Below the pieces are notes generated by a model. The model was not told where the DNA came from. It did not search any database and was given only the letters and a program-made list of their open reading frames with translations. This document shows, in pieces, positions 1-64,000 of a DNA stretch of 64,000 nucleotides (positions are counted from its first letter, which is position 1; the number at the start of each line of letters is the position of its first letter). The position numbers and the translations under genes were made by a program. The stretch covers positions 930,001-994,000 of the forward strand of contig NZ_CP092332.1 in NCBI RefSeq assembly GCF_029866485.1. Direction: 5' to 3'. The DNA is from Flavobacterium keumense. Lineage in GTDB: Bacteria > Bacteroidota > Bacteroidia > Flavobacteriales > Flavobacteriaceae.

Positions 1-3000
1 TTCAAACCGACGGAAAATTAATAGTAGGAGGTGAATTTCTAAATTATAATGGCAGTGCCAGTCCGTATCTCTGTCGCTTACAGACGGACGGTTCTAAAGA
101 TATTGGATTTAATCTTGGCACTTCTTTCAACGGAAAAATTTATACTTCGGTTATCCAACCTGATGGTAAAATTATTGTGGCGGGAGCCTTTACTACTTGT
201 AATGGAATTCCAGTAGGACGCTTGGTGCGGTTGAATACAGACGGTTCGAGAGATACAACTTTCGATACCTCTATTGCGGCGAGTAGTGGTACTATTTATG
301 GGCTGGCTTTACAGATTGATGGCAAAGTATTGGTGGTAGGAAGTTTTACCAAATTCAATGGAATTACCGTAAACAGAATTGCAAGGATTTTACCTAATGG
401 TGATTTGGATAGTAGTTTTGTTACAGGGACAGGAACCACAAGTACAATTGACGATGTGGCGATTGCTCCTGATGGTAAAATAGTGCTTTCGGGATCGTTT
501 AGTTCTTTTAATGGGAATACTAATTATTCCAAATTAGTTCAGTTACATTCAGATGGAAGCATTGACACTACTTTTTCTATAGGTGCTGGATTTGATGATG
601 CTATTGAAGCTATTGCAGTCCAGTCAGATGGTAAAATTGTAGTAGGGGGTAGTTTTTTAAATTATAATGGAACATCTCAAAATAGAATTGTTCGTTTGAA
701 TGCGAATGGAACTGTTGACACAAGTTTTCTCTCTGGATCGGGGTTTAATAATGGAGCACTTCATGCAATTCATAGTACTTCTAGCGGAATTCTAGTAGGC
801 GGTAGCTTTAGCGGTACTTATAAATCGACAGCTGTCAATCGTTTGGTTTTGTTAAATTCAAACGGGACAGTGAATACCAATTTTGACATAGGCGCGGGAC
901 CATCTTCAGCGACGATATACGGTTTGTGTGAGTCAACAGATAGCTTTTTTGTAGGAGGTTCTTTTTCTGTTTTTGATGATTTGAAACAGGGAAAGTTAGC
1001 TAAAATTAGTACCGTTGGCGAATTGGATTCAGGGTATTTAACAGCTGGAGTAGGATTTGACAAAGCGGTAGACAAAATAGTTCCTTTAGCAGATGGAAGT
1101 TATATCGCTTTTGGAAGTTTTACTCAATTCAATGGAAAACAAGTTAATCGAATGGCAAAACTGACAGCAAACGGTGAGTTGGACACCACTTTCAATTCGA
1201 ATCAATCTGGATTTGATAATACAGTCAAAGAAGTAATGGTACTACCAGAAGGGAAACTTCTTGTGGCGGGAAATTTTACAAAATACAATGGTGTTCCTAT
1301 CAAACGAATAGTTCGTTTGAATCCAGATGGGACTATTGATGTGTCTTTTACTATTGGTTCTGGTTTTAACTATATGGTTTATGCTTTGGCTTTGCAGCTT
1401 GACGACAAAATTATAGTGGCCGGCAGTTTTACTTCTTATAATGGGGTGTTAGTAAAAAAAGTGATTCGGTTATTACCCGATGGTAATTTGGATACTAGTT
1501 TTACTATTGGAACAAATCCTGATGCAACACCGAATTTATTGGTTCTCCAAGCTGATGGGAAGGTTGTAGTAGGCGGAGATTTTGCTATTTTTAACGGAAT
1601 CACTTCCAATAAATTGATTCGGTTGAACACAGATGGGTCTGTCGATTCTAGTTTCTCTGTTGGGACAGGATTTGTTGGGTCTATTTATACTATAGCATTA
1701 CAAAATGACGGAAAAATTCTTGTGGGAGGTTCACTATCCAAATACAACGGACAAACGATTGGCAAAATAATACGATTGAATTCTAATGGAACTTCAGACA
1801 CAACGTTTAATTCAGGAACTGGTTTTAGTGGAGGAACAGTGCGTTCCATCGTGGCACAATCTAACGGAAGGATTTTAGTAGGTGGTTCTTTTTCGCGGAA
1901 TTATAATGGGGCGACTGTAAAAAGAATGGTGCGTTTATTGCCCGATGGGACTTACGATGTTTCTTTTCCAATTATTTTGAATGGGCAACTCAATAGTATT
2001 TGTTTGGTTCAAGGTGGAGCGGTTATTGGAGGTAATTTCAATTCGGTTTCCGGAATATCGAAGCATCGGATAGCTAAGTTGTTATTTTGCCAAGAAGGCA
2101 CAATTTGGGACGGTATAAATTGGAGTAATGGTTTGCCAACGAAGGATAAAACGGTTATGTTTAATAGCAATTATGAAATTTCGACTGATACTAAAATGTG
2201 TTCTTGTGTAGTCAATTCAGGGGTAAAAGTTACAGTTGCAACTGCAGTTACTTTAGAATTGGTATTGAATTATTCGGGAACAGGAAATTTAGTTTTCGAG
2301 AATAACGCTTCATTATATCAAACAGATGATTCCGTTGTAAATACAGGAATTATTCAGTTCAAGCGAAAAACCACCCCAGTTCGTAAAACGGATTATACCT
2401 ATTGGTCCTCGCCAGTGGCAGGTCAACAGTTGAAATTGCTTTCTCCGAATTCGCCTTCTTCTACCTTTTATTCTTTTGATGCGATTTCCAATAATTGGCA
2501 CAAAGAATTGACAACTAACACGATGGGTTTAGGTAAAGGTTATATTTTTCAAGCTCCCGAAAGTTTTTCAGCAACGACTCCGGCAATTTTCGAAGCTGCT
2601 TTTTCTGGAATACCCAATAATGGTTTGGTTTCACTGCCTATAGCTAAAACCAAAACGCCCAATTTAATTGGGAATCCGTATCCTTCATCACTAAATGCCG
2701 ATGCATTTATTCTGGAGAATCAGAATGTGCTACAAGGGAGCTTGTATTTTTGGACACACAATACTCCTATTGATAATGGGCAATATACTTCAGATGATTA
2801 TGCGGTGTATACCATTTTGGGTGGAGTAGGAACAGCGGCTAAAAATGGCGGGATAAATAACACAATCCCAAATGGTAAAATCGCATCAGGGCAAGCTTTT
2901 TTTATTTTAGGAAACAATCAGCAAGGAAATATTGTCTTTAAAAATGCAATGCGATTAAAAGGTGGGAACAATCTGTTTTTTAAAAATAGTGCTAGTAAAT

Positions 3001-3686
3001 CGATTACTACTTCTACCTTTGAGAAACACCGAATTTGGCTCAACTTATCTAACAAACAAGGGGCTTTCAAACAAATTTTATTGGGCTATGCCACAGGAGC
3101 GACTAATGGAAAAGACGTGAAATTTGATGGACTTTCGTTAGATAGCAACGAATGGTTGGATTTTTATAGTCTAAACGAAGGAGATAAAAACAGTATTCAG
3201 GCGAGAGCTTTACCATTTGATGATTCAGATTCGGTTCCGATTGGTTATCGAGCCAAACAAGAAGGGAATTATACGATTAGTTTGGATGATTTTGACGGAT
3301 TGTTTGCAAATCAAGACATTTTTTTGGAAGACCAATTAGAAGCAAAAACACAGAATTTAAAGAAAGCCGATTATTCATTCACTACTACCAAAGGCACGTT
3401 TGACAATCGGTTTGTAGTGCGTTTTCAAACTAAAAATACTGTTCCCTCAGCAATTTCCGCTGAAGTTCAAATTGTAACTCGAAACAATCAAGTTCAGATA
3501 AATTCCTCTAAAGAGATACTTAGTAAAGTGTCCTTGTATTCGTTAGAAGGGAAGCAATTGTATCATGTCGAATCATTGGAAGCCAAAACCCATACCATTG
3601 AAGCGGCGCTTTGGAAGACAAAAGTACTTATTGTTCAAATAACATTGAAAACAGGAGCAGTAGTTAGTCGTAAAGTATTGTTGTAA
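1..3686 (+). CDS. Delta-60 repeat exoprotein with T9SS type C region (5' truncated by window edge)
   Basis: The reading frame is open from the first complete codon at position 3, so the gene starts upstream of the window; a GTG at 177 is only an internal codon. To about position 2080 it consists of roughly a dozen repeats of about 50 residues of the delta-60 type, with recurring pieces such as QSDGKIVVGGSF, YNG, IVRLN and DGSIDTSF, predicted to form beta-propeller-like structure. A linker domain follows (WDGINWSNGLP, then TDYTYWSSPV-like residues). Positions about 3030-3425 match the region that precedes type C sorting signals in flavobacteria (RIWLNLSN, RALPFDDSDSVPIGYRA, NRFVVRF). The last 75 residues resemble a T9SS C-terminal signal. 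Function is probably a secreted or surface-bound repeat protein; the ligand is unknown. Confidence 0.85.
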   Translation, partial: QTDGKLIVGGEFLNYNGSASPYLCRLQTDGSKDIGFNLGTSFNGKIYTSVIQPDGKIIVAGAFTTCNGIPVGRLVRLNTDGSRDTTFDTSIAASSGTIYGLALQIDGKVLVVGSFTKFNGITVNRIARILPNGDLDSSFVTGTGTTSTIDDVAIAPDGKIVLSGSFSSFNGNTNYSKLVQLHSDGSIDTTFSIGAGFDDAIEAIAVQSDGKIVVGGSFLNYNGTSQNRIVRLNANGTVDTSFLSGSGFNNGALHAIHSTSSGILVGGSFSGTYKSTAVNRLVLLNSNGTVNTNFDIGAGPSSATIYGLCESTDSFFVGGSFSVFDDLKQGKLAKISTVGELDSGYLTAGVGFDKAVDKIVPLADGSYIAFGSFTQFNGKQVNRMAKLTANGELDTTFNSNQSGFDNTVKEVMVLPEGKLLVAGNFTKYNGVPIKRIVRLNPDGTIDVSFTIGSGFNYMVYALALQLDDKIIVAGSFTSYNGVLVKKVIRLLPDGNLDTSFTIGTNPDATPNLLVLQADGKVVVGGDFAIFNGITSNKLIRLNTDGSVDSSFSVGTGFVGSIYTIALQNDGKILVGGSLSKYNGQTIGKIIRLNSNGTSDTTFNSGTGFSGGTVRSIVAQSNGRILVGGSFSRNYNGATVKRMVRLLPDGTYDVSFPIILNGQLNSICLVQGGAVIGGNFNSVSGISKHRIAKLLFCQEGTIWDGINWSNGLPTKDKTVMFNSNYEISTDTKMCSCVVNSGVKVTVATAVTLELVLNYSGTGNLVFENNASLYQTDDSVVNTGIIQFKRKTTPVRKTDYTYWSSPVAGQQLKLLSPNSPSSTFYSFDAISNNWHKELTTNTMGLGKGYIFQAPESFSATTPAIFEAAFSGIPNNGLVSLPIAKTKTPNLIGNPYPSSLNADAFILENQNVLQGSLYFWTHNTPIDNGQYTSDDYAVYTILGGVGTAAKNGGINNTIPNGKIASGQAFFILGNNQQGNIVFKNAMRLKGGNNLFFKNSASKSITTSTFEKHRIWLNLSNKQGAFKQILLGYATGATNGKDVKFDGLSLDSNEWLDFYSLNEGDKNSIQARALPFDDSDSVPIGYRAKQEGNYTISLDDFDGLFANQDIFLEDQLEAKTQNLKKADYSFTTTKGTFDNRFVVRFQTKNTVPSAISAEVQIVTRNNQVQINSSKEILSKVSLYSLEGKQLYHVESLEAKTHTIEAALWKTKVLIVQITLKTGAVVSRKVLL

Positions 3687-3690
3687 AAGA

Positions 3691-3723
3691 AAAAGCTTCC
3701 AATCGTAATGGCTGGAAGCTTTT
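3691..3723. terminator. Bidirectional hairpin terminator between the delta-60 gene and bioB
   Basis: Perfect 11-bp arms (AAAAGCTTCCA / TGGAAGCTTTT) around an 11-nt loop, A-rich on the left and T-rich on the right. It lies in the 56-bp gap between convergent genes and can serve both. Confidence 0.75.
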
Positions 3724-3742
3724 ATATGCTTGAATGCTATTT

Positions 3743-4828
3743 TTATTTTCCTTTAACAGAGGCCTCTAAATTTCTTTCGATAGTATGTCCTGGACGCGAC
3801 CATTTTGGTTTTTCGCCTAAGGCAACATATTGAGAATCTTCGGCTTCTACAGTTTGTGGTTGTACCATTTTAGTAAATGGTTTCTGTGGTTTTAATCCCA
3901 ATAATTCAAACATTTTCATGTCTTCATTCACATCGGGATTTGGAGTGGTCAATAATTTATTTCCGGCAAAAATCGAATTGGCTCCTGCAAAGAAACACAT
4001 CGCCTGACCTTCACGACTCATGTTGGTTCTACCTGCTGATAAACGAACTTGTGTTTCAGGCATAACAATTCGGGTAGTGGCTACCATTCGAATCATTTCC
4101 CAAATTTCAACCGGTTCTTCGTCTTCTAGAGGTGTTCCATCTACAGCCACCAAAGCATTAATTGGCACTGATTCCGGTTGTGGGTTCAACGTAGAAAGCG
4201 CTACAAGCATTCCTGCACGGTCTTCGATACTTTCTCCCATTCCGATGATACCACCACTACAAACGGTTACGTTAGTTTTACGAACGTTTTCTATAGTTTG
4301 CAAACGGTCTTCGAAACCGCGTGTCGAAATTACCTCTTTATAATATTCTTCTGAGGTATCTAAATTATGGTTGTAAGCATACAAACCTGCTTCGGCTAAG
4401 CGTTTAGCTTGGTTTTCGGTAATCATACCCAAAGTACAACATACTTCCATGTCTAGTTTGTTGATGGTGCGCACCATTTCTAACACTTGGTCAAACTCGT
4501 GCCCATCTTTTACATTACGCCAAGCCGCTCCCATGCATACGCGAGAAGATCCAGCTGATTTGGCATTCAAAGCTTGTGCCTTTACTTGGCTCACCGTCAT
4601 TAAATCATTTCCTTCTATGTTGGTGTTGTAACGCGCTGCCTGAGGACAATAGCCACAATCTTCAGAACACCCACCCGTCTTAATAGACAATAAAGTGGAA
4701 ACCTGTACCACGTTTGGATCGTGATTTTCTCTGTGAATAGAAGCTGCTTCATAAAGCAAGTCCATCAAAGGTTTATTGTAAATTGCAATAATTTCTTCTT
4801 TGGTCCAATCGTGTTTTGTAATGCTCAT
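3743..4828 (-). CDS. bioB: Biotin synthase
   Basis: Radical-SAM enzyme that inserts sulfur into dethiobiotin in the last step of biotin synthesis. The [4Fe-4S]-SAM motif CSEDCGYC (C-x3-C-x2-C) is in the N-terminal third. Further conserved stretches are RVCMGAAWR, CCTLGM, YNHNLDTS and RLSAGR, the last contributing to the auxiliary [2Fe-2S] site. At 361 residues it is full length. I start at the ATG at 4828: the longer frame beginning with TTG at 4849 would start inside the predicted promoter element at 4847-4854. It stands alone, with no other bio genes adjacent. It is convergent with the delta-60 gene. Confidence 0.95.
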   Translation of the reverse strand: MSITKHDWTKEEIIAIYNKPLMDLLYEAASIHRENHDPNVVQVSTLLSIKTGGCSEDCGYCPQAARYNTNIEGNDLMTVSQVKAQALNAKSAGSSRVCMGAAWRNVKDGHEFDQVLEMVRTINKLDMEVCCTLGMITENQAKRLAEAGLYAYNHNLDTSEEYYKEVISTRGFEDRLQTIENVRKTNVTVCSGGIIGMGESIEDRAGMLVALSTLNPQPESVPINALVAVDGTPLEDEEPVEIWEMIRMVATTRIVMPETQVRLSAGRTNMSREGQAMCFFAGANSIFAGNKLLTTPNPDVNEDMKMFELLGLKPQKPFTKMVQPQTVEAEDSQYVALGEKPKWSRPGHTIERNLEASVKGK

Positions 4829-4846
4829 GGGTATAATTTTATAGGT

Positions 4847-4877
4847 CAAAAGTAATCAAATAGTTTCAAACAAGCAA
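4847..4877 (-). promoter_or_regulatory. Predicted bioB promoter (Bacteroidota type)
   Basis: On the minus strand TTG (4875-4877) is followed after 20 bp by TACTTTTG (4847-4854), matching the Bacteroidota -33/-7 pattern TTG-N19-21-TAnnTTTG. It leaves a leader of about a dozen nucleotides before the ATG at 4828. Confidence 0.6.
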
Positions 4878-4899
4878 TGTAGTGTATTTAAAAGGAAGG

Positions 4900-5838
4900 C
4901 TACTTGTTTTCTAGATTTTGAAGATACTGTTTTGAAAAATTTTGATCGTCTTCCAATTGTTTGGTTAGCAATGCAACGGATTCAAATTTCTTTTCTGAAC
5001 GAATGCGTTGTAAAATGGCAATTTTAATATGGCTATCGTAAATGTCATCATTAAAATCAAAAAAGTGTACTTCGATAGTTTTGGTTTTTCCTTCAACAGT
5101 TGGATTAAAACCAATATTCATCATACCAAATACTTGTGCTCCGTTTATATCTGAACGGACAATATAAACGCCATTTTTTGGAACTAATTTGTACGCTTCT
5201 TTTAACTCAATGTTGGCTGTTGGAAACCCAATAGTTCTACCTAATTGTTTCCCTTTTACAACGGTTCCGCTTAAAAAATAAGCATAGCCTAAATATTCAT
5301 TAGCTAACTGGATGTCTCCTGTTTCAAGAGCCGTTCTGATTTTGGTAGAACTAATTGAAATTGCGTTGATTTCTTGGGCTGATATTTGCTCTACTTCAAA
5401 CCCATATTGTGTACCAAAATGGATTAAATCATCAATATTTGCCGTTCGGTTTTTTCCAAATCGGTGGTCGTAGCCAATGATGATTTTTTGAATATGTAGT
5501 TGATCAACTAAAACGGTTTTGACAAATTCTTCGGCACTTAATTGAGCAAAGCTCTCATCAAAAGGATGGATAATTAGATTCTCAATTCCGATGGTTTCTA
5601 ACAACTCCATTTTTTCATTGATGGTGTTCAGTAATTTCAAATCGAATTTTCCTTGTAACACCATTCTTGGATGTGGAAAAAAAGTAAGCACGGTACTTTC
5701 AAATTCTCCATTGTTGGTATTTTGGGTTAACTTTTTTAGAATTGCCGCATGACCAATATGCACCCCATCAAAAGTACCAAGTGTTAATATGGTTTTCTTG
5801 TTGGAATGAAATTCGTTTATGGAATGAAAAATTTTCAA
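4900..5838 (-). CDS. ribF: Bifunctional riboflavin kinase / FAD synthetase
   Basis: Converts riboflavin to FMN and FMN to FAD in the cytoplasm. The N-terminal half is the nucleotidyltransferase FAD-synthetase domain, with TLGTFDGVHIGHAAIL near residues 19-34 and ISSTKIRTAL around 165-175. The C-terminal half is the riboflavin kinase domain, with GRTIGFPTANIEL near residue 200 and KNGVYIV after it. At 312 residues it has the normal length of a complete RibF. It is transcribed in the same direction as bioB, 71 bp upstream of it, but bioB has its own predicted promoter in that gap, so the two are probably separate units. FAD and FMN made here would serve the photolyases and NuoF encoded nearby; this is pathway knowledge, not a sign of linkage. 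Confidence 0.95.
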   Translation of the reverse strand: MKIFHSINEFHSNKKTILTLGTFDGVHIGHAAILKKLTQNTNNGEFESTVLTFFPHPRMVLQGKFDLKLLNTINEKMELLETIGIENLIIHPFDESFAQLSAEEFVKTVLVDQLHIQKIIIGYDHRFGKNRTANIDDLIHFGTQYGFEVEQISAQEINAISISSTKIRTALETGDIQLANEYLGYAYFLSGTVVKGKQLGRTIGFPTANIELKEAYKLVPKNGVYIVRSDINGAQVFGMMNIGFNPTVEGKTKTIEVHFFDFNDDIYDSHIKIAILQRIRSEKKFESVALLTKQLEDDQNFSKQYLQNLENK

Positions 5839-5863
5839 GTCAGTCTCCTCTTTATTTTGGGTG

Positions 5864-5871
5864 CAAATTTA
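5864..5871 (-). promoter_or_regulatory. Predicted -7 element for ribF
   Basis: Minus-strand TAAATTTG matches TAnnTTTG, 25 bp upstream of the ribF ATG. No TTG is found 19-21 bp further upstream, so support rests on the -7 box alone. Confidence 0.4.
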
Positions 5872-6008
5872 AACTAAACTATTTGAAAATTCTTGCCAAA
5901 ATGAATTCCTTTTAATTACAATTTTAAACTATCTGTCAAAAGTGCATTAAATGGCTATTTTTCCAATAAAATTAAGGATTTTACGTTTTAATTTTAAATC
6001 AAAAAAAC

Positions 6009-6016
6009 TACTTTTG
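6009..6016 (+). promoter_or_regulatory. Predicted -7 element for the secreted metalloprotease
   Basis: TACTTTTG matches TAnnTTTG exactly, 22 bp upstream of the ATG at 6039. A -33 TTG at the right spacing is not evident. Confidence 0.45.
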
Positions 6017-6038
6017 GAATTCCAAAGACACCAAATCA

Positions 6039-8255
6039 ATGAAAAGATACTTTCTGTTTTTAATTCTTATCTTTTCTTTTTCGTTGATGCAAGCCCAAAA
6101 TGTATCGCCGTGGAAAAGAATTTCTCGAGCTCAAATTTCCTTAATAGAGCGTGTAAACATCAGAGAAGATAATGAACATTCAGTATTGTTTGAATTAGAT
6201 GTACCAGCTTTAAAACAAGCTTTACAACCTCTTCAAAATTCCACTATTGCTAGCGAAATTGAAATAGAAATACCAAATAAAAAGGGAGAATTAGAAAAGT
6301 TTAAAATTCATGAATTCTCTAATTTTGAGCCCGCTTTACAAGCTCAATTTCCTGATATTCGTTCGTATGCAGGGCTTGGTTTGACAGATAAAAATGCAAC
6401 GGTCTATTTTAGTATGTCTCCAAAAGGAATTCAAACTATGGTATTGCGTTCCGATAATGCAACTGAATTTATCGAAAAACGTTCTGATGGTCAGGAAATT
6501 TATGAATTGTTCGATTCCAATACTAGGCAAAAGGGGAGTTTGCCATTGTATTGTTCTACTTCAGATAGTCTTTTAAATAAGCAATTAGTTAGTAAAACGG
6601 CGGCTGTAACAGCTAATAATGGAGTGTATAAAACATTACGATTGGCATTGGCATGTACAGGAGAATATACAGCGTATTTTGGAGGAGTGACTCAAGCATT
6701 AGCTGCGATGAATGCCACCTTAACTCGCGTGAATGGTATTTTTAATAGAGATTTGGCCTTGCATTTAAATTTGATTGCCAACAATACAGTTTTATTGTAT
6801 ACGAATGCTGCAACTGATCCGTACTCACCTTCGTCTGTTGGAGTTAATGGTGCCTGGAATTTAGAACTACAACGTGATTTGACTGCTAAGATAGGAAATG
6901 CAAACTATGATATTGGGCATTTATTTGGAGCATCTGGAGGAGGAGGGAATGCCGGTTGTATTGGTTGTGTTTGCCAGAATCCAATCTCATCAACTGATTT
7001 AGCTAAAGGAAGTGGTTATACTTCTCCGGCAGATGGAAAACCTGAGGGAGATACCTTTGATATTGATTTTGTGGCACATGAGATGGGTCACCAATTAGGA
7101 GCAAATCATACGTTTTCTCATGAGGTTGAAGGCACTGGTGTTAATGTAGAACCAGGAGGCGGATCTACTATTATGGCGTATGCAGGAGTTAGTGATTTTA
7201 ATGTTCAAATGCATTCAGACAATTATTTTGCTTTTGTTAGTATTGCACAAATTCAAAATAATCTTGCAAATAAAACGTGTCCAATTACAACATTCTTGTC
7301 AAATAAAACACCAATTGCTAATGCAGGACCTGATTATAGTATTCCTAAAGGGACTCCATTTATTCTTAAAGGTTCTGGCTCAGATCCTAATGGCGATGTG
7401 TTGAGTTATTGTTGGGAACAAAATGATGCTGCTATTTCATCGTATGGGTCCAATAGTATTGCCTACCCAACAAAGATAGATGGGCCGCTTTTTAGATCAG
7501 TTATGCCAAGTACTTCTCCTAATCGTTATATGCCGGCTTTAAACAAAGTGTTGAGTAATAAGTTGAATTCTAAATGGGAATCGGTTTCAGATATTTCTAG
7601 GACGCTACATTTTACGCTTACAGTTAGAGATAATGCTATACAGGGATTAGCACAAACTAATACAGATGCAATGCAGGTTGCAGTTGATGCCACCAGAGGT
7701 CCTTTTGTAGTGACCTCTCAAAACACTAAAGATTTATCTTGGGTACCATTAAGTTGTCAAATTATTACTTGGACGGTAAATAACACAGTTACGCTACCCG
7801 GAGCTTCACGTGTGAATATTAAATTGTCTGTTGATGGAGGACTTACTTTCTCCAAAACGTTAAAAGCAAATACTCCAAATGATGGCTATGAGTTGATTAT
7901 TGTACCTGAGGGGATTTCAGGAAAAAATTGTCGGATTATGATAGAACCGACAGACAATATTTTTTATGCTATCAATCAAGAACCTTTTGCTATTGGGTAC
8001 ACAACGGTTTCTAGTTGTGCTACCTATGATTTTTCAGCTCCATTTGTTATTCCTGAAACAGCAACCTATACTACTAAAACAATAGTAGTTCCAACTACTA
8101 CGGCAGTAGTTTCGGATGTAAATGTGGCAGTTAATGTAACTCATACCTATTTGTCAGATATTGAGATGGAAATTATCAATCCAGAAGGGAGAACCGTGCG
8201 TCTATTTTCAAATTCATGTGAGGATACTAACGGGAGTTTAGTTTTAAAATTATGA
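6039..8255 (+). CDS. Secreted reprolysin-like zinc metalloprotease (interrupted near the C-terminus)
   Basis: A signal peptide (MKRYFLFLILIFSFSLMQAQ) leads into a prodomain of about 170 residues and then a metzincin-type catalytic domain. The zinc motif HEMGHQLGANH starts at residue 347, and a Met-turn-like IMAYAG follows about 30 residues later. A PKD/Ig-like segment (ANAGPDYSIPKG) follows. The frame ends inside a proprotein-convertase P-type domain (SDIEMEIINPEGRTVRLF) at a TGA at 8253. The missing part of that domain and a T9SS type A signal are encoded just downstream in another frame (see 8276-8713). The intact family member would be exported by the Sec system and then T9SS, cut loose or anchored outside. 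As read here the product would lack its sorting signal, so this copy is either a pseudogene or affected by sequence errors. Confidence 0.85.
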   Translation: MKRYFLFLILIFSFSLMQAQNVSPWKRISRAQISLIERVNIREDNEHSVLFELDVPALKQALQPLQNSTIASEIEIEIPNKKGELEKFKIHEFSNFEPALQAQFPDIRSYAGLGLTDKNATVYFSMSPKGIQTMVLRSDNATEFIEKRSDGQEIYELFDSNTRQKGSLPLYCSTSDSLLNKQLVSKTAAVTANNGVYKTLRLALACTGEYTAYFGGVTQALAAMNATLTRVNGIFNRDLALHLNLIANNTVLLYTNAATDPYSPSSVGVNGAWNLELQRDLTAKIGNANYDIGHLFGASGGGGNAGCIGCVCQNPISSTDLAKGSGYTSPADGKPEGDTFDIDFVAHEMGHQLGANHTFSHEVEGTGVNVEPGGGSTIMAYAGVSDFNVQMHSDNYFAFVSIAQIQNNLANKTCPITTFLSNKTPIANAGPDYSIPKGTPFILKGSGSDPNGDVLSYCWEQNDAAISSYGSNSIAYPTKIDGPLFRSVMPSTSPNRYMPALNKVLSNKLNSKWESVSDISRTLHFTLTVRDNAIQGLAQTNTDAMQVAVDATRGPFVVTSQNTKDLSWVPLSCQIITWTVNNTVTLPGASRVNIKLSVDGGLTFSKTLKANTPNDGYELIIVPEGISGKNCRIMIEPTDNIFYAINQEPFAIGYTTVSSCATYDFSAPFVIPETATYTTKTIVVPTTTAVVSDVNVAVNVTHTYLSDIEMEIINPEGRTVRLFSNSCEDTNGSLVLKL

Positions 8256-8275
8256 TTTAGGAGGGTCTCTTTCTT

Positions 8276-8713
8276 GTGAAAAACAAACCCATACAAACAG
8301 TTGCACCTGAAGAGTCTTTAAGTTTGTATAATGAATCGAATCCTTCAGGGATTTGGTCTTTTAGAGTTAGGGACGAATTTGCAGGAGATATTGGATCAAT
8401 TAATGCTGCTTCAGTATCTATTTGTACTAAAACGTACACACCTATTGCTGCTCCAGATATTGACAGGAACAGTTTAGCGGTATTTCCAAACCCAAATAAT
8501 GGAGAGTTTAATGTGGTGTTTTTTAGCATGTATACTTCTGGAGTCACTATAACGCTTCATGATTTAACAGGTAAGAAAATATACCAGGCGAGTTTTCCTA
8601 GTACTCCTATCTTTGCAGAAACAATTCAAATAAAAGGAATTCAATCCGGGGTATACTTATTAACAGTAGTAGACGGATATAATGAAACCGTGAAAAAAAT
8701 ATTTGTTAATTGA
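8276..8713 (+). CDS. Out-of-frame C-terminal part of the metalloprotease, with T9SS type A signal
   Basis: Continues the P-type domain of the preceding gene (SLYNESNPSGIWSFRVRDEFAGD) and ends in a classic T9SS type A sorting domain (VFPNPNNGEF, LHDLTGKKIY, GIQSGVYLLTV, KKIFVN). The GTG at 8276 is only the first possible start. Homologous sequence continues upstream in a third frame: positions 8248-8282 read NYDLGGSLSCEKQT, the expected link. Reading the whole domain therefore needs two shifts, near 8247-8251 (AAAATTATG) and near 8279-8287 (run of A then CCC). It is unlikely to be translated as an independent protein. It ends 14 bp before the convergent pth stop. Confidence 0.6.
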   Translation: MKNKPIQTVAPEESLSLYNESNPSGIWSFRVRDEFAGDIGSINAASVSICTKTYTPIAAPDIDRNSLAVFPNPNNGEFNVVFFSMYTSGVTITLHDLTGKKIYQASFPSTPIFAETIQIKGIQSGVYLLTVVDGYNETVKKIFVN

Positions 8714-8727
8714 GTTATTGAATCGTT

Positions 8728-9354
8728 CTATTTCCCATTAAAAGAGGTCATGGTGTTTTCTAATCCTGCAGTACCGAAAGATTTAATTATTTCTGAAGCT
8801 AATTCAAGTCGTTCTGGAAGTTTTGATTTTTCTTCTTCGGTCCATTCGCCAAGAACATAATCTACTTGTTGACCTTTTTTAAATTGGTCACTAATTCCAA
8901 ATCGGAAACGGCTATAATTTTGAGTATTTAAAATCAAATTGATGTTTTTAAGTCCGTTATGGCCACCATCACTTCCTTTGGGTTTGATGCGAATGGTTCC
9001 AAAAGACAAATTCAAATCATCGGTTATTACTAAAACATTTTCCAAAGGAATATTTTCTTTGTCCATCCAAAATTTTACCGCTTTCCCACTTAAATTCATG
9101 TAGGTGTTTGGTTTTAGCAATAAAAAAGTACGCCCTTTGAACTTGTATTCCGCTAGAGTTCCCAACTTTACTGTTTCAAAAGAAAGACTTTCTTTTTTGG
9201 CTAAAAAATCCAACACTTTGAAACCAATATTGTGCCGTGTGTTTACATATTCAGCACCAATATTTCCTAATCCTACAATTAAAAATTTCTTCATATCCTT
9301 GGTTTCCTTTTTTGATTGAGTCGTTCTAAACAGTTGGGTTATCCATTGTATCAT
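8728..9354 (-). CDS. pth: Peptidyl-tRNA hydrolase
   Basis: Releases tRNA from prematurely dropped peptidyl-tRNA. The family core begins at residue 21 with MKKFLIVGLGNIG. Conserved elements are NTRHNIGF (Asn and catalytic His), LLKPNTYMNLSG, DDLNLSFG and KGSDGGHNGLKN. The 20-residue N-terminal extension rests on the ATG at 9354, but a predicted -7 element lies at 9359-9366. That would make this start leaderless, so the internal ATG at 9294 may be the true start, giving 188 residues. The order prs, rplY, pth is widely conserved in bacteria. Confidence 0.92.
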   Translation of the reverse strand: MIQWITQLFRTTQSKKETKDMKKFLIVGLGNIGAEYVNTRHNIGFKVLDFLAKKESLSFETVKLGTLAEYKFKGRTFLLLKPNTYMNLSGKAVKFWMDKENIPLENVLVITDDLNLSFGTIRIKPKGSDGGHNGLKNINLILNTQNYSRFRFGISDQFKKGQQVDYVLGEWTEEEKSKLPERLELASEIIKSFGTAGLENTMTSFNGK

Positions 9355-9358
9355 TTTG

Positions 9359-9366
9359 CAAAAGTA
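9359..9366 (-). promoter_or_regulatory. Possible -7 element for pth
   Basis: Minus-strand TACTTTTG matches TAnnTTTG, but it sits only 4 bp from the longer ATG. No -33 TTG at the expected distance. If real, it favours the internal pth start at 9294. Confidence 0.35.
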
Positions 9367-9416
9367 AACTTATTTTTTTAATAGTTTTTGACTTTCAAAA
9401 GCCAAGAAAAATCAAA

Positions 9417-9450
9417 TAAAAAAAGCACCAGTTGAAAAACTGATGCTTTT
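9417..9450 (-). terminator. Terminator of the prs-rplY unit
   Basis: 13-bp arms AAAAGCACCAGTT / AACTGATGCTTTT with one wobble position and a GAAA-type loop. The A-run at 9417-9424 becomes the U-tract on the minus strand. It lies 23 bp after the rplY stop. Confidence 0.75.
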
Positions 9451-9472
9451 GGTATAATTGGATTTGAAAAAA

Positions 9473-10084
9473 TTATTTTTTCTTTCCTTTTGCAGGTGCT
9501 TTTGCCGCTTTTGCCGCTTCTTGAGCCGCTTTCATAGCTGCACGAGACATCTTCACTTGACAGATAACGGTGTTATCAGGGTGCATGATTTTGAAGTTAG
9601 GCGTAGGAACTTTAGTTACATATAACTTGTTACCCATGTCAAGAGGAGTAATGTCAGCTTCAACAAAATCAGGAAGATTTTTTGGTAAAGCTTTTACTTT
9701 TAATTTACGGTTGTTGATACGTAAATCTCCACCTGCCATAACTCCTTTAGAGTTACCGATGATTTTTACAGGAACTTCAATAGTAATTTCTTTGTTATCA
9801 AACAATTGAAAAAAGTCAATGTGTAAGATTCTGTCAGATACTGGATGAACCTGAATGTCTTGTAAAATAGCATTGAACGATTTACCGTTACCCAAATCAA
9901 TCACAACTGTGTGTGCGTTTGGAGTGTAAACCAAGTTTTTGAATGCTTTTTCTTCTGCTGAAAAATGAACTGGTTGATCTCCTCCGTATAACACGCAAGG
10001 AACCGCTCCAGCATTACGTAAGGCTTTAGTAGCAACTTTGCCCACGCTTTCTCTTTCTGATCCTTTAATTGTAATCGATTTCAT
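9473..10084 (-). CDS. rplY: 50S ribosomal protein L25 (general stress protein Ctc type)
   Basis: Binds 5S rRNA in the large subunit. The N-terminal L25 domain (residues about 1-95) shows [12 protein letters not shown] and ILHIDFFQL. The C-terminal TL5/Ctc beta domain (about 100-185) shows [16 protein letters not shown]. It ends in an Ala/Lys-rich tail ([14 protein letters not shown]). At 203 residues it is the long Ctc form, not the short 94-residue L25 of enterobacteria. It lies 27 bp downstream of prs in the same direction and probably shares its transcript; the hairpin at 9417-9450 ends the unit. Confidence 0.95.
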
Positions 10085-10111
10085 TGTAAAAAAATATAGT
10101 TATTAAAAATA

Positions 10112-11053
10112 TTACATAATAAATTTTCCACTGATGGAATTGTTGTTTTGTACCATTTGCATTACTTCTGCAAAAAGTGGTGCACAACTCAACACTTTAA
10201 TTTTGCTTGATTCTTTCTTCAACGGAATAGAATCGGTAACAATTAACTCGCTTAATTTTGAGTTTTCTATTTTTTCATAAGCATCGCCAGATAAGATTGG
10301 GTGGGTACAAATAGCTCTGACGCTTAATGCTCCTTTTTCAATCATTAAATCGGCAGCTTTTGCTAAAGTACCTCCAGTATCGATCATATCGTCTACTAGA
10401 ATTACATTTCTACCTTTTACCTCACCAATTAACTCCATAGTGTCAATCACATTGGCAACTTTTCTTTGTTTATAACAAACGACTACATCTGAATTTAAAA
10501 ATTTAGAGTAGGCATATGCTCTTTTTGAGCCTCCCATGTCAGGAGAAGCTATAGTTAAATTATCCAAGTCCAAACTTTTTATATAAGGTAAAAAGATGGT
10601 TGAAGCAAAGAGATGGTCAACTGGTTTTTCAAAAAAGCCTTGGATTTGATCTGCATGTAAATCCATTGTCATTACTCTAGTTGCTCCCGCGGCATCCAAT
10701 AAATTAGCTACTAATTTTGCTCCTATTGGCACCCTTGGTTTGTCTTTTCTATCCTGTCTTGCCCAACCAAAGTAAGGGATAACAGCTGTAATATGTCGAG
10801 CTGATGCGCGTTTAGCAGCATCAATCATCAATAACAATTCCATCAAATTATCAGCACTTGGGAACGTAGAGCACACAATAAAAACACGTAATCCACGGAT
10901 TGATTCTTCATAAGAAGGTTGAAATTCTCCGTCGCTATAGGTTGAGGTTATTACCTTTCCTAATGGAATTCCGTAAGCTTCTGCTATCTGCTCGGCTAAA
11001 TATACACTTTTTGAACAGGCAAAAATTTTAGCTTCTGGTTCGTGGTGTGACAT
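10112..11053 (-). CDS. prs: Ribose-phosphate pyrophosphokinase
   Basis: Makes PRPP from ribose 5-phosphate and ATP for nucleotide, histidine and tryptophan synthesis. Seen in the sequence: YSDGEFQPSYEESIRG near the N-terminus, the ATP-binding WARQDRK region, MTMDLHADQIQGFF, and the PRPP-binding loop VILVDDMIDTGGTL near residues 215-230. At 313 residues it is the usual length. It is the first gene of a leftward prs-rplY pair, divergent from tRNA-Leu. Confidence 0.95.
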   Translation of the reverse strand: MSHHEPEAKIFACSKSVYLAEQIAEAYGIPLGKVITSTYSDGEFQPSYEESIRGLRVFIVCSTFPSADNLMELLLMIDAAKRASARHITAVIPYFGWARQDRKDKPRVPIGAKLVANLLDAAGATRVMTMDLHADQIQGFFEKPVDHLFASTIFLPYIKSLDLDNLTIASPDMGGSKRAYAYSKFLNSDVVVCYKQRKVANVIDTMELIGEVKGRNVILVDDMIDTGGTLAKAADLMIEKGALSVRAICTHPILSGDAYEKIENSKLSELIVTDSIPLKKESSKIKVLSCAPLFAEVMQMVQNNNSISGKFIM

Positions 11054-11171
11054 TGATAATCTGTTGTTAAAACCGATTCAATTAAATAAGTAAGCTTCAT
11101 TTGCTACTACTTGCTTAAGTATCTATTTGCCTCGGCTGTAGTTAGTTAGTAAGTTGTGTTGTAACGAGGTG

Positions 11172-11179
11172 CAAATTTA
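11172..11179 (-). promoter_or_regulatory. Predicted -7 element for prs-rplY
   Basis: Minus-strand TAAATTTG matches TAnnTTTG. It lies 118 bp upstream of the prs ATG and implies a leader of about 110 nt. No -33 TTG at 19-21 bp. Confidence 0.4.
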
Positions 11180-11245
11180 GAAAATTTATTCAACTCTGAA
11201 AGGAAAAAATTAAGTATTTTTATTAGAGGTTTTAATTTTATTTTT

Positions 11246-11253
11246 TACATTTG
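11246..11253 (+). promoter_or_regulatory. Predicted -7 element for tRNA-Leu
   Basis: TACATTTG matches TAnnTTTG, 87 bp before the mature tRNA. It shares the 287-bp divergent prs/tRNA-Leu intergenic region, where nothing else was recognised. Confidence 0.4.
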
Positions 11254-11340
11254 CACCGTGTTAAAAGAATTGATGGTTGATTTAAAACAATTTCTTCTTT
11301 TCTCATGCTAAAATAACACTTGTTATTTTATTTCTGTTAA

Positions 11341-11420
11341 GCCCAGGTGGCGGAATTGGTAGACGCGCTGGTCTCAAACACCAGTTCTTAGGAGTACCGG
11401 TTCGATCCCGGTCCTGGGTA
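11341..11420 (+). tRNA. tRNA-Leu (anticodon CAA)
   Basis: Acceptor arms GCCCAGG and CCTGGGT pair (first pair G-U), with discriminator A at 11420. The anticodon stem CTGGT/ACCAG encloses loop CTCAAAC, giving anticodon CAA. The T arm contains GGTTCGATCCC. The extra variable-region bases fit a class II leucine tRNA. The 3' CCA is not encoded. A strong terminator follows. Confidence 0.95.
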
Positions 11421-11421
11421 C

Positions 11422-11453
11422 AAAAGCCTCTTCGAAAGAAGAGGCTTTTTTGT
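11422..11453 (+). terminator. Terminator after tRNA-Leu
   Basis: Perfect 12-bp stem AAAAGCCTCTTC / GAAGAGGCTTTT with a GAAA loop, followed by more T residues, 1 bp after the tRNA. Confidence 0.9.
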
Positions 11454-11529
11454 TTTTACTTTCTTCTTTAATATTGCTTTATCTTTAGTATTTGCTCCTG
11501 TTATTTTCTTTACAATTACTAAAAAACAG

Positions 11530-11537
11530 TATATTTG
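11530..11537 (+). promoter_or_regulatory. Predicted -7 element for the photolyase cluster
   Basis: TATATTTG matches TAnnTTTG, 48 bp before the TTG start at 11586. A longer reading frame beginning with TTG at 11535 would start inside this element. Confidence 0.45.
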
Positions 11538-11585
11538 TTTATTATTTTTACAAAAAAATTAAACAAAATAATCTATTTTTCTCTT

Positions 11586-13094
11586 TTGAAAAAACAGCCT
11601 ATACATATTGTTTGGTTCAAACGCGACTTTCGATTAATTGATAATGAAGCTTTGTTTCATGCCCATCAATCGGGTGTGCCGCTTTTATTGATTTGTTTTT
11701 TTGAGCCGTCCGTTATGAATTATCCCGATTCTGATGTACGGCATTGGCGGTTTGTGTACGAATCCATTCAAGATTTGAATAAAAAACTTCAACCATTTAA
11801 CGCAAAAATTTATTTTTTTCATGATGAAGTTAAGAACGTATTTTCAGAATTAATTCAAAAATTTGAAGTAGAATCTGTTTTCTCTCATCAAGAAATTGGA
11901 AATAAAGTGACTTACGACCGCGATTTGGAAATGAAAGCGTTTTTTGATTCCAATGACATCATTTGGAAAGAATTTCAAATGCACGGTGTCATTCGTAAAT
12001 TAAAATCAAGACAAGATTGGGACAAGCGCTGGGAGCAGGTAATGCGTGATACCCCAAAAATTATAAATGAATCCGATTTAAAAACGATAGTATTAGATTC
12101 GGAGTTTTATGAGAAAATAAAAGGAGCCGAATTATCAACTGAAATCACCACTCCTAACAAAAATTTTCAACGTGGTGGCGAATACTGGGCGTGGCGTTAT
12201 TTGGACAGTTTTGTAAAAGAACGTTATGTCAATTACAGCAAACACATTTCTAAACCCGCTTTGAGTCGAAAAGGTTGCAGCCGACTGTCTCCATATTTGA
12301 CTTATGGTAACATCAGTATGCGCATGATTTACCAATACACCAATAAGCACTACGAAGTGTCAAAAAACAAACGCGCTATTCTCAATTTTGTTTCGCGCTT
12401 GCATTGGCATTGTCATTTTATGCAAAAGTTTGAAGACGAATGCGAAATGGAATTTGAAAATGCCAACCGAGCGTATGATGCTTTGGTAAAACCAAGAAAT
12501 GAAATCTATATCAAGGCCTGGCAAGAAGGAAAAACAGGTGTGCCAATAGTCGATGCGTGCATGCGTTGTTTGGTGGCAACAGGTTATATCAATTTCAGAA
12601 TGCGCGCCATGGTGGTGTCGTTTTTTACCTTTAATTTATGGCAAGATTGGCGCGAATTACATTTTTTAGCCCGTCAATTTTTAGATTACGAACCCGGAAT
12701 TCATTACCCGCAAATTCAGATGCAATCAGGTACAACGGGGATCAATACGATTCGAATTTACAATCCAATAAAAAATTCCGAAGAACACGATTCTGAAGGG
12801 GTATTTATTAAACAATGGTTGCCCGAATTAGCAGAAGTACCAGTGCATTTGCTTCACGAACCTTGGAAAATGAACGAAATGGAGCAGCAGTTTTACAATT
12901 GTATTATAGGAAAAGACTATCCAGCTCCTATTGTTGATATTGAAGCAACTCGAAAACAGGCTAGTGACATCGTTTGGAGTTTTCGAAAAAAAGAGGAAGT
13001 CAAACAAGAAGGGAAACGAATTTTACAAAAACACGTAAGTAACCCCAATAAACCCAACAATGCGAGGAATAAAAAAACAAAACCTACCAACTAA
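11586..13094 (+). CDS. Photolyase/cryptochrome-family protein, divergent class I type
   Basis: Flavoprotein of the family that repairs UV pyrimidine dimers with blue light or senses it. The N-terminal antenna-binding Rossmann domain starts [18 protein letters not shown]. The C-terminal FAD domain shows [41 protein letters not shown] and WREL. The last part reads [16 protein letters not shown] and IKQWLPEL. The stretch that in typical class I enzymes is an Asn-rich, Trp-containing flavin loop reads [10 protein letters not shown] here, so the substrate is uncertain. No ATG precedes the conserved domain; I use TTG 11586 (LKKQPIH), giving 502 residues. The tail is Lys/Asn-rich. The end overlaps the DUF2256 gene by 35 bp. 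First of four rightward genes. Confidence 0.85.
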
Positions 13095-13230
13095 AATCTG
13101 TACTGTGTGCCAAAAACCATTCGCCTGGCGCAAAAAATGGGAAAAGGTTTGGGAAGAAGTAAAATATTGTAGTGATAGATGTAGGAATGAAAAAAAGATT
13201 GAAAGATTGAAAAACAATCTTAATCTTTAA
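13060..13230 (+). CDS. DUF2256 family small zinc-ribbon-like protein
   Basis: A 56-residue protein starting [20 protein letters not shown]. It carries two Cys pairs (C-x2-C in ICTVCQ and C-x3-C in [11 protein letters not shown]) and the family core [19 protein letters not shown]. The spacing suggests metal binding. The family is often found next to photolyase or cryptochrome genes, and here it lies between two of them, overlapping the upstream gene by 35 bp and ending 34 bp before the next. Its biochemical role is unknown. A short hairpin (13203-13209 with 13215-13221) overlaps its 3' end and may attenuate transcription. Confidence 0.85.
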
Positions 13231-13264
13231 ATTTTTAAATCCTTTAATCGTTAAATTATAAAAA

Positions 13265-14800
13265 ATGTCAAAAACGTTACGATTACTTCTTGGAGATCAA
13301 TTGAACATCCAACATTCTTGGTTTAGTTCGTTAGATGATTCCGTGACTTATGTCATGATGGAAATTCGAACAGAAACGGATTATGCCACGCATCATATTC
13401 AAAAAGTGGTTGGATTTTTCTCGGCCATGCGTCAATTTGCTGCCGAATTACAATCACGACAACATCAAGTTTTTTATATTCACTTGAATGATGCCATTAA
13501 TTTACAGTCGTTTGAAAAAAATATCAAATATTTAATTGAAAAAGAACAGTTTACCCATTTTGAATACCAACTCCCTGACGAATACCGTTTGGACGAGCAG
13601 TTGAAAAACTTGTGCCAGTCACTTTCCATCACTACTTCGGTATGCGATTCGGAGCATTTTATGAGTTCGAGAAACGAATTAGGTGATTTTTTTGAAGGTA
13701 AAAAAAACTTTTTAATGGAAAGTTTTTACCACATGATGCGAAAAAAACACCACATTTTGATGGAAGGCGACAAACCGCTAACGGGAAAATGGAACTACGA
13801 TGGTGAAAACCGAAAAAAATTGCCCAAAGACCACAAACCCACTCCGCCTTTGGTTTTCAATAATAAGGTGACGGAAATTCTTTCAGAAATTCAGAAAACA
13901 GACATCAAAACCATCGGAACAATTGATGCCGAAAATTTTGTTTGGCCGATCAATAGAAAGCAATCGTTAGAATTACTCGATTTTTTTGTAACAGAATGCT
14001 TGGCACTTTTTGGGAGCTACCAAGATGCTATGACGCCTAACGAATGGTCGCTGTACCATTCTCGTCTTTCGTTTTCTTTGAATTTAAAACTAATTTCACC
14101 TTTCGAAGTCATCAATAGAGCGATATCTGAATGGGAGAATCATCCAGATACAATAGCCTACCATCAATTAGAAGGGTTTGTTCGCCAAATTATTGGCTGG
14201 CGCGAATACATGCGAGGAATTTATTGGAACAAAATGCCCGAATTCGCCACGATGAATTATTTCAATAACGAAAACCAACTTCCAGAATGGTTTTGGACAG
14301 GCAAAACAAAAATGAATTGCTTGAAAGATGCCATCAACCAATCTTTAAATTTTGCCTATGCGCATCACATTCAGCGATTGATGGTGACGGGTAATTTTGC
14401 ACTTTTGGCAGGCATTCATCCGGATCAAGTAGATGCTTGGTATTTGGGTATTTACATCGATGCTATTGAATGGGTAGAAATTACCAATACACGTGGTATG
14501 AGCCAGTTTGCTGATGGTGGAATTGTTGGAACTAAACCCTATGTAAGTTCATCGGCATACATTGATAAAATGAGTCATTATTGTGGTAGTTGTTTTTACA
14601 AAAAAGCACTAAAAACAGGAGATAAAGCCTGCCCTTTCAATAGTTTGTATTGGAATTTTTATGATAAAAACGAAGATAAATTGGGCAAAAACCCGCGCAT
14701 CGGAATGATGTATAATGTGTGGCATAAAATGAATTCCAAAGACAAAGAGGCCTTGTTGAAGCAAGCCGATTACTATTTAAATAATATCAATCAGTTATGA
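13265..14800 (+). CDS. Iron-sulfur (FeS-BCP, PhrB-type) photolyase/cryptochrome
   Basis: It starts SKTLRLLLGDQLN, typical of the bacterial FeS cryptochrome/photolyase group, whose characterised members repair (6-4) photoproducts or sense light. Four cysteines, C352, C440, C443 and C456 (YCGSC and ACPFN), have the same spacing as the [4Fe-4S] ligands of Agrobacterium PhrB. The region GFVRQIIGWREYMRGIYW and the segment YAHHIQRLMVTGNFALL are characteristic. At 511 residues it is full length. Expected cofactors are FAD, a [4Fe-4S] cluster and a lumazine-type antenna (family knowledge). Its stop overlaps the next start by 4 bp, so the two are probably translationally coupled. Confidence 0.92.
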   Translation: MSKTLRLLLGDQLNIQHSWFSSLDDSVTYVMMEIRTETDYATHHIQKVVGFFSAMRQFAAELQSRQHQVFYIHLNDAINLQSFEKNIKYLIEKEQFTHFEYQLPDEYRLDEQLKNLCQSLSITTSVCDSEHFMSSRNELGDFFEGKKNFLMESFYHMMRKKHHILMEGDKPLTGKWNYDGENRKKLPKDHKPTPPLVFNNKVTEILSEIQKTDIKTIGTIDAENFVWPINRKQSLELLDFFVTECLALFGSYQDAMTPNEWSLYHSRLSFSLNLKLISPFEVINRAISEWENHPDTIAYHQLEGFVRQIIGWREYMRGIYWNKMPEFATMNYFNNENQLPEWFWTGKTKMNCLKDAINQSLNFAYAHHIQRLMVTGNFALLAGIHPDQVDAWYLGIYIDAIEWVEITNTRGMSQFADGGIVGTKPYVSSSAYIDKMSHYCGSCFYKKALKTGDKACPFNSLYWNFYDKNEDKLGKNPRIGMMYNVWHKMNSKDKEALLKQADYYLNNINQL

Positions 14801-16092
14801 TAAAGACAGCATTAGTTTGGTTCAAGACCGACTTACGAATTGGAGATAACGAAACTTTAGTCAAAGCTATTGCTCAAAGTAAAGAGGTAATTCCTGTGTA
14901 TTGTTTTGACGAATCTCATTTTGAAACTACAGAACATGGATTTAAAAAAACAGGGAGTTTTAGAGCGCAGTTTTTATTAGAATCGCTTCAAGATTTGGAT
15001 GTCAAATTACGCGAGTTAGGTTCGGGATTACGTATTGTACAAGGGAAGCCAGAAGTTGAAATTCCGAAATTAGTTCAAGAATATAAAGTCCAAAAGGTTT
15101 TTGCAAAAAGAGAAGTAGCTTTTGAAGAAAAGCAAACAGAGAAAAAAGTTGAATTAGAATTGTTTAAGTTGCGATGTGAATTTGAAACAGTAAGTACAAG
15201 TACACTATATCATGCAGAAGACTTACCGTTTTCTATCAAAGATATTCCGGATGTTTTTACCAATTTCAGAAAAAAAACAGAAAAAGACGCTACTATCAGA
15301 AATCCGTTTGAAGCTCCAACGAAAATTAATTCGCCAGCAATTCCAGCAATTGATTTACCAACATTAGAGGCTTTAGGTGTAACCAAAACTACCATCGATT
15401 CTCGTGCAGTGTTACCATTTAAAGGAGGAGAAAGCCAAGCCATTCAACGATTGCAACACTATTTTTACGATACGCAATGTTTGTCGTCCTACAAAGAAAC
15501 TCGCAACGGTATGGTAGGAAGGGATTATTCCTCTAAATTTTCGCCTTGGTTGGCTCTAGGTTGTATTTCGCCTCGATTCATTTATGCTGAAATTAAAAAA
15601 TACGAAAAACAATTTGGCGCTAATGACTCGACCTATTGGTTGGTTTTTGAATTGCTTTGGCGCGATTTTTTTCGATTTATGTTTAAGAAATACCAAACGA
15701 AATTTTTCTTGTATGAAGGAATAAAATCAGAAAAAGTGAATTCAAAATCCTTAAACGAGAAACTACTTTCGCAATGGATGAATGGTACAACACCATCCGA
15801 TTTTATCAATGCCAATATGATTGAATTACAGCTAACTGGATTTATGAGTAATCGCGGACGACAAAATGTAGCGAGTTATTTTTGTAACGAATTGAATATG
15901 GATTGGCGTGTAGGAGCGGCCTATTTTGAAGAGCAATTAATTGATTATGATGTATGCAGTAATTGGGGCAATTGGGCCTATTTAGCGGGAGTAGGCAATG
16001 ATCCTAGAGGGCATCGCTATTTCAATATTGAGAAACAAGCAATGGATTACGATAAAAAGAAAGTTTTTCGGAATTTGTGGTTAAAAGACTAA
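14797..16092 (+). CDS. DASH-family cryptochrome
   Basis: FAD-binding blue-light protein of the CRY-DASH group, which repairs CPDs mainly in single-stranded DNA. The N-terminal domain begins TALVWFKTDLRIGDNETL. The FAD domain shows SYKETRNGMVGRDYSSKFS, the DASH signature ending SPWLALGCISPRFIY, LLWRDFFRFM, TGFMSNRGRQNVASYF, and SNWGNWAYLAGVGNDPRGHR. At 431 residues it is a normal length without the extended tail of plant forms. It overlaps the FeS photolyase by 4 bp upstream and the convergent DUF2452 gene by 4 bp downstream. Confidence 0.92.
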   Translation: MIKTALVWFKTDLRIGDNETLVKAIAQSKEVIPVYCFDESHFETTEHGFKKTGSFRAQFLLESLQDLDVKLRELGSGLRIVQGKPEVEIPKLVQEYKVQKVFAKREVAFEEKQTEKKVELELFKLRCEFETVSTSTLYHAEDLPFSIKDIPDVFTNFRKKTEKDATIRNPFEAPTKINSPAIPAIDLPTLEALGVTKTTIDSRAVLPFKGGESQAIQRLQHYFYDTQCLSSYKETRNGMVGRDYSSKFSPWLALGCISPRFIYAEIKKYEKQFGANDSTYWLVFELLWRDFFRFMFKKYQTKFFLYEGIKSEKVNSKSLNEKLLSQWMNGTTPSDFINANMIELQLTGFMSNRGRQNVASYFCNELNMDWRVGAAYFEEQLIDYDVCSNWGNWAYLAGVGNDPRGHRYFNIEKQAMDYDKKKVFRNLWLKD

Positions 16093-16502
16093 GATGATTC
16101 AGAACATGTTGTGACTACTATCCATTTTTTGTCGCTATTAAGTTGAAATGAACCAATAAATTTTTTGTTCCATTCGTTAGGTGGGATTAGAGATAAGAAT
16201 TCTGTCCCATCTTCTCCTAAATACATATGATAAGTCTCGCCAATTACAGGTTCAAATGAAAATTTAGCGTTGTACACTAGTTCATTCCATTTATATTCTT
16301 CCATCAGTTTTTGGTACTCTAATTTTAATTCGGCAAATTTATTTTCAAAAACTTTGTTAACGTTATGAATACCACGTGTTTTCCACGCAACTAGATCTTC
16401 TGATTGGATTACTGGCGCTCCAACAGTAGTAGCATATGGGAGTAGGCTGGCGTTGTATCCTTGCTCTTCAGAATATACAATATTGTCTGGTTTTTTATTC
16501 AT
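16089..16502 (-). CDS. DUF2452 domain protein
   Basis: Small soluble protein of 137 residues with no signal peptide or membrane segment. It matches the DUF2452 family pattern from memory: PDNIVYSEEQGYNASLLPYAT at the start, PVIQSEDLVAWKTRG, then YKWNELVYNAKFSFEPVIGE and YHMYLGEDGTEFLSLIPP. No enzymatic role is known to me. Its 3' end overlaps the convergent cryptochrome gene by 4 bp. A predicted -7 element lies at 16534-16541. Confidence 0.8.
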   Translation of the reverse strand: MNKKPDNIVYSEEQGYNASLLPYATTVGAPVIQSEDLVAWKTRGIHNVNKVFENKFAELKLEYQKLMEEYKWNELVYNAKFSFEPVIGETYHMYLGEDGTEFLSLIPPNEWNKKFIGSFQLNSDKKWIVVTTCSESS

Positions 16503-16533
16503 TTTTTGCCGTTTTGAGAGAAAAATTTATAGC

Positions 16534-16541
16534 CAAACTTA
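16534..16541 (-). promoter_or_regulatory. Predicted -7 element for the DUF2452 gene
   Basis: Minus-strand TAAGTTTG matches TAnnTTTG, 31 bp upstream of the ATG. No correctly spaced -33 TTG. Confidence 0.4.
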
Positions 16542-16688
16542 CAATAATTTAGATAGTATGTTGTTAAACACATCAAAAAATTATGCTAAATAATCTCTTT
16601 GTGACGTGGCATAACATTTTATACCTATCATCATCTACTTCAAATAAAAACTAGTATATTTAGTTCCGCTATTTAACCAATTACAATT

Positions 16689-18377
16689 ATGAATCAGAAA
16701 AGTCTTGAATTAACCGATTACATTGTCTTTATCATTTATTTTTTAGTGGTATCTATCTATGGATACACTATTTACCGCAAGCGCGAAAAAAACGAAAACG
16801 ATGCGAAAGCGTATTTTTTAGCTGAAGGAAAACTGACCTGGTGGGCTATCGGTGCCTCCTTAATTGCCTCTAATATTTCAGCAGAACAATTCATAGGGAT
16901 GAGTGGCGAAGGCTTTTTTTTAGGAATTGCTGTAGCTGCTTACGAATGGATTGCAGCTATTTCATTATTGATTGTGGCTATCTGGTTCATCCCAGTCTAT
17001 TTGAAGAACAAGATTTACACAATGCCTCAGTTTTTAAAAACGAGATACAATGAGTCGACTGCATTGATTATGGCAGTATTTTGGTTGTTTTTATACGTTT
17101 TTGTTAATCTAACATCTATTTTATATTTAGGAGCTGTTGCGATTAATAGTTTGGCTGGAGGGCAGTATTTACATCTTATAATTACAGGGTTAGCTGTATT
17201 TGCGTTGATTATTTCTCTAGGTGGAATGAAAGTAGTTGCTTATACCGATGTTATTCAAGTAGCTGTATTGATTATAGGAGGTTTAGTAACTTCCTATATT
17301 GCATTGACAACAGTGAGCCAATATTATGGTTTTGGGCACGATTGTATTGCAGGATTTCAAGTGTTGATGGATCAAGCACCAGACCATTTTAAAATGATTA
17401 TGCCTGAACCAATAGCAACATCTACTCAAGAAGAAATCAATAAATATTTAACTATTCCAGGGTTAATGGCTTATTTGGCGGGAATTTGGATTATCAATTT
17501 AAACTATTGGGGTTGTAACCAATACATTACTCAACGCGCTTTAGGAGCCGATTTAGACACGGCGCGTTCTGGAATTTTATTTGCAGGTTTCATTAAACTA
17601 TTTATGCCTCTCATTGTGATTTTACCTGGGATTGCAGCCTATGTTTTACATGAAAGTGGCCATTTACCACAATTAGTGGGAGGAAAAGACGGAGCCTATT
17701 CGGCCATTTTAACCTTCTTACCTACGGGTTTAAAAGGACTTTCCGTAGCGGCATTAACCGCAGCGATTGTAGCTTCATTAGCCGGCAAAGTAAATAGCAT
17801 CTCTACAATTTATACTTTGGATATTCATAAAAAATACATTCAAAAGGGAGCAACAGATACCAATCAAGTGAATATTGGGAGGTATGCTGTCTTTGCCGCC
17901 TTATTTTTAGCGGTACTTTTTACTTGGAACGACACTTTAGGTATTGGTGGTGTGGGCGGTTTTACGTACATTCAAAAATATACGGGTTTTATTAGCCCAG
18001 GGGTATTTGCAATGTTTATTTTAGGGATGTTTTGGAAGCGCACTACAGGAGCTGCTGCGGTGGTAGGAGTTCTAGCTGGTTTTGTATTGTCTGTAGTGTT
18101 TAATGAGTTGGCACCCGCTTGGTTTGGTAATGATACTTGGCTCTACACGGCTTATGCCAAAGGTAAAGGGGGTTACGAAATCCCGTTCTTGATTTGTATG
18201 GGCTTGTCTTTTATTTTTACGATGATCTTAATGATTGCAGTAAGTTTAGCGGGACCTAAAATAAATGAAAAAGCCTTTGAACTAGACAAAGCGATGTTCA
18301 AAATGGAACCACAAACCACTATCTTAATTGTCTTGTTAGTCTTGACTATTTTTGCGTTGTATGTGAAGTTTTGGTAG
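16689..18377 (+). CDS. Sodium/solute symporter (SSS family, SGLT-like)
   Basis: Inner-membrane secondary transporter with about 14 hydrophobic segments, starting with LTDYIVFIIYFLVVSIYGYT. Family hallmarks are WWAIGASLIASNISAEQFIG in the first transmembrane core, the unwound-helix region YLAGIWIINLNYWGCNQYI, RALGA, and SLAGKVNSISTIYTLDI, which corresponds to the Na+-site helix. The Asn-rich YWGCNQYI piece is as in the sugar-transporting vSGLT branch, so the substrate may be a sugar or polyol; this is inference. At 562 residues it is a normal length. It is a single-gene unit with a terminator behind it. The nearest upstream promoter-like box is TATATTTA at 16655-16662, one base off consensus. 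Confidence 0.9.
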   Translation: MNQKSLELTDYIVFIIYFLVVSIYGYTIYRKREKNENDAKAYFLAEGKLTWWAIGASLIASNISAEQFIGMSGEGFFLGIAVAAYEWIAAISLLIVAIWFIPVYLKNKIYTMPQFLKTRYNESTALIMAVFWLFLYVFVNLTSILYLGAVAINSLAGGQYLHLIITGLAVFALIISLGGMKVVAYTDVIQVAVLIIGGLVTSYIALTTVSQYYGFGHDCIAGFQVLMDQAPDHFKMIMPEPIATSTQEEINKYLTIPGLMAYLAGIWIINLNYWGCNQYITQRALGADLDTARSGILFAGFIKLFMPLIVILPGIAAYVLHESGHLPQLVGGKDGAYSAILTFLPTGLKGLSVAALTAAIVASLAGKVNSISTIYTLDIHKKYIQKGATDTNQVNIGRYAVFAALFLAVLFTWNDTLGIGGVGGFTYIQKYTGFISPGVFAMFILGMFWKRTTGAAAVVGVLAGFVLSVVFNELAPAWFGNDTWLYTAYAKGKGGYEIPFLICMGLSFIFTMILMIAVSLAGPKINEKAFELDKAMFKMEPQTTILIVLLVLTIFALYVKFW

Positions 18378-18397
18378 TACATAATCTTAAGCAAACA

Positions 18398-18425
18398 AAA
18401 TCCCTTCTGGTGACAGAGGGGATTT
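18398..18425 (+). terminator. Terminator after the symporter gene
   Basis: Arms AAATCCCTTCT and AGAGGGGATTT (one wobble) around GGTGAC, 20 bp after the stop. The trailing sequence is only moderately T-rich. Confidence 0.55.
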
Positions 18426-18550
18426 CATATTTACATTTTAGGTTATTATAAATACATAAAGTGTGTTGAGATATTAGAATCGGTCTTAATTCTACTAATT
18501 ATTTTGGAACTTATAGGCTGGCCCTTATGCTTTCGTGGCATAAAGAATAA

Positions 18551-18580
18551 AAAACCCGTCAAAATTACTCTTGACGGGTT
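18551..18580 (-). terminator. Terminator of the nuo operon
   Basis: Perfect 10-bp arms AACCCGTCAA / TTGACGGGTT with an 8-nt loop; the A-run to its left gives the U-tract on the minus strand. It lies 24 bp after the nuoN stop. The rest of 18426-18603 shows no gene. Confidence 0.85.
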
Positions 18581-18603
18581 GTATAGAATATAATGAAATT
18601 AAA

Positions 18604-19974
18604 CTATCCCAATAAGTCCAATATCAATGATGGAAACAAACCGATAATAATATTCAAAGCAATAGCGGTAAAAGCCACAGCATAAATCAAGAAAGGTTGT
18701 CCAGTACGTTCTTCATTAGACTCCTTAGTGTACATAGCTAAGATTAATTTAAAATAATAACCCACACTAATAATCGAGTTGATTACCGCCACAATCACTA
18801 AGGCAATAAAACCATTTTGAATCGTTTGAGTGAACAAAATTAATTTAGCAAAGAATCCAGCAAAAATTGGAATACCTGCCATAGAAAGTAATGATGCTGT
18901 TAATACCGCTGCTAAGAAAGGATGCGTTTTTCCTAATCCGTGGAAGTTGGTAATGTCTTCGTTATGTTTGTTTTTACAAACGTATAAAATCACGCTAAAA
19001 GCTGCAATTCCAGCTAAAGCGTAAGCAGTAGTATAATATAATAAACTACTTGCTGAAGTCGCTAAACTTAATAAGGTCATTAACATAAAACCAGCATGTG
19101 AGATTCCTGAGAATGCTAACATACGTTTCACATTGGTTTGTTTCAATGCCATGATATTTCCTACCGTCATTGATGCCATTGAAATTACTACAATTACCAT
19201 TTTATAATTTTCAGAAATGTCTGCATTGAGGACAGATAGTAGTTTATATAAGGTAGTCATAGCCACTATTTTGGCCAAGGTACTCATTAAGGCTGTTGTT
19301 AAAGCTGGAGAGCCTTCGTATACATCGGGTGCCCAAAAATGAAAAGGAACGGCTGCAATTTTGAAAAACATCCCTACAGTCAATAAAGCAATTCCAATAG
19401 GGAACCAAATTGGCAATTCAGCAGATTGAGATAATTCATTTATTTCTGCTACATCAAAACTTCCCATAGCTCCATACACCAAGCAAATTCCGAACAATAA
19501 AATCCCTGAAGCGAAAGAACCCATCAAAAAATATTTCATTCCGGCTTCGTTACTTTTTAAATTCAATCGGTCGCTAGCTGCTAGAACGTATAAAGAAATA
19601 GACAATACTTCGATACCTAAGAAAAACATCGCTAAGTTCCCGAAAGAAACCATAGCTACAGCACCCGACAATAAAAACACTTTGATGGCAATATAATCGG
19701 AGATTTTATTTTGATGATTATCATAAAAATGATGTCCCAATGCCACTAAGAAAATAGTCAGCACAATAAACAAAGAAGAGAATGCGGTAGAGAATTTACT
19801 CACCACAATCATATTTCCATAGTAACTTTCAGTTGAACCAAATTCAGAGATGTTCAATCCCAATACGGCCAATAATCCAATAATGGTAATAGGCACAATG
19901 GCTTTTCTTAGATTTAGAATTTCAAATACAAGGCATAAAACACCTAATCCTATTATAGCTATTAATGTATTCAT
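18604..19974 (-). CDS. nuoN: NADH-quinone oxidoreductase subunit N
   Basis: Antiporter-like proton-pumping subunit of complex I in the inner membrane. It is hydrophobic throughout. Conserved pieces are YFLMGSFASGILLFG, FFKIAAVPFHFWAPDVYEG and STLAKIVAMTTLYKLL with its charged Lys. MLAFSGISHAGFML follows. At 456 residues it is close to the usual length. It is the last gene of the leftward nuoA-N operon, 12 bp after nuoM. Confidence 0.95.
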   Translation of the reverse strand: MNTLIAIIGLGVLCLVFEILNLRKAIVPITIIGLLAVLGLNISEFGSTESYYGNMIVVSKFSTAFSSLFIVLTIFLVALGHHFYDNHQNKISDYIAIKVFLLSGAVAMVSFGNLAMFFLGIEVLSISLYVLAASDRLNLKSNEAGMKYFLMGSFASGILLFGICLVYGAMGSFDVAEINELSQSAELPIWFPIGIALLTVGMFFKIAAVPFHFWAPDVYEGSPALTTALMSTLAKIVAMTTLYKLLSVLNADISENYKMVIVVISMASMTVGNIMALKQTNVKRMLAFSGISHAGFMLMTLLSLATSASSLLYYTTAYALAGIAAFSVILYVCKNKHNEDITNFHGLGKTHPFLAAVLTASLLSMAGIPIFAGFFAKLILFTQTIQNGFIALVIVAVINSIISVGYYFKLILAMYTKESNEERTGQPFLIYAVAFTAIALNIIIGLFPSLILDLLG

Positions 19975-19986
19975 TTTGTAGTGGAC

Positions 19987-21429
19987 TTATTTGATTCTAT
20001 TAATTTGGTTTAAAATTCCTTCGATACTTGGCATAATCAATTCAATGATTGGTTTTGGATACAATCCAAAGAAGAACAATACTGCAATAATTACTACCAA
20101 AACAATTCCTTCATTAGCGGTTACATCGGCAAAAGGTTTGGTGTTTGTTTCGCCTAACATTACTGATTGGTACATTTTTAACATATAATAAGCACCTAAA
20201 ATGATAGTAGTTCCTCCTAAAACAGCAAAGGCAATATTCACTTGAGACAAGCTGTACAAAACAGTAAACTCTCCAATGAAGTTAAAGGTAGTAGGCAAAG
20301 CTACTGATGCCAAAACGATAAGTAAAAATAGTGAGGCAAATTTTGGTGCTTGTGAGCGAATGCCACCCATATCAGCAATAACTCTCGTTTCGTATCTTCT
20401 GTAAATAATTTCAGCAATAAAAAACAAGCCTACTACTACAAATCCGTGAGCAATCATTTGCAATACAGCTCCACTAATACCATCAGCAGTTAAGGTATAA
20501 GCTCCTGCTGCAATCAATCCTACGTGTGCCAATGACGAATAGGCTAACAATTTTTTCAAGTCTTTTTGTCTCAACGCCACTATTGAACCGTAAATCACTC
20601 CGCCAATTCCAAGAATAAGCATAATGATTACATGACCTTTTGCTGCTAATGGAACGATTGGCAATTGCCAACGAATAACACTGTACAATCCCATTTTTAG
20701 CATGATACCAGATAAAAGCATGGTTCCAACAGTAGGTGCTTTTTGGTAGACATTCGCTTGCCAAGTATGGAAAGGAATGATTGGAATTTTGATAGCATAC
20801 GCCAAGAAAAATCCAACAAACAACCCAACTTGTTCAGCTCCACTTAAGTTCAGTTTATATAAATCTTCAATCAATAAGCTTCCTGCTTTTTGGTATAAAT
20901 AGGCAAAGCCAACCAACATAAATAACGAACCCGCTAAAGTGTAAATGAAGAATTTCACTACGGCTTTTTTACGTTCTTCAGCATCTCCATTCCCCCAAAC
21001 TAAGGCAATGAAATAGATTGGCAATAAAGACAATTCCCAGAAGATATAGTATAACAATCCGTCAGCTGCTAAGAAAGTACCTGCCATGGCGAATGCCATA
21101 AATAGAATCAAAGCATAGAAGGTTTTGGCATGTTGAACTTCGGTTCCAAAAGATGAAAAGATAATTATTGGCGTCAAAGCGGTTGTTAGCAATAGCATGG
21201 CTAAAGCCAATCCGTCTGCTTGTAAAGCAAAAGAAATATTCGGTTTTGCAATCCATTGAGAAATGAATCCGATATTTTCGCCCAAATTGTAATGGTTCAA
21301 AACTACAATAGAAGTGCCCAAGGAAACTAGTCCAAAAAGCAACGCCACTTTGGATGCAAATTTGTCACCTACCATATAGGTTGCCAAAGCACCGATCAAA
21401 AGAATAAGTAATATAAGAGATACGTTCAT
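19987..21429 (-). CDS. nuoM: NADH-quinone oxidoreductase subunit M
   Basis: Antiporter-like membrane subunit of complex I. Diagnostic stretches are YIFWELSLLPIYFIALVWG with the conserved Glu, VKFFIYTLAGSLFMLVG, KIPIIPFHTWQANVYQKAP, GIMLKMGLYSVIRW, and LLAYSSLAHVGLI. At 480 residues it is full length. It is preceded by nuoL with 10 bp between them. Confidence 0.95.
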   Translation of the reverse strand: MNVSLILLILLIGALATYMVGDKFASKVALLFGLVSLGTSIVVLNHYNLGENIGFISQWIAKPNISFALQADGLALAMLLLTTALTPIIIFSSFGTEVQHAKTFYALILFMAFAMAGTFLAADGLLYYIFWELSLLPIYFIALVWGNGDAEERKKAVVKFFIYTLAGSLFMLVGFAYLYQKAGSLLIEDLYKLNLSGAEQVGLFVGFFLAYAIKIPIIPFHTWQANVYQKAPTVGTMLLSGIMLKMGLYSVIRWQLPIVPLAAKGHVIIMLILGIGGVIYGSIVALRQKDLKKLLAYSSLAHVGLIAAGAYTLTADGISGAVLQMIAHGFVVVGLFFIAEIIYRRYETRVIADMGGIRSQAPKFASLFLLIVLASVALPTTFNFIGEFTVLYSLSQVNIAFAVLGGTTIILGAYYMLKMYQSVMLGETNTKPFADVTANEGIVLVVIIAVLFFFGLYPKPIIELIMPSIEGILNQINRIK

Positions 21430-21439
21430 AGTAGATATA

Positions 21440-23329
21440 TTATTGAGCTAAAAATAAAAAGGAAATAATGGCACAAAGACCCAAAACAAAGGCAAAAAGG
21501 TATAATCCTACACTTCCATTTTGTACTTTTTTTCCTTGAAGACTAATTGCGGTGGTTACTTTTCCGAATCCAAATACGAATGCTGACAAGTTAGTTTCTA
21601 CTTGGTCTCTGAAGAATTTAGACAATTCGTTAACCGATTTTACAAACAAGGAGTTGTAGATTTCGTCCAAATAGTATTTGTTATACAACACTTTAGCAAA
21701 TCCTGTAATGGAAGCATCGTCTCCAGGAACCGTATTTTGTTTGTTGTATTTGGCGTAAGCCAATCCAATTCCAACTAACCCTCCAACAACCGCTACCGCC
21801 ATTAATAGGTATTCAGTATTTCCTAAATGGTGTTCTGCCGAAGCTAATTTTGGTAAAATTGGAATCAAATAGTGATTCAACCAAGAATTCCCTGGCAAGC
21901 TAATTACACCGCCAATGGTAGCCAAAATTGCCAACACAATTAAAGGAAACGTAATCAAAGCTGGACTTTCGTGTAAGTGGTGTTTTTGTTCTTCCGTTCC
22001 TCTAAACTCATTAAAGAAAGTTAAAAACATCAATCGGAACATATAAAAAGCGGTCATGATAGACGCCACCGAAGCGACAACCCATAACGGAATGTTATGA
22101 TGAAAAGCCGTTAACAAGATTTCGTCTTTAGAGAAGAATCCCGAAAATACAGGCACTCCTGAAATTGCCAAAGAAGAGACTAACATCGTGATGAAAGTAA
22201 TTGGCATGGCTTTTTTCAAACCACCCATCTTGCGCATGTCTTGTTCGCCATGTAAAGCGTGGATTACAGAACCAGAACCCAAGAACAAACAGGCTTTGAA
22301 AAAGGCGTGTGTGATTACGTGGAAAACAGCTACTTCGTAAGCGCCTAGACCTAATGCTAAAAACATTAATCCTAATTGCGAAACAGTAGAGTAGGCCAAG
22401 ACCTTTTTAATATCGTTTTGTACTAAACCAATAGTAGCTGCTACTAAAGCCGTAATGGCTCCAATTACTGCAATGATGCTTTGAACGTCTGGTGTTAAAT
22501 CAAAAACAAAGTTCAGACGCGTAATCATAAAAATACCCGCTGTTACCATTGTTGCTGCGTGAATCAATGCCGAAACCGGTGTTGGTCCCGCCATCGCATC
22601 AGGCAACCAAGTGTATAATGGAATTTGTGCTGATTTTCCAGTTGCACCAATAAACAAACACAAGGCAGCTGCTGAAAGCCAATATAAATCGATGTTAGTT
22701 GCGCCAGCAATAGCTGTCTTTAACGTTGCATAATCTAAAGTAGAGAATAAATATCCTAAAATGAAGATTCCAATTAGTAATCCTAAATCCCCAATTCGGT
22801 TCATGATGAAGGCTTTTTTAGCGGCATCATTATAGTCTTGATTTTTGTACCAAAATCCAATCAATAAGTATGAACACAATCCTACACCTTCCCAACCGAT
22901 GAATAATACTAATAAGTTGCTTCCCACTACTAACGTAATCATAAAGAAAACGAACAAGTTGAGGTAGGCAAAGAATTTGTGCATGTTTTCGTCGTCGTGC
23001 ATGTAGCTGATCGAATACAAATGAATTAGTGAACCAATTCCTGTTACAAAAAGCAACCATAAAACAGACAATTGGTCTAACAAGAAACCAAAATCGATTT
23101 TGATATTACTCACATGAATCCAATCAAAAAGGGTAATGTTGAATCCTTTTGGTTCAGCAGTTAATGCGCTAAAGAAATAAATTGAAGTAGCAAATGAAAT
23201 CGCTACCGTAAGTGTTCCGATGATTCCAGAAACGGTTTTTCCTATACTTTTCCCAAAGAAAACATTGATTAAAAATCCCGCAAAAGGAGCAAGAACTAAT
23301 AGTAAAGCTATAGTGGTATTCATTTCCAT
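21440..23329 (-). CDS. nuoL: NADH-quinone oxidoreductase subunit L
   Basis: Largest antiporter-like subunit, with the lateral helix that runs along the membrane arm. Conserved features are FIGWEGVGLCSYLLIGFWY, KAFIMNRIGDLGLLIG, AQIPLYTWLPDAMAGPTPVSALIHAATMVTAG (seen in parts), KVLAYSTVSQLGLM, and HAFFKACLFLGSGSVIHAL. At 629 residues it is a normal length. Its start directly abuts the nuoK stop, a sign of coupled translation. Confidence 0.96.
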   Translation of the reverse strand: MEMNTTIALLLVLAPFAGFLINVFFGKSIGKTVSGIIGTLTVAISFATSIYFFSALTAEPKGFNITLFDWIHVSNIKIDFGFLLDQLSVLWLLFVTGIGSLIHLYSISYMHDDENMHKFFAYLNLFVFFMITLVVGSNLLVLFIGWEGVGLCSYLLIGFWYKNQDYNDAAKKAFIMNRIGDLGLLIGIFILGYLFSTLDYATLKTAIAGATNIDLYWLSAAALCLFIGATGKSAQIPLYTWLPDAMAGPTPVSALIHAATMVTAGIFMITRLNFVFDLTPDVQSIIAVIGAITALVAATIGLVQNDIKKVLAYSTVSQLGLMFLALGLGAYEVAVFHVITHAFFKACLFLGSGSVIHALHGEQDMRKMGGLKKAMPITFITMLVSSLAISGVPVFSGFFSKDEILLTAFHHNIPLWVVASVASIMTAFYMFRLMFLTFFNEFRGTEEQKHHLHESPALITFPLIVLAILATIGGVISLPGNSWLNHYLIPILPKLASAEHHLGNTEYLLMAVAVVGGLVGIGLAYAKYNKQNTVPGDDASITGFAKVLYNKYYLDEIYNSLFVKSVNELSKFFRDQVETNLSAFVFGFGKVTTAISLQGKKVQNGSVGLYLFAFVLGLCAIISFLFLAQ

Positions 23330-23650
23330 TTATCCTTTTAAGTTTTTTAGGGTATCGATACTAATCGAACCTGAATTTTTAAATATCGATACTAAAATGG
23401 CCAATCCAACAGCAACTTCTGCAGCAGCTACAGCCATGGAGAAAAACACGAAAACTTGTCCTTGAGCATCTTGATGGTAGGTTGAAAAAGCAACAAACAA
23501 TAAGTTTACGGCATTCAACATAATTTCGATGGACATAAAAACGATAATGGCATTGCGTCTGTACAGTACTCCGAATATTCCAATGCAAAAAAGGATAACA
23601 CTCAGGAAGATATAGTTTTCTATACCAATTTGATTTAAAATATTATTCAT
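23330..23650 (-). CDS. nuoK: NADH-quinone oxidoreductase subunit K
   Basis: Small three-helix membrane subunit of complex I (106 residues). Typical features are [20 protein letters not shown], then [20 protein letters not shown] carrying the conserved membrane Glu, and [16 protein letters not shown] with the second conserved Glu. It lies 1 bp after nuoJ and abuts nuoL. Confidence 0.95.
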
Positions 23651-23651
23651 T

Positions 23652-24164
23652 TTATTTCTCTAGTTTTTCTTTCTTAGACAATAGAACGGTACCAATCATA
23701 GCAACTAACAATAAGATAGAAGCAAATTCAAAAGGAACCATATATTCGTTCAATAGTATTTTACCCAAGACGTTAATCGATTGGTAATCTTCCCCAGTAG
23801 CAATGTATTCTCCTGCAATTGGTTTTGAATTGATGAAAATCGCAATCAAAATCAAGCATACCAAACAGAAAGAAACAATAGCTCCTAAACGAGTAATTCT
23901 TGGTTTGTGTACTTCATTTTCTTTATTCAAGTTCATTAACATAATCGTAAACAAGAACAAAATCATAATAGCTCCAGAATAGACAATGATGTGTACAATA
24001 GCTAAAAACTGTGCATTCAACAATAAATAATGTCCCGCAACCGAGAAGAAACAAATCACCAAGTAAATAGCACTGTGAATTGGGTTTCGACTAAAAACGG
24101 TTAAAAATGCGGTTGATAATGTGATTGCGGCTAATACGCAAAAAAGGATAAGTAATATAGACAT
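23652..24164 (-). CDS. nuoJ: NADH-quinone oxidoreductase subunit J
   Basis: Membrane subunit of complex I with five predicted helices. [27 protein letters not shown] and [20 protein letters not shown] (the pi-bulge helix region) are diagnostic. At 170 residues it is normal. Its ATG overlaps the nuoI stop by 1 bp. Confidence 0.95.
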
Positions 24165-24709
24165 TAGTTCGCGTTTTTAAGTTGAGCATTTTGAATCGCC
24201 ATTTCTAAAGGCATGACCAATTGTTCTTTTCCAAAAATGAAATTTTCTCTGTCGTAATTAGCGGGAACTAATTCTTTAGAAATAGTCAAATAAATAGCAT
24301 CCTTTGGACAAGCTTCTTCGCATAAACCACAGAAAATACAACGCAACATGTTGATTTCGTAGATTTCAGCATATTTTTCTTCTCTGTACAAATGTTTTTC
24401 GTCGGGTCTACGTTCTGCTGCTTTCATTGTGATGGCTTCCGCTGGACAAGACAAAGCACATAGTCCACAAGCGGTACAATTTTCACGACCCTGTTCGTCG
24501 CGTTTTAGCATGTGACGACCACGGTACACTGGACTCATCTCACGCACTTGCTCTGGATAATGAATTGTTGCTTTTTTCTTAAAAAAGTGTTTGATTGTAA
24601 TGAACAATCCTTTAATAATTGCGATAAGATACAGTCTTTCCAAAAAAGTCATCTCTTTGTTAGAGACCACTTTTTTTCTTCCCGATAAGGATATTGTTTC
24701 TATTGACAT
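24164..24709 (-). CDS. nuoI: NADH-quinone oxidoreductase subunit I
   Basis: Peripheral-arm subunit holding clusters N6a and N6b. Two ferredoxin motifs are visible, CTACGLCALSCP (about residues 80-91) and CIFCGLCEEACP (about 125-136). MSPVYRGRHML precedes them. At 181 residues it is a normal length. It is separated from the upstream nuoH by an ORF6N-domain gene and a repeat element, about 760 bp in all, whereas most other joints of the operon are under 35 bp. Confidence 0.95.
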   Translation of the reverse strand: MSIETISLSGRKKVVSNKEMTFLERLYLIAIIKGLFITIKHFFKKKATIHYPEQVREMSPVYRGRHMLKRDEQGRENCTACGLCALSCPAEAITMKAAERRPDEKHLYREEKYAEIYEINMLRCIFCGLCEEACPKDAIYLTISKELVPANYDRENFIFGKEQLVMPLEMAIQNAQLKNAN

Positions 24710-24732
24710 TTTTTATTTTTTTATTTTTTTGA

Positions 24733-24830
24733 AGCTAATCCTGCTATCCGCTCTATCTTTTATAATAAGCCTCCGACAAGCTCCGTCTTAGTATAAAAGG
24801 ATGCCGCTACTATCAGGGCTAGGATATTCG
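24733..24830. repeat. Extragenic structured repeat element (candidate REP-like) between ORF6N gene and nuoI
   Basis: The left part reads AATCCTGCTATCCGCTC and the right part GCCGCTACTATCAGGGCT. The outer parts are imperfectly complementary (CTATCTTTT opposite AAAAGGATG; CCTG opposite CAGG). An inner stem TATAATAAG / CTTAGTATA surrounds a GAC/GTC mini-hairpin. On the minus strand it begins like CCTGATAGTAGCGGCATCC, a sequence I recall as a scattered intergenic repeat in Flavobacterium genomes; that recollection needs a search. Only one copy is seen in this window. Confidence 0.55.
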
Positions 24831-24835
24831 TTTCT

Positions 24836-25360
24836 TTATTTTTTATAACCTATTTTTGTTCGTTCTACTTTATTTTCTTGTTTTTCCATCAATTCATCCA
24901 AATACGAAAAAACCAATTCTATGTTTTTGTCGTGGTTGAGAATCTTCTTTTTTATATTTTCAATTTCTAATTTAACACTTAAATTGTGGGATAGAAATTC
25001 TCTCATTTTAACAAAAGCTTCTACTATTTTTATACTAAATTCAATTGCACGATCTGAATTTAACACATTCCCCAACATCATTGTTCCGTGTTCAGTAAAG
25101 ACATAAGGCAATGTTGATGAATATTTTAATTTATTGAGGTGGTCGCAATTTGCGACCACCTGCTCTTTTTCAATTGCAGTCAATTGGAACATGAAATTAT
25201 TAGGAAAACGTTTTATGTTCCTTTTAACTTGTTCATTGAGTCGCTTTGTTGTTACTCCATAAAGAGCGGCTAAATCAGAATCAATCATTACTTTTTGATC
25301 TCTAATAAGTAATATCTTACTCATTATAAATTCTTCTGTAATTACTAACTCTGTACTCAT
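24836..25360 (-). CDS. ORF6N-domain DNA-binding protein inserted in the nuo operon
   Basis: A 174-residue soluble protein. The ORF6N domain (about residues 15-100) is recognisable from ILLIRDQKVMIDSDLAALYG, TKRLNEQVKRN, RFPNNFMFQLT and the run YVFTEHGTMML. A coiled-coil-like C-terminus follows (LEIENIKKKILNHDKNIELVF). ORF6N and KilA-N-type domains are common in phage and mobile-element regulators and in stand-alone chromosomal copies in Bacteroidota. Nothing connects it to respiration. It lies in the same direction between nuoH and nuoI, 111 bp after nuoH and 126 bp before nuoI. Transposase or terminal repeats were not seen. Confidence 0.88.
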   Translation of the reverse strand: MSTELVITEEFIMSKILLIRDQKVMIDSDLAALYGVTTKRLNEQVKRNIKRFPNNFMFQLTAIEKEQVVANCDHLNKLKYSSTLPYVFTEHGTMMLGNVLNSDRAIEFSIKIVEAFVKMREFLSHNLSVKLEIENIKKKILNHDKNIELVFSYLDELMEKQENKVERTKIGYKK

Positions 25361-25471
25361 TTTACCCTATCTTATAATGAGGTCACAAATTATGACTTCA
25401 AAATTTAAATATTTAAATTATTTTCATCCTTACTTGAGATGTCAATTTGGCTCCTCAAGACTTCCATTTTT

Positions 25472-26524
25472 TTAAAACCCAAAATAAGCAGCGATATCCG
25501 CTCTTAAAATTACAATTCCTGTAATCATAATATTCACGATTGCAAGCGGAATTAATATTCTCCATCCCAAATGCATCAATTGATCGTATCTAAATCTTGG
25601 AATGGTCCAACGAACCCACATATAGAAAAAGATAAATCCACATATTTTGATGAATAATACGCCAATTCCTATTAGGTTTGCAATATTTACTCCTGCATTT
25701 TCTAGTACCCAACTCATTCCAGGATAGTTGTATCCTCCAAAGAATAAAATGGCTAAAATGGTAGAAGAAATGAACATATTAGCATATTCAGCAAACAGAT
25801 AGAATCCCATTTTCATCGAAGAATATTCGGTGTGGTATCCTCCAATTAATTCACTTTCACATTCGGCTAAGTCAAAAGGAGTACGGTTGGTTTCTGCAAA
25901 AGCACAAATCAAGAAGATTAAAAACGAAACAGGTTGGTAAAAAACATTCCAGTTCATTCCTTCTTGTTGTGCCGAAATTTCGCGTAAGCTCAAACTTCCA
26001 GTCATCATTAATAAAGCAATCATCGATAATCCCATAGCGACTTCATACGACACCATTTGCGAAGCAGCACGAACTGCTCCCATCAAAGAGAACTTATTAT
26101 TCGATGCCCAACCTCCAATCATGATGCCATACACTCCAACAGAAACAACTCCGAAGAAGTACAACAAACCAATATTTAAGTCGGTCGCTTGCAGTAAAAT
26201 ATCTTTGCCAAACAAGTGTAATTTATCACCCCAAGGAATGACAGCACTAGTCATTAATGCCGTGCTCATAGCAATGGCTGGTCCTACGAAGAATAAAAAA
26301 CGGTTAGGAGTATTCGGCTCAAATTCTTCTTTTGAGAATAATTTTAAACCATCCGCAAGAGGTTGAAGTAAACCTCCAAAACCCGCTCGGTTAGGTCCTA
26401 CACGGTCTTGTAAAAAGGCAGCTACTTTACGTTCTGCCCAAGTAGAGTACATCGCCATAATCATGGTTACAGCAAAAACCACTACAATAACAACACTTTT
26501 TTCTATAATAAAGGTACTATCCAT
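25472..26524 (-). CDS. nuoH: NADH-quinone oxidoreductase subunit H
   Basis: Membrane subunit at the junction of the two arms, forming part of the quinone-binding site. Diagnostic stretches are WAERKVAAFLQDRVGPNRAG, LLQPLADGLKLFSKEE, FAETNRTPFDLAECESELIG and GYHTEYSSMKMGFYLFAEY. The last two hold the conserved acidic residues near the quinone channel. At 350 residues it is normal. It starts 3 bp after nuoG. Confidence 0.96.
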   Translation of the reverse strand: MDSTFIIEKSVVIVVVFAVTMIMAMYSTWAERKVAAFLQDRVGPNRAGFGGLLQPLADGLKLFSKEEFEPNTPNRFLFFVGPAIAMSTALMTSAVIPWGDKLHLFGKDILLQATDLNIGLLYFFGVVSVGVYGIMIGGWASNNKFSLMGAVRAASQMVSYEVAMGLSMIALLMMTGSLSLREISAQQEGMNWNVFYQPVSFLIFLICAFAETNRTPFDLAECESELIGGYHTEYSSMKMGFYLFAEYANMFISSTILAILFFGGYNYPGMSWVLENAGVNIANLIGIGVLFIKICGFIFFYMWVRWTIPRFRYDQLMHLGWRILIPLAIVNIMITGIVILRADIAAYFGF

Positions 26525-26527
26525 TGC

Positions 26528-27553
26528 TTACGATTTTTTGTTGTTAGTGTCCAATGGAATTTCAGCCATACTGATTTTTTTACGGTCTTCTTCTCTACCT
26601 AACAGAATAGTTTCTTCGGTATTGATTACCACTTTTTCTAATTTGTGGTTGTATTTGTTTTGATTGATAACCGAATCTTTTTCAAAAGCTCTTGGGCCTT
26701 CGATAGTCCAATCATTTACATCTTTATGGTCAAAACGACATCCGTTACAAATGAATTCTTCCACTTCATGGTATTCGTCTTTTCTTCCAGTTACTCTTTG
26801 AATCTCGTCTCCAAACATCCAAACGGTTGTTTTTCCACAACATTTATCACAATCTCTGTGCGCGTTGTATGGTTTACTGAACCAAACTCTTGATTTGAAT
26901 CGGAACGTTTTGTCAGTCAAAGCACCTACCGGACATACATCAATCATATTTCCAGAGAATTCATTGTCAATCGCTTTAGAGATACAAGTCGAAATATTAG
27001 CGTGATCACCACGATCCATTACTCCGTGTACTCTATTGTCTGTCAATTGATCAGCCACTTGAACACAACGTTGACATAAAATACAACGATTCATGTGTAA
27101 TTGAATATAGGGACCAATGTCTTCAGGCTCGAAAGTTCTTTTCTCCTCTATATAGCGACTTTCTGATTTTCCGTGTTCAAAACTTAAGTTTTGTAAGTCA
27201 CACTCTCCAGCTTGGTCACAAACTGGGCAATCCAAAGGATGGTTGATTAGTAAGAATTCGGTAACGGATTTTCTAGCTTCAGCAACTCGCTCTGAAGATT
27301 TTGAATTCACCTCCATTCCGTCCATACATCCTGTTACACAAGACGCCATTAATTTTGGCATCGGTCTTGGATCAGCGTCACTTCCTTTTGAAACTTCAAC
27401 TAAACAACAACGGCATTTTCCACCGCTCCCTTTTAGTTTAGAATAATAGCACATCGCTGGTGGAACTACATCCCCACCAATCATACGGGCTGCTTGCAGG
27501 ATCGTTGTTCCTGGTTCTACTTCTATTGACTGACCGTCTATTGTTACTTTCAT
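26528..27553 (-). CDS. nuoG: NADH-quinone oxidoreductase subunit G, short form (Fe-S part only)
   Basis: Electron-carrying subunit of the NADH module. The N-terminal [2Fe-2S] domain has CYYSKLKGSGGKCRCCLVE and CVTGC. The HxxC-type cluster follows (HPLDCPVCDQAGECDLQ), then CILCQRCVQ and DVCPVGALT. A further Cys set, DCDKCCGKT with CNGCRFDHKD, lies around residues 230-265. At 341 residues it lacks the large molybdopterin-oxidoreductase-like domain that makes E. coli NuoG about 900 residues long. The frame is intact and in operon, so this is the short flavobacterial form rather than a truncation. Confidence 0.93.
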   Translation of the reverse strand: MKVTIDGQSIEVEPGTTILQAARMIGGDVVPPAMCYYSKLKGSGGKCRCCLVEVSKGSDADPRPMPKLMASCVTGCMDGMEVNSKSSERVAEARKSVTEFLLINHPLDCPVCDQAGECDLQNLSFEHGKSESRYIEEKRTFEPEDIGPYIQLHMNRCILCQRCVQVADQLTDNRVHGVMDRGDHANISTCISKAIDNEFSGNMIDVCPVGALTDKTFRFKSRVWFSKPYNAHRDCDKCCGKTTVWMFGDEIQRVTGRKDEYHEVEEFICNGCRFDHKDVNDWTIEGPRAFEKDSVINQNKYNHKLEKVVINTEETILLGREEDRKKISMAEIPLDTNNKKS

Positions 27554-27585
27554 TTTGTTTTTTGTTTTTTAGTTTCAGGTTTTAC

Positions 27586-27625
27586 GTTTCAAGTTATAAG
27601 CAACTTGGAACATTAAACTTGAAAC
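27586..27625. repeat. Inverted repeat between nuoF and nuoG
   Basis: Perfect 10-bp arms GTTTCAAGTT (27586-27595) and AACTTGAAAC (27616-27625), with a partial outer match (CAGGTTT / AAACCTG). It occupies the 83-bp gap between nuoF and nuoG, so it would form a hairpin in the operon mRNA. Confidence 0.55.
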
Positions 27626-27636
27626 CTGTAACTAAT

Positions 27637-29004
27637 TTATACAGTTTGTTTTGTTACTAAATGTCTCACTTTTTCAAATGGTTCATTGACAAAATGGTCT
27701 CTATGTTTTATTTTTTCTGGGAAACGAATATGGTATTCAAATTCCTCTCTAAAATGGCGAATCGCAGCAGCTACAGGCCAAGAAGCTGCATCACCTAAAG
27801 GACAAATCGTGTTTCCTTCAATTTTACTTTGAATGCTCAAAAGCAATTCAATATCTTCTTCACGACCGTGACCGTTTTCAATTCGGTGTAATACTTTTTC
27901 TAACCAACCTGTTCCTTCTCTACAAGGCGTACATTGACCACAGCTTTCGTGGTGGTAAAAACGAGAGAAATTCCAAGTGTTACGAACAATACAAGCCGTA
28001 TCGTCATATACAATAAATCCTCCTGAACCCAACATTGATCCGGTTGCAAAACCACCGTCAGATAAACTTTCGTACGTCATTAATCGGTCATCGCCATTGG
28101 CGGTTTTGTAAATTAAATGAGCGGGTAAGATTGGCACTGAACTTCCTCCTGGAACAAAGGCTTTTAAAGGACGATCAGAGCTCATTCCTCCTAAATATTC
28201 GTCAGAATTCATGAATTCATACACACTTAAACCTAATTCTATCTCATAAACTCCAGGGTTTTTAATGTGTCCCGAAGCCGAAATTAATTTGGTTCCTGTC
28301 GAACGTCCTTCTCCAATTTTAGCATAATCAGCGCCCGAATTGTTGACAATCCAAGGCACAGCTGAAATGGTTTCTACGTTGTTTACCACTGTTGGGTTTG
28401 CCCAAAGTCCTGATACCGCAGGGAAGGGTGGTTTAATACGTGGATTACCACGTTTCCCTTCTAATGATTCAATTAAAGCGGTTTCTTCACCGCAGATGTA
28501 AGCACCAGCACCACAATGAACGTGAAGTTCTAAGTCGTAACCTGTCCCTAATATATTTTTACCCAACCAACCGGCAGCTTTGGCTTCGGCGATGGCTCTT
28601 TCTAAAATTTTGAAAACCCACATGTATTCTCCACGAATGTAGATGTACGAGCGGTTAGCACCCAAGGCATAACTTGAGGTAATCATTCCTTCAATTAATA
28701 AGTGCGGAATGTATTCCATCAAGAAACGATCTTTGAAAGTTCCCGGTTCTGATTCGTCAGCATTACACACTAAATGTCTTGGTTTTCCTGATTTTTTATC
28801 AATAAAACTCCATTTCATTCCAGCAGGGAAACCCGCACCACCACGACCTCTTAGCCCAGAAGTTTTTACTTCTTCTACTACTTCGTCAGGTGTTAGTGTT
28901 TTTAAGGCTTTTTCTACAGAGGCATACCCACCATTTTGACGGTATACTTCGTAGGTTTTAATCCCTGGAATATTGATTTTGTCTAATAATATTTTTTGTG
29001 ACAT
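27637..29004 (-). CDS. nuoF: NADH-quinone oxidoreductase subunit F
   Basis: NADH-oxidising flavoprotein subunit binding FMN and cluster N3. The FMN/NADH glycine-rich motif GLRGRGGAGFPAGMKW is near residue 55. CNADESEPGTFKDR, YIYIRGEY and CGAGAYICGEETALIES follow, then the [4Fe-4S] motif ESCGQCTPCREGTGW with the distal Cys in NTICPLGDAA. At 455 residues it is full length. It is 1 bp after nuoE. Confidence 0.96.
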   Translation of the reverse strand: MSQKILLDKINIPGIKTYEVYRQNGGYASVEKALKTLTPDEVVEEVKTSGLRGRGGAGFPAGMKWSFIDKKSGKPRHLVCNADESEPGTFKDRFLMEYIPHLLIEGMITSSYALGANRSYIYIRGEYMWVFKILERAIAEAKAAGWLGKNILGTGYDLELHVHCGAGAYICGEETALIESLEGKRGNPRIKPPFPAVSGLWANPTVVNNVETISAVPWIVNNSGADYAKIGEGRSTGTKLISASGHIKNPGVYEIELGLSVYEFMNSDEYLGGMSSDRPLKAFVPGGSSVPILPAHLIYKTANGDDRLMTYESLSDGGFATGSMLGSGGFIVYDDTACIVRNTWNFSRFYHHESCGQCTPCREGTGWLEKVLHRIENGHGREEDIELLLSIQSKIEGNTICPLGDAASWPVAAAIRHFREEFEYHIRFPEKIKHRDHFVNEPFEKVRHLVTKQTV

Positions 29005-29005
29005 C

Positions 29006-29536
29006 TTATTTATCGTGTAAGATTATTTTACCCGCTTTAGCATCTTCAATAATTTGATTGATTTTTTGTTCGGTCAAATGCTCTTTGTAAAAATCGCCTA
29101 ACTGCATCATTGGAGCATACCCACAAGCGCCTAAGCATTCTACTCCGCGAACTTCAAAAAGACCGTCTGGAGTGGTTTCGCCCACTTTCACACCTAATTT
29201 TTTACAAGTGTAATCCATTAAGTTTTCCACTCCATTCAAACAACAAGGAGACGTTTGGCAAAACTCAAACATATATTTTCCAATAGGTTTTAAATTGAAC
29301 ATGGTGTAAAAAGTAGCCACTTCATATACTTCAACAGGTTTAATGTGAAGGATTTCGGCAACTTTGTCCATTAATTCAATGCTTAACCAGTTTTGGTGTG
29401 CATCTTGTACTTCGTGTAAAACAGGAATCAAAGCTGATTTTCTGTTTTCTTCGGGATAATGACTAATCAACTCATTGATGCGATTCATCAAGGCTTCGGT
29501 CATGTTTATTTCTTGTTTGTGTAAGGTACGTTCCAT
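29006..29536 (-). CDS. nuoE: NADH-quinone oxidoreductase subunit E
   Basis: Thioredoxin-fold [2Fe-2S] subunit of the NADH module (cluster N1a). Ligand cysteines are in CQTSPCCLNG and CLGACGYAP. EVATFYTMFNLKPIGKY is the conserved helix-strand region. The 176-residue frame starts 3 bp after nuoD; an internal ATG at residue 12 (MTEALMNRINEL) is an alternative start. Confidence 0.95.
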   Translation of the reverse strand: MERTLHKQEINMTEALMNRINELISHYPEENRKSALIPVLHEVQDAHQNWLSIELMDKVAEILHIKPVEVYEVATFYTMFNLKPIGKYMFEFCQTSPCCLNGVENLMDYTCKKLGVKVGETTPDGLFEVRGVECLGACGYAPMMQLGDFYKEHLTEQKINQIIEDAKAGKIILHDK

Positions 29537-29539
29537 AAT

Positions 29540-30775
29540 TTAAGCGTCTAATTCGCCGGCAATAACATTTAAACTTGATAAAATGACAATGGCATCCGAA
29601 AGCATCGCACCTTTTATCATTTCTGGATAGGCTTGGTAGTAAATAAAACAAGGTCTGCGGAAATGTAGTCTATAAGGAGTACGACTTCCGTCGGTTACTA
29701 AATAGAATCCAACTTCTCCATTTCCACCTTCAACAGGATGGTAGATTTCAGCTACAGGAACTGGAACTTCTCCCATTACAATTTTAAAGTGGTAAATTAA
29801 AGACTCCATATTATGGTATACGTCTTCTTTTGGAGGCAAATAGTATTCTGGAACATCAGCGTGGTATGGTCCTTCAGGCAATTTGTCTAAAGCTTGACGA
29901 ATGATACTTAAACTTTCCCATACTTCAGCATTACGAACGCAAAAACGATCGTAGGTGTCTCCTGATTTTCCAACCGGAACAATAAAGTCAAAATCTTCGT
30001 AAGAGCTATACGGTTGTGCTACACGTACATCATAATCTACACCTGCTGCACGCAAGTTAGGTCCTGTAAATCCGTAAGCCATCGCTTGTTCAGCTGAAAT
30101 AGCTCCTACATTTACGGTTCTGTCAATAAAAATTCTATTTCTTTCGAATAGGTTTTCAAATTCTTTCCAAGCAACAGGAAACTCTTCTAAAAACACTTCT
30201 AATTTACGGAAAGCTTCTGGCGACCAATCTCTTTCGAAACCACCGATTCTTCCCATATTAGTAGTTAAACGCGCACCACAAATCTCTTCGTAGATTTCGT
30301 AGATTTTCTCTCTAAACTGGAACACATACAAGAAACCAGAATACGCACCAGTATCTACCCCAAGAATGGAATTACAGATTAAGTGGTCTGCAATTCGAGC
30401 CAATTCCATTACGATAACACGCAAATATTGCGCTCTTTTTGGTACTTCAATATCCAATAGTTTTTCTAAAGTCATCCACCATCCTATGTTATTAATAGGA
30501 GAGGAGCAATAGTTCATTCTATCAGTAAGTGGTGTAATTTGGTAAAACGGACGGTTTTCTGCGATTTTTTCAAATGCTCTATGGATGTAACCAATAGTAG
30601 GTTCCGCTTCCAAGATTTTTTCTCCATCCATCAACAAGATATTTTGGAAAATACCGTGTGTTGCTGGGTGAGTTGGCCCTAAGTTCAGAATAGAAAGCTC
30701 GCTTCCGTCTTCATTATGGCGCTCTTTGATTATTTTAGCATAGCGATGCTCTGGTGGTAATAATAGTTCTGACAT
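29540..30775 (-). CDS. nuoD: NADH-quinone oxidoreductase subunit D
   Basis: 49-kDa-type subunit next to the quinone site. Seen are NLGPTHPATHGIFQ, the quinone-pocket loop with conserved His, then GYIHRAFEKIAE, LTDRMNYCSSPINNIGW and GRIGGFERD. The C-terminal RRPCFIYYQAYPEMIKG and the ending VIAGELDA complete it. At 411 residues it is full length. It is 32 bp after nuoC. Confidence 0.96.
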   Translation of the reverse strand: MSELLLPPEHRYAKIIKERHNEDGSELSILNLGPTHPATHGIFQNILLMDGEKILEAEPTIGYIHRAFEKIAENRPFYQITPLTDRMNYCSSPINNIGWWMTLEKLLDIEVPKRAQYLRVIVMELARIADHLICNSILGVDTGAYSGFLYVFQFREKIYEIYEEICGARLTTNMGRIGGFERDWSPEAFRKLEVFLEEFPVAWKEFENLFERNRIFIDRTVNVGAISAEQAMAYGFTGPNLRAAGVDYDVRVAQPYSSYEDFDFIVPVGKSGDTYDRFCVRNAEVWESLSIIRQALDKLPEGPYHADVPEYYLPPKEDVYHNMESLIYHFKIVMGEVPVPVAEIYHPVEGGNGEVGFYLVTDGSRTPYRLHFRRPCFIYYQAYPEMIKGAMLSDAIVILSSLNVIAGELDA

Positions 30776-30807
30776 TTAATGAATGTGAAAAATTATATAT
30801 TGTTGTT

Positions 30808-31329
30808 TTAGCAATTTGCTGTTGTTCTTCCGAAGAAACGATCGTCTTTATCTGTTCTTCCGCTGTCTTCCATTGGGAATTCTTTTCGCATTGGAAAAGA
30901 AACCATCTCATCCATATTTAAAATACGTTTCAACTGTGGGTGGCCAATGAAATTGATACCGAAAAAATCGTAGGCCTCTCTTTCCATCCAGTTTGAACTT
31001 AAGAAAATATTCGATACGGTTTTGATTTCAGGATTGTTCCCGCTAATGAACGCTTTGATTTTAATTCGTTTGTTTTCGTACCAATTGTGCAAATGATATA
31101 CCACTGCAAACTGTCTTGTTTCTTCGTTATCTGGGTAATGAACGCCGCATAAATCTGTCAAAAAGTGAAAACGTAAAACAGGATCGTTTTTTAAGAAAAG
31201 GATAACGGCTGTGATCTTATCAGCGGCTACTTCAAATGAAAAAATATCTTTTTCTTGATTGAATTGAAAAACGTCTGAACCAAAAGTGGCTACTAATTTT
31301 TCTTGTATTTCGTTTGTTTCTAAAGCCAT
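30808..31329 (-). CDS. nuoC: NADH-quinone oxidoreductase subunit C
   Basis: 30-kDa-type subunit of the peripheral arm. FHFLTDLCGVHYPD, VYHLHNWYENKRIKIKAF and the signature ERE-type stretch SSNWMEREAYDFFGINFIGHP followed by LKRILNMDE identify it. At 173 residues it is a separate NuoC, not a NuoCD fusion as in E. coli. It is 4 bp after nuoB. Confidence 0.94.
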   Translation of the reverse strand: MALETNEIQEKLVATFGSDVFQFNQEKDIFSFEVAADKITAVILFLKNDPVLRFHFLTDLCGVHYPDNEETRQFAVVYHLHNWYENKRIKIKAFISGNNPEIKTVSNIFLSSNWMEREAYDFFGINFIGHPQLKRILNMDEMVSFPMRKEFPMEDSGRTDKDDRFFGRTTANC

Positions 31330-31333
31330 CTTG

Positions 31334-31882
31334 TTATTTGATATTATAAGAAGCTAATAATTCTTGGTACTCAGGAGAACTTCTTCTTCTAACCGATTCG
31401 TTTTTAACGATTTCTTGTAATTTCATCACGCCATCTACAATTTGTTCTGGTCTTGGAGGACATCCTGGCACATAGACGTCTACTGGAATTACTTTGTCAA
31501 TTCCTTGTAAAACAGAGTAGGTGTCAAAAACACCTCCTGAAGAAGCACAAGCACCTACAGCGATTACCCAACGAGGTTCTGACATTTGTTCGTATACCTG
31601 ACGTAAAATCGGAGCCATTTTTTTAGAAATAGTTCCCATTACCATCAACATATCGGCTTGACGAGGAGAGAAACTCACACGTTCAGAGCCAAAACGGGCT
31701 AAATCATAATGTGAAGCCATAGTGGCCATAAATTCAATTCCGCAACAAGAAGTTGCAAAAGGCAAAGGCCAAAGTGAATTGGCACGAGCCAAACCTACAA
31801 CTTCATTAAGTGTTGTGGCAAAATAACCTTCTCCTACAACTCCTTCTGGTGGCGCTACCATTTTTGTTTTTGAATCACTCAT
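31334..31882 (-). CDS. nuoB: NADH-quinone oxidoreductase subunit B
   Basis: Holds the terminal cluster N2 that reduces quinone. The paired cysteines in ATSCCGIEFMA, VAVGACASSGGVFDTY-like sequence and VPGCPPRPE supply the ligands. RFGSERVSFSPRQADMLMV is the conserved loop. At 182 residues it is a normal length. It follows nuoA by 40 bp. Confidence 0.95.
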   Translation of the reverse strand: MSDSKTKMVAPPEGVVGEGYFATTLNEVVGLARANSLWPLPFATSCCGIEFMATMASHYDLARFGSERVSFSPRQADMLMVMGTISKKMAPILRQVYEQMSEPRWVIAVGACASSGGVFDTYSVLQGIDKVIPVDVYVPGCPPRPEQIVDGVMKLQEIVKNESVRRRSSPEYQELLASYNIK

Positions 31883-31922
31883 TTTGAATTCGTAATTTTT
31901 TGAATTTATAACTTTGATTGTA

Positions 31923-32288
31923 TTATTCCCAATCCAATGCTTTTTTCTTGATGATGTAGAAAAAGCCTACTAACAACAAAAGCATAAAAACAACCATTTT
32001 AATCATGCCTTCCATTCCTAAATCCTTGAAATTAATAGCCCAAGGATACAAGAAAATCACTTCTACATCAAACAGAACGAAAAGAATGGCTACTAAGAAA
32101 TATTTTACCGAGAAAGGAATACGTGCATTTCCCACAGATTCAATACCACACTCGAAGTTTTTATCTTTCGATTGGGAGTTCCTTTTTGGACCTAATTTTC
32201 CTGAAATAAATATGGTGCCTGCCACAAAACCAACTGCTAAAAGCAGTTGCATGAAAATAGGAATATAATTCAATTGTTCTGATTGCAT
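31923..32288 (-). CDS. nuoA: NADH-quinone oxidoreductase subunit A
   Basis: Small three-helix subunit at the junction of the arms. The loop KNFECGIESVGNARIPFSVKYF contains the conserved Cys and flanking acidic residues; VLFDVEVIFLYPWAI follows with its conserved Glu/Asp. I start at the ATG at 32288 (MQSEQLNY; 121 residues). The longer frame beginning with TTG at 32324 would start inside the predicted promoter. First gene of the operon. Confidence 0.93.
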   Translation of the reverse strand: MQSEQLNYIPIFMQLLLAVGFVAGTIFISGKLGPKRNSQSKDKNFECGIESVGNARIPFSVKYFLVAILFVLFDVEVIFLYPWAINFKDLGMEGMIKMVVFMLLLLVGFFYIIKKKALDWE

Positions 32289-32321
32289 AATGATTGGGTA
32301 TTTTTTATTGAATTTTAGCCA

Positions 32322-32352
32322 CAAAGATAACTTTCAAGTTATTAAAACACAA
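32322..32352 (-). promoter_or_regulatory. Predicted promoter of the nuoA-N operon
   Basis: Minus-strand TTG (32350-32352), 20 bp spacer, TATCTTTG (32322-32329): a full Bacteroidota-type promoter. It lies 33 bp upstream of the nuoA ATG. Confidence 0.65.
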
Positions 32353-32463
32353 GCACAAATAGGATATTATTTGTACTGTAAATCTAAAAAATAGCTTATT
32401 TTTATTCATTATAAATAACAAAGGATTATTACTTGTGTTTAAGTTGTTGTAAAATATACTAAA

Positions 32464-32497
32464 CAAAAAAACGCCTCGATGTAAATCGAGGCGTTTT
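32464..32497 (-). terminator. Terminator after the cold-shock gene
   Basis: Perfect 13-bp arms AAAACGCCTCGAT / ATCGAGGCGTTTT with GTAA loop. The A-run on the left gives the U-tract for the minus strand. Confidence 0.88.
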
Positions 32498-32533
32498 GAC
32501 CCATTCTCAGGCTAAAAAAAAATATTTTTCAGC

Positions 32534-32728
32534 TTAGATAACAGCTACTTGTGCAGCTACTTTTCCTTTTCTTCCTTCTTCTTCTTCGTAGCTCACTCTG
32601 TCACCTTCGCGTAATTCTTCCGCTGTGATTCCTGATGCATGAACGAAGATGTCTTTTCCTGTTTCTTCGTCCGTAATGAATCCATAACCTTTAGATTCAT
32701 TAAAAAATTTAACTGTACCTGTACGCAT
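32534..32728 (-). CDS. Cold-shock domain protein
   Basis: A 64-residue single-stranded nucleic-acid-binding OB-fold protein. RNP1 (KGYGFI) and RNP2 (IFVHAS) are intact, and the frame starts MRTGTVKFFNESKG. The family acts as RNA chaperones, often induced on cold shock or in stationary phase. It is a single-gene unit with its own -7 element and terminator. Its leader is short (about 25 nt), unlike the long cold-shock leaders of enterobacterial cspA. Confidence 0.95.
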   Translation of the reverse strand: MRTGTVKFFNESKGYGFITDEETGKDIFVHASGITAEELREGDRVSYEEEEGRKGKVAAQVAVI

Positions 32729-32757
32729 TGTAATAGTAATAATAATTTATAATAAGA

Positions 32758-32765
32758 CAAATGTA
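32758..32765 (-). promoter_or_regulatory. Predicted -7 element for the cold-shock gene
   Basis: Minus-strand TACATTTG matches TAnnTTTG, 29 bp upstream of the ATG. No -33 TTG at 19-21 bp. Confidence 0.45.
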
Positions 32766-32854
32766 ACGTTTAATACAATACGAAATGCGTTCTTCGGTTT
32801 TTATTTTCTAAAAATATTGATTTTCAACGTTTTCTGACCAAAATACTCGTTCAG

Positions 32855-34609
32855 CTACACTTTTATATTCAATTGAATATGCAATTCTTTTAATTGTGCT
32901 TCGTCAATAGTTGAAGGCGCATCAATCATCACATCTCGTCCCGAATTGTTTTTTGGGAAGGCAATAAAATCACGAATGGTTTCTTGACCTCCTAAAATAG
33001 CGACTAATCGGTCCAATCCAAAAGCCAAACCTCCGTGAGGTGGTGCGCCAAATTGGAAGGCATCCATCAAGAAGCCAAATTGTGCTTTGGCCTCTTCAGG
33101 AGTAAACCCTAAGTATTTGAACATCAATTCTTGTGTCGCTTTATCATGAATACGAATAGAACCTCCTCCAATTTCGTTTCCGTTCAACACCATATCATAA
33201 GCATTGGCACGCACTTTTCCTGGATTTGTTTCTAATAAGCTAATGTCTTCTGGTTTAGGGGAGGTGAATGGATGGTGCATGGCATGGTAACGGCCGCTTT
33301 CCTCGTCAAATTCTAATAATGGGAAATCGACTACCCATAATGGTGCAAATTCGTTTGGTTTTCTCAATCCTAAACGGGTAGCTAATTCCATTCGTAAAGC
33401 CGAAAGTTGTGCTCTAGTTTTGTTAGCTGGACCTGATAATACAAAAATCATATCGCCTGCTTGTGCTTGTGTTGCTTTCGCCCATTGTGCTAAATCATCT
33501 TGATCGTAAAATTTATCTACAGATGATTTGTAAGTTCCATCTTCGTTGCATTTGACGTATACCATTCCTGAAGCACCTACTTGTGGACGTTTTACCCAAT
33601 CAATTAAGGCATCAATCTCTTTTCGAGTGTAATTTCCAGCTCCTGGAACTGCAATTCCCACTACTAATTCAGCAGCGTTGAAAACAGGAAACTCTTTATG
33701 TTGTGCTACGGCATTTAACTCGCCAAATTCCATTCCGAAACGAATGTCTGGTTTGTCATTTCCGTACGTTTTCATAGCATAATCGTAAGTAATTCTTGGA
33801 AATTTAGCTACTTCAACTCCTTTTATTTCTTTTAATAAATGACGTGTAAGTCCTTCAAAAATATTCAAAATGTCTTCTTGTTCTACAAAAGCCATTTCGC
33901 AGTCAATTTGAGTAAACTCAGGCTGTCTGTCGGCACGTAAATCTTCGTCACGGAAACATTTTACAATTTGGAAATACTTGTCCATTCCGCCCACCATCAA
34001 TAATTGTTTGAAGGTTTGTGGTGATTGTGGTAAGGCATAAAACTGCCCTTCGTTCATTCGTGAAGGCACCACAAAATCACGTGCTCCTTCTGGAGTTGAT
34101 TTGATTAAATAAGGCGTTTCTACTTCGCAAAAATCCAAGTCCGAAAGGTATTTACGTACTTCCATCGCCACTTTGTGACGGAAAAGCAAACTGTTTTTTA
34201 CTGGATTTCTACGAATATCTAGGTAACGGTATTTCATTCGGATGTCTTCACCACCATCGGTTTCATCTTCAATCGTGAAAGGAGGAGTCAAGGCAGCATT
34301 TAAGATGGTCATTTCTGAAACCAAAATCTCAATTTCTCCAGTAGGAATAGCTGTGTTTTTAGACTCACGCTCAATAACAGTTCCTTTTACTTGAATTACA
34401 TATTCGCGTCCAAGGGTTTTGGCCAATTCAAAAACCGATTTTTCAGTGCGACTTTCGTCAAAAATCAATTGCGTAATGCCGTAACGGTCACGCAAATCAA
34501 CCCAGTTCATAAATCCTTTATCGCGTGATTTTTGAACCCAACCCGCTAGTGTAACTTCTGTATTGATATGTGAGGCGTTCAATTCGCCACAGTGATGACT
34601 TCTGTACAT
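32855..34609 (-). CDS. aspS: Aspartyl-tRNA synthetase
   Basis: Class II aminoacyl-tRNA synthetase charging tRNA-Asp. The N-terminal OB-fold anticodon domain shows [21 protein letters not shown]. Motif 2 is [18 protein letters not shown], and motif 3 is [15 protein letters not shown] near the C-terminus. The bacterial GAD insertion lies in between. At 584 residues it is the bacterial full-length form. Whether it also charges tRNA-Asn cannot be told from this window. Confidence 0.96.
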
Positions 34610-34628
34610 GATTAAAAATATTTGTGTG

Positions 34629-34636
34629 CAAATTTA
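34629..34636 (-). promoter_or_regulatory. Predicted -7 element for aspS
   Basis: Minus-strand TAAATTTG matches TAnnTTTG, 19 bp upstream of the aspS ATG. No -33 TTG at the expected spacing. Confidence 0.42.
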
Positions 34637-34676
34637 GGACTAATTATGAATAAATGCAGGATAAAATTATAAGAAT

Positions 34677-34705
34677 AAAAAAACCTGCAAATTTTACTTT
34701 GCAGG
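34677..34705 (-). terminator. Terminator of the RND efflux operon
   Basis: 8-bp arms CCTGCAAA / TTTGCAGG with a TTTTAC loop, preceded on the plus strand by seven A residues (the U-tract for minus). It lies 29 bp after the permease stop. Confidence 0.75.
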
Positions 34706-34734
34706 CTCTTAATTCACTTTATTTAAAACCAATT

Positions 34735-37700
34735 TTATTCCGCTATTGCATCTTGATTTCTTTTGTTTCTTCGGTCACGCAACCAGTATTTAGTTCTTTT
34801 TACAAGGAAGAACATTACCGGTACCATCACCAAAGTTAATACGGTGGCATAGGTCAATCCGAAAATAATGGTCCAAGCCAAAGGCCCCCAGAACATTACA
34901 TTATCTCCTCCCATGAAGAAATGTGGGTTGAAATCGGTTACCAAGGTAAAGAAGTCAAAGTTCAATCCGATAGCCAAAGGAATCAATCCTAAGATGGCTG
35001 TTAAGGCAGTCAATAATACGGGACGTAATCTTGATTTACCCGATTCGATAATTACTTCTTTTATTTCTTCTAATGATAAATCGTCGTGGCTTTCTAGTTT
35101 TTTATCGGCTACTTTTTTGTCCAATAATAAGACAAAGAAGTCCATTAATACAATTCCGTTTTTCACCACAACTCCCGCCAGCGAGATGATTCCCATCATG
35201 GTCATCAGGATAACAAAATCCATATTGGCGATCACATAACCATAGAAGACACCACTAAAACTCAACAATACGGTAAACATAATCACCATGGTTTTAGAAA
35301 CCGAGTTAAATTGCAATACAATGATGATGGTAATTCCAGCCAAAGCTAAAAATAACGCATACATCAAGAAACTTTGGTTTTTACCTTGTTCTTCTTGTAC
35401 TCCTGAGAATGAATAACTCACACTTTTAGGAAGGCCATAACTTTTTAGTTCCTCCTTGATTTGTTTTGTGATTTCGTCTCCATTATATCCAGTTAACACA
35501 TTCGAATAAATGGTCATAATTCGTTTGTGGTTTTTTCTCTTAATCTGATTGTAAGTCGTCGTTTTTTCTGTTTTTGAAATCGCAGAAATTGGGACTTGCA
35601 TAATCTGACCGTTGTTTTGATTACGGAACGTTAACGATTGGTTGAAAAGAATATTTTCATTTTTACGTTGGTCGTCCTGCATACGCATTACAATATTGTA
35701 ATCGTCATCGCCTTCTTTGTAAGTTGAAATTTCTTGTCCGTAAACCGAACGACGTAGATTGAAACCTAATTGTCCTGTCGAAATTCCCATACTTCCTGCA
35801 TTGGCACGGTCTACTTTTACTTCTAATTCTGGACTTTCTTTATTGATATCGATACTTAATTTCTCTATACCCGGAATGTTTTTAGAATCGATAAAGGCAA
35901 TCATTCTATCGGCTTCTTTCAACATTTGATCGTAATCGGCTCCTGTTAATTGGATACTAATTGGGTAACCCGCAGGTGGTCCGTTGGCATCTTTTTCAAC
36001 AGTAACGGTAGCACCAGCAATTCCGGTCACTTTACTTCTAATTTCTTCTAAAATATCCGAAGTATTTACGCCTTTTCTAAATTTGAATTCAGAGAAACTT
36101 ACGGTCACTTTACCTTTAAAAGGAGTTTCAGAAGCTGAACCTGCATCCACATTTGGATTTCCAGCACCCACACCCACTTGCGAAATGATAGATTCCGCCA
36201 TATAGTTTTTGTTGGTTTTTGGATCCACATATTTCTCTAAAATTTTGATAATTTGTTTTTCAACAAATAAAGTGGCTTTGTTCGTCTTTTCAATAGAAGT
36301 TCCTTGAGGATATTCAATATAAGCAATGGCTTGGTTTGGAATATTATCTGGGAAGAACAATACTTTTCTTGGAAAAATTCCCAAAAGGATAAAAGATAAG
36401 AATAGTAATGCGATGATACCTCCTAAGGCTTTCCAAGCATTTTTACCCGTCAAAATTTTAGCCAAGAACAATTTGTATTTTTCCTCCATTCTAGGGAAAA
36501 AACTATGTTGAAAATCTTGTGTCCATTGAAATACTTTCCAATAATACAGCCACATTAATCCGACAGAAATTAGCAATAAATGACCAACACCTCTTAATAA
36601 TTTACTGTCGTTTAGGTAGCCAGGAATGGCTAATAAAATTCCTAACGCAAGGAATAATATAGTGTAGAAACGCAAGCTTTTTTTCTTGATGTTTTTATCT
36701 TCTAATGCCATAGAACCTCCTGTCATAGCGGCGTTGATTACCATGGCTACGAATAAAGATCCTGTTAAAGTTACTGTCAAAGTAATAGGGAAATATTTCA
36801 TGAATTTACCCATGGTTCCTGGCCAAAGGGCAAATGGTAAAAATGCCATCAAAGTTGTAGCAGTCGACGAAATTACCGGCCAAGCAATTTCTCCAATTCC
36901 CACTTTTGAAGCCTGAATTCGGCTCATTCCTTTTTGCATATTGGCATACACATTATCCACTACCACAATACCGTCATCTACTAGCATTCCTAATCCCATT
37001 ACCAATCCAAATAACACCATAGTGTTTAGGGTTAATCCAAACATAGACAAGATAGCAAAAGCAATCATCATCGATAATGGAATGGCGGCTCCCACAAATA
37101 AAGAGTTGCGCAATCCCATAGTAAACATCAATACAATCATTACCAAAATGATTCCGAAGATAATGTGGTTGGACAATTCGTCAACCTGATGTTCCACTCG
37201 TGAGGATTGATCACTTGTTAATTCTACTTTTAGGTTTTTTGGCAAATAAGTTTCTTGTGCTCTTTTTACTCTTTCTTTTACCTGCTCAATCGCCGAAATC
37301 ATGTTTTGATTGGAACGTTTTTTAACATTCAACATTACTACTTCAGTTCCTTTTTCACGAGCGTAGGTTGTTTTTTCTTTTTCTTTGAAACGAATAGTCG
37401 CAATGTCTTTTAGATACACTGGGCCTCCAAAAGATTTCACGATGATGTTTTCTAATTCTTTAGGTTCTTTGAATTCTCCCACAATTCGGATGTTATTGCG
37501 AGAACCTTGCGAAATTAAATTTCCACCCGAAAGTGTCATGTTTTCATATTTCACGGCATTTTGGATTTCGTCAAAAGTCACCTGTGCCGCCGTCATTTTA
37601 AAAATATCTACGGCGATTTCAACTTCTTTGTCATCCACACCAAGGATATCCACCTTTTTGATTTCCGAAATTTCTTCGATATCGTCTTGCAATAACTCCC

Positions 37701-38208
37701 CGTATTTTTTCAATTGTTGGGTAGTATAATTTCCTTGCAAATTGATGTTCAAAATGGGCACTTCTTCTGAAATGTTCAATTCAAAAACATTTGGTTCTAC
37801 CTTGCTTCCGTTGTCCATGTTAGGCCAATCGGTGTCGGCTTTGGCGTTGTCCACCTTGTCTTTGATTTTTTGTTTGGCTTGTTCTACCGTAACATCGTCA
37901 GAGAATTCAGCGATAATCATTCCGTAATCTTGAAACGAACTCGAAGTTACTTTATCAACACCGCTGATGTTTTTGATTTGTTTCTCTAAAGGTTTGATAA
38001 CCAGTTTTTCAACATCTTCGGCTGAGTTCCCTGGGAATACAGATGAGATGTATATTTTGTTTTCAATAATTTCAGGGAAATCCTCTCTAGGCATATTAAT
38101 ATATGCGGTCAAACCCATGATGACAATGATAAAAGTTAAGATATAGACCGTAACACGATTATCTACTGCCCAACTTGAAATGCCGAATTCTTTATTTTGA
38201 TGTGACAT
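34735..38208 (-). CDS. RND-family efflux permease
   Basis: Inner-membrane proton-driven pump of a tripartite efflux system. It begins with a cytoplasmic stub and TM1 (VTVYILTFIIVIMGLTAYI). The two large periplasmic loops carry PGNSAEDVEKLVIKPLEKQ and GPPAGYPISIQLTG. TM4 has the paired Asp of the proton relay in GLGMLVDDGIVVVDN. The second half repeats the layout (GIISLAGVVVKNGIVLMDF). At 1157 residues it is slightly long; an extra hydrophobic stretch of about 70 residues sits before the second half (around 505-560). The closest resemblance is to the multidrug or heavy-metal (AcrB/MdtB-like) class; substrates cannot be assigned. Last gene of the operon, 135 bp after the adaptor gene, with an inverted repeat in between. 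Confidence 0.93.
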   Translation of the reverse strand: MSHQNKEFGISSWAVDNRVTVYILTFIIVIMGLTAYINMPREDFPEIIENKIYISSVFPGNSAEDVEKLVIKPLEKQIKNISGVDKVTSSSFQDYGMIIAEFSDDVTVEQAKQKIKDKVDNAKADTDWPNMDNGSKVEPNVFELNISEEVPILNINLQGNYTTQQLKKYGELLQDDIEEISEIKKVDILGVDDKEVEIAVDIFKMTAAQVTFDEIQNAVKYENMTLSGGNLISQGSRNNIRIVGEFKEPKELENIIVKSFGGPVYLKDIATIRFKEKEKTTYAREKGTEVVMLNVKKRSNQNMISAIEQVKERVKRAQETYLPKNLKVELTSDQSSRVEHQVDELSNHIIFGIILVMIVLMFTMGLRNSLFVGAAIPLSMMIAFAILSMFGLTLNTMVLFGLVMGLGMLVDDGIVVVDNVYANMQKGMSRIQASKVGIGEIAWPVISSTATTLMAFLPFALWPGTMGKFMKYFPITLTVTLTGSLFVAMVINAAMTGGSMALEDKNIKKKSLRFYTILFLALGILLAIPGYLNDSKLLRGVGHLLLISVGLMWLYYWKVFQWTQDFQHSFFPRMEEKYKLFLAKILTGKNAWKALGGIIALLFLSFILLGIFPRKVLFFPDNIPNQAIAYIEYPQGTSIEKTNKATLFVEKQIIKILEKYVDPKTNKNYMAESIISQVGVGAGNPNVDAGSASETPFKGKVTVSFSEFKFRKGVNTSDILEEIRSKVTGIAGATVTVEKDANGPPAGYPISIQLTGADYDQMLKEADRMIAFIDSKNIPGIEKLSIDINKESPELEVKVDRANAGSMGISTGQLGFNLRRSVYGQEISTYKEGDDDYNIVMRMQDDQRKNENILFNQSLTFRNQNNGQIMQVPISAISKTEKTTTYNQIKRKNHKRIMTIYSNVLTGYNGDEITKQIKEELKSYGLPKSVSYSFSGVQEEQGKNQSFLMYALFLALAGITIIIVLQFNSVSKTMVIMFTVLLSFSGVFYGYVIANMDFVILMTMMGIISLAGVVVKNGIVLMDFFVLLLDKKVADKKLESHDDLSLEEIKEVIIESGKSRLRPVLLTALTAILGLIPLAIGLNFDFFTLVTDFNPHFFMGGDNVMFWGPLAWTIIFGLTYATVLTLVMVPVMFFLVKRTKYWLRDRRNKRNQDAIAE

Positions 38209-38212
38209 AGTA

Positions 38213-38342
38213 GCCCCCTATCCCCCAAAGGGGGGAATTCCTATTAGGGGTCAATAGGAATTTATGTTAATAATAAAATAGTTTTTCTGCCTTTTTATTT
38301 TGTTTACAAAGTTGCTAATTCCCCTTTTGGGGGTTAGGGGGC
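38213..38342. repeat. Long inverted repeat in the gap between adaptor and permease genes
   Basis: Left arm 38213-38239 begins GCCCCCTATCCCCCAAAGG and right arm 38317-38342 ends TTTTGGGGGTTAGGGGGC; the arms are complementary over about 26 bp with few mismatches. Each arm can also fold on itself (CCCCCAAAGGGGG-like), and a second 9-bp pair ATTCCTATT / AATAGGAAT lies inside (38237-38261). The C/G-rich runs stand out in this AT-rich DNA. Similar elements are, to my recollection, scattered in flavobacterial genomes. Confidence 0.75.
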
Positions 38343-38343
38343 T

Positions 38344-39519
38344 TTAAAAGTTCAATTTCATTCCTTCAGAAATGGAGTTTACTCCTTCGGTTACAATGAT
38401 GTCATTAGCTGATAAACCGGTTAGGATTTCTGTTACATTATCAGATGATTTTCCGGTGGATACTAACACTTTTTTTGCGGTTGCTGTTTTTCCATTACTA
38501 TTAATGGCAACAAAGACAAATTTGTTTCCTTCTCCGTCTTCTTGAATAACATTGGTTGGAACTACAATAGCATTTTTAGCTGTGTAATCAATCACTTTTA
38601 ATTTTGCTACTTGGTTAGGACGCAAAAGATTTTCTGGATTTGGAATGCTTACTTCGATACCGAAACTTCTGTTGTTAGGGTTAATAAAATTACCCACTTG
38701 GCGTACTTTACCTTTGTAATTTTTATTTAATGAGGTTAAAAAAACATCTACTTGAGTACCTACTTTTAGTTTACCAATGTAGCTTTCTGGAATCGAAGTA
38801 GAAACATACATATTATTTAAATTCACAATTCGCATCAAACCTTGAGGGTTTGCCGAAACAACTTGACCTTTTTCAACAAATACTTCATCAATTGTTCCAG
38901 AGAACGGCGCGCGAATAACGGTTTTGGCTAACATTGCTTTGGCTTGTGCTACAGAACGTTGTAAGCTCAACATTTGTGTTTGTGCTTGTAAATATTGAAT
39001 TTCAGATCCGATTTTTTGATTCCAGAGGTTTTTTTGTCTTTCATAAGTTGTTTTAGCCAGTTGGTATTGTGTTTCTAAACTCGCTACTTGTTGGCTTGAA
39101 CCACCATCGTCAACACGTGCTAAAATTTGACCTTTGCTTACGTGTTGTCCTGCTTTGACATTCAATGCGATGAGTGTACCAGGTATTTCGGGTTGGATTA
39201 AAATATTTTCTTTAGTTTCTACACTTCCTTGGATGTCTAAATAATGGTTAAACACAGTATCTTTTAGCGACATAACCGATACTAATGCTTCTTCTTTTTT
39301 TACATTTAAAGTAGCTAGTGCCGCATCAATTTTTGCTAAGTCAGCTTGAATTGCTGCTTTTCTTGCTTGTAATTCTTTATTGTTTTTGGCAGCGATCAAT
39401 TGGTCAACTGTTTGGTTGTTGTCTTTTTCTCCGCAAGAAACAGTTAGTGTAGCCGCAAGAAGTAGAGGGAATATTTTTGTAGTCATAGGTGTTCTATTAG
39501 ATTTCATATTTGTTGTCAA
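38344..39519 (-). CDS. RND efflux periplasmic adaptor (membrane fusion) lipoprotein
   Basis: Links the inner-membrane permease to the TolC-type channel. A lipoprotein signal is visible, with lipobox LTVSC placing the lipidated Cys at residue 29. The likely real start is the ATG at residue 12 (MTTKIFPLLLAATL), as the first 11 residues are polar. A coiled-coil hairpin (about 30-65 and 140-190), a barrel-sandwich lipoyl-like part (IPGTLIALNVKAGQHVSKGQILARVDD) and a beta-barrel (RAPFSGTIDEVFVEKGQVV) follow. At 391 residues it is a normal size. It is 2 bp after the outer-membrane gene. Confidence 0.93.
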   Translation of the reverse strand: MTTNMKSNRTPMTTKIFPLLLAATLTVSCGEKDNNQTVDQLIAAKNNKELQARKAAIQADLAKIDAALATLNVKKEEALVSVMSLKDTVFNHYLDIQGSVETKENILIQPEIPGTLIALNVKAGQHVSKGQILARVDDGGSSQQVASLETQYQLAKTTYERQKNLWNQKIGSEIQYLQAQTQMLSLQRSVAQAKAMLAKTVIRAPFSGTIDEVFVEKGQVVSANPQGLMRIVNLNNMYVSTSIPESYIGKLKVGTQVDVFLTSLNKNYKGKVRQVGNFINPNNRSFGIEVSIPNPENLLRPNQVAKLKVIDYTAKNAIVVPTNVIQEDGEGNKFVFVAINSNGKTATAKKVLVSTGKSSDNVTEILTGLSANDIIVTEGVNSISEGMKLNF

Positions 39520-39521
39520 GA

Positions 39522-40868
39522 TTAGTTTTTAGTTGTAATTTTTTCTAATGCTGCTTTTTTATTGATTACGTCCAGCATGGCTTGTAAATAATTTTGTTGC
39601 GCTGTGTATAATTGGCGTTGTGCTTCGCTCAAATCAAAACTCGAAGACAATCCTTCTTTTAATTTGATTTGTTGTTTGTTTTCAATACGTTCTGCCAGTG
39701 TCAAACTACTTTTGGTAGTATTTAGTTGTTCCAAGCTGTATTCGTAATCACTTTTTGCTTTTTCAAATTGTAATTTAAGGCTTTGTTCTACTTGTAGCAT
39801 TTGTGTTTTAGATTGCTCCAAGGCAATTTTAGCTTGTTGTGTTTTGGCACTTCTACCAAGACTACTAAAAATAGGGATGTTTAAACTTACGCCTATATTA
39901 GAGTAGTTTAACCAACGTTGATTGGCATTGAAAAATTGAAATTGGTTACCAAAAGCATTGTATCCTAAATTATAAGAAGCGGCCAAACTAGGTAGTGCAT
40001 TACTTTTTTCTAAAAGCACTAATAGTTTTTTGCTTTGAACTACATTCTCTTGGATTTTATAATCAATAGTGTTTTCTACCAGAAATGGCTCTTGCGTCAA
40101 ACTAAGTTTAATATTGTTTTGTGCTAATGTAGTTAGCCTGTCTGTCAATATTAAATCGTTTTCCATCTCGATACCTAAAACTAATTTCAGCATATTAGTA
40201 GCAATAGTTTTTTGGCGTTTTACATTTTCTTGTGCACTCTTAATGGTTGATAATGTAATTTGTAATTGTTCGACATTCTCTTCTTCAATCAAGCCATTCT
40301 TAAAAATCTGGGTGGTTTCGTTCAAGGTTTTTTCCAAGTTAGTTTTATTTTTTTCTAAAATGATGATGCTTTCATCAGCTAATAAAACATTTCCGTAAGC
40401 ATTGATTACCATTTCGCGAATTTCTTGATTGGTTTTGATTTTGGCATTTTCAGAAATTTGCAAATACACTTTAGCCGACTGTAATCCTACTAAATAAGAG
40501 CCGTTGAAAATAAGTTGGCTTAATGAGGTACTTGCAGCCATGTTTTGTTTGGTTCCAAAAGCCACTTCAGCGAATTCTCCAGGTTGTCCTCCAAAAAATT
40601 CAGCAGGAATCAAAGAACGTTGTAGTTTAATATTATTTTGGTAACCCACTGCTGCGTTAATTTGTGGTAATCCAATGGTGGTAGTTTCCCATTTTTTCTT
40701 TTTTGCAGCATCAATATCTCTAGATGCATTGATTGCGCTGTAATTGTGTGTCAATGCATATTCGATTGCTTCGTTTAAGGAATACGAATAGGATGGTATG
40801 GTGCTTTTTTGTTGTGCGTTGATACTAGTGGTAAAAGCTAGTAGTACGATTAATAGTGTTTTTTTCAT
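39522..40868 (-). CDS. TolC-family outer-membrane efflux channel
   Basis: Exit duct of the tripartite pump. A signal peptide (MKKTLLIVLLAFTTSINAQ) is followed by two repeated halves rich in long amphipathic helices, typical of outer-membrane efflux proteins. NEAIEYALTHNYSAINASRDI opens the first half; YSNIGVSLNIPIFSSLGRSAK opens the second, and SYDLSEAQRQLYTAQQNY-like sequence closes the protein. At 448 residues it is a normal length. Its start overlaps the tetR stop by 1 bp. Confidence 0.92.
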   Translation of the reverse strand: MKKTLLIVLLAFTTSINAQQKSTIPSYSYSLNEAIEYALTHNYSAINASRDIDAAKKKKWETTTIGLPQINAAVGYQNNIKLQRSLIPAEFFGGQPGEFAEVAFGTKQNMAASTSLSQLIFNGSYLVGLQSAKVYLQISENAKIKTNQEIREMVINAYGNVLLADESIIILEKNKTNLEKTLNETTQIFKNGLIEEENVEQLQITLSTIKSAQENVKRQKTIATNMLKLVLGIEMENDLILTDRLTTLAQNNIKLSLTQEPFLVENTIDYKIQENVVQSKKLLVLLEKSNALPSLAASYNLGYNAFGNQFQFFNANQRWLNYSNIGVSLNIPIFSSLGRSAKTQQAKIALEQSKTQMLQVEQSLKLQFEKAKSDYEYSLEQLNTTKSSLTLAERIENKQQIKLKEGLSSSFDLSEAQRQLYTAQQNYLQAMLDVINKKAALEKITTKN

Positions 40869-41467
40869 TAGTGTAGAATGTGGGTTTTTAAATTTTTTTC
40901 GAGTTCAACAATACCTTTTTGAGTTGCCATGGCTCTAATGTGGTATTCTAGAGCATTTAATTCGTAAATTTTAGATTCTTTTTCTGAGCAAATATTTTCG
41001 TTAATATAATTAATAAGCACTTGATAAAATATTGCGTAATGATTAACATTAATGTCTTTGCGATATAAGCCTTGTTCAATTCCTTTCTGAATATTTTGTT
41101 TGAACATGAGATTGCATTCGTTTTCAGATTCTGAAATCAATTTTTGATAAATTTCAGGATAGTGTTTCTTTAGTTGAAAGGAAGGCGAAGTTTCAATAGA
41201 GTTAAACATCTCTTTGAACATCTTCATAATTTCAAAGTTTTCTTCGATTGCATTGAAATTTTTCGAAATTATTTCATCAATAATTTTGTCTATTTCCTTC
41301 AAACCTGCTTCTGTGGTCTTTTCTATTAAGATTTCTTTGTTAGCAAAATATTTGTAAATCGTTTTTTTTGAGATACACATTTCGTTAGCAATGTCATCCA
41401 TAGTGACACTTTTGAAGCCAATTTTCAAAAACAGCTTACTTGCTTTGGATATGATTTTATCTTTCAT
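40868..41467 (-). CDS. TetR/AcrR-family repressor of the efflux operon
   Basis: N-terminal helix-turn-helix (residues about 22-46: MDDIANEMCISKKTIYKYF, then ANKEIL) and an all-helical ligand-binding C-terminal part. 199 residues. It is the first gene of the operon tetR-tolC-adaptor-permease. A perfect palindrome overlaps its promoter, so it probably represses its own operon and is released by a pump substrate; this is inference from family behaviour and position. Confidence 0.93.
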   Translation of the reverse strand: MKDKIISKASKLFLKIGFKSVTMDDIANEMCISKKTIYKYFANKEILIEKTTEAGLKEIDKIIDEIISKNFNAIEENFEIMKMFKEMFNSIETSPSFQLKKHYPEIYQKLISESENECNLMFKQNIQKGIEQGLYRKDINVNHYAIFYQVLINYINENICSEKESKIYELNALEYHIRAMATQKGIVELEKNLKTHILH

Positions 41468-41485
41468 TCATAAAAAATTGTGGTG

Positions 41486-41515
41486 CAAATATAAAATGGA
41501 AACTTTAAATACCAA
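41486..41515 (-). promoter_or_regulatory. Predicted promoter of the tetR efflux operon
   Basis: Minus-strand TTG (41513-41515), 19 bp spacer, TATATTTG (41486-41493). It lies 18 bp upstream of the tetR ATG, and the spacer is covered by the palindrome at 41497-41526. Confidence 0.62.
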
Positions 41516-41526
41516 AAAAGTTTCCA
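41497..41526. promoter_or_regulatory. Candidate TetR operator (perfect palindrome)
   Basis: Arms TGGAAACTTT (41497-41506) and AAAGTTTCCA (41517-41526) are exact reverse complements with a 10-bp centre. It covers the spacer and -33 box of the operon's promoter, where a bound repressor would block RNA polymerase. Confidence 0.65.
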
Positions 41527-41608
41527 ATGTTTTTAGTATTTTTTTAATTTTAGATTAAAAATCTTAAAATCAGTGTGTTTTTTGAATCGAATTTTCGGTA
41601 TGGAGTTG

Positions 41609-41616
41609 TATATTTG
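41609..41616 (+). promoter_or_regulatory. Predicted -7 element for the polyprenyl synthase gene
   Basis: TATATTTG matches TAnnTTTG, 28 bp upstream of the ATG. A TTTG at 41581-41584 is 24 bp upstream, slightly too far. Confidence 0.42.
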
Positions 41617-41644
41617 GAGCTTTGTAAACAGGAATTAAATAGTT

Positions 41645-42619
41645 ATGCATTCTATTCAACAGTATCAAGAATTTGTTTTGGAGTATCTCAAGGCGCAACA
41701 TTGTGTTAGAGAACCTAAGAATTTGTATGAGCCCATACATTATATATTAGAGTTGGGCGGAAAAAGAATGCGTCCGGTATTGACTTTGATGAGTGCCGAA
41801 ATTTTTGATTCCGAATATACAAAAGCACTTCCAGCAGCCTTAGCAGTAGAAGTTTTTCATAATTTCTCGTTAATTCACGATGATATTATGGACGACGCAC
41901 CTTTGCGAAGAGGTAATGTTACGGTACACGAAAAATGGAATATCAATACGGGAATCCTTTCGGGAGATGCCATGTTGATTTTGGCTTACCAATATTTTGA
42001 ACACTACAAACCAGTCATTTTTAGGGATTTGGCGAAGTTGTTTAGCAAGACAGCGTTAGAAGTTTGCGAAGGTCAACAATGGGATGTGGATTTTGAAACG
42101 CGGTCTGATGTAACTATACTCGAATATTTGAAAATGATTGAATACAAAACGGCTGTTTTAGTTGCAGCAGCTTTGAAAATGGGAGCTATTGTTGCTCAAA
42201 CTTCTGCTGAAAATGGCGATTTGATTTATGATTTTGGTTTGAATTTAGGTTTAGCGTTCCAATTACAAGACGATTATTTGGACGCTTTTGGTGACCCAGC
42301 CACTTTTGGCAAACAAGTCGGAGGCGATATTATTGAGAATAAAAAAACCTATTTGTACCTTAAAGCCATTGAATTTGCGTCAAGCGAAGAAAAAAACCAA
42401 TTGGTGCAGTTATTTTCTGTATCTCTAGAAGACAATACGAGTAAGATAGAAGCAGTTAAAACTATTTTTAACACAACAGGCGCCTCTAAAGCTACACAAC
42501 AAGCTATTCAGGACTATACTTTAAAAGCGTTTGCCACTTTGGATAAAATGAATATTAGCTCGGATAAAAAAGAACTTTTAAAAGCTTTTGGAGAGAAGCT
42601 AATGAATCGAAATGTCTAG
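41645..42619 (+). CDS. Trans-polyprenyl diphosphate synthase
   Basis: Isoprenyl chain elongation from IPP and an allylic diphosphate, probably supplying the menaquinone side chain. The first Asp-rich motif DDIMDD is at residues 79-84 followed by RRG, the second DDYLD at 209-213. GGKRMRP lies upstream and FSLIHDD in the same helix. At 324 residues it is the normal length for octaprenyl/heptaprenyl-type enzymes; product length cannot be read from the sequence with confidence. It overlaps the next gene by 8 bp. Confidence 0.93.
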   Translation: MHSIQQYQEFVLEYLKAQHCVREPKNLYEPIHYILELGGKRMRPVLTLMSAEIFDSEYTKALPAALAVEVFHNFSLIHDDIMDDAPLRRGNVTVHEKWNINTGILSGDAMLILAYQYFEHYKPVIFRDLAKLFSKTALEVCEGQQWDVDFETRSDVTILEYLKMIEYKTAVLVAAALKMGAIVAQTSAENGDLIYDFGLNLGLAFQLQDDYLDAFGDPATFGKQVGGDIIENKKTYLYLKAIEFASSEEKNQLVQLFSVSLEDNTSKIEAVKTIFNTTGASKATQQAIQDYTLKAFATLDKMNISSDKKELLKAFGEKLMNRNV

Positions 42620-42980
42620 TAGTAGCCTATATACAGCGCCTATTAATACGGATGAGTTACTTTCTGAAGCGGAAAAAGAAAACTTGTATCTAAAATTAAT
42701 CGAGCAAATTAGTAAAGACTTCAACTTTGCCAATGAAGCAATCGATTTGGCCTTAGACATTCAGCCAGAAGAGTTGAAAGTAGCTTTGCATGAAAAAATC
42801 TACCGCTTGATTCAATATAAATTTGCCGAATATTTGAACCTGCTTTATATAGTTGATGTTCCAGAAGAACAGATTAAAAGTTTAGATGGTTCGGATATTT
42901 TAGAATTATCAAAACAAGTGACGTTTTTAGTTTTGAAACGTGAATGGATGAAAGTTTGGTTTAGAAATAAATATTACTAA
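42612..42980 (+). CDS. Conserved hypothetical helical protein, coupled to the prenyl synthase gene
   Basis: A 122-residue soluble, mostly helical protein with no signal peptide, membrane segment or recognised motif. Acidic N-terminal half (LLSEAEKENLYLKLIEQISKD) and an aromatic/basic end (VLKREWMKVWFRNKYY). The start overlaps the prenyl synthase gene by 8 bp in another frame, so the two are probably co-translated. I do not recognise a family. It ends 7 bp before a convergent gene. Confidence 0.75.
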   Translation: MSSSSLYTAPINTDELLSEAEKENLYLKLIEQISKDFNFANEAIDLALDIQPEELKVALHEKIYRLIQYKFAEYLNLLYIVDVPEEQIKSLDGSDILELSKQVTFLVLKREWMKVWFRNKYY

Positions 42981-42987
42981 TTTCTAA

Positions 42988-43536
42988 TTAAAAATACAAT
43001 CGAACAAAAGGCATCAAAGCATCGCTGTAAATACTTTTATTTTTATCAAACAATAAATTGTAGCGCGCTCCAAGGGTAACATTTCCATTGCGATAACCAG
43101 CACCAACATACAATCCTGTGTTCCAATAGTTTTTGGTTACAGGATTCGGAATCATTTGAAACTGAGTATTGACTCTTGCTTGTTCAACCTCTAAAGAAAG
43201 TTGTATTTTTTCTATCGGATTGAATAAACTGATGGCGCTCACGCCATAAACTCCTGTGGTGTAGTAATTTTTGGAATTGGTAAAACTACCTAATAGTCCA
43301 GCGCCTAAACTCACATAATCATTTACGGGATAAATGGCACTGGGTGCTAAAGTAATTTCGGTGTAGCCTGTACCAAAATTCAATCCAAATCCGCCACCAA
43401 ATTGTACGTGTTTCCAGAAATCATTTTGGTTGGTTTTCGCAATCGTTTGCGAATTCGAAAATGAAAAAAGAAAAATAAATCCAATAGTTACAATTACTTT
43501 TAGATTAAAAATAGGGGCGAAAACGTTTTTTTTCAT
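42988..43536 (-). CDS. Probable outer-membrane beta-barrel protein
   Basis: The ATG at 43536 (MKKNVFAPIFNLK) gives 182 residues; a longer frame from TTG at 43560 is less likely. A signal sequence (IVTIGFIFLFSFSNSQ) is followed by alternating amphipathic strands (FGGGFGLNFG, YVSLGAGLLGS, GLYVGAGYRNG, VTLGARYNLLF) and the C-terminal aromatic ending VRLYF typical of outer-membrane barrels. Genes like this beside odhA have been labelled alpha-ketoglutarate decarboxylase in some databases, to my recollection. No thiamine-enzyme motif is present, so that label is unsupported. It diverges from odhA. Confidence 0.75.
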   Translation of the reverse strand: MKKNVFAPIFNLKVIVTIGFIFLFSFSNSQTIAKTNQNDFWKHVQFGGGFGLNFGTGYTEITLAPSAIYPVNDYVSLGAGLLGSFTNSKNYYTTGVYGVSAISLFNPIEKIQLSLEVEQARVNTQFQMIPNPVTKNYWNTGLYVGAGYRNGNVTLGARYNLLFDKNKSIYSDALMPFVRLYF

Positions 43537-43611
43537 GGGGATTTTAAATATTTTTAACAAAATTTAACGTAAAAGTAGGTAAAAAATAGGATTAAATAGT
43601 TTGGTTTATTG

Positions 43612-43619
43612 TACTTTTG
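43612..43619 (+). promoter_or_regulatory. Predicted -7 element for the odhA-odhB operon
   Basis: TACTTTTG matches TAnnTTTG, 37 bp upstream of the odhA ATG. No TTG at 19-21 bp upstream. Confidence 0.45.
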
Positions 43620-43656
43620 TCAACAAATTAAACAAAAAGCATATTAATCAATAATT

Positions 43657-46428
43657 ATGGATAGGTTTTCCTTTTTAAACGCAGCTCATACCGAATTTTT
43701 TGCTCAATTATACGATCAATATTTAGATAATCCAGATAGTGTTGAACCAAGTTGGAGAAGTTTTTTTCAAGGGTTTGATTTTGGAATGGCAACTTACAAT
43801 GAAGAAAATGTGGCAGACCAAATGGCAAAGTATTCTTCTAATTCCGTTGCTTCAGGACAAGTTTCTGAAAAAGTATTGAAAGAATTTAACGTTATTAAAT
43901 TAATTGATGGGTATAGAACTCGTGGGCATTTATTCACAAAGACAAATCCTGTTCGTGAAAGACGAATTCATACACCTAACTTAGCGATTGAAAATTTTGG
44001 TTTGTCAACGGCAGACTTAGATACAGTATTTGATGCGGCTAAAATTTTAGGCCATCAACCGGCCACTTTAAAAGAAATTATTAGCCGACTTGAGAATATT
44101 TATTGTCAATCAATTGGGGTGGAGTACATGTACATTCGTAAACCAGAAGTAGTGCAATGGATTCAAGATCGATTAAATGTGAATGATAATTTACCAAGTT
44201 TTGATGTAGAACAAAAGAAAAATATTCTTGATAAATTAAATGAGGCGGTTTCGTTTGAGAACTTCCTACATACTAAATATGTGGGCCAAAAACGTTTCTC
44301 ATTAGAAGGAGGAGAAAGTATTATTCCTGCCTTAGACGCTTTGATTGAAGCAGCAGCTGAAAAAGGAGTAGAACAATTTGTAATGGGTATGGCACACCGC
44401 GGAAGGTTGAATATCTTAGCCAATATCTTTGGTAAAGCCACTCAAGACATTTTCTCTGAATTTGACGGAAAAGACTACGATCAAGAATATTTTGACGGAG
44501 ACGTTAAATACCACTTAGGATTAACCTCGGATAGAAAAACTAAATCGGGTAAGTCTATCAATATTAATTTGGCACCCAATCCATCTCACTTAGAGACTGT
44601 TGGGGCAGTTATTGAAGGGATTGCTCGTGCCAAACAAGATAAATATTTCCCAGACGATTTTTCAAAAGTATTGCCAATCGCCGTTCACGGGGATGCTGCA
44701 GTAGCTGGACAGGGAATTGTGTATGAAATTGTGCAAATGGCACAATTGGACGGATACAAAACAGGAGGAACTATTCATTTAGTAATTAATAACCAAGTTG
44801 GTTTTACTACTAATTACTTGGATGCGCGTTCCTCTACGTATTGTACCGATATCGCAAAAGTTACATTGTCGCCAGTATTGCACGTCAATGCAGACGATAC
44901 AGAAGCAGTAGTACATGCAATGTTATTTGCTTTGGATTATAGAATGGCTTTTGGAGGCGACGTCTTTATCGATCTTTTAGGGTATAGAAAATACGGTCAT
45001 AACGAAGGGGATGAGCCTCGTTTTACACAACCTGTATTGTACAAAATCATTGCACGTCATAAAAACCCGAGAGATATTTATGCGGAAAAACTGATTGTTG
45101 ATGGAATTATTGACCAAGCGTATGTAAACAAAATCGAAAGTGAGTACAAAGCAAAATTGGACGAAAATTTACAAGAATCACGTAAGAAAGATTTGACTAT
45201 TATCAAGCCGTTTATGCAAGATGAATGGCAAGGGTTTGTTCAAGTCTCTGATGATGTGATGTTGCAAAAAGTGGATACCACGTATGACAAGAAAAAATTA
45301 GACGGAATTTTAGAAACCATCTCGACTTTACCATCAGATAAAAAATTCATCAATAAGATTACTAAGATTGTAACCGATAGAAAAGTCATGTACGATAACA
45401 ATCAAATTGATTGGGGTACCGCAGAGGCTCTTGCTTTTGGATCATTATTACAAGAAGGATTTGATGTTCGTTTATCAGGACAAGATGTAGAAAGAGGAAC
45501 TTTTTCTCACCGTCATGCTGTGGTAAAAGTAGAAGATAGTGAAGAGGAAGTAATTCTTTTAAACTCCGTGCAAGATAAAAAAGGGAAATTCAATGTGTTT
45601 AACTCTTTCCTTTCAGAATATGGTGTTTTAGGTTTTGATTATGGTTATGCATTAACTAATCCAAACTCATTAACCATTTGGGAAGCACAATTTGGAGATT
45701 TCTCTAACGGTTGTCAAATTATGATTGACCAATATATTTCTTGTGGAGAAGACAAATGGAACAATCAAAATGGTATTGTAATGTTGTTGCCTCACGGTTA
45801 TGAAGGGCAAGGTGCAGAGCACTCTTCGGCTAGAATGGAGCGTTACTTACAATTGTGTTCTCGTCATAATATGTATGTGGCTGATTGTACTACGCCAGCT
45901 AACTTCTTCCACTTGTTAAGAAGACAAATGAAAACGAAATTCCGTAAGCCATTAGTTGTATTCTCTCCAAAGAGTTTATTGCGTCACCCATTGTGTGTTT
46001 CTACTCAAGAGGAATTGGCTAACGGAAGTTTCCAAGAAACCATTGATGATACATCTGTAGATAAATCAAAAGTAAAAACAGTAGTTTTTTGTACAGGTAA
46101 ATTCTATTATGATATTTTAGCGGAAAGAGAAAAACTAGAACGAAAAGATGTGGCTTTAGTTCGTATTGAGCAATTATTCCCATTACCAACAGAGCAGTTA
46201 AAAGCGATTATTGCAACCTATCCAAATGCAGATGATTATGTTTGGGCACAGGAAGAGCCTAAAAACATGGGAGCTTACAGCTATATGTTAGTAAACTTTA
46301 ATTTGGTTCCTTGGCGTTTAGCATCATTGAAAAATTACTCGGCTCCTGCAGCAGGAAGTCATACTCGAGATAGAAGACGCCATGCAGATGCCATTAGAAT
46401 GGTTTTTGATAAAAATTTATTTAGATAA
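43657..46428 (+). CDS. sucA: 2-oxoglutarate dehydrogenase E1 component
   Basis: Thiamine diphosphate-dependent decarboxylase of the TCA-cycle 2-oxoglutarate dehydrogenase complex. It begins with the E1o N-terminal helix that binds E2 (FLNAAHTEFFAQLYDQYLDN). GMAHRGRLNILANIFGK, HGDAAVAGQGIVYE and GYRKYGHNEGDEPRFTQP identify the catalytic domain, and LLPHGYEGQGAEHSSARMER the transketolase-like C-terminal half. At 923 residues it is full length. It is first in the unit odhA, DUF4160, DUF2442, odhB; the next gene starts 2 bp after its stop. Confidence 0.96.
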   Translation: MDRFSFLNAAHTEFFAQLYDQYLDNPDSVEPSWRSFFQGFDFGMATYNEENVADQMAKYSSNSVASGQVSEKVLKEFNVIKLIDGYRTRGHLFTKTNPVRERRIHTPNLAIENFGLSTADLDTVFDAAKILGHQPATLKEIISRLENIYCQSIGVEYMYIRKPEVVQWIQDRLNVNDNLPSFDVEQKKNILDKLNEAVSFENFLHTKYVGQKRFSLEGGESIIPALDALIEAAAEKGVEQFVMGMAHRGRLNILANIFGKATQDIFSEFDGKDYDQEYFDGDVKYHLGLTSDRKTKSGKSININLAPNPSHLETVGAVIEGIARAKQDKYFPDDFSKVLPIAVHGDAAVAGQGIVYEIVQMAQLDGYKTGGTIHLVINNQVGFTTNYLDARSSTYCTDIAKVTLSPVLHVNADDTEAVVHAMLFALDYRMAFGGDVFIDLLGYRKYGHNEGDEPRFTQPVLYKIIARHKNPRDIYAEKLIVDGIIDQAYVNKIESEYKAKLDENLQESRKKDLTIIKPFMQDEWQGFVQVSDDVMLQKVDTTYDKKKLDGILETISTLPSDKKFINKITKIVTDRKVMYDNNQIDWGTAEALAFGSLLQEGFDVRLSGQDVERGTFSHRHAVVKVEDSEEEVILLNSVQDKKGKFNVFNSFLSEYGVLGFDYGYALTNPNSLTIWEAQFGDFSNGCQIMIDQYISCGEDKWNNQNGIVMLLPHGYEGQGAEHSSARMERYLQLCSRHNMYVADCTTPANFFHLLRRQMKTKFRKPLVVFSPKSLLRHPLCVSTQEELANGSFQETIDDTSVDKSKVKTVVFCTGKFYYDILAEREKLERKDVALVRIEQLFPLPTEQLKAIIATYPNADDYVWAQEEPKNMGAYSYMLVNFNLVPWRLASLKNYSAPAAGSHTRDRRRHADAIRMVFDKNLFR

Positions 46429-46430
46429 TA

Positions 46431-46664
46431 ATGCCAACTGTTTTTTACATAAATGGATATCGATTTTTCTTTTATAGTAATGAACATTTGCCAAAACATA
46501 TTCATATTGAAAACGGAGATAGGACGGCAAAGTTTTATCTTGAAAATGCAGAATTAGTTAAATCTTTTGGTTTTAAATCAAATGAACTAAAACAAATACG
46601 TACTTTAGTTGAAGAGAATCAGGAACTATTAATACAAAAATGGGATGAGTATTTTAACAATTAA
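46431..46664 (+). CDS. DUF4160 domain protein (possible toxin-antitoxin partner)
   Basis: A 77-residue protein starting MPTVFYINGYRFFFYSNEH, with the family pattern LPKHIHIENGDRTAKFYLEN and a helical C-terminus ending [14 protein letters not shown]4160 genes are typically found immediately upstream of DUF2442 genes, as here. The pair has been suggested to be a toxin-antitoxin-like module, without assigned activity that I know of. It begins 2 bp after odhA and overlaps the next gene by 20 bp. Confidence 0.85.
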   Translation: MPTVFYINGYRFFFYSNEHLPKHIHIENGDRTAKFYLENAELVKSFGFKSNELKQIRTLVEENQELLIQKWDEYFNN

Positions 46665-46881
46665 CAAGTCGAAAAACGCCATTGATATCGCTTTTGAAAA
46701 TTCAAAAATGATTGTTTTTTTAGAAGATGGAAGAGAATTATCTATACCGTTAGAATGGTTTCCAAGATTAAGGAAAGCAACTTCCGAAGAATTAAGTAAA
46801 TGGAGGCTTATTGGTAAAGGAGAAGGGGTTCACTGGTCTGAAATAGATGAAGATATATCCATAGAAAATTTATTAGATTAA
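46645..46881 (+). CDS. DUF2442 domain protein
   Basis: A 78-residue protein. The family signature is clear: [19 protein letters not shown], then [20 protein letters not shown] and [10 protein letters not shown]. It overlaps the DUF4160 gene by 20 bp, so the pair is translationally linked. It lies 31 bp before odhB. The family is annotated as DNA-binding or antitoxin-like in some resources; the role here is unknown. Confidence 0.87.
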
Positions 46882-46912
46882 TCATACAAGAACAACAATA
46901 AAATTACAAACG

Positions 46913-48133
46913 ATGATTTTAGAAATGAAAGTCCCTTCACCAGGGGAATCAATCAAAGAAGTAGAAATTGCCACTTGGTTAGTAAAAGATGGCGATTATG
47001 TAGAAAAAGACCAAGCTATTGCTGAAGTAGATTCAGATAAAGCGACATTAGAATTGCCAGCCGAAGCGAGTGGTGTGATTACACTTAAAGCTGAAGAAGG
47101 TGATGCAGTTGCAGTAGGTGCAGTAGTTTGTTTGATTGATACCGCTGCAGCAAAGCCATCAGGTTCAGCTCCAGCTCCAGTGGCGGAAGCTCCAAAAGCT
47201 GAAGAAAAGAAAGTAGCAACTCCAGTAGCGCCTCCAGCTCCAGCAGCAACGTATGCTGCTCAAGCGCCTTCGCCAGCGGCTCGTAAAATATTAGATGAAA
47301 AAAACATCCAACCTTCTGACATTGTTGGAACAGGTAAAGATGGACGTATCACTAAAGAAGATGCGGTAAATGCCGTAGCATCTATGGGAACTCCAACAGG
47401 TGGAAATCGTGGAGCAGAGAGAGTTAAGTTATCGATGTTGCGTCGTAAAGTAGCAGAGCGTTTAGTGGCTGCTAAAAATGACACGGCTATGTTAACTACT
47501 TTCAATGAAGTAAACATGACTCCAATTAACAACTTACGCAACGAATATAAAGATGCATTTAAAGCTAAACATGGAGGTGTAAGCTTAGGATTTATGTCAT
47601 TTTTTACAAAAGCGGTTACAAGAGCATTGCAATTGTATCCGGATGTTAATTCTATGATTGATGGAGACTATAAAGTAGCCTATGATTTTTGCGATATTTC
47701 TATTGCAGTTTCTGGGCCAAAAGGCTTAATGGTACCTGTAGTTCGTAATGCAGAGAACTTAACTTTCCGTGGAATTGAAGCTGAAATCAAACGTTTGGCA
47801 ATCAAAGCACGTGATGGGCAAATTACAGTAGATGATATGACAGGAGGAACATTTACCATTACTAACGGAGGTGTTTTCGGAAGTATGTTGTCTACGCCAA
47901 TTATCAACCCTCCACAATCAGGAATTTTAGGAATGCACAACATTATTGAGCGTCCAATTGCTGTAAATGGTAAAGTAGAAATTCACCCAATGATGTATGT
48001 GGCGCTTTCATATGATCACAGAATTATCGATGGTCGTGAGTCTGTTGGGTTTTTAGTTGCGGTAAAAGAAGCGCTTGAAAACCCAGTAGAATTGCTTTGT
48101 GATAACAATCCTAAAAAAGCATTTGAATTATAA
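46913..48133 (+). CDS. odhB: 2-oxoglutarate dehydrogenase E2 (dihydrolipoyl succinyltransferase)
   Basis: Core acyltransferase of the complex. The N-terminal lipoyl domain has Lys43 in [14 protein letters not shown]. An Ala/Pro-rich linker (about 75-115) leads to the E1/E3-binding domain ([20 protein letters not shown], then [11 protein letters not shown]). The catalytic domain ends with [17 protein letters not shown], holding the active-site His and Asp. A single lipoyl domain and 406 residues are normal for E2o. It is separated from odhA by the two small DUF genes. A perfect-palindrome terminator follows. Confidence 0.96.
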
Positions 48134-48187
48134 GAATTTTACAAGCTCAGTCTAAATAATTGTCATTCTGAACTTGATTCAGAATCT

Positions 48188-48224
48188 AAATCCTAAACTC
48201 TCTAGAGAGTTTAGGATTTTTTTG
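48188..48224 (+). terminator. Terminator of the odhA-odhB operon
   Basis: A perfect 32-bp palindrome (48188-48219; half-site AAATCCTAAACTCTCT) followed by T residues, 55 bp after the odhB stop. Confidence 0.85.
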
Positions 48225-48253
48225 TTTATTTGCCTTTCCTAAAAAGTACAGTT

Positions 48254-49468
48254 ATGTCATCCAATAAAAAGTCGGCCGCCATCGGATTCATTTTCATTAC
48301 TATGTTAATTGATATTACGGGTTGGGGAATCATTATTCCAGTTATCCCTAAATTGATTCAAGAATTGATTCATGGGGATATTAGCGAAGCTGCAAAATAC
48401 GGAGGTTGGTTAACATTTGCGTATGCGATTACCCAATTTTTATTTGCGCCACTAATTGGGAATCTTAGCGATAAATTTGGAAGAAGGCCTATTATCTTAA
48501 TTTCGCTTTTTACTTTTTCAATGGATTATTTATTGTTGGCTTTTGCCCCAACAATTCAGTGGTTATTTTTGGGTAGGATTATTGCAGGACTTACAGGAGC
48601 AAGTATTACTACAGCATCAGCCTATATTGCCGATGTGAGTACGCCTGAAAACAGAGCCAAAAACTTTGGGATGATTGGCGCTGCTTTTGGATTAGGATTT
48701 ATCATTGGGCCTGTTATTGGTGGTTTGTTAGGACAATACGGTTCGAGAGTACCTTTTTACGCCGCTGCGATTCTTTGTTTGTTAAATTTTTTATACGGAT
48801 TTTTTATTCTACCAGAGTCACTTGCTAAAGAAAACAGAAGAGAATTTGATATCAAGAGAGCCAATCCTATTGGTGCGTTATTGCATTTGAAAAATTACCC
48901 TCAATTAATAGGGTTGGTAATCGCTACTTTTTTATTGTATGTAGCATCTCACGCTGTACATAGCAACTGGAGTTTCTTTACGATGTACCAGTTCAATTGG
49001 GACGAGAAAATGGTCGGAATATCGTTAGGTGTTATTGGTCTTTTGGTAGGGTTAGTTCAAGGAGGATTAATTCGTTGGATCAACCCTAAATTAGGAAATG
49101 AAAAAAGTATTTATGTAGGAATGGCTTTGTATACTGTAGGGATGTTTTTGTTTGCCACTGCTACCCAGAGTTGGATGCTATTTGTGTTTTTGATTCCGTA
49201 TTGTTTAGGAGGAATTGCTGGACCTGCCATGCAAGCTGTAATTTCAGAACAAGTTCCTGCTAATGAACAAGGCGAAATTCAAGGAACAATGTCGAGTTTG
49301 ATGAGCGCTTCGGCAATTATTGGACCGCCAATGATGTCAACGGTATTTTATTTCTTTACCCATAGCGAAGCACCGTTTAAGTTTCCAGGTGCGCCTTTTG
49401 TTTTAGGAGGTCTTTTGATGTTACTGAGCACGATTGTAGCTTATTTATCATTTAGAAAGCGAGACTAA
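48254..49468 (+). CDS. TCR/Tet-type MFS drug transporter
   Basis: Twelve-helix inner-membrane antiporter of the TetA-like group. Motif A between TM2 and TM3 is [16 protein letters not shown]. The first half has [21 protein letters not shown], and motif C is visible as [17 protein letters not shown] start at the ATG at 48254 ([12 protein letters not shown]), giving 404 residues; the TTG at 48230 lies directly behind the terminator. The substrate is unknown; tetracycline resistance should not be assumed. Single gene or first of a short rightward unit with tatD 19 bp behind. Confidence 0.9.
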
Positions 49469-49487
49469 GCTATATAAATTAACTTTT

Positions 49488-50255
49488 ATGATTATTACCG
49501 ATACCCATACGCATTTGTGTTCAGAAGAATTTGACCAAGATAGAATGGAAATGATTCAGCGCGCTATTGCTGCTGGAGTGTCTCGATTCTTTATTCCGTC
49601 AATTGACAGTACTGGAACGCAGAAAATGTATGATTTGGAGGCGCAATTTCCAAACAATGTTCGACTGATGATTGGGTTGCATCCTTGTTATGTAAAAGAA
49701 AATTATTTGGAAGAATTGACGCATGTAGAAGCACAATTGTCCCTTCATAAATTCTATGCTATTGGCGAAATTGGCATTGATTTGTACTGGGACAAAACGA
49801 CTTTGGATATTCAAAAAATAGCTTTTCAACGCCAAATCCAACTGGCTAAACAGCACGGGCTGGCTATCAATATTCATTGTCGAGATGCTTTTGACGAAGT
49901 TTTTGAAGTGTTGGAATTGGAAAAATCAGCTGAATTGTTTGGAATTTTTCATTGCTTTTCGGGTAATTTAGAACAAGCCCAAAGAGCCATATCATTAGGC
50001 TTAAAGTTAGGAATCGGTGGAGTGGCTACTTTTAAAAATGGAAAAATAGATCAGTTTTTAAACCAAATACCGCTGGAACATATTGTCCTTGAAACGGATG
50101 CGCCTTATTTAGCTCCTGTTCCATATCGTGGCAAACGCAACGAGAGTAGTTATGCAGTTTTGGTTGCCCAAAAATTAGCCGAATTGTACCAACTACCCTT
50201 AGTTGAAATAGCTCGGATTACTACTGAAAATTCCAAAGCTGTTTTTGGGATTTAA
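49488..50255 (+). CDS. TatD-family metal-dependent hydrolase
   Basis: TIM-barrel nuclease/hydrolase family. Metal-binding residues are visible in TDTHTHL near the N-terminus, GEIGIDLYWD (catalytic Glu), INIHCRDAF, FHCFSG and LETDAPYLAPVPYRGKRNE at the end of the barrel. At 255 residues it is a normal length. TatD enzymes act as 3'-5' DNA/RNA exonucleases in DNA quality control (family knowledge). Confidence 0.92.
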   Translation: MIITDTHTHLCSEEFDQDRMEMIQRAIAAGVSRFFIPSIDSTGTQKMYDLEAQFPNNVRLMIGLHPCYVKENYLEELTHVEAQLSLHKFYAIGEIGIDLYWDKTTLDIQKIAFQRQIQLAKQHGLAINIHCRDAFDEVFEVLELEKSAELFGIFHCFSGNLEQAQRAISLGLKLGIGGVATFKNGKIDQFLNQIPLEHIVLETDAPYLAPVPYRGKRNESSYAVLVAQKLAELYQLPLVEIARITTENSKAVFGI

Positions 50256-50318
50256 TACAGAATTGATTTTAGTTTGATATTTTTTTTGTTCTTTTGTTCC
50301 TTATAAAATTATTCCAAA

Positions 50319-51455
50319 ATGCAAAAGTTTGATGCCATTCGACCGTTTTACGAAACTGAAGTAAATGAGGCTTTACAGAGTGTAATTTCACACCCAATGA
50401 TGAAAGCCTTAATGAATTTTACTTTTCCAGAAATGGAAGATGATGTTTGGAAAGAGCAATTGAAAAAAACCCATTCTATTCGTGATTTTCAGTGTAATTT
50501 TATTTACCATACTGTATTAAAAATTTTAGAAAATAGTTCAGATGGTTTAACTACTTCAGGATTTGAGCATTTAGAAAAAAATAATTCTTATTTATTTATT
50601 TCAAATCATAGAGATATTCTTTTGGATACCACTTTATTGAATGCGGCTTTATTTCAAAATGGACATTTGATGACTGCGTCGGCAATTGGGGATAATTTGG
50701 TTCAAAAATCATTTGTAAAAACTTTAGCCCGATTGAATCGTAATTTTTTAGTTTTAAGAGGATTGTCACCAAGAGAAATGCTTCAAAGTTCAAAACTTTT
50801 GTCAGAATATATAGGGCAATTATTGCTTCATGAGAATCGATCTGTTTGGATTGCACAGCGTGAAGGAAGAACCAAAGATGGAAATGATGAAACTAACCCT
50901 GGGGTATTGAAAATGATTGGCATGGCATCGGATGAAGCAGATGTAATGCAATACTTCAAAAAATTAAAAATTGTTCCTGTTTCCATATCGTATGAATATG
51001 ACCCAACAGATGTCTTGAAAATGCCTCAGTTATTAGCAGAAGCTAATAATGAAGTGTATGTAAAATCTAAAAATGAAGATTTAAATACAATTTTGAGTGG
51101 TGTAATGGGTCAAAAGAAACGAATTCATTTGCATATAGGAAAAGTATTGGATACAGAAATTGATCAAATCGTTTCTGAATACGAAAGTTCGAACAGACAA
51201 ATTCAAGCATTAGCTCAAGAAATTGATGATTCTATATTGAAAAATTATAAGCTGTGGCCAACTAACTTTATTGCGTATGACATTTTACATAAAACCAATA
51301 CATATAACCATTTGTATACAGAAGCCGAAAAATCACTTTTTGAACGTCGTTTAGAGATGCGAATAGGTATAGATAATCCAATTGCATTGGAAGGTTTTTT
51401 AGCTATGTATGCTAATCCAGTAGTAAATAAATTAAAATACACCAATGCATTCTAA
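50319..51455 (+). CDS. Acyltransferase of the PlsC/PlsB superfamily
   Basis: A 378-residue protein with an acyltransferase core from about residue 80. ISNHRDILLD holds His97 and two Asp residues, at +2 and +6. AQREGRTKDG is the glycerophosphate-binding motif and VPVSISYEYDP the fourth block. No membrane helix is obvious. Its likely job is acylation of a glycerol-phosphate or related lipid at the membrane. The spacing after the His differs from the canonical HX4D: the second Asp is after five residues. It overlaps ansA by 11 bp. Confidence 0.85.
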   Translation: MQKFDAIRPFYETEVNEALQSVISHPMMKALMNFTFPEMEDDVWKEQLKKTHSIRDFQCNFIYHTVLKILENSSDGLTTSGFEHLEKNNSYLFISNHRDILLDTTLLNAALFQNGHLMTASAIGDNLVQKSFVKTLARLNRNFLVLRGLSPREMLQSSKLLSEYIGQLLLHENRSVWIAQREGRTKDGNDETNPGVLKMIGMASDEADVMQYFKKLKIVPVSISYEYDPTDVLKMPQLLAEANNEVYVKSKNEDLNTILSGVMGQKKRIHLHIGKVLDTEIDQIVSEYESSNRQIQALAQEIDDSILKNYKLWPTNFIAYDILHKTNTYNHLYTEAEKSLFERRLEMRIGIDNPIALEGFLAMYANPVVNKLKYTNAF

Positions 51456-52476
51456 AGCAAAAATACTTTTAATTTATACCGGTGGAACTATTGGTATGAA
51501 GAAAGATTTTGCAACGGGTGCGTTAAAGGCATTTAACTTTAGTAAGTTATTACAACGTATTCCTGAGCTTAAATTATTGGATTGTGAAATAGAAACAATT
51601 TCGTTTGATAATCCAATAGATTCTTCTAATATGAATCCTGAAAAGTGGGTTCAATTGGCTACAATTATCGAAGAAAATTATACTCTATTTGATGGGTTTG
51701 TAGTGCTTCACGGTTCTGATACCATGTCGTATACCGCTTCGGCTTTGAGTTTTATTCTTGAAAATTTGACGAAGCCAATTATCTTCACAGGTTCTCAATT
51801 GCCAATAGGTGATTTACGAACTGATGCTAAAGAAAATTTAATTACAGCTATTCAAATCGCGTCATTACGTCAAGACGAACAAGCTGTTGTTAAAGAAGTT
51901 TGTTTGTATTTTGAGTACAAACTGTATCGTGCCAATAGAACCACTAAAATCAATGCAGAACATTTTAAAGCATTTACATCACCTAATTACCCTTTTTTGA
52001 TTGAATCAGGAGTGCACCTTACAATCAATTCGCAGTTCTTCTTACCTCTAAAAAATAGAATGCCTTTTCGAGTACATAAAATATTGGATACCAATGTTAT
52101 TATTCTTAAATTGTTTCCTGGAATTAGTGAGCAAGTGATTGATGCCGTTGTTGGTATTCCTCATCTGAAAGGAATTGTTTTGGAAACATACGGTGCAGGA
52201 AATGCATCAACTGCTGATTGGTTTTTAAATGTGTTGCAAAAGGCTATCAATAAAGGAATTCACATTGTCAATGTGACTCAATGCTCAGGAGGAAGTGTTA
52301 GAATGGGGCAGTATGAAACGAGCTCAGTCTTGCTTGAAATAGGGGTTATCTCGGGAAAAGATATTACTACAGAAGCAGCTATTACTAAGTTGATGTATCT
52401 TTTAGGTCAAAACATTGATGCTACTGATTTTAAAGAGGTGTTTGAAACTTCTTTACGCGGCGAAATTCAACAATAG
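51445..52476 (+). CDS. ansA: Type I (cytoplasmic) asparaginase
   Basis: Hydrolyses asparagine to aspartate and ammonia. The nucleophile motif is LLIYTGGTIGM at residues about 9-19, and the second catalytic segment VVLHGSDTMSYTASALSF holds the Thr-Asp pair. FTGSQLPIG and VLETYGAGNAS follow. No signal peptide, consistent with the cytoplasmic type I form. At 343 residues it is a normal length. Its start overlaps the acyltransferase gene by 11 bp. Confidence 0.93.
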   Translation: MHSKAKILLIYTGGTIGMKKDFATGALKAFNFSKLLQRIPELKLLDCEIETISFDNPIDSSNMNPEKWVQLATIIEENYTLFDGFVVLHGSDTMSYTASALSFILENLTKPIIFTGSQLPIGDLRTDAKENLITAIQIASLRQDEQAVVKEVCLYFEYKLYRANRTTKINAEHFKAFTSPNYPFLIESGVHLTINSQFFLPLKNRMPFRVHKILDTNVIILKLFPGISEQVIDAVVGIPHLKGIVLETYGAGNASTADWFLNVLQKAINKGIHIVNVTQCSGGSVRMGQYETSSVLLEIGVISGKDITTEAAITKLMYLLGQNIDATDFKEVFETSLRGEIQQ

Positions 52477-52529
52477 TGTGGTTTCATTTTTCTAAGTCAG
52501 TTTTTTTTAAGTTATTTGCAATCCCAAAA

Positions 52530-52616
52530 AGAGAGGTGTCCGAGTGGTTGAAGGAGCAAGCCTGGAAAGTTTGTATATGGGTAACTGTATCGTGGGTTCG
52601 AATCCCATCCTCTCTG
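52530..52616 (+). tRNA. tRNA-Ser (anticodon GGA)
   Basis: Acceptor arms AGAGAGG and CCTCTCT pair fully, with discriminator G at 52616. The anticodon stem CAAGC/GTTTG encloses loop CTGGAAA, giving GGA. A long variable arm (class II) precedes the T arm GTGGGTTCGAATCCCAT. The 3' CCA is only partly encoded (CA follows). A short open frame over this region is coincidental. Confidence 0.95.
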
Positions 52617-52624
52617 CACTATAA

Positions 52625-52665
52625 AAAGACCTTGATAAATTACTATCAAGGTCTTTCTATTTTTA
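52625..52665 (+). terminator. Terminator after tRNA-Ser
   Basis: 13-bp arms AAAGACCTTGATA / TATCAAGGTCTTT around AATTAC, then a T-rich tail, 9 bp after the tRNA. Confidence 0.88.
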
Positions 52666-52671
52666 ATTATT

Positions 52672-52691
52672 AGTTAATTTATAAATTAACT
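52672..52691. repeat. Perfect 20-bp palindrome upstream of the surface operon
   Basis: Half-site AGTTAATTTA followed directly by TAAATTAACT. It sits between the tRNA-Ser terminator and the surface-protein operon; an imperfect promoter-like box TATATTTA follows at 52696-52703. It could be an operator or a chance AT palindrome. Confidence 0.4.
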
Positions 52692-52776
52692 GTTATATAT
52701 TTACGAAATTAACAAAAAACACAGGCCGAATCATTGTTTTTTCATCATTATTTTTTTATAATTACCTAATTATTAA

Positions 52777-52784
52777 TAGATTTG
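52777..52784 (+). promoter_or_regulatory. Predicted -7 element of the surface-protein operon
   Basis: TAGATTTG matches TAnnTTTG, 28 bp before the ATG at 52813. No TTG at the -33 distance. Confidence 0.4.
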
Positions 52785-52812
52785 AAAGTTATAAATTGCA
52801 TTGCCCCCACAG

Positions 52813-53301
52813 ATGCAAATTACAATGAGAATACTTTTATTTTTTTTCTTTTCGAGCGCTATGTTTGGACAACAATTGCATCATCAAATGTTGTCAGCAC
52901 AAGGTAACACTATTGTTACTTCTAAAGGTGTGAAAGTCAGTCAGACTATTGCTCAGCAGTCCGTGGTTGGAACCAATAGAACTAATAAATTGATTGTAAG
53001 TCAAGGATTTCAACAAAGTAAAACTTCCAATGTGGCAATTGTTGCTAATGAAGCTGTTGATACTAAGGTCTACCCAAATCCTGTAATTGATCATGTTAAT
53101 TTTAAATTTTCTTCACCAGTGAATGGTAAAATTCAAATCACATTATTTGATATTCATGGTCGACTTTTGTTGCGTCAAGAAAAAGAAGCTGTCGATAATA
53201 TTGTAACAATCACCAATCTCCTATTAGCCGAAGGAGAATACATGGTTAGGCTTGAAGGAAGTCGTTATTTATTTACCACCAAAATTATAAAAGCAAATTA
53301 A
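52813..53301 (+). CDS. Small secreted protein with T9SS type A sorting signal
   Basis: A signal peptide (MRILLFFFFSSAMFGQQ) leads into only about 60 residues (HHQMLSAQGNTIVTSKGVKV, SQTIAQQSVVGTN) and then a type A C-terminal domain (VYPNPVIDHVNFKF, LFDIHGRLLLRQ, LLAEGEYMVRLEG, TTKIIKAN). The start may be the ATG at 52813 or the one at 52825 just before the signal peptide. Such small CTD proteins stand at the head of many flavobacterial tail-fibre-like loci, as I recall. It is the only gene of this operon with a visible T9SS signal. Ends 12 bp before the next gene. Confidence 0.85.
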   Translation: MQITMRILLFFFFSSAMFGQQLHHQMLSAQGNTIVTSKGVKVSQTIAQQSVVGTNRTNKLIVSQGFQQSKTSNVAIVANEAVDTKVYPNPVIDHVNFKFSSPVNGKIQITLFDIHGRLLLRQEKEAVDNIVTITNLLLAEGEYMVRLEGSRYLFTTKIIKAN

Positions 53302-53313
53302 AAAAACATATTA

Positions 53314-53940
53314 ATGAAAAAAATTGTACCCCACATCCTTTTTCTCCTACTTACTTTTACTGCCCATTCTCAAGGCGTATTTTTTAATTTAGGTAAAAAT
53401 TTTAGTTCATACTCCTACAGAAATAGGTCTTCATTTTCTGAAAAAATCAAAATCAATGGTATTGGAGATGCCTATGAGTTAGGTTATACTGCACCATTGA
53501 AATACAAAAATTTGAAAGAATTAAAATATTCAGCCAGTCTCACATTAAATGAATACAATGGGACTGGGGTGTCTTCAACCAATAAATTGTCATATACAAC
53601 GGCTTATTTAGGAGTTCAGAATACGATAGATTATCAATTTTATGAATCGTTTTATTTTTTCTTGAGTGCTAGAGTGGGTCTGAACGCGGCTACAATGTTG
53701 AGAGGCAAACAAGAGATTGACAATTCAGTATACAATTTAGTACATCAAAAAGAATTTTCAGGATTAGTTATTCGACCTATGGTGGGTGTATATGCAAAGT
53801 ATTATCTCACCAAAACGGGATATTTGAGTGCCGGATTAAATCTTAGCAAAGGCCTAAAGTTGGGAAACAATTCTGATAATGTTACAATAAATAATAGTCA
53901 AATTGTATTTGGAGGATATTTTGATTTAATAAAAAGATAA
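53314..53940 (+). CDS. Probable outer-membrane beta-barrel protein of the surface operon
   Basis: A 208-residue protein with signal peptide MKKIVPHILFLLLTFTAHSQ. The rest alternates short amphipathic strands (FFNLGKNFSSYSYRN, YSASLTLNEYNG, YTTAYLGVQNTIDYQF, FFLSARVGLN, VRPMVGVYAKYYL-like, YLSAGLNLSKGL) and ends QIVFGGYFDLIKR. This layout suggests a small barrel in the outer membrane. I do not recognise a family. It may anchor or export the fibre-like protein encoded 6 bp downstream; this is inference from position. Confidence 0.7.
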   Translation: MKKIVPHILFLLLTFTAHSQGVFFNLGKNFSSYSYRNRSSFSEKIKINGIGDAYELGYTAPLKYKNLKELKYSASLTLNEYNGTGVSSTNKLSYTTAYLGVQNTIDYQFYESFYFFLSARVGLNAATMLRGKQEIDNSVYNLVHQKEFSGLVIRPMVGVYAKYYLTKTGYLSAGLNLSKGLKLGNNSDNVTINNSQIVFGGYFDLIKR

Positions 53941-53946
53941 TAACCA

Positions 53947-56900
53947 ATGAGAAAAATAGTTTACATCGTTTTATTTTTAGTTTCATCCTTGGGTTTTTCG
54001 CAAAACAAAGGAATTACCTATCAAGCAGTAATTTATGCTCCTGGAGGTCAAAACATTCCGGGAGTTAATGTGAATAATGTACCAATGACTAACAAAGCAA
54101 TTTGTTTGCAATTTAGTTTTTTAGATACTAATACGGGAATAGAGTATGAGGAAGTGATAAAAACAACAACAGACACTTTTGGAATGGTCAATATCACTAT
54201 AGGTACAGGAAATAAAACAGGTGGATATGCCACTTCTTTTAGTGGGATTAATTGGAATGCAACCGAAAATAAAACATTGAAAGTGGCGCTTGATCCAACA
54301 GGCTTATGTAATCAGTTTGAAGAACTTTCAAGCGAAGTGTTGACTTCGGTGCCATTTGCAAATGCTGCAAATACAGCTACTAATGTCTCGGGCGTAGTTG
54401 CTTTAATCAATGGAGGTACAGGGGCTACTACAGCAGCAGGTGCACGTACTAATTTAGGCTTAGGAAACGTGGATAATACTTCAGATATAAATAAACCTAT
54501 GTCAACGGCGACTAAAGCCTATGTAGACAGTCAAATTGTAAGTTCAACTATTCCAGATGCTACTACAACTAGTAAAGGTAAAATTCAATTAGCAGGTGAT
54601 TTGGGAGGTACAGCTGCCGCACCGACCGTTCCTGGATTAGCATTGAAAGCAAATAGTTCCGATGTAACAACTTCATTAGCTACCAAAGAAAATACCTCAA
54701 ATAAAAGTACGGACGTTACTTTGTCATCCAATTCGGATGTGAAATTTCCAACAGAGAAAGCAGTAAAAACCTATGTAGATACTCAAGTTGCAGGAGCGAC
54801 CATTGCAGATGCATCTTCTTTAATTAAAGGTAAAATTCAATTGGCAGGTGATTTGGGAGGTACAGCTGCCGCACCAACTGTTCCTGGATTGGCATTGAAA
54901 GCGAATAGTTCCGATGTAACAACTTCATTAGCTACCAAAGAAAACACCTCAAATAAAAGTACGGATGTTACTTTGTCATCCAATTCGGATGTGAAATTTC
55001 CAACAGAGAAAGCAGTAAAAACCTATGTAGATACTCAAGTTGCAGGAGCGACCATTGCAGATGCATCTTCTTTAACTAAAGGTAAAATTCAATTGGCAGG
55101 TGATTTGGGAGGTACAGCTGCCGCACCGACCGTTCCTGGATTAGCATTGAAAGCGAATACTACTGATTTGACTACTGAGGTAAACAGAGCAACTGCCGCA
55201 GAGGCTACATTGACAGCTAATGTAACGGCTAATGCCACTGCGATTGCTGCTGAGATTACAAGAGCAAACGCTGCAGAATCTTTAAAAGCACCAATCAATA
55301 ATCCAACATTTACCGGAACGGTTTCTGGAATTGATAAAACTATGGTAGGCTTGAGTAATGTAGATAATACTTCGGATGCCAACAAACCCGTTTCAACGGC
55401 TACGCAAACAGCGTTGGATTTAAAGGCACCTTTAGCCTCGCCAACATTTACCGGAACGGTTTCTGGAATTGATAAAACAATGGTAGGCTTGAGTAATGTA
55501 GATAATACTTCGGATGCCAACAAACCCGTTTCAACGGCTACGCAAACAGCGTTGGATTTAAAGGCACCTTTAGCTTCGCCAACATTTACCGGAACGGTTT
55601 CTGGAATTGATAAAACAATGGTAGGCTTGAGTAATGTAGATAATACTTCGGATGCCAACAAACCCGTTTCAACGGCTACACAAACAGCGTTGGATTTAAA
55701 AGAGAATATAGCCAATAAAAGTACTGATATTGCTGCTGATGCAAACTCTACTACTAAATATCCTTCTGTTAAATTAATTAAAGATTATGTTGACACATTA
55801 AATGCAGCAGCTGGAGTTGCTGACGGTTCAATTACTTCGGCTAAAATTACTGATGGAACAATTGTAAATGCCGATGTGGCTGCTAATGCGGCTATTGCCT
55901 ATTCTAAGTTAAATTTAAGTAACTCAATTTTAACTATTGATATCGTTAATGATGCAGTTGAAACAGCCAAGATAAAAGATGCCAATGTAACTGAAGCAAA
56001 ATTAGCAGCTGACGCAGTTACTTCTGCTAAAATTAAAGATGGCGAGATTGTAAATGCAGATATTAGTGCTTCTGCTGCTATTGTGGATACTAAATTAGCT
56101 ACTATAGCTACATCAGGAAAAGTAAGTAATTCTGCAACTACGGCTACGGATGCCAATACAGCATCTGCGATTGTGTCTCGAGATGCTAATGGTGACTTTG
56201 CAGCAGGAACAATTACTGCTGATTTAGACGGTAATGCATCTACCGTTACCAACGGGGTGTATACTACAGATAAAATCAGTGTATTGTCAGCCACAACTTC
56301 TTCAGAATTGAAAGGAGTAATTTCTGACGAGACAGGTTCGGGAGCGTTAGTATTTGCTACTTCACCAACATTGGTAACTCCTACTTTAGGAGTTGCAACT
56401 GCAACAAGCGTCAATGGATTAACTCCAACAGCACTTGCTACAGGATTTACTATTGCAGGAGGAAGTACTACTTCAAAAACATTAACAGTTAGTGGTGATG
56501 CTACAGTAAGCGGAACCACGAGCGGAACAAATACAGGTGATCAAACCATTACGTTAACAGGGGATGTTACAGGTTCAGGAACAGGAAGTTTTGCTGCAAC
56601 CATTGGAACAGGAAAAGTAACTACCACAACTATTGCAGCAGATGCAGTAACCTCTGCTAAAATTGCCGATGGAACAATTGTAGTTGGAGATATGGCAGAT
56701 AATGCAATTGAAACAGCGAAGATAAAAGATGCCAATATAACTGAAGCAAAATTAGCAGCTGACGCAGTTACTTCTGCTAAAATTAAAGATGGCGAGATTG
56801 TAAATGCAGATATTAGTGCTTCTGCTGCTATTGTGGATACTAAATTAGCTACTATAGCTACATCAGGAAAAGTAAGTAATTCTGCAACTACGGCTACGGA

Positions 56901-59550
56901 TGCCAATACAGCATCTGCGATTGTGTCTCGAGATGCTAATGGTGACTTTGCAGCAGGAACAATTACTGCTGATTTAGACGGTAATGCATCTACCGTTACC
57001 AACGGGGTGTATACTACAGATAAAATCAGTGTATTGTCAGCCACAACTTCTTCAGAATTGAAAGGAGTAATTTCTGACGAGACAGGTTCGGGAGCGTTAG
57101 TATTTGCTACTTCACCAACATTGGTAACTCCTACTTTAGGAGTTGCAACTGCAACAAGCGTCAATGGATTAACTCCAACAGCACTTGCTACAGGATTTAC
57201 TATTGCAGGAGGAAGTACTACTTCAAAAACATTAACAGTTAGTGGTGATGCTACAGTAAGCGGAACCACGAGCGGAACAAATACAGGTGATCAAACCATT
57301 ACGTTAACAGGGGATGTTACAGGTTCAGGAACAGGAAGTTTTGCTGCAACCATTGGAACAGGAAAAGTAACTACCACAACTATTGCAGCAGATGCAGTAA
57401 CCTCTGCTAAAATTGCCGATGGAACAATTGTAGTTGGAGATATGGCAGATAATGCAATTGAAACAGCGAAGATAAAAGATGCCAATATAACTGAAGCAAA
57501 ATTAGCAGCTGACGCAGTTACTTCTGCTAAAATTAAAGATGGCGAGATTGTAAATGCAGATATTAGTGCTTCTGCTGCTATTGTGGATACTAAATTAGCT
57601 ACTATAGCTACATCAGGAAAAGTAAGTAATTCTGCAACTACGGCTACGGATGCCAATACAGCATCTGCGATTGTGTCTCGAGATGCTAATGGTGACTTTG
57701 CAGCAGGAACAATTACTGCTGATTTAGACGGTAATGCATCTACCGTTACCAACGGGGTGTATACTACAGATAAAATCAGTGTATTGTCAGCCACAACTTC
57801 TTCAGAATTGAAAGGAGTAATTTCTGACGAGACAGGTTCGGGAGCGTTAGTATTTGCTACTTCACCAACATTGGTAACTCCTACTTTAGGAGTTGCAACT
57901 GCAACAAGCGTCAATGGATTAACTCCAACAGCACTTGCTACAGGATTTACTATTGCAGGAGGAAGTACTACTTCAAAAACATTAACAGTTAGTGGTGATG
58001 CTACAGTAAGCGGAACCACGAGCGGAACAAATACAGGTGATCAAACCATTACGTTAACAGGGGATGTTACAGGTTCAGGAACAGGAAGTTTTGCTGCAAC
58101 CATTGGAACAGGAAAAGTAACTACCACAACTATTGCAGCAGATGCAGTAACCTCTGCTAAAATTGCCGATGGAACAATTGTAGTTGGAGATATGGCAGAT
58201 AATGCAATTGAAACAGCGAAGATAAAAGATGCCAATGTTAGCTATGCAAAAATTCAAAATGTTAGTGCCACAAATACAGTTTTAGGTCGTGTATCAACAG
58301 GAGCAGGGGTAATAGAAGAAATTGCCACTACAGGATCTGGTAATGTAGTAAGAGCTACATCACCAACCTTGGTAACACCTGCGCTTGGAACTCCTTCGGC
58401 CGCGGTCTTAACTAACGCAACAGGATTGCCTTTAACAACGGGAGTAACTGGAATTTTGCCTGTTGCAAACGGTGGTACAGGATCTTCTACTAAAAACTTT
58501 GTAGACTTAACAACTGATCAAACTATCGCTGGAGTAAAAACTTTTTCAGGAAGTTCAACTGTAGTAAACCAAAATTTAACCGTTAACGCAGCAGGAACAA
58601 CAGGACAAGGAATTATTTTATCTGATGATGGAGATATTGTGGACAACAATGATGGTGCCGCTACATTCCGTTTTACGGGAGGGGTTAAAATTAATGATGG
58701 CAATGGAAGTGCAGGAACAACAACTAAGATAACCTTAGCAAATACAGGTGCTATCACCGCTGCGGGAGGTGTTACGGCGAGTCAATTAATTTCAAACGTT
58801 GCAACTGGTACAGCGCCGCTTGTGGTAACCTCTACTACACCAGTAGCTAATTTGAACATTGGAGGAAATGCAGCAACAGCTACAAAATTTGCAGCTACAA
58901 AGAACATCAATGGCGTAGCATTTGATGGTAGTGCTGATATTACAGTTGCGGCAGCTGCAGGTACTTTGACAGGAACTACCTTAGCATCTAATGTGGTAAG
59001 TTCAAGTTTAACTAGCGTGGGCACAATAACAACAGGTACTTGGAATGGAACAACCATTGCAATTGCAAACGGAGGTACTGGAGCAACTACTAAAACAACG
59101 GCATTTGATGCATTGTCACCTATGACAACTGCTGGCGATATTATTTATGGAGGAACCAACGGTACAGGAACACGATTAGCTAAAGGGACCGATGGACAAG
59201 TGTTAACGTTAGCTAGTGGAGTACCAACTTGGGCTTCAGGAGTATCAACAATTACCTCAAAAACATCAAGTTATACACTAACTACAAGTGATAATTATGT
59301 TATTGCGTCTTCAGGATCGGGTATTACATTTACGTTGCCAACCGCAGTTGGAAATACTGGAAAAGAATTTACAATTAAAAATATTAGTGCCAATACTGTT
59401 ACAATTACCACAACAAGTTCGCAAAAAATTGTTGTAGATGCAGCAAACAGTGCAGCTACAACGGCGACCTTAGGGATAGAAGCTTCTAATAATTGGATTC
59501 GTGTAATTTCTGATGGAACACAATGGATTGCCTTTAGAGCCTTATTCTAA
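53947..59550 (+). CDS. Giant repetitive secreted fibre-like protein (1867 residues)
   Basis: Signal peptide (MRKIVYIVLFLVSSLGFSQ), then a globular N-terminal part starting NKGITYQAVIYAPGGQ, a motif shared with many Bacteroidota surface proteins. From residue about 150 it is almost pure low-complexity Ala/Thr/Ser/Gly/Asp repeat. Three nested arrays are visible: 84-residue units from residue 211 (GKIQLAGDLGGTAAAPTVPG), 46-residue units from 453 (FTGTVSGIDKTMVGLSNVDN), and three 250-residue units from about 681 to 1431 (AADAVTSAKIKDGEIVNADI and TGDQTITLTGDVTGSGTGSF). Similar units occur in phage tail-fibre and collar-like proteins. The C-terminal 100 residues (YTLTTSDNYVIASS, TLPTAVGNTGKEFTIKN) form a distinct tip-like domain ending WIAFRALF. 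No T9SS signal or LPxTG is seen. A role as an extended fibre or adhesin is inference. Confidence 0.85.
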   Translation: MRKIVYIVLFLVSSLGFSQNKGITYQAVIYAPGGQNIPGVNVNNVPMTNKAICLQFSFLDTNTGIEYEEVIKTTTDTFGMVNITIGTGNKTGGYATSFSGINWNATENKTLKVALDPTGLCNQFEELSSEVLTSVPFANAANTATNVSGVVALINGGTGATTAAGARTNLGLGNVDNTSDINKPMSTATKAYVDSQIVSSTIPDATTTSKGKIQLAGDLGGTAAAPTVPGLALKANSSDVTTSLATKENTSNKSTDVTLSSNSDVKFPTEKAVKTYVDTQVAGATIADASSLIKGKIQLAGDLGGTAAAPTVPGLALKANSSDVTTSLATKENTSNKSTDVTLSSNSDVKFPTEKAVKTYVDTQVAGATIADASSLTKGKIQLAGDLGGTAAAPTVPGLALKANTTDLTTEVNRATAAEATLTANVTANATAIAAEITRANAAESLKAPINNPTFTGTVSGIDKTMVGLSNVDNTSDANKPVSTATQTALDLKAPLASPTFTGTVSGIDKTMVGLSNVDNTSDANKPVSTATQTALDLKAPLASPTFTGTVSGIDKTMVGLSNVDNTSDANKPVSTATQTALDLKENIANKSTDIAADANSTTKYPSVKLIKDYVDTLNAAAGVADGSITSAKITDGTIVNADVAANAAIAYSKLNLSNSILTIDIVNDAVETAKIKDANVTEAKLAADAVTSAKIKDGEIVNADISASAAIVDTKLATIATSGKVSNSATTATDANTASAIVSRDANGDFAAGTITADLDGNASTVTNGVYTTDKISVLSATTSSELKGVISDETGSGALVFATSPTLVTPTLGVATATSVNGLTPTALATGFTIAGGSTTSKTLTVSGDATVSGTTSGTNTGDQTITLTGDVTGSGTGSFAATIGTGKVTTTTIAADAVTSAKIADGTIVVGDMADNAIETAKIKDANITEAKLAADAVTSAKIKDGEIVNADISASAAIVDTKLATIATSGKVSNSATTATDANTASAIVSRDANGDFAAGTITADLDGNASTVTNGVYTTDKISVLSATTSSELKGVISDETGSGALVFATSPTLVTPTLGVATATSVNGLTPTALATGFTIAGGSTTSKTLTVSGDATVSGTTSGTNTGDQTITLTGDVTGSGTGSFAATIGTGKVTTTTIAADAVTSAKIADGTIVVGDMADNAIETAKIKDANITEAKLAADAVTSAKIKDGEIVNADISASAAIVDTKLATIATSGKVSNSATTATDANTASAIVSRDANGDFAAGTITADLDGNASTVTNGVYTTDKISVLSATTSSELKGVISDETGSGALVFATSPTLVTPTLGVATATSVNGLTPTALATGFTIAGGSTTSKTLTVSGDATVSGTTSGTNTGDQTITLTGDVTGSGTGSFAATIGTGKVTTTTIAADAVTSAKIADGTIVVGDMADNAIETAKIKDANVSYAKIQNVSATNTVLGRVSTGAGVIEEIATTGSGNVVRATSPTLVTPALGTPSAAVLTNATGLPLTTGVTGILPVANGGTGSSTKNFVDLTTDQTIAGVKTFSGSSTVVNQNLTVNAAGTTGQGIILSDDGDIVDNNDGAATFRFTGGVKINDGNGSAGTTTKITLANTGAITAAGGVTASQLISNVATGTAPLVVTSTTPVANLNIGGNAATATKFAATKNINGVAFDGSADITVAAAAGTLTGTTLASNVVSSSLTSVGTITTGTWNGTTIAIANGGTGATTKTTAFDALSPMTTAGDIIYGGTNGTGTRLAKGTDGQVLTLASGVPTWASGVSTITSKTSSYTLTTSDNYVIASSGSGITFTLPTAVGNTGKEFTIKNISANTVTITTTSSQKIVVDAANSAATTATLGIEASNNWIRVISDGTQWIAFRALF
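54577..55150 (+). repeat. Tandem array of 252-bp units
   Basis: The piece GGTAAAATTCAATT recurs at 54577, 54829 and 55081, exactly 252 bp apart. Two complete units and the start of a third are nearly identical at DNA level and encode 84 residues each. Confidence 0.85.
55303..55700 (+). repeat. Tandem array of three 138-bp units
   Basis: CCAACATTTACCGGAACGG recurs at 55303, 55441 and 55579. The 138-bp units encode 46 residues each and differ at only a few bases. Confidence 0.88.
55988..58237 (+). repeat. Tandem array of three nearly identical 750-bp units
   Basis: AATGCAATTGAAACAGCGAA occurs at 56701, 57451 and 58201, exactly 750 bp apart; by eye the sequence between these copies is identical. 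The first unit matches from about 55988 on, with a few differences just upstream. Each unit encodes 250 residues. Confidence 0.92.
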
Positions 59551-59560
59551 CAAAGACAGC

Positions 59561-60541
59561 ATGAATAAATTGATAGTATTAATAGTATTGTGTTTGGTAT
59601 TCTTTAAAGGAACTGCCCAAACCGGTATTGGTACCACTACTCCCGTAAATAAGTTACAGGTAGAAACTACCTCTGCAGACCCAGCTACATCAGGAGCATT
59701 AGCAAATGGTAATTTACGATTAAGTGGAACAACAGGAAGTCATGTTTTGGATTTTGGGTTGAGTAGTTCAAGTACCTTTTCTTGGTTGCAATCAAGGTCA
59801 AAATCGGCTTATGGAACAAACTATAATTTAATATTAAATCCGAATGGTGGGAATGTAGGTATTGGAACTACGAACCCAACAGCAAAATTAAATTTAGTAG
59901 GCGGTGGAATTAGAATCTATGACGGTTTTACAAATGCAAGTAATCGACCTGCAATCAATACCGGAATTATAGGTAATTATGAAATAAGAGGAGTCGGTTC
60001 CAGCTCTGGTACCACTCAATCTGACACCAGTGATGATGGTTTTCTTCGTTTGTCTGCCGGAGGAGGGACTAATGCAAATACACAATCCTCCATTGATATT
60101 TCAGGATTTTCTACGGTGGCTGATATGAACAATAATATTGTGTTAAGAACAGCAGGAACCGAAAGACTCCGAATAGATAATGCGGGTGCCACAACCTTAG
60201 CAGGTTCTTTAACAGGAAATGGAACTACCAGTACTTTGGCTAATTTTAGTTCGGTTATGAACGATCAAACAGGAACTACGTACACCCTCACTAATGCCGA
60301 TAACGGAAAGATCATTACGTTCAACAATGCTAGTGCTATTTCAGTAACAGTTCCCTCATTATCTGTTGGATTTAATTGTATGATTATTCAAAAAGGAGCA
60401 GGTCAAATAACTTTATCTCCTTCTGCAGTAACTATTTCCAATAGATACAGTTTTACCAAAACAGCGGGGCAATATGCTATTTTAAGTTTAGTGTGTATTT
60501 CATCAGGAGTATATATTTCATCAGGGGATATGTCAAATTAA
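59561..60541 (+). CDS. Secreted tail-fibre-like protein with AQTGIGTTTP start
   Basis: I start at the ATG at 59561 (MNKLIVLIVLCLVFFKGTAQ signal peptide); the longer frame overlaps the preceding gene. The mature part starts with TGIGTTTPVNKLQVE, and a second copy GNVGIGTTNPTAKLNLVGG lies near residue 105. The rest is Thr/Ser/Gly-rich beta-type sequence (VLRTAGTERLRIDNAGATTL) with a C-terminal part (YTLTNADNGKIITFNNASA) resembling the end of the giant protein. 326 residues. No T9SS signal visible. Probably a surface structural protein made with its neighbours. Confidence 0.82.
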   Translation: MNKLIVLIVLCLVFFKGTAQTGIGTTTPVNKLQVETTSADPATSGALANGNLRLSGTTGSHVLDFGLSSSSTFSWLQSRSKSAYGTNYNLILNPNGGNVGIGTTNPTAKLNLVGGGIRIYDGFTNASNRPAINTGIIGNYEIRGVGSSSGTTQSDTSDDGFLRLSAGGGTNANTQSSIDISGFSTVADMNNNIVLRTAGTERLRIDNAGATTLAGSLTGNGTTSTLANFSSVMNDQTGTTYTLTNADNGKIITFNNASAISVTVPSLSVGFNCMIIQKGAGQITLSPSAVTISNRYSFTKTAGQYAILSLVCISSGVYISSGDMSN

Positions 60542-60548
60542 TTGAGCT

Positions 60549-62018
60549 ATGAAAAAAAAATGGTATTTTATTTTTTTTCTATTCCTAATCTTTTTCAAGG
60601 TTCAGGCACAAATGATGGCTCCCTATCAGGCCGTTACCAAACAACCTAGGATACAATTTGATTATTGGATTTACAGTATTTGCGGGGGAAATGGGTCAAC
60701 CTCTCAGTATCCAGTGGTTCCTGCCAATTTGACTGAGATGAATACGATGTTTAATACCATTAATTCCAATACAACTCTATACCAAACAGGCAGAACCAAT
60801 TCTACTAAAATTTTAGATTGGCAAAGTATCTCCGAACTAAGTTCAATAGGGGTTAATTTGCCAAATAGTGGAACTTATTTTGGATTTAAGGTACAAGGAA
60901 CATTCATCCCTTTAGAAACTGGAAACTATACTTTTACGCTAGAAGCCGATGATGCAAGTGATTTAATTATTGAAGGCACTACAGTGATTGGAACTTATTC
61001 AGGGCAGGCCTTACCTGCATTAGGTACGCATACAGGATCAATTTATTTGACTGCTGGAAAGGCTTATTCGTTTATAGCAAGAATGCAACAAGGTGGTGGA
61101 GGTTTTGGATTTAGATTATACTGGAAATCGCCTACTCAAGCTGTTGCACCTAGCGCTTATACAAGTGTGCATCCAGCCAATACTTACTACCCAAGCTGGA
61201 CACATAACTTGCAAGAAATTGTAACAAGCCCAAATTTGAATGGTTCAACAGCAGCTTTAGCAGCTCCAAGTGCCAAATACATTCAAACCGCATTTAGTAA
61301 TTACACAGACGGAGTGTATTGGATCAATTTACCTTATGCAGGTCCTACACAAATATATTGTTTGTTGAACTCATCCATTGATGGAGGTGGTTGGATGATG
61401 GCGATGAAAGCAACTAGGGGGACTACTTTTAATTATTCGAGTACCTATTGGACAGCAGCTAATACTTTAAATCCTGGAAATACCAATCGAAATGATGGTG
61501 ATGCCAAATTTGATACTATGAATTATTTTAATGCCAAAGATATATTGGGCTTGTGGCCAGATATTCCATGGAATTATAACGGGAGTACAACTGGAGGAAG
61601 TGTAAATACAAATGGTTCATATAATGTTTGGTGTTGGTTACAAAATAATTTTAATAGTGGGACTAGAATAACACCGATTAATTTTTTTAGTTCGGCCAAC
61701 CGACTTTTTTTGGGCGATGCCAATAATTTTTCTGGTAAAGGAACCGCATTTTCAGCCCAAACAGACATTAGATTTTATGGATTCAATTATTCCAATGCAA
61801 ATTCTACGGCAAATGTGCGATGGGGATTCGGTTGGAATGAAAATGGAGGAGGTTTGTATCCCAATGGAGAAGCGACTTCTAACGATGTCTCTGGTGGAAT
61901 TGGGATGACTGGATTGTTTTCGACTAATATTAATTATTCAGCCGGAGATCAATTAAGTTGTTGTTCCACTAATTCTGGTATTAATCGTTCTGCAAGAGTA
62001 GAAATTTATATTCGATAA
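60549..62018 (+). CDS. Secreted protein with PA14-like and fibrinogen-like domains
   Basis: Signal peptide MKKKWYFIFFLFLIFFKVQAQ. Residues about 95-200 resemble a PA14 domain, a carbohydrate-binding fold found in adhesins and glycosidases (GYFGFKVQGTFIPLETG-like, YTFTLEADDASDLIIEG, GFGFRLYWKSP). The C-terminal half (about 235-489) resembles a fibrinogen/intelectin-type recognition domain: GVYWINLPYAGPTQIYCLLN, SIDGGGWMMAMKA, and a late Cys pair in QLSCCSTN. Glycan binding is likely but not proven. 489 residues. It is 7 bp after the previous gene and 1 bp before the next. Confidence 0.8.
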   Translation: MKKKWYFIFFLFLIFFKVQAQMMAPYQAVTKQPRIQFDYWIYSICGGNGSTSQYPVVPANLTEMNTMFNTINSNTTLYQTGRTNSTKILDWQSISELSSIGVNLPNSGTYFGFKVQGTFIPLETGNYTFTLEADDASDLIIEGTTVIGTYSGQALPALGTHTGSIYLTAGKAYSFIARMQQGGGGFGFRLYWKSPTQAVAPSAYTSVHPANTYYPSWTHNLQEIVTSPNLNGSTAALAAPSAKYIQTAFSNYTDGVYWINLPYAGPTQIYCLLNSSIDGGGWMMAMKATRGTTFNYSSTYWTAANTLNPGNTNRNDGDAKFDTMNYFNAKDILGLWPDIPWNYNGSTTGGSVNTNGSYNVWCWLQNNFNSGTRITPINFFSSANRLFLGDANNFSGKGTAFSAQTDIRFYGFNYSNANSTANVRWGFGWNENGGGLYPNGEATSNDVSGGIGMTGLFSTNINYSAGDQLSCCSTNSGINRSARVEIYIR

Positions 62019-62019
62019 G

Positions 62020-62730
62020 ATGAGAAAAATATATTTAATTGTATTATTATTTAGCTTTATTGGTTTTGCCCAAACCGGTATAGGTACGACTACGCCCGCA
62101 GTAAAACTTCATATAAGATCAAACGGTTCTACCTTACGTTTAGAAGGGAGCGATCATACCTATATGGAATTTTTTCCCCAAGGGGCTTTGACACGATTTG
62201 GTTGGGTTGGTTATCCTTCAGCAAATTCTAATGATTTTACAATATCAAGTCAGAGCGCAGTGGGATCATTATTATTGTACACTAATAATTCGGAACGATT
62301 TAGAATAAATGCATCAGGAAACGTCGGTATTGGTACATCTACTCCATCCGTTCGTTTACAAGTGGCAGGTGATATTATAGCTAATTCTATTGCGGGTTCT
62401 TCAGACGCTCGATTTAAAACGAATGTTTTTCCAATTGAGAATCCTTTACAAAAAGTGATGCAATTGAGAGGCGTTACTTTTGACTGGAAGACCAAAGAAT
62501 TTCCTAATAGAAAATTTACCGAAAACCGCGCTTTAGGTTTCATCGCACAAGAAGTAGAACAAGTGATTCCTGAAGTGGTTCAAACAGAAAATAATGCTGA
62601 TGGCTATAAATCAGTGCAATACGATAAAGTGGTTGCTTTATTGGTAGAAGCAATAAAAGAACAACAAAAACAAATAGAACAATTACAGCAAAAAGTTAAA
62701 GAGCTAACAGAAAAAGTAAATGAAAAGTAA
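62020..62730 (+). CDS. Secreted tail-fibre-like protein with S74-type intramolecular chaperone domain
   Basis: Signal peptide (MRKIYLIVLLFSFIGFAQ), then TGIGTTTPAVKLHIRS and a second copy GNVGIGTSTPSVRLQVAGD. From about residue 130 a peptidase S74-type domain is recognisable: SDARFKTNVFPIENPLQKV, LRGVTFDWK, RALGFIAQEVEQVIPEVVQ, and YDKVVALLVEAIKEQ. A C-terminal coiled coil follows (QQKQIEQLQQKVKELTEKV). In phage fibres this domain trimerises the fibre and then cuts itself off; the Ser-Asp pair at the start of the domain fits self-cleavage. 236 residues. It overlaps the next gene by 11 bp. Confidence 0.88.
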   Translation: MRKIYLIVLLFSFIGFAQTGIGTTTPAVKLHIRSNGSTLRLEGSDHTYMEFFPQGALTRFGWVGYPSANSNDFTISSQSAVGSLLLYTNNSERFRINASGNVGIGTSTPSVRLQVAGDIIANSIAGSSDARFKTNVFPIENPLQKVMQLRGVTFDWKTKEFPNRKFTENRALGFIAQEVEQVIPEVVQTENNADGYKSVQYDKVVALLVEAIKEQQKQIEQLQQKVKELTEKVNEK

Positions 62731-63649
62731 CGGATTACATAGTATTTACCTATTTTTTTTAACCCTTCCGTCTTTATTTGCACAGACGGTTACAACTACT
62801 GCTGGATCCATAAATTTTAATTTAAGTTCTGCATGGGCATCTCCTACTCAAGTGGCAAATGGAATTACCATTCAAGATGGTCATATAATAAATGTTCCAA
62901 CAGGAACCGTTTTTTATAGTGGGAAAATTGATTTTGTAGGAACTGGAAAATTACAACTAATTGGAACGGGTAAATGGATGCCAGGCCCTTCAATTACAAG
63001 TTTAAAAAGTTGTAAGGAAATATTAAGTTATTATCCCATGTCGCCTTCAGGACAATATAGTATTGATCCAGACGGAGCTGGTGCACTACCAAGTACCAAC
63101 TGTTATTGCGACATGACTACAGATGGCGGCGGTTGGACATTAGTACTTAATTATTTGCATCGTGGAGGGACTAATCCTGCGCTTCAAGTCAAGACTAATA
63201 GTCTCCCTGTTTTAGGGTCAACCGTTTTAGGTACTGATGAATCAGGTTCGTCAACCACTTGGGGACACGCAGCTCCTTCCTATTTAAACTCATTTAACTT
63301 CACAGAACTTCGTTTTTACGGAGCTACATCGGGTCATAGTAGAATAATTCATTTTAAAACAAGTCATGCAAATACTATATCCTATTTTAGAACAGGTTCA
63401 GGTAGTATGTCAGGAATTAATAGTAGTTATACTGCATTAGTCTCACATTCGGCTTATATTCCTAATAGCGCTGTAAGTAATTTTGTAAATGAAGGAAATT
63501 TAGCTATGACCAATTTCCCATTTTGGTTGGGAGCTAATTACCATTGGGGAATAAGAGGGCAAGATTACAGATGGGAAGTAGACGATTATGCAGCAAGTAT
63601 TGGGAATGGATATCAATTTCACACCTACAATCAGATATGGATACGGTAA
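62720..63649 (+). CDS. Secreted fibrinogen-like-domain protein
   Basis: Signal peptide (LHSIYLFFLTLPSLFAQ). Residues about 22-95 are short beta-rich sequence (TVTTTAGSINFNLSSAW). From about 97 the fibrinogen C-terminal type domain begins: SCKEILSYYPMSPSGQYSI, DPDGAGALPSTNCYCDMTTDGG and GWTLVLNYL. Further on, the segment FPFWLGANYHWGIRGQDYRW corresponds to the end of the domain. Fibrinogen-like domains bind acetylated or other glycans in animals; in bacteria they are found in surface and fibre-tip proteins. 309 residues. It overlaps both neighbours (11 and 13 bp). Confidence 0.82.
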   Translation: MKSNGLHSIYLFFLTLPSLFAQTVTTTAGSINFNLSSAWASPTQVANGITIQDGHIINVPTGTVFYSGKIDFVGTGKLQLIGTGKWMPGPSITSLKSCKEILSYYPMSPSGQYSIDPDGAGALPSTNCYCDMTTDGGGWTLVLNYLHRGGTNPALQVKTNSLPVLGSTVLGTDESGSSTTWGHAAPSYLNSFNFTELRFYGATSGHSRIIHFKTSHANTISYFRTGSGSMSGINSSYTALVSHSAYIPNSAVSNFVNEGNLAMTNFPFWLGANYHWGIRGQDYRWEVDDYAASIGNGYQFHTYNQIWIR

Positions 63650-64000
63650 TAAAAACAATTAAATTAGCAGTAATTGTAGTATTTATAAATACTTCTACCG
63701 CTCAAACCGGTATAGGTACAACTACGCCTAATGCTTCTGCTAAATTAGAGGTTGCAGCAACAAATAAAGGATTTTTACCACCACGGATAGTATTAACTAG
63801 CGCAACAGATGGCACCACTATACCTTCTCCGGCTACGGGTTTATTGATTTATAATACAGCTACAGCAGGCAGTGCGCCAAATAATGTTGTACCAGGCTAT
63901 TATTATTGGAACGGGACTAGTTGGATTCAAATTGCCAATGGATTAATTATTGATTCAAGTAAATCAAGTAGTTTTACTTTGGCAGCAACAGATAATAATA
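63637..64000 (+). CDS. Secreted AQTGIGTTTP-type protein (3' cut by window end)
   Basis: ATG at 63637 overlaps the previous gene by 13 bp. The signal sequence (TIKLAVIVVFINTSTAQ) is followed by TGIGTTTPNASAKLEVAAT and GFLPPRIVLTSATDG. Then GLLIYNTATAG and VPGYYYWNGTSWIQI occur, a set typical of Bacteroidota tail-fibre-like proteins. The frame stays open to the last base. It is the third protein of this operon with this start, so the operon continues past the window. Confidence 0.82.
   Translation, partial: MDTVIKTIKLAVIVVFINTSTAQTGIGTTTPNASAKLEVAATNKGFLPPRIVLTSATDGTTIPSPATGLLIYNTATAGSAPNNVVPGYYYWNGTSWIQIANGLIIDSSKSSSFTLAATDNN

Follow-up and report, generated by a model that had tools for sequence, protein, structure and literature searches.

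The end of the analyzed window, a stretch of 64,000 nucleotides from Flavobacterium keumense (contig NZ_CP092332.1, positions 930,001 to 994,000), contains eight closely packed rightward genes (52825-64000, + strand), here called g1 to g8, that all encode signal peptides. Signal peptides were assigned by a simple hydrophobicity rule in g4-g8, and were judged by eye in g1-g3. The intergenic gaps from g1 to g6 are 12, 6, 7, 7, and 1 bp, followed by overlaps of 11 and 13 bp. These coordinates and gene calls agree with a sequence-only reading of this DNA, which had described eight consecutive signal-peptide genes separated by 12 bp or less, or overlapping. Upstream of g1, a terminator-like hairpin with a 13-bp stem and a T-rich tail (52625..52656, + strand; a consensus match only) marks the end of the tRNA-Ser/asparaginase side. 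Past the window end the rest of g8 is followed by g9 (LamG and fibrinogen-like), g10, and g11, giving a cluster of 11 genes in total. On the 3' side of g11 lie an OMP_b-brl_2 barrel gene and then murF/alr-like, mscL-like, and asd-like genes (these three named by eye), which mark the housekeeping side. The earlier reading had claimed no phage genes, and the ORFs just past 64 kb bear this out: reading by eye through the ORFs of approximately 20 kb beyond the window turned up neither phage structural genes nor an integrase gene.

The first gene, g1 (52825..53301, + strand), encodes a secreted protein of 158 aa, in which an N-terminal domain of approximately 65 aa is combined with a T9SS sorting domain of type A. 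Family alignments revealed the motif QxLHHQMxSxQG ... QGFQQ in the N-terminal domain; there are two classes of g1, whose N-terminal domains match each other weakly (31% probability). The sorting domain scored 39.2 bits against Por_Secre_tail (cut-off 27), as expected for the small T9SS-signal protein proposed earlier, and the corresponding part of the g1 family profile matched solved T9SS sorting domains (8glj, E = 8e-7). The T9SS translocon is represented in the same genome by SprA (TIGR04189, 2780 bits, cut-off 200). Por_Secre_tail exceeded its cut-off at 12 places in this genome, and six of these are g1 genes. Type A substrates such as RemA and RemZ likewise end in a domain of this kind, according to the excerpts of PMC10994853. 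Compared with these substrates g1 carries almost no passenger, only its approximately 65 residues.

The second gene, g2 (53314..53940, + strand), encodes 208 aa with the predicted fold of an eight-stranded outer-membrane barrel of the OmpA/NspA/OmpW shape. The mean pLDDT of the structure prediction was 86.4, in line with the probable barrel of the sequence-only reading. No Pfam or NCBIfam family matched g2 at E ≤ 0.1, and g2 was not classified as PorP/SprF.

The third gene, g3 (53947..59550, + strand), encodes a protein of 1867 aa with a MAT-like base at approximately residues 20-150, a repeated shaft, and a C-terminal cap. Three repeat units are spaced 750 bp (their 300-nt copies are 95% identical), and others are spaced 252 and 138 bp, so that the description as a giant repeat fibre stands. 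The shaft matches phage tail-fibre families (PHROGs). Among 45 g3 proteins the caps match 14 different Pfam families, including phage-tip, collagen, YadA-head, Fib_succ_major, and Lcl_C types, which corresponds to the MAT pattern of variable tips on a common base. Two of the 45 (L200 and L201) end in an OmpA-type domain, which is usually periplasmic. In none of the 45 C-terminal 300-aa stretches, that of the window g3 included, did Por_Secre_tail or any other Pfam T9SS sorting signal match at E ≤ 0.001, a test that leaves room for unrecognised types of T9SS signal. The YadA anchor is likewise absent among the 14 cap families. Thus, no signal by which g3 itself could be exported through the outer membrane was recognised.

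These features invite comparison with known systems. The g3 proteins resemble YadA-type trimeric autotransporters in their fibrous repeats, and two of the 45 caps contain YadA_head repeats; unlike that type, their caps provide no YadA anchor. The SprB/SprF-type operon of Flavobacterium johnsoniae gliding also groups the gene for a giant surface adhesin with an outer-membrane barrel and with T9SS functions, but there the giant adhesin bears its own sorting domain. Here the sorting domain is on g1, none is recognised on g3, and g2 is without the Pfam match mentioned above.

The closest likeness lies in the base domain. NF053851 (Bdello_MAT_N) matches it in 58 of 58 close rows and in 10 of 10 broad rows. 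The base of the window g3 scored 28 bits (E = 1.6e-6), below the 60-bit cut-off for membership, and the full-length protein matched no family at E ≤ 0.001. Two distant relatives exceed the cut-off (L258 with 62.5 bits and L268 with 61 bits). From these scores the base domain is homologous to the MAT N-terminal domain, while the window copy itself falls outside formal membership. In Bdellovibrio bacteriovorus, MAT fibres are located on the predator surface, and the surface partner of their base is reported as unidentified (PMC10769870). A trimeric beta-prism shaft is a further mark of the MAT superfamily. MAT fibres share with g3 a base domain, a long tail-fibre-like shaft, and exchangeable C-terminal tips including lectin-type folds (PMC10769870). 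S74 is also in that MAT repertoire (PMC10769870), and at our locus it is a separate gene, g6. In contrast to Bdellovibrio MAT, two genes stand ahead of g3, one for a small T9SS-addressed protein and one for a barrel, and collagen-like shafts occur. The idea that tail-fibre-like modules make up a fibre locus here has good support from g3 and g6, both of which match phage tail-fibre families, and from the MAT homology of the base; two findings that would have spoken against it, a gene order without conservation and phage genes just past 64 kb, did not turn up. The statement that no named system has this composition held in part: related fibres are already named, as the MAT superfamily (PMC10769870), whereas coupling to a T9SS protein was not found in print. 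Among the matches listed from the open-licence full-text literature, none dealt with the g1-g3 pair or with the triad g1-g2-g3.

The gene-order comparison suggested earlier was run across related genomes, and the order of the triad recurred. The F. keumense genome contains six copies, and all seven places with a base domain in this genome are inside triad loci. Triads also occur in Flavobacterium flevense DSM 1076 (L186) and F. granuli DSM 19729 (L182), two culturable carriers from the environment. Among 56 barrel matches, g1 lies immediately upstream in 49 and g3 immediately downstream in 53; three barrel loci (L118, L121, and L134) have g3 and lack g1. Starting from g1 alone (n = 68), g2 is the next gene in 58 cases and g3 the second next in 56. 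Across triad loci g1 and g2 typically overlap by 4 bp. Three genes in a fixed order at dozens of loci are not a product of chance. The distances of g1, g2, and g3 correlate (r = 0.67-0.83 over 44 loci, with 0 of 2000 permutations as high), most strongly between g1 and g2 (r = 0.83), a correlation that may reflect shared descent only. Within the genus, g2 is present in 35 of 249 genomes vs. 121 of 249 for the base domain. In six loci g2 is apparently decayed while g1 and g3 are still open, which points to g1 and g3 as the core.

Distantly related fibres without g2 were examined as well. In the genus test, where the partner was defined as a T9SS-tailed protein of 136-177 aa, 43 of 50 distant fibre genes followed such a protein, 37 directly and six more in a row behind one. 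In the phylum sample a small T9SS protein was found at 25 of 29 evaluable loci, which come from six families. Fibre genes without an adjoining small T9SS protein numbered seven of 50 and at least three of 29, respectively. The base domain occurred in 94 of 395 sampled Bacteroidota genomes and in 57 of 170 genera. SprA was present in all 94 vs. 304 of the 395 overall; tested by genus, this association was not significant (p = 0.13).

The genes downstream of the triad all encode secreted proteins. The product of g4 (59558..60541, + strand; 327 aa) has the mature end QTGIGTTTP and a phage-like C-terminal region (phrog_21978, E = 6e-11), and g5 (60549..62018, + strand; 489 aa) combines PA14 (48.5 bits, cut-off 24) with a fibrinogen-like region and matches phrog_1325 (E = 3e-34). 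In g6 (62020..62730, + strand; 236 aa) the predicted S74 protein was recovered, with Peptidase_S74 (endosialidase chaperone, PF13884) at 65.2 bits (cut-off 22) and a coiled-coil-like tail; 60 PHROG families matched g6, and most of the 25 that were listed are tail fibres. Two fibrinogen-like proteins had been claimed. The product of g7 (62720..63649, + strand; 309 aa) is clearly one (NF040941, 70.4 bits, cut-off 30), whereas the YCDxxxxGGGW fibrinogen-like NF040941 match of g5 falls just under that cut-off (27.7 bits). Finally, g8 (63637..64000, + strand, running past the window; 198 aa) shares QTGIGTTTP and is cut by the window end; its family scan began at the second codon (197 aa). The genes after the triad differ from locus to locus and are shuffled in the nearest relative read, and two loci reached through g6 relatives (L072 and L073) contain no triad gene. 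Of the eight genes in the proposed operon, only g1-g2-g3 keep a conserved order: the set of eight is not conserved as a whole, and the conserved core is the triad alone.

We hypothesize that this locus is one of six T9SS-coupled fibre modules in the genome, a reading that we consider slightly more probable than not. What the data show is a conserved order of genes, their domains, the folds as predicted, and the presence of a T9SS. The genes would be co-transcribed. After Sec export g3 would form a fibre, probably trimeric, with a conserved base and a swappable shaft and cap. Using its own sorting domain, g1 would pass the outer membrane via the T9SS, and its small N-terminal domain would bind the g3 base. 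It would act either as an escort, providing the sorting signal in trans and making export of g3 dependent on the T9SS, or as an anchor of the fibre on the surface. Since the pairing of g1 and fibre genes recurs in many related bacteria, g1 may be what brings fibres of this type to the cell surface. In the window lineage g2 would be an added membrane dock; it would not be a conduit, because eight-stranded barrels are too narrow to serve as a conduit or protein pore. Extra binding tips, quickly exchanged, would come from the secreted proteins encoded downstream (S74, fibrinogen-like, LamG, and PA14). Several observations speak against this module: the fibre genes and the three barrel loci that lack a small T9SS partner, the SprA association that is not significant by genus, the weak match between the two g1 classes, the two OmpA-type ends, and the MAT fibres of Bdellovibrio, which is not known to have a T9SS.

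Four other explanations were weighed against this one. Conceivably g1 is an independent secreted factor (a glycan binder, sensor, or sheath protein) whose only tie to the fibre is co-expression, and the fibre reaches the surface by another route. The fibre loci that lack g1 fit this, the contact between g1 and g3 is one that we infer, and MAT fibres exist in Bdellovibrio, which is not known to have a T9SS. We nevertheless regard it as rather unlikely: direct adjacency in 37 of 50 distant loci and recurrence in six families make a pairing tighter than co-expression needs, the 4-bp overlap of g1 and g2 is typical, and g1 offers nothing more than its small domain and a sorting domain. The adjacency of g3 to 53 of 56 barrels, the high g1-g2 correlation, and the confidently predicted fold could instead mean that in the window lineage the fibre is really anchored or assembled on g2, which would hold the base of g3 within the outer membrane, with g1 as a cap or accessory. 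Against this improbable arrangement stand the presence of g2 in 35 of 249 genus genomes vs. 121 of 249 for the base domain, its apparent decay at six loci where g1 and g3 persist, and the narrowness of the barrel.

That g3 might be a periplasmic or peptidoglycan-bound filament is suggested by the two OmpA-type ends and by the lack, Sec aside, of a recognised export signal. However, the other 43 of 45 proteins are without an OmpA-type domain, the variety of cap types suits outward binding, and the homologous MAT fibres sit on the predator surface (PMC10769870), so we give this reading little credence. A phage remnant or tailocin is largely refuted and now appears extremely unlikely. Although the g3 shaft resembles fibres in 283 phage records and g6 in 27, and the cluster begins close behind a tRNA-Ser gene, all products carry Sec-type signal peptides, neither the base domain nor the barrel finds a counterpart among 50,697 phage records at E ≤ 0.01, and the tRNA end is not repeated downstream. 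Virion or tail structural genes do not adjoin the cluster (ORFs judged by eye), which does not classify as a prophage, tailocin, or contractile injection system.

Returning to the T9SS-coupled module, we tentatively extend it to an export mode across the phylum, which is possible but which we would not bet on: a large fibre that itself lacks a sorting domain would be taken through the T9SS by a dedicated partner of approximately 150 aa that provides the signal in trans and stays as surface anchor, and it is to surface elements of this sort that MAT-type base domains would bind. MAT-like fibres are extended beyond predators by their occurrence in nearly a hundred of the sampled Bacteroidota genomes, and many unnamed small T9SS proteins, half of the Por_Secre_tail places in this genome, gain a likely role. 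T9SS export with a signal in trans could be revealed. The MAT-homologous base in Bacteroidota has a genetically fixed, T9SS-addressed candidate partner, and the question of the surface partner thereby becomes testable by gene deletion.

The genome of F. keumense consists of a single contig of 2.54 Mb. The sequence-only reading had described a run of eight consecutive rightward genes, and this run was confirmed on the + strand at window positions 52825-64000, with gaps of at most 12 bp or short overlaps. The whole cluster comprises 11 genes: g8 (198 aa when complete) continues past the window end, and g9 (740 aa, LamG and fibrinogen-like domains), g10 (428 aa) and g11 (436 aa) lie outside it, the last two spaced by 104 bp. 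A tRNA-Ser gene (window 52530-52616) directly precedes the cluster, and an exact repeat of its end was searched for downstream of the cluster and not found. The left flank carries TatD, acyltransferase and asparaginase genes, and there is also a terminator-like hairpin on this side; past g11 follow an OMP_b-brl_2 barrel gene and then housekeeping genes. Phage structural genes beyond 64 kb, which by the earlier reading would have meant a prophage, were not seen adjoining the cluster. Elsewhere in the window (6039-8713, + strand), a gene for a secreted metalloprotease-like protein of 738 aa, with a HEMGHQLGANHTF motif recognised by eye, has a reading frame that appears broken before a separate ORF, 20 bp further on, that holds its likely T9SS sorting domain.

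The g1 protein consists of a signal peptide, a domain of about 65 aa and a type A sorting domain, and g1 genes account for six of the 12 places in the genome where Por_Secre_tail exceeds its cut-off. Structure prediction gave g2 an eight-stranded barrel of OmpA/NspA/OmpW shape and the base domain of the fibre protein g3 a beta-sandwich (mean pLDDT 79). In bases of the close class, resembling that of the window, the cysteines C53 and C121 are almost invariant. Beyond the base, g3 proteins differ in shaft and cap, with tail-fibre repeats, collagen, YadA heads, Fib_succ_major, Lcl_C and OmpA among them, and neither a T9SS signal nor a YadA anchor was recognised in any of 45 caps (row L168, cut by its contig, was left out). 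Two g3 proteins (L200, L201) end in an OmpA-type peptidoglycan-binding domain, which conflicts with the idea of a fibre that points outward. The proteins encoded downstream have fibrinogen-like, LamG, PA14, S74, Ig-like and enzyme domains. Upstream, g1 is preceded by a divergent protein of 330-420 aa in 32 of 63 loci and by a small HTH protein in five; neither stands in front of g1 in the window. Three of the longer proteins were scanned, and against AraC-type HTH_18 one scored over the cut-off and two below.

Twelve of the 60 genomes searched, our own included, contain g2, and the common order at the places read is small T9SS protein, barrel, fibre. The own chromosome has seven g2 copies, of which six belong to complete triads; the seventh barrel is isolated, and a seventh base-domain fibre lies behind another fibre. 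On the same chromosome (L055 ~7600-12500; ~145100-150000 of the contig), ORFs resembling Cas1/Cas2 by eye are followed by ORFs in which a ISCFLIFNQTTTL peptide recurs, as it would in a translated CRISPR array. Among 56 barrel matches (7 own, 46 from other genus members, 3 from outside the genus), g1 was the next gene upstream in 49 and g3 the next downstream in 53. Adjacent g1 was missing at L118, L121, L126, L134, L144, L145 and the second barrel of L054, and adjacent g3 at this last barrel, L145 and L126, where the contig ends; a more extended stretch around that L126 barrel (L265) contained g1 and g3, with g2 behind both. Searching from g1 alone yielded 70 loci with 68 g1 ORFs, three loci having no g1 ORF called. 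Here g2 came next in 58/68, g3 second next in 56/68 and both in 55/68, with three g1 ORFs lacking any next gene on the contig; the two sets share many species, so the counts are not independent. At six loci (L163, L165, L173, L175, L189, L217) a stretch resembling, by eye, a decayed g2 lies between open g1 and g3.

The pair of fibre and small T9SS protein extends beyond g2. At E <= 1e-10, 121 of the 249 genus genomes contain the base domain; g2 occurs in 35 of the 249. In five of the first six distant-class loci, found among ten further loci, the fibre gene had a small T9SS protein as a neighbour, L261 being the exception. Forty more distant-class loci, taken in list order, gave 50 fibre ORFs. 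With T9SS-type tails recognised by profile or motif, a tailed protein of 136-177 aa lay directly upstream of 37, six more followed one at the second or third place of a row, and seven had none (L284, three in L288, L292, L305, and one at a contig edge in L289). In L261 (2-3773) and L288 (3117-9500) three base-domain genes stand in a row with no small T9SS protein adjoining. Across the phylum sample the base domain was present in 94/395 genomes and 57/170 genera. Pairing was judged on the best 30 loci by score, one being the window's own and one duplicating a genus locus: the small protein was directly upstream in 22 (families f1, f5, f18, f37, f38 and f39), in a row behind one in three, represented in L327 by a protein of greater length whose tail is similar, and absent beside the fibre in L319, L322 and L330; L317 was not judgeable. 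SprA was found in 94/94 base-domain genomes vs. 304/395 overall (lists matched by hand; p = 3e-13 by genome). By genus p was 0.13, so that with relatedness taken into account the association is weak.

The nearest relative read, Ww15, carries the same cluster at the same site. Six flanking proteins are 86-99% identical to those of the window, vs. 65% for g1, 71% for g2 and 48-73% for g3. Its tips are rearranged: the g4 start and the g6 S74 end make up a single gene, and the set compared contained no match to g5. Identity is 75-77% for g8 and g9. Although g1-g9 differ by 23-52% between the two strains, g10 and g11 (L006 13969-16670) are nearly identical, at 99.6% (over 276 aa) and 95%, pointing to recent exchange or strong constraint. 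The internal repeats of g3 and the shuffling of tips resemble the mosaic evolution of phage fibres. At one site (L262, L263, L264, L266), where the flanks in common are a membrane protein of 1063-1082 aa and a conserved row of genes, three genomes have a fibre pair of the close class and the fourth has one of the distant class. Distances of g1, g2 and g3 were correlated across 44 loci, which shows joint inheritance, not contact.

The base domain is shared with the mosaic adhesive trimer (MAT) fibres of Bdellovibrio. Close and broad base-domain profiles matched each other at 99.9% (E 6.5e-35), and the NCBIfam model Bdello_MAT_N matched 58/58 close and 10/10 broad rows. Among the scores listed its cut-off was passed by L258 and L268 and missed by eight more; the window copy, at 28 bits vs. 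a cut-off of 60, is not a MAT member by that measure. The present fibres differ from MAT fibres as portrayed in the text of PMC10769870 by their coupling to T9SS, by the barrel and by shafts of collagen type. No account of the small T9SS protein and fibre pair was found in an open-licence full-text library.

Since the base stays constant while the rest of the fibre changes, it is likely the docking part, a role that the discoverers of MAT fibres argued for in those fibres (PMC10769870). Its mostly fixed neighbour across the phylum is the small T9SS-addressed protein. The simplest reading is that g1 would bind the g3 base and either carry it out or hold it, with g2 as a putative lineage-specific helper. 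Against this reading stand the loci without g1, the OmpA-type g3 ends of L200 and L201, and the weak match between the N-terminal domains of the two g1 classes. Judged by PMC10769870, the fibres described here probably work like the MAT proteins of Bdellovibrio.
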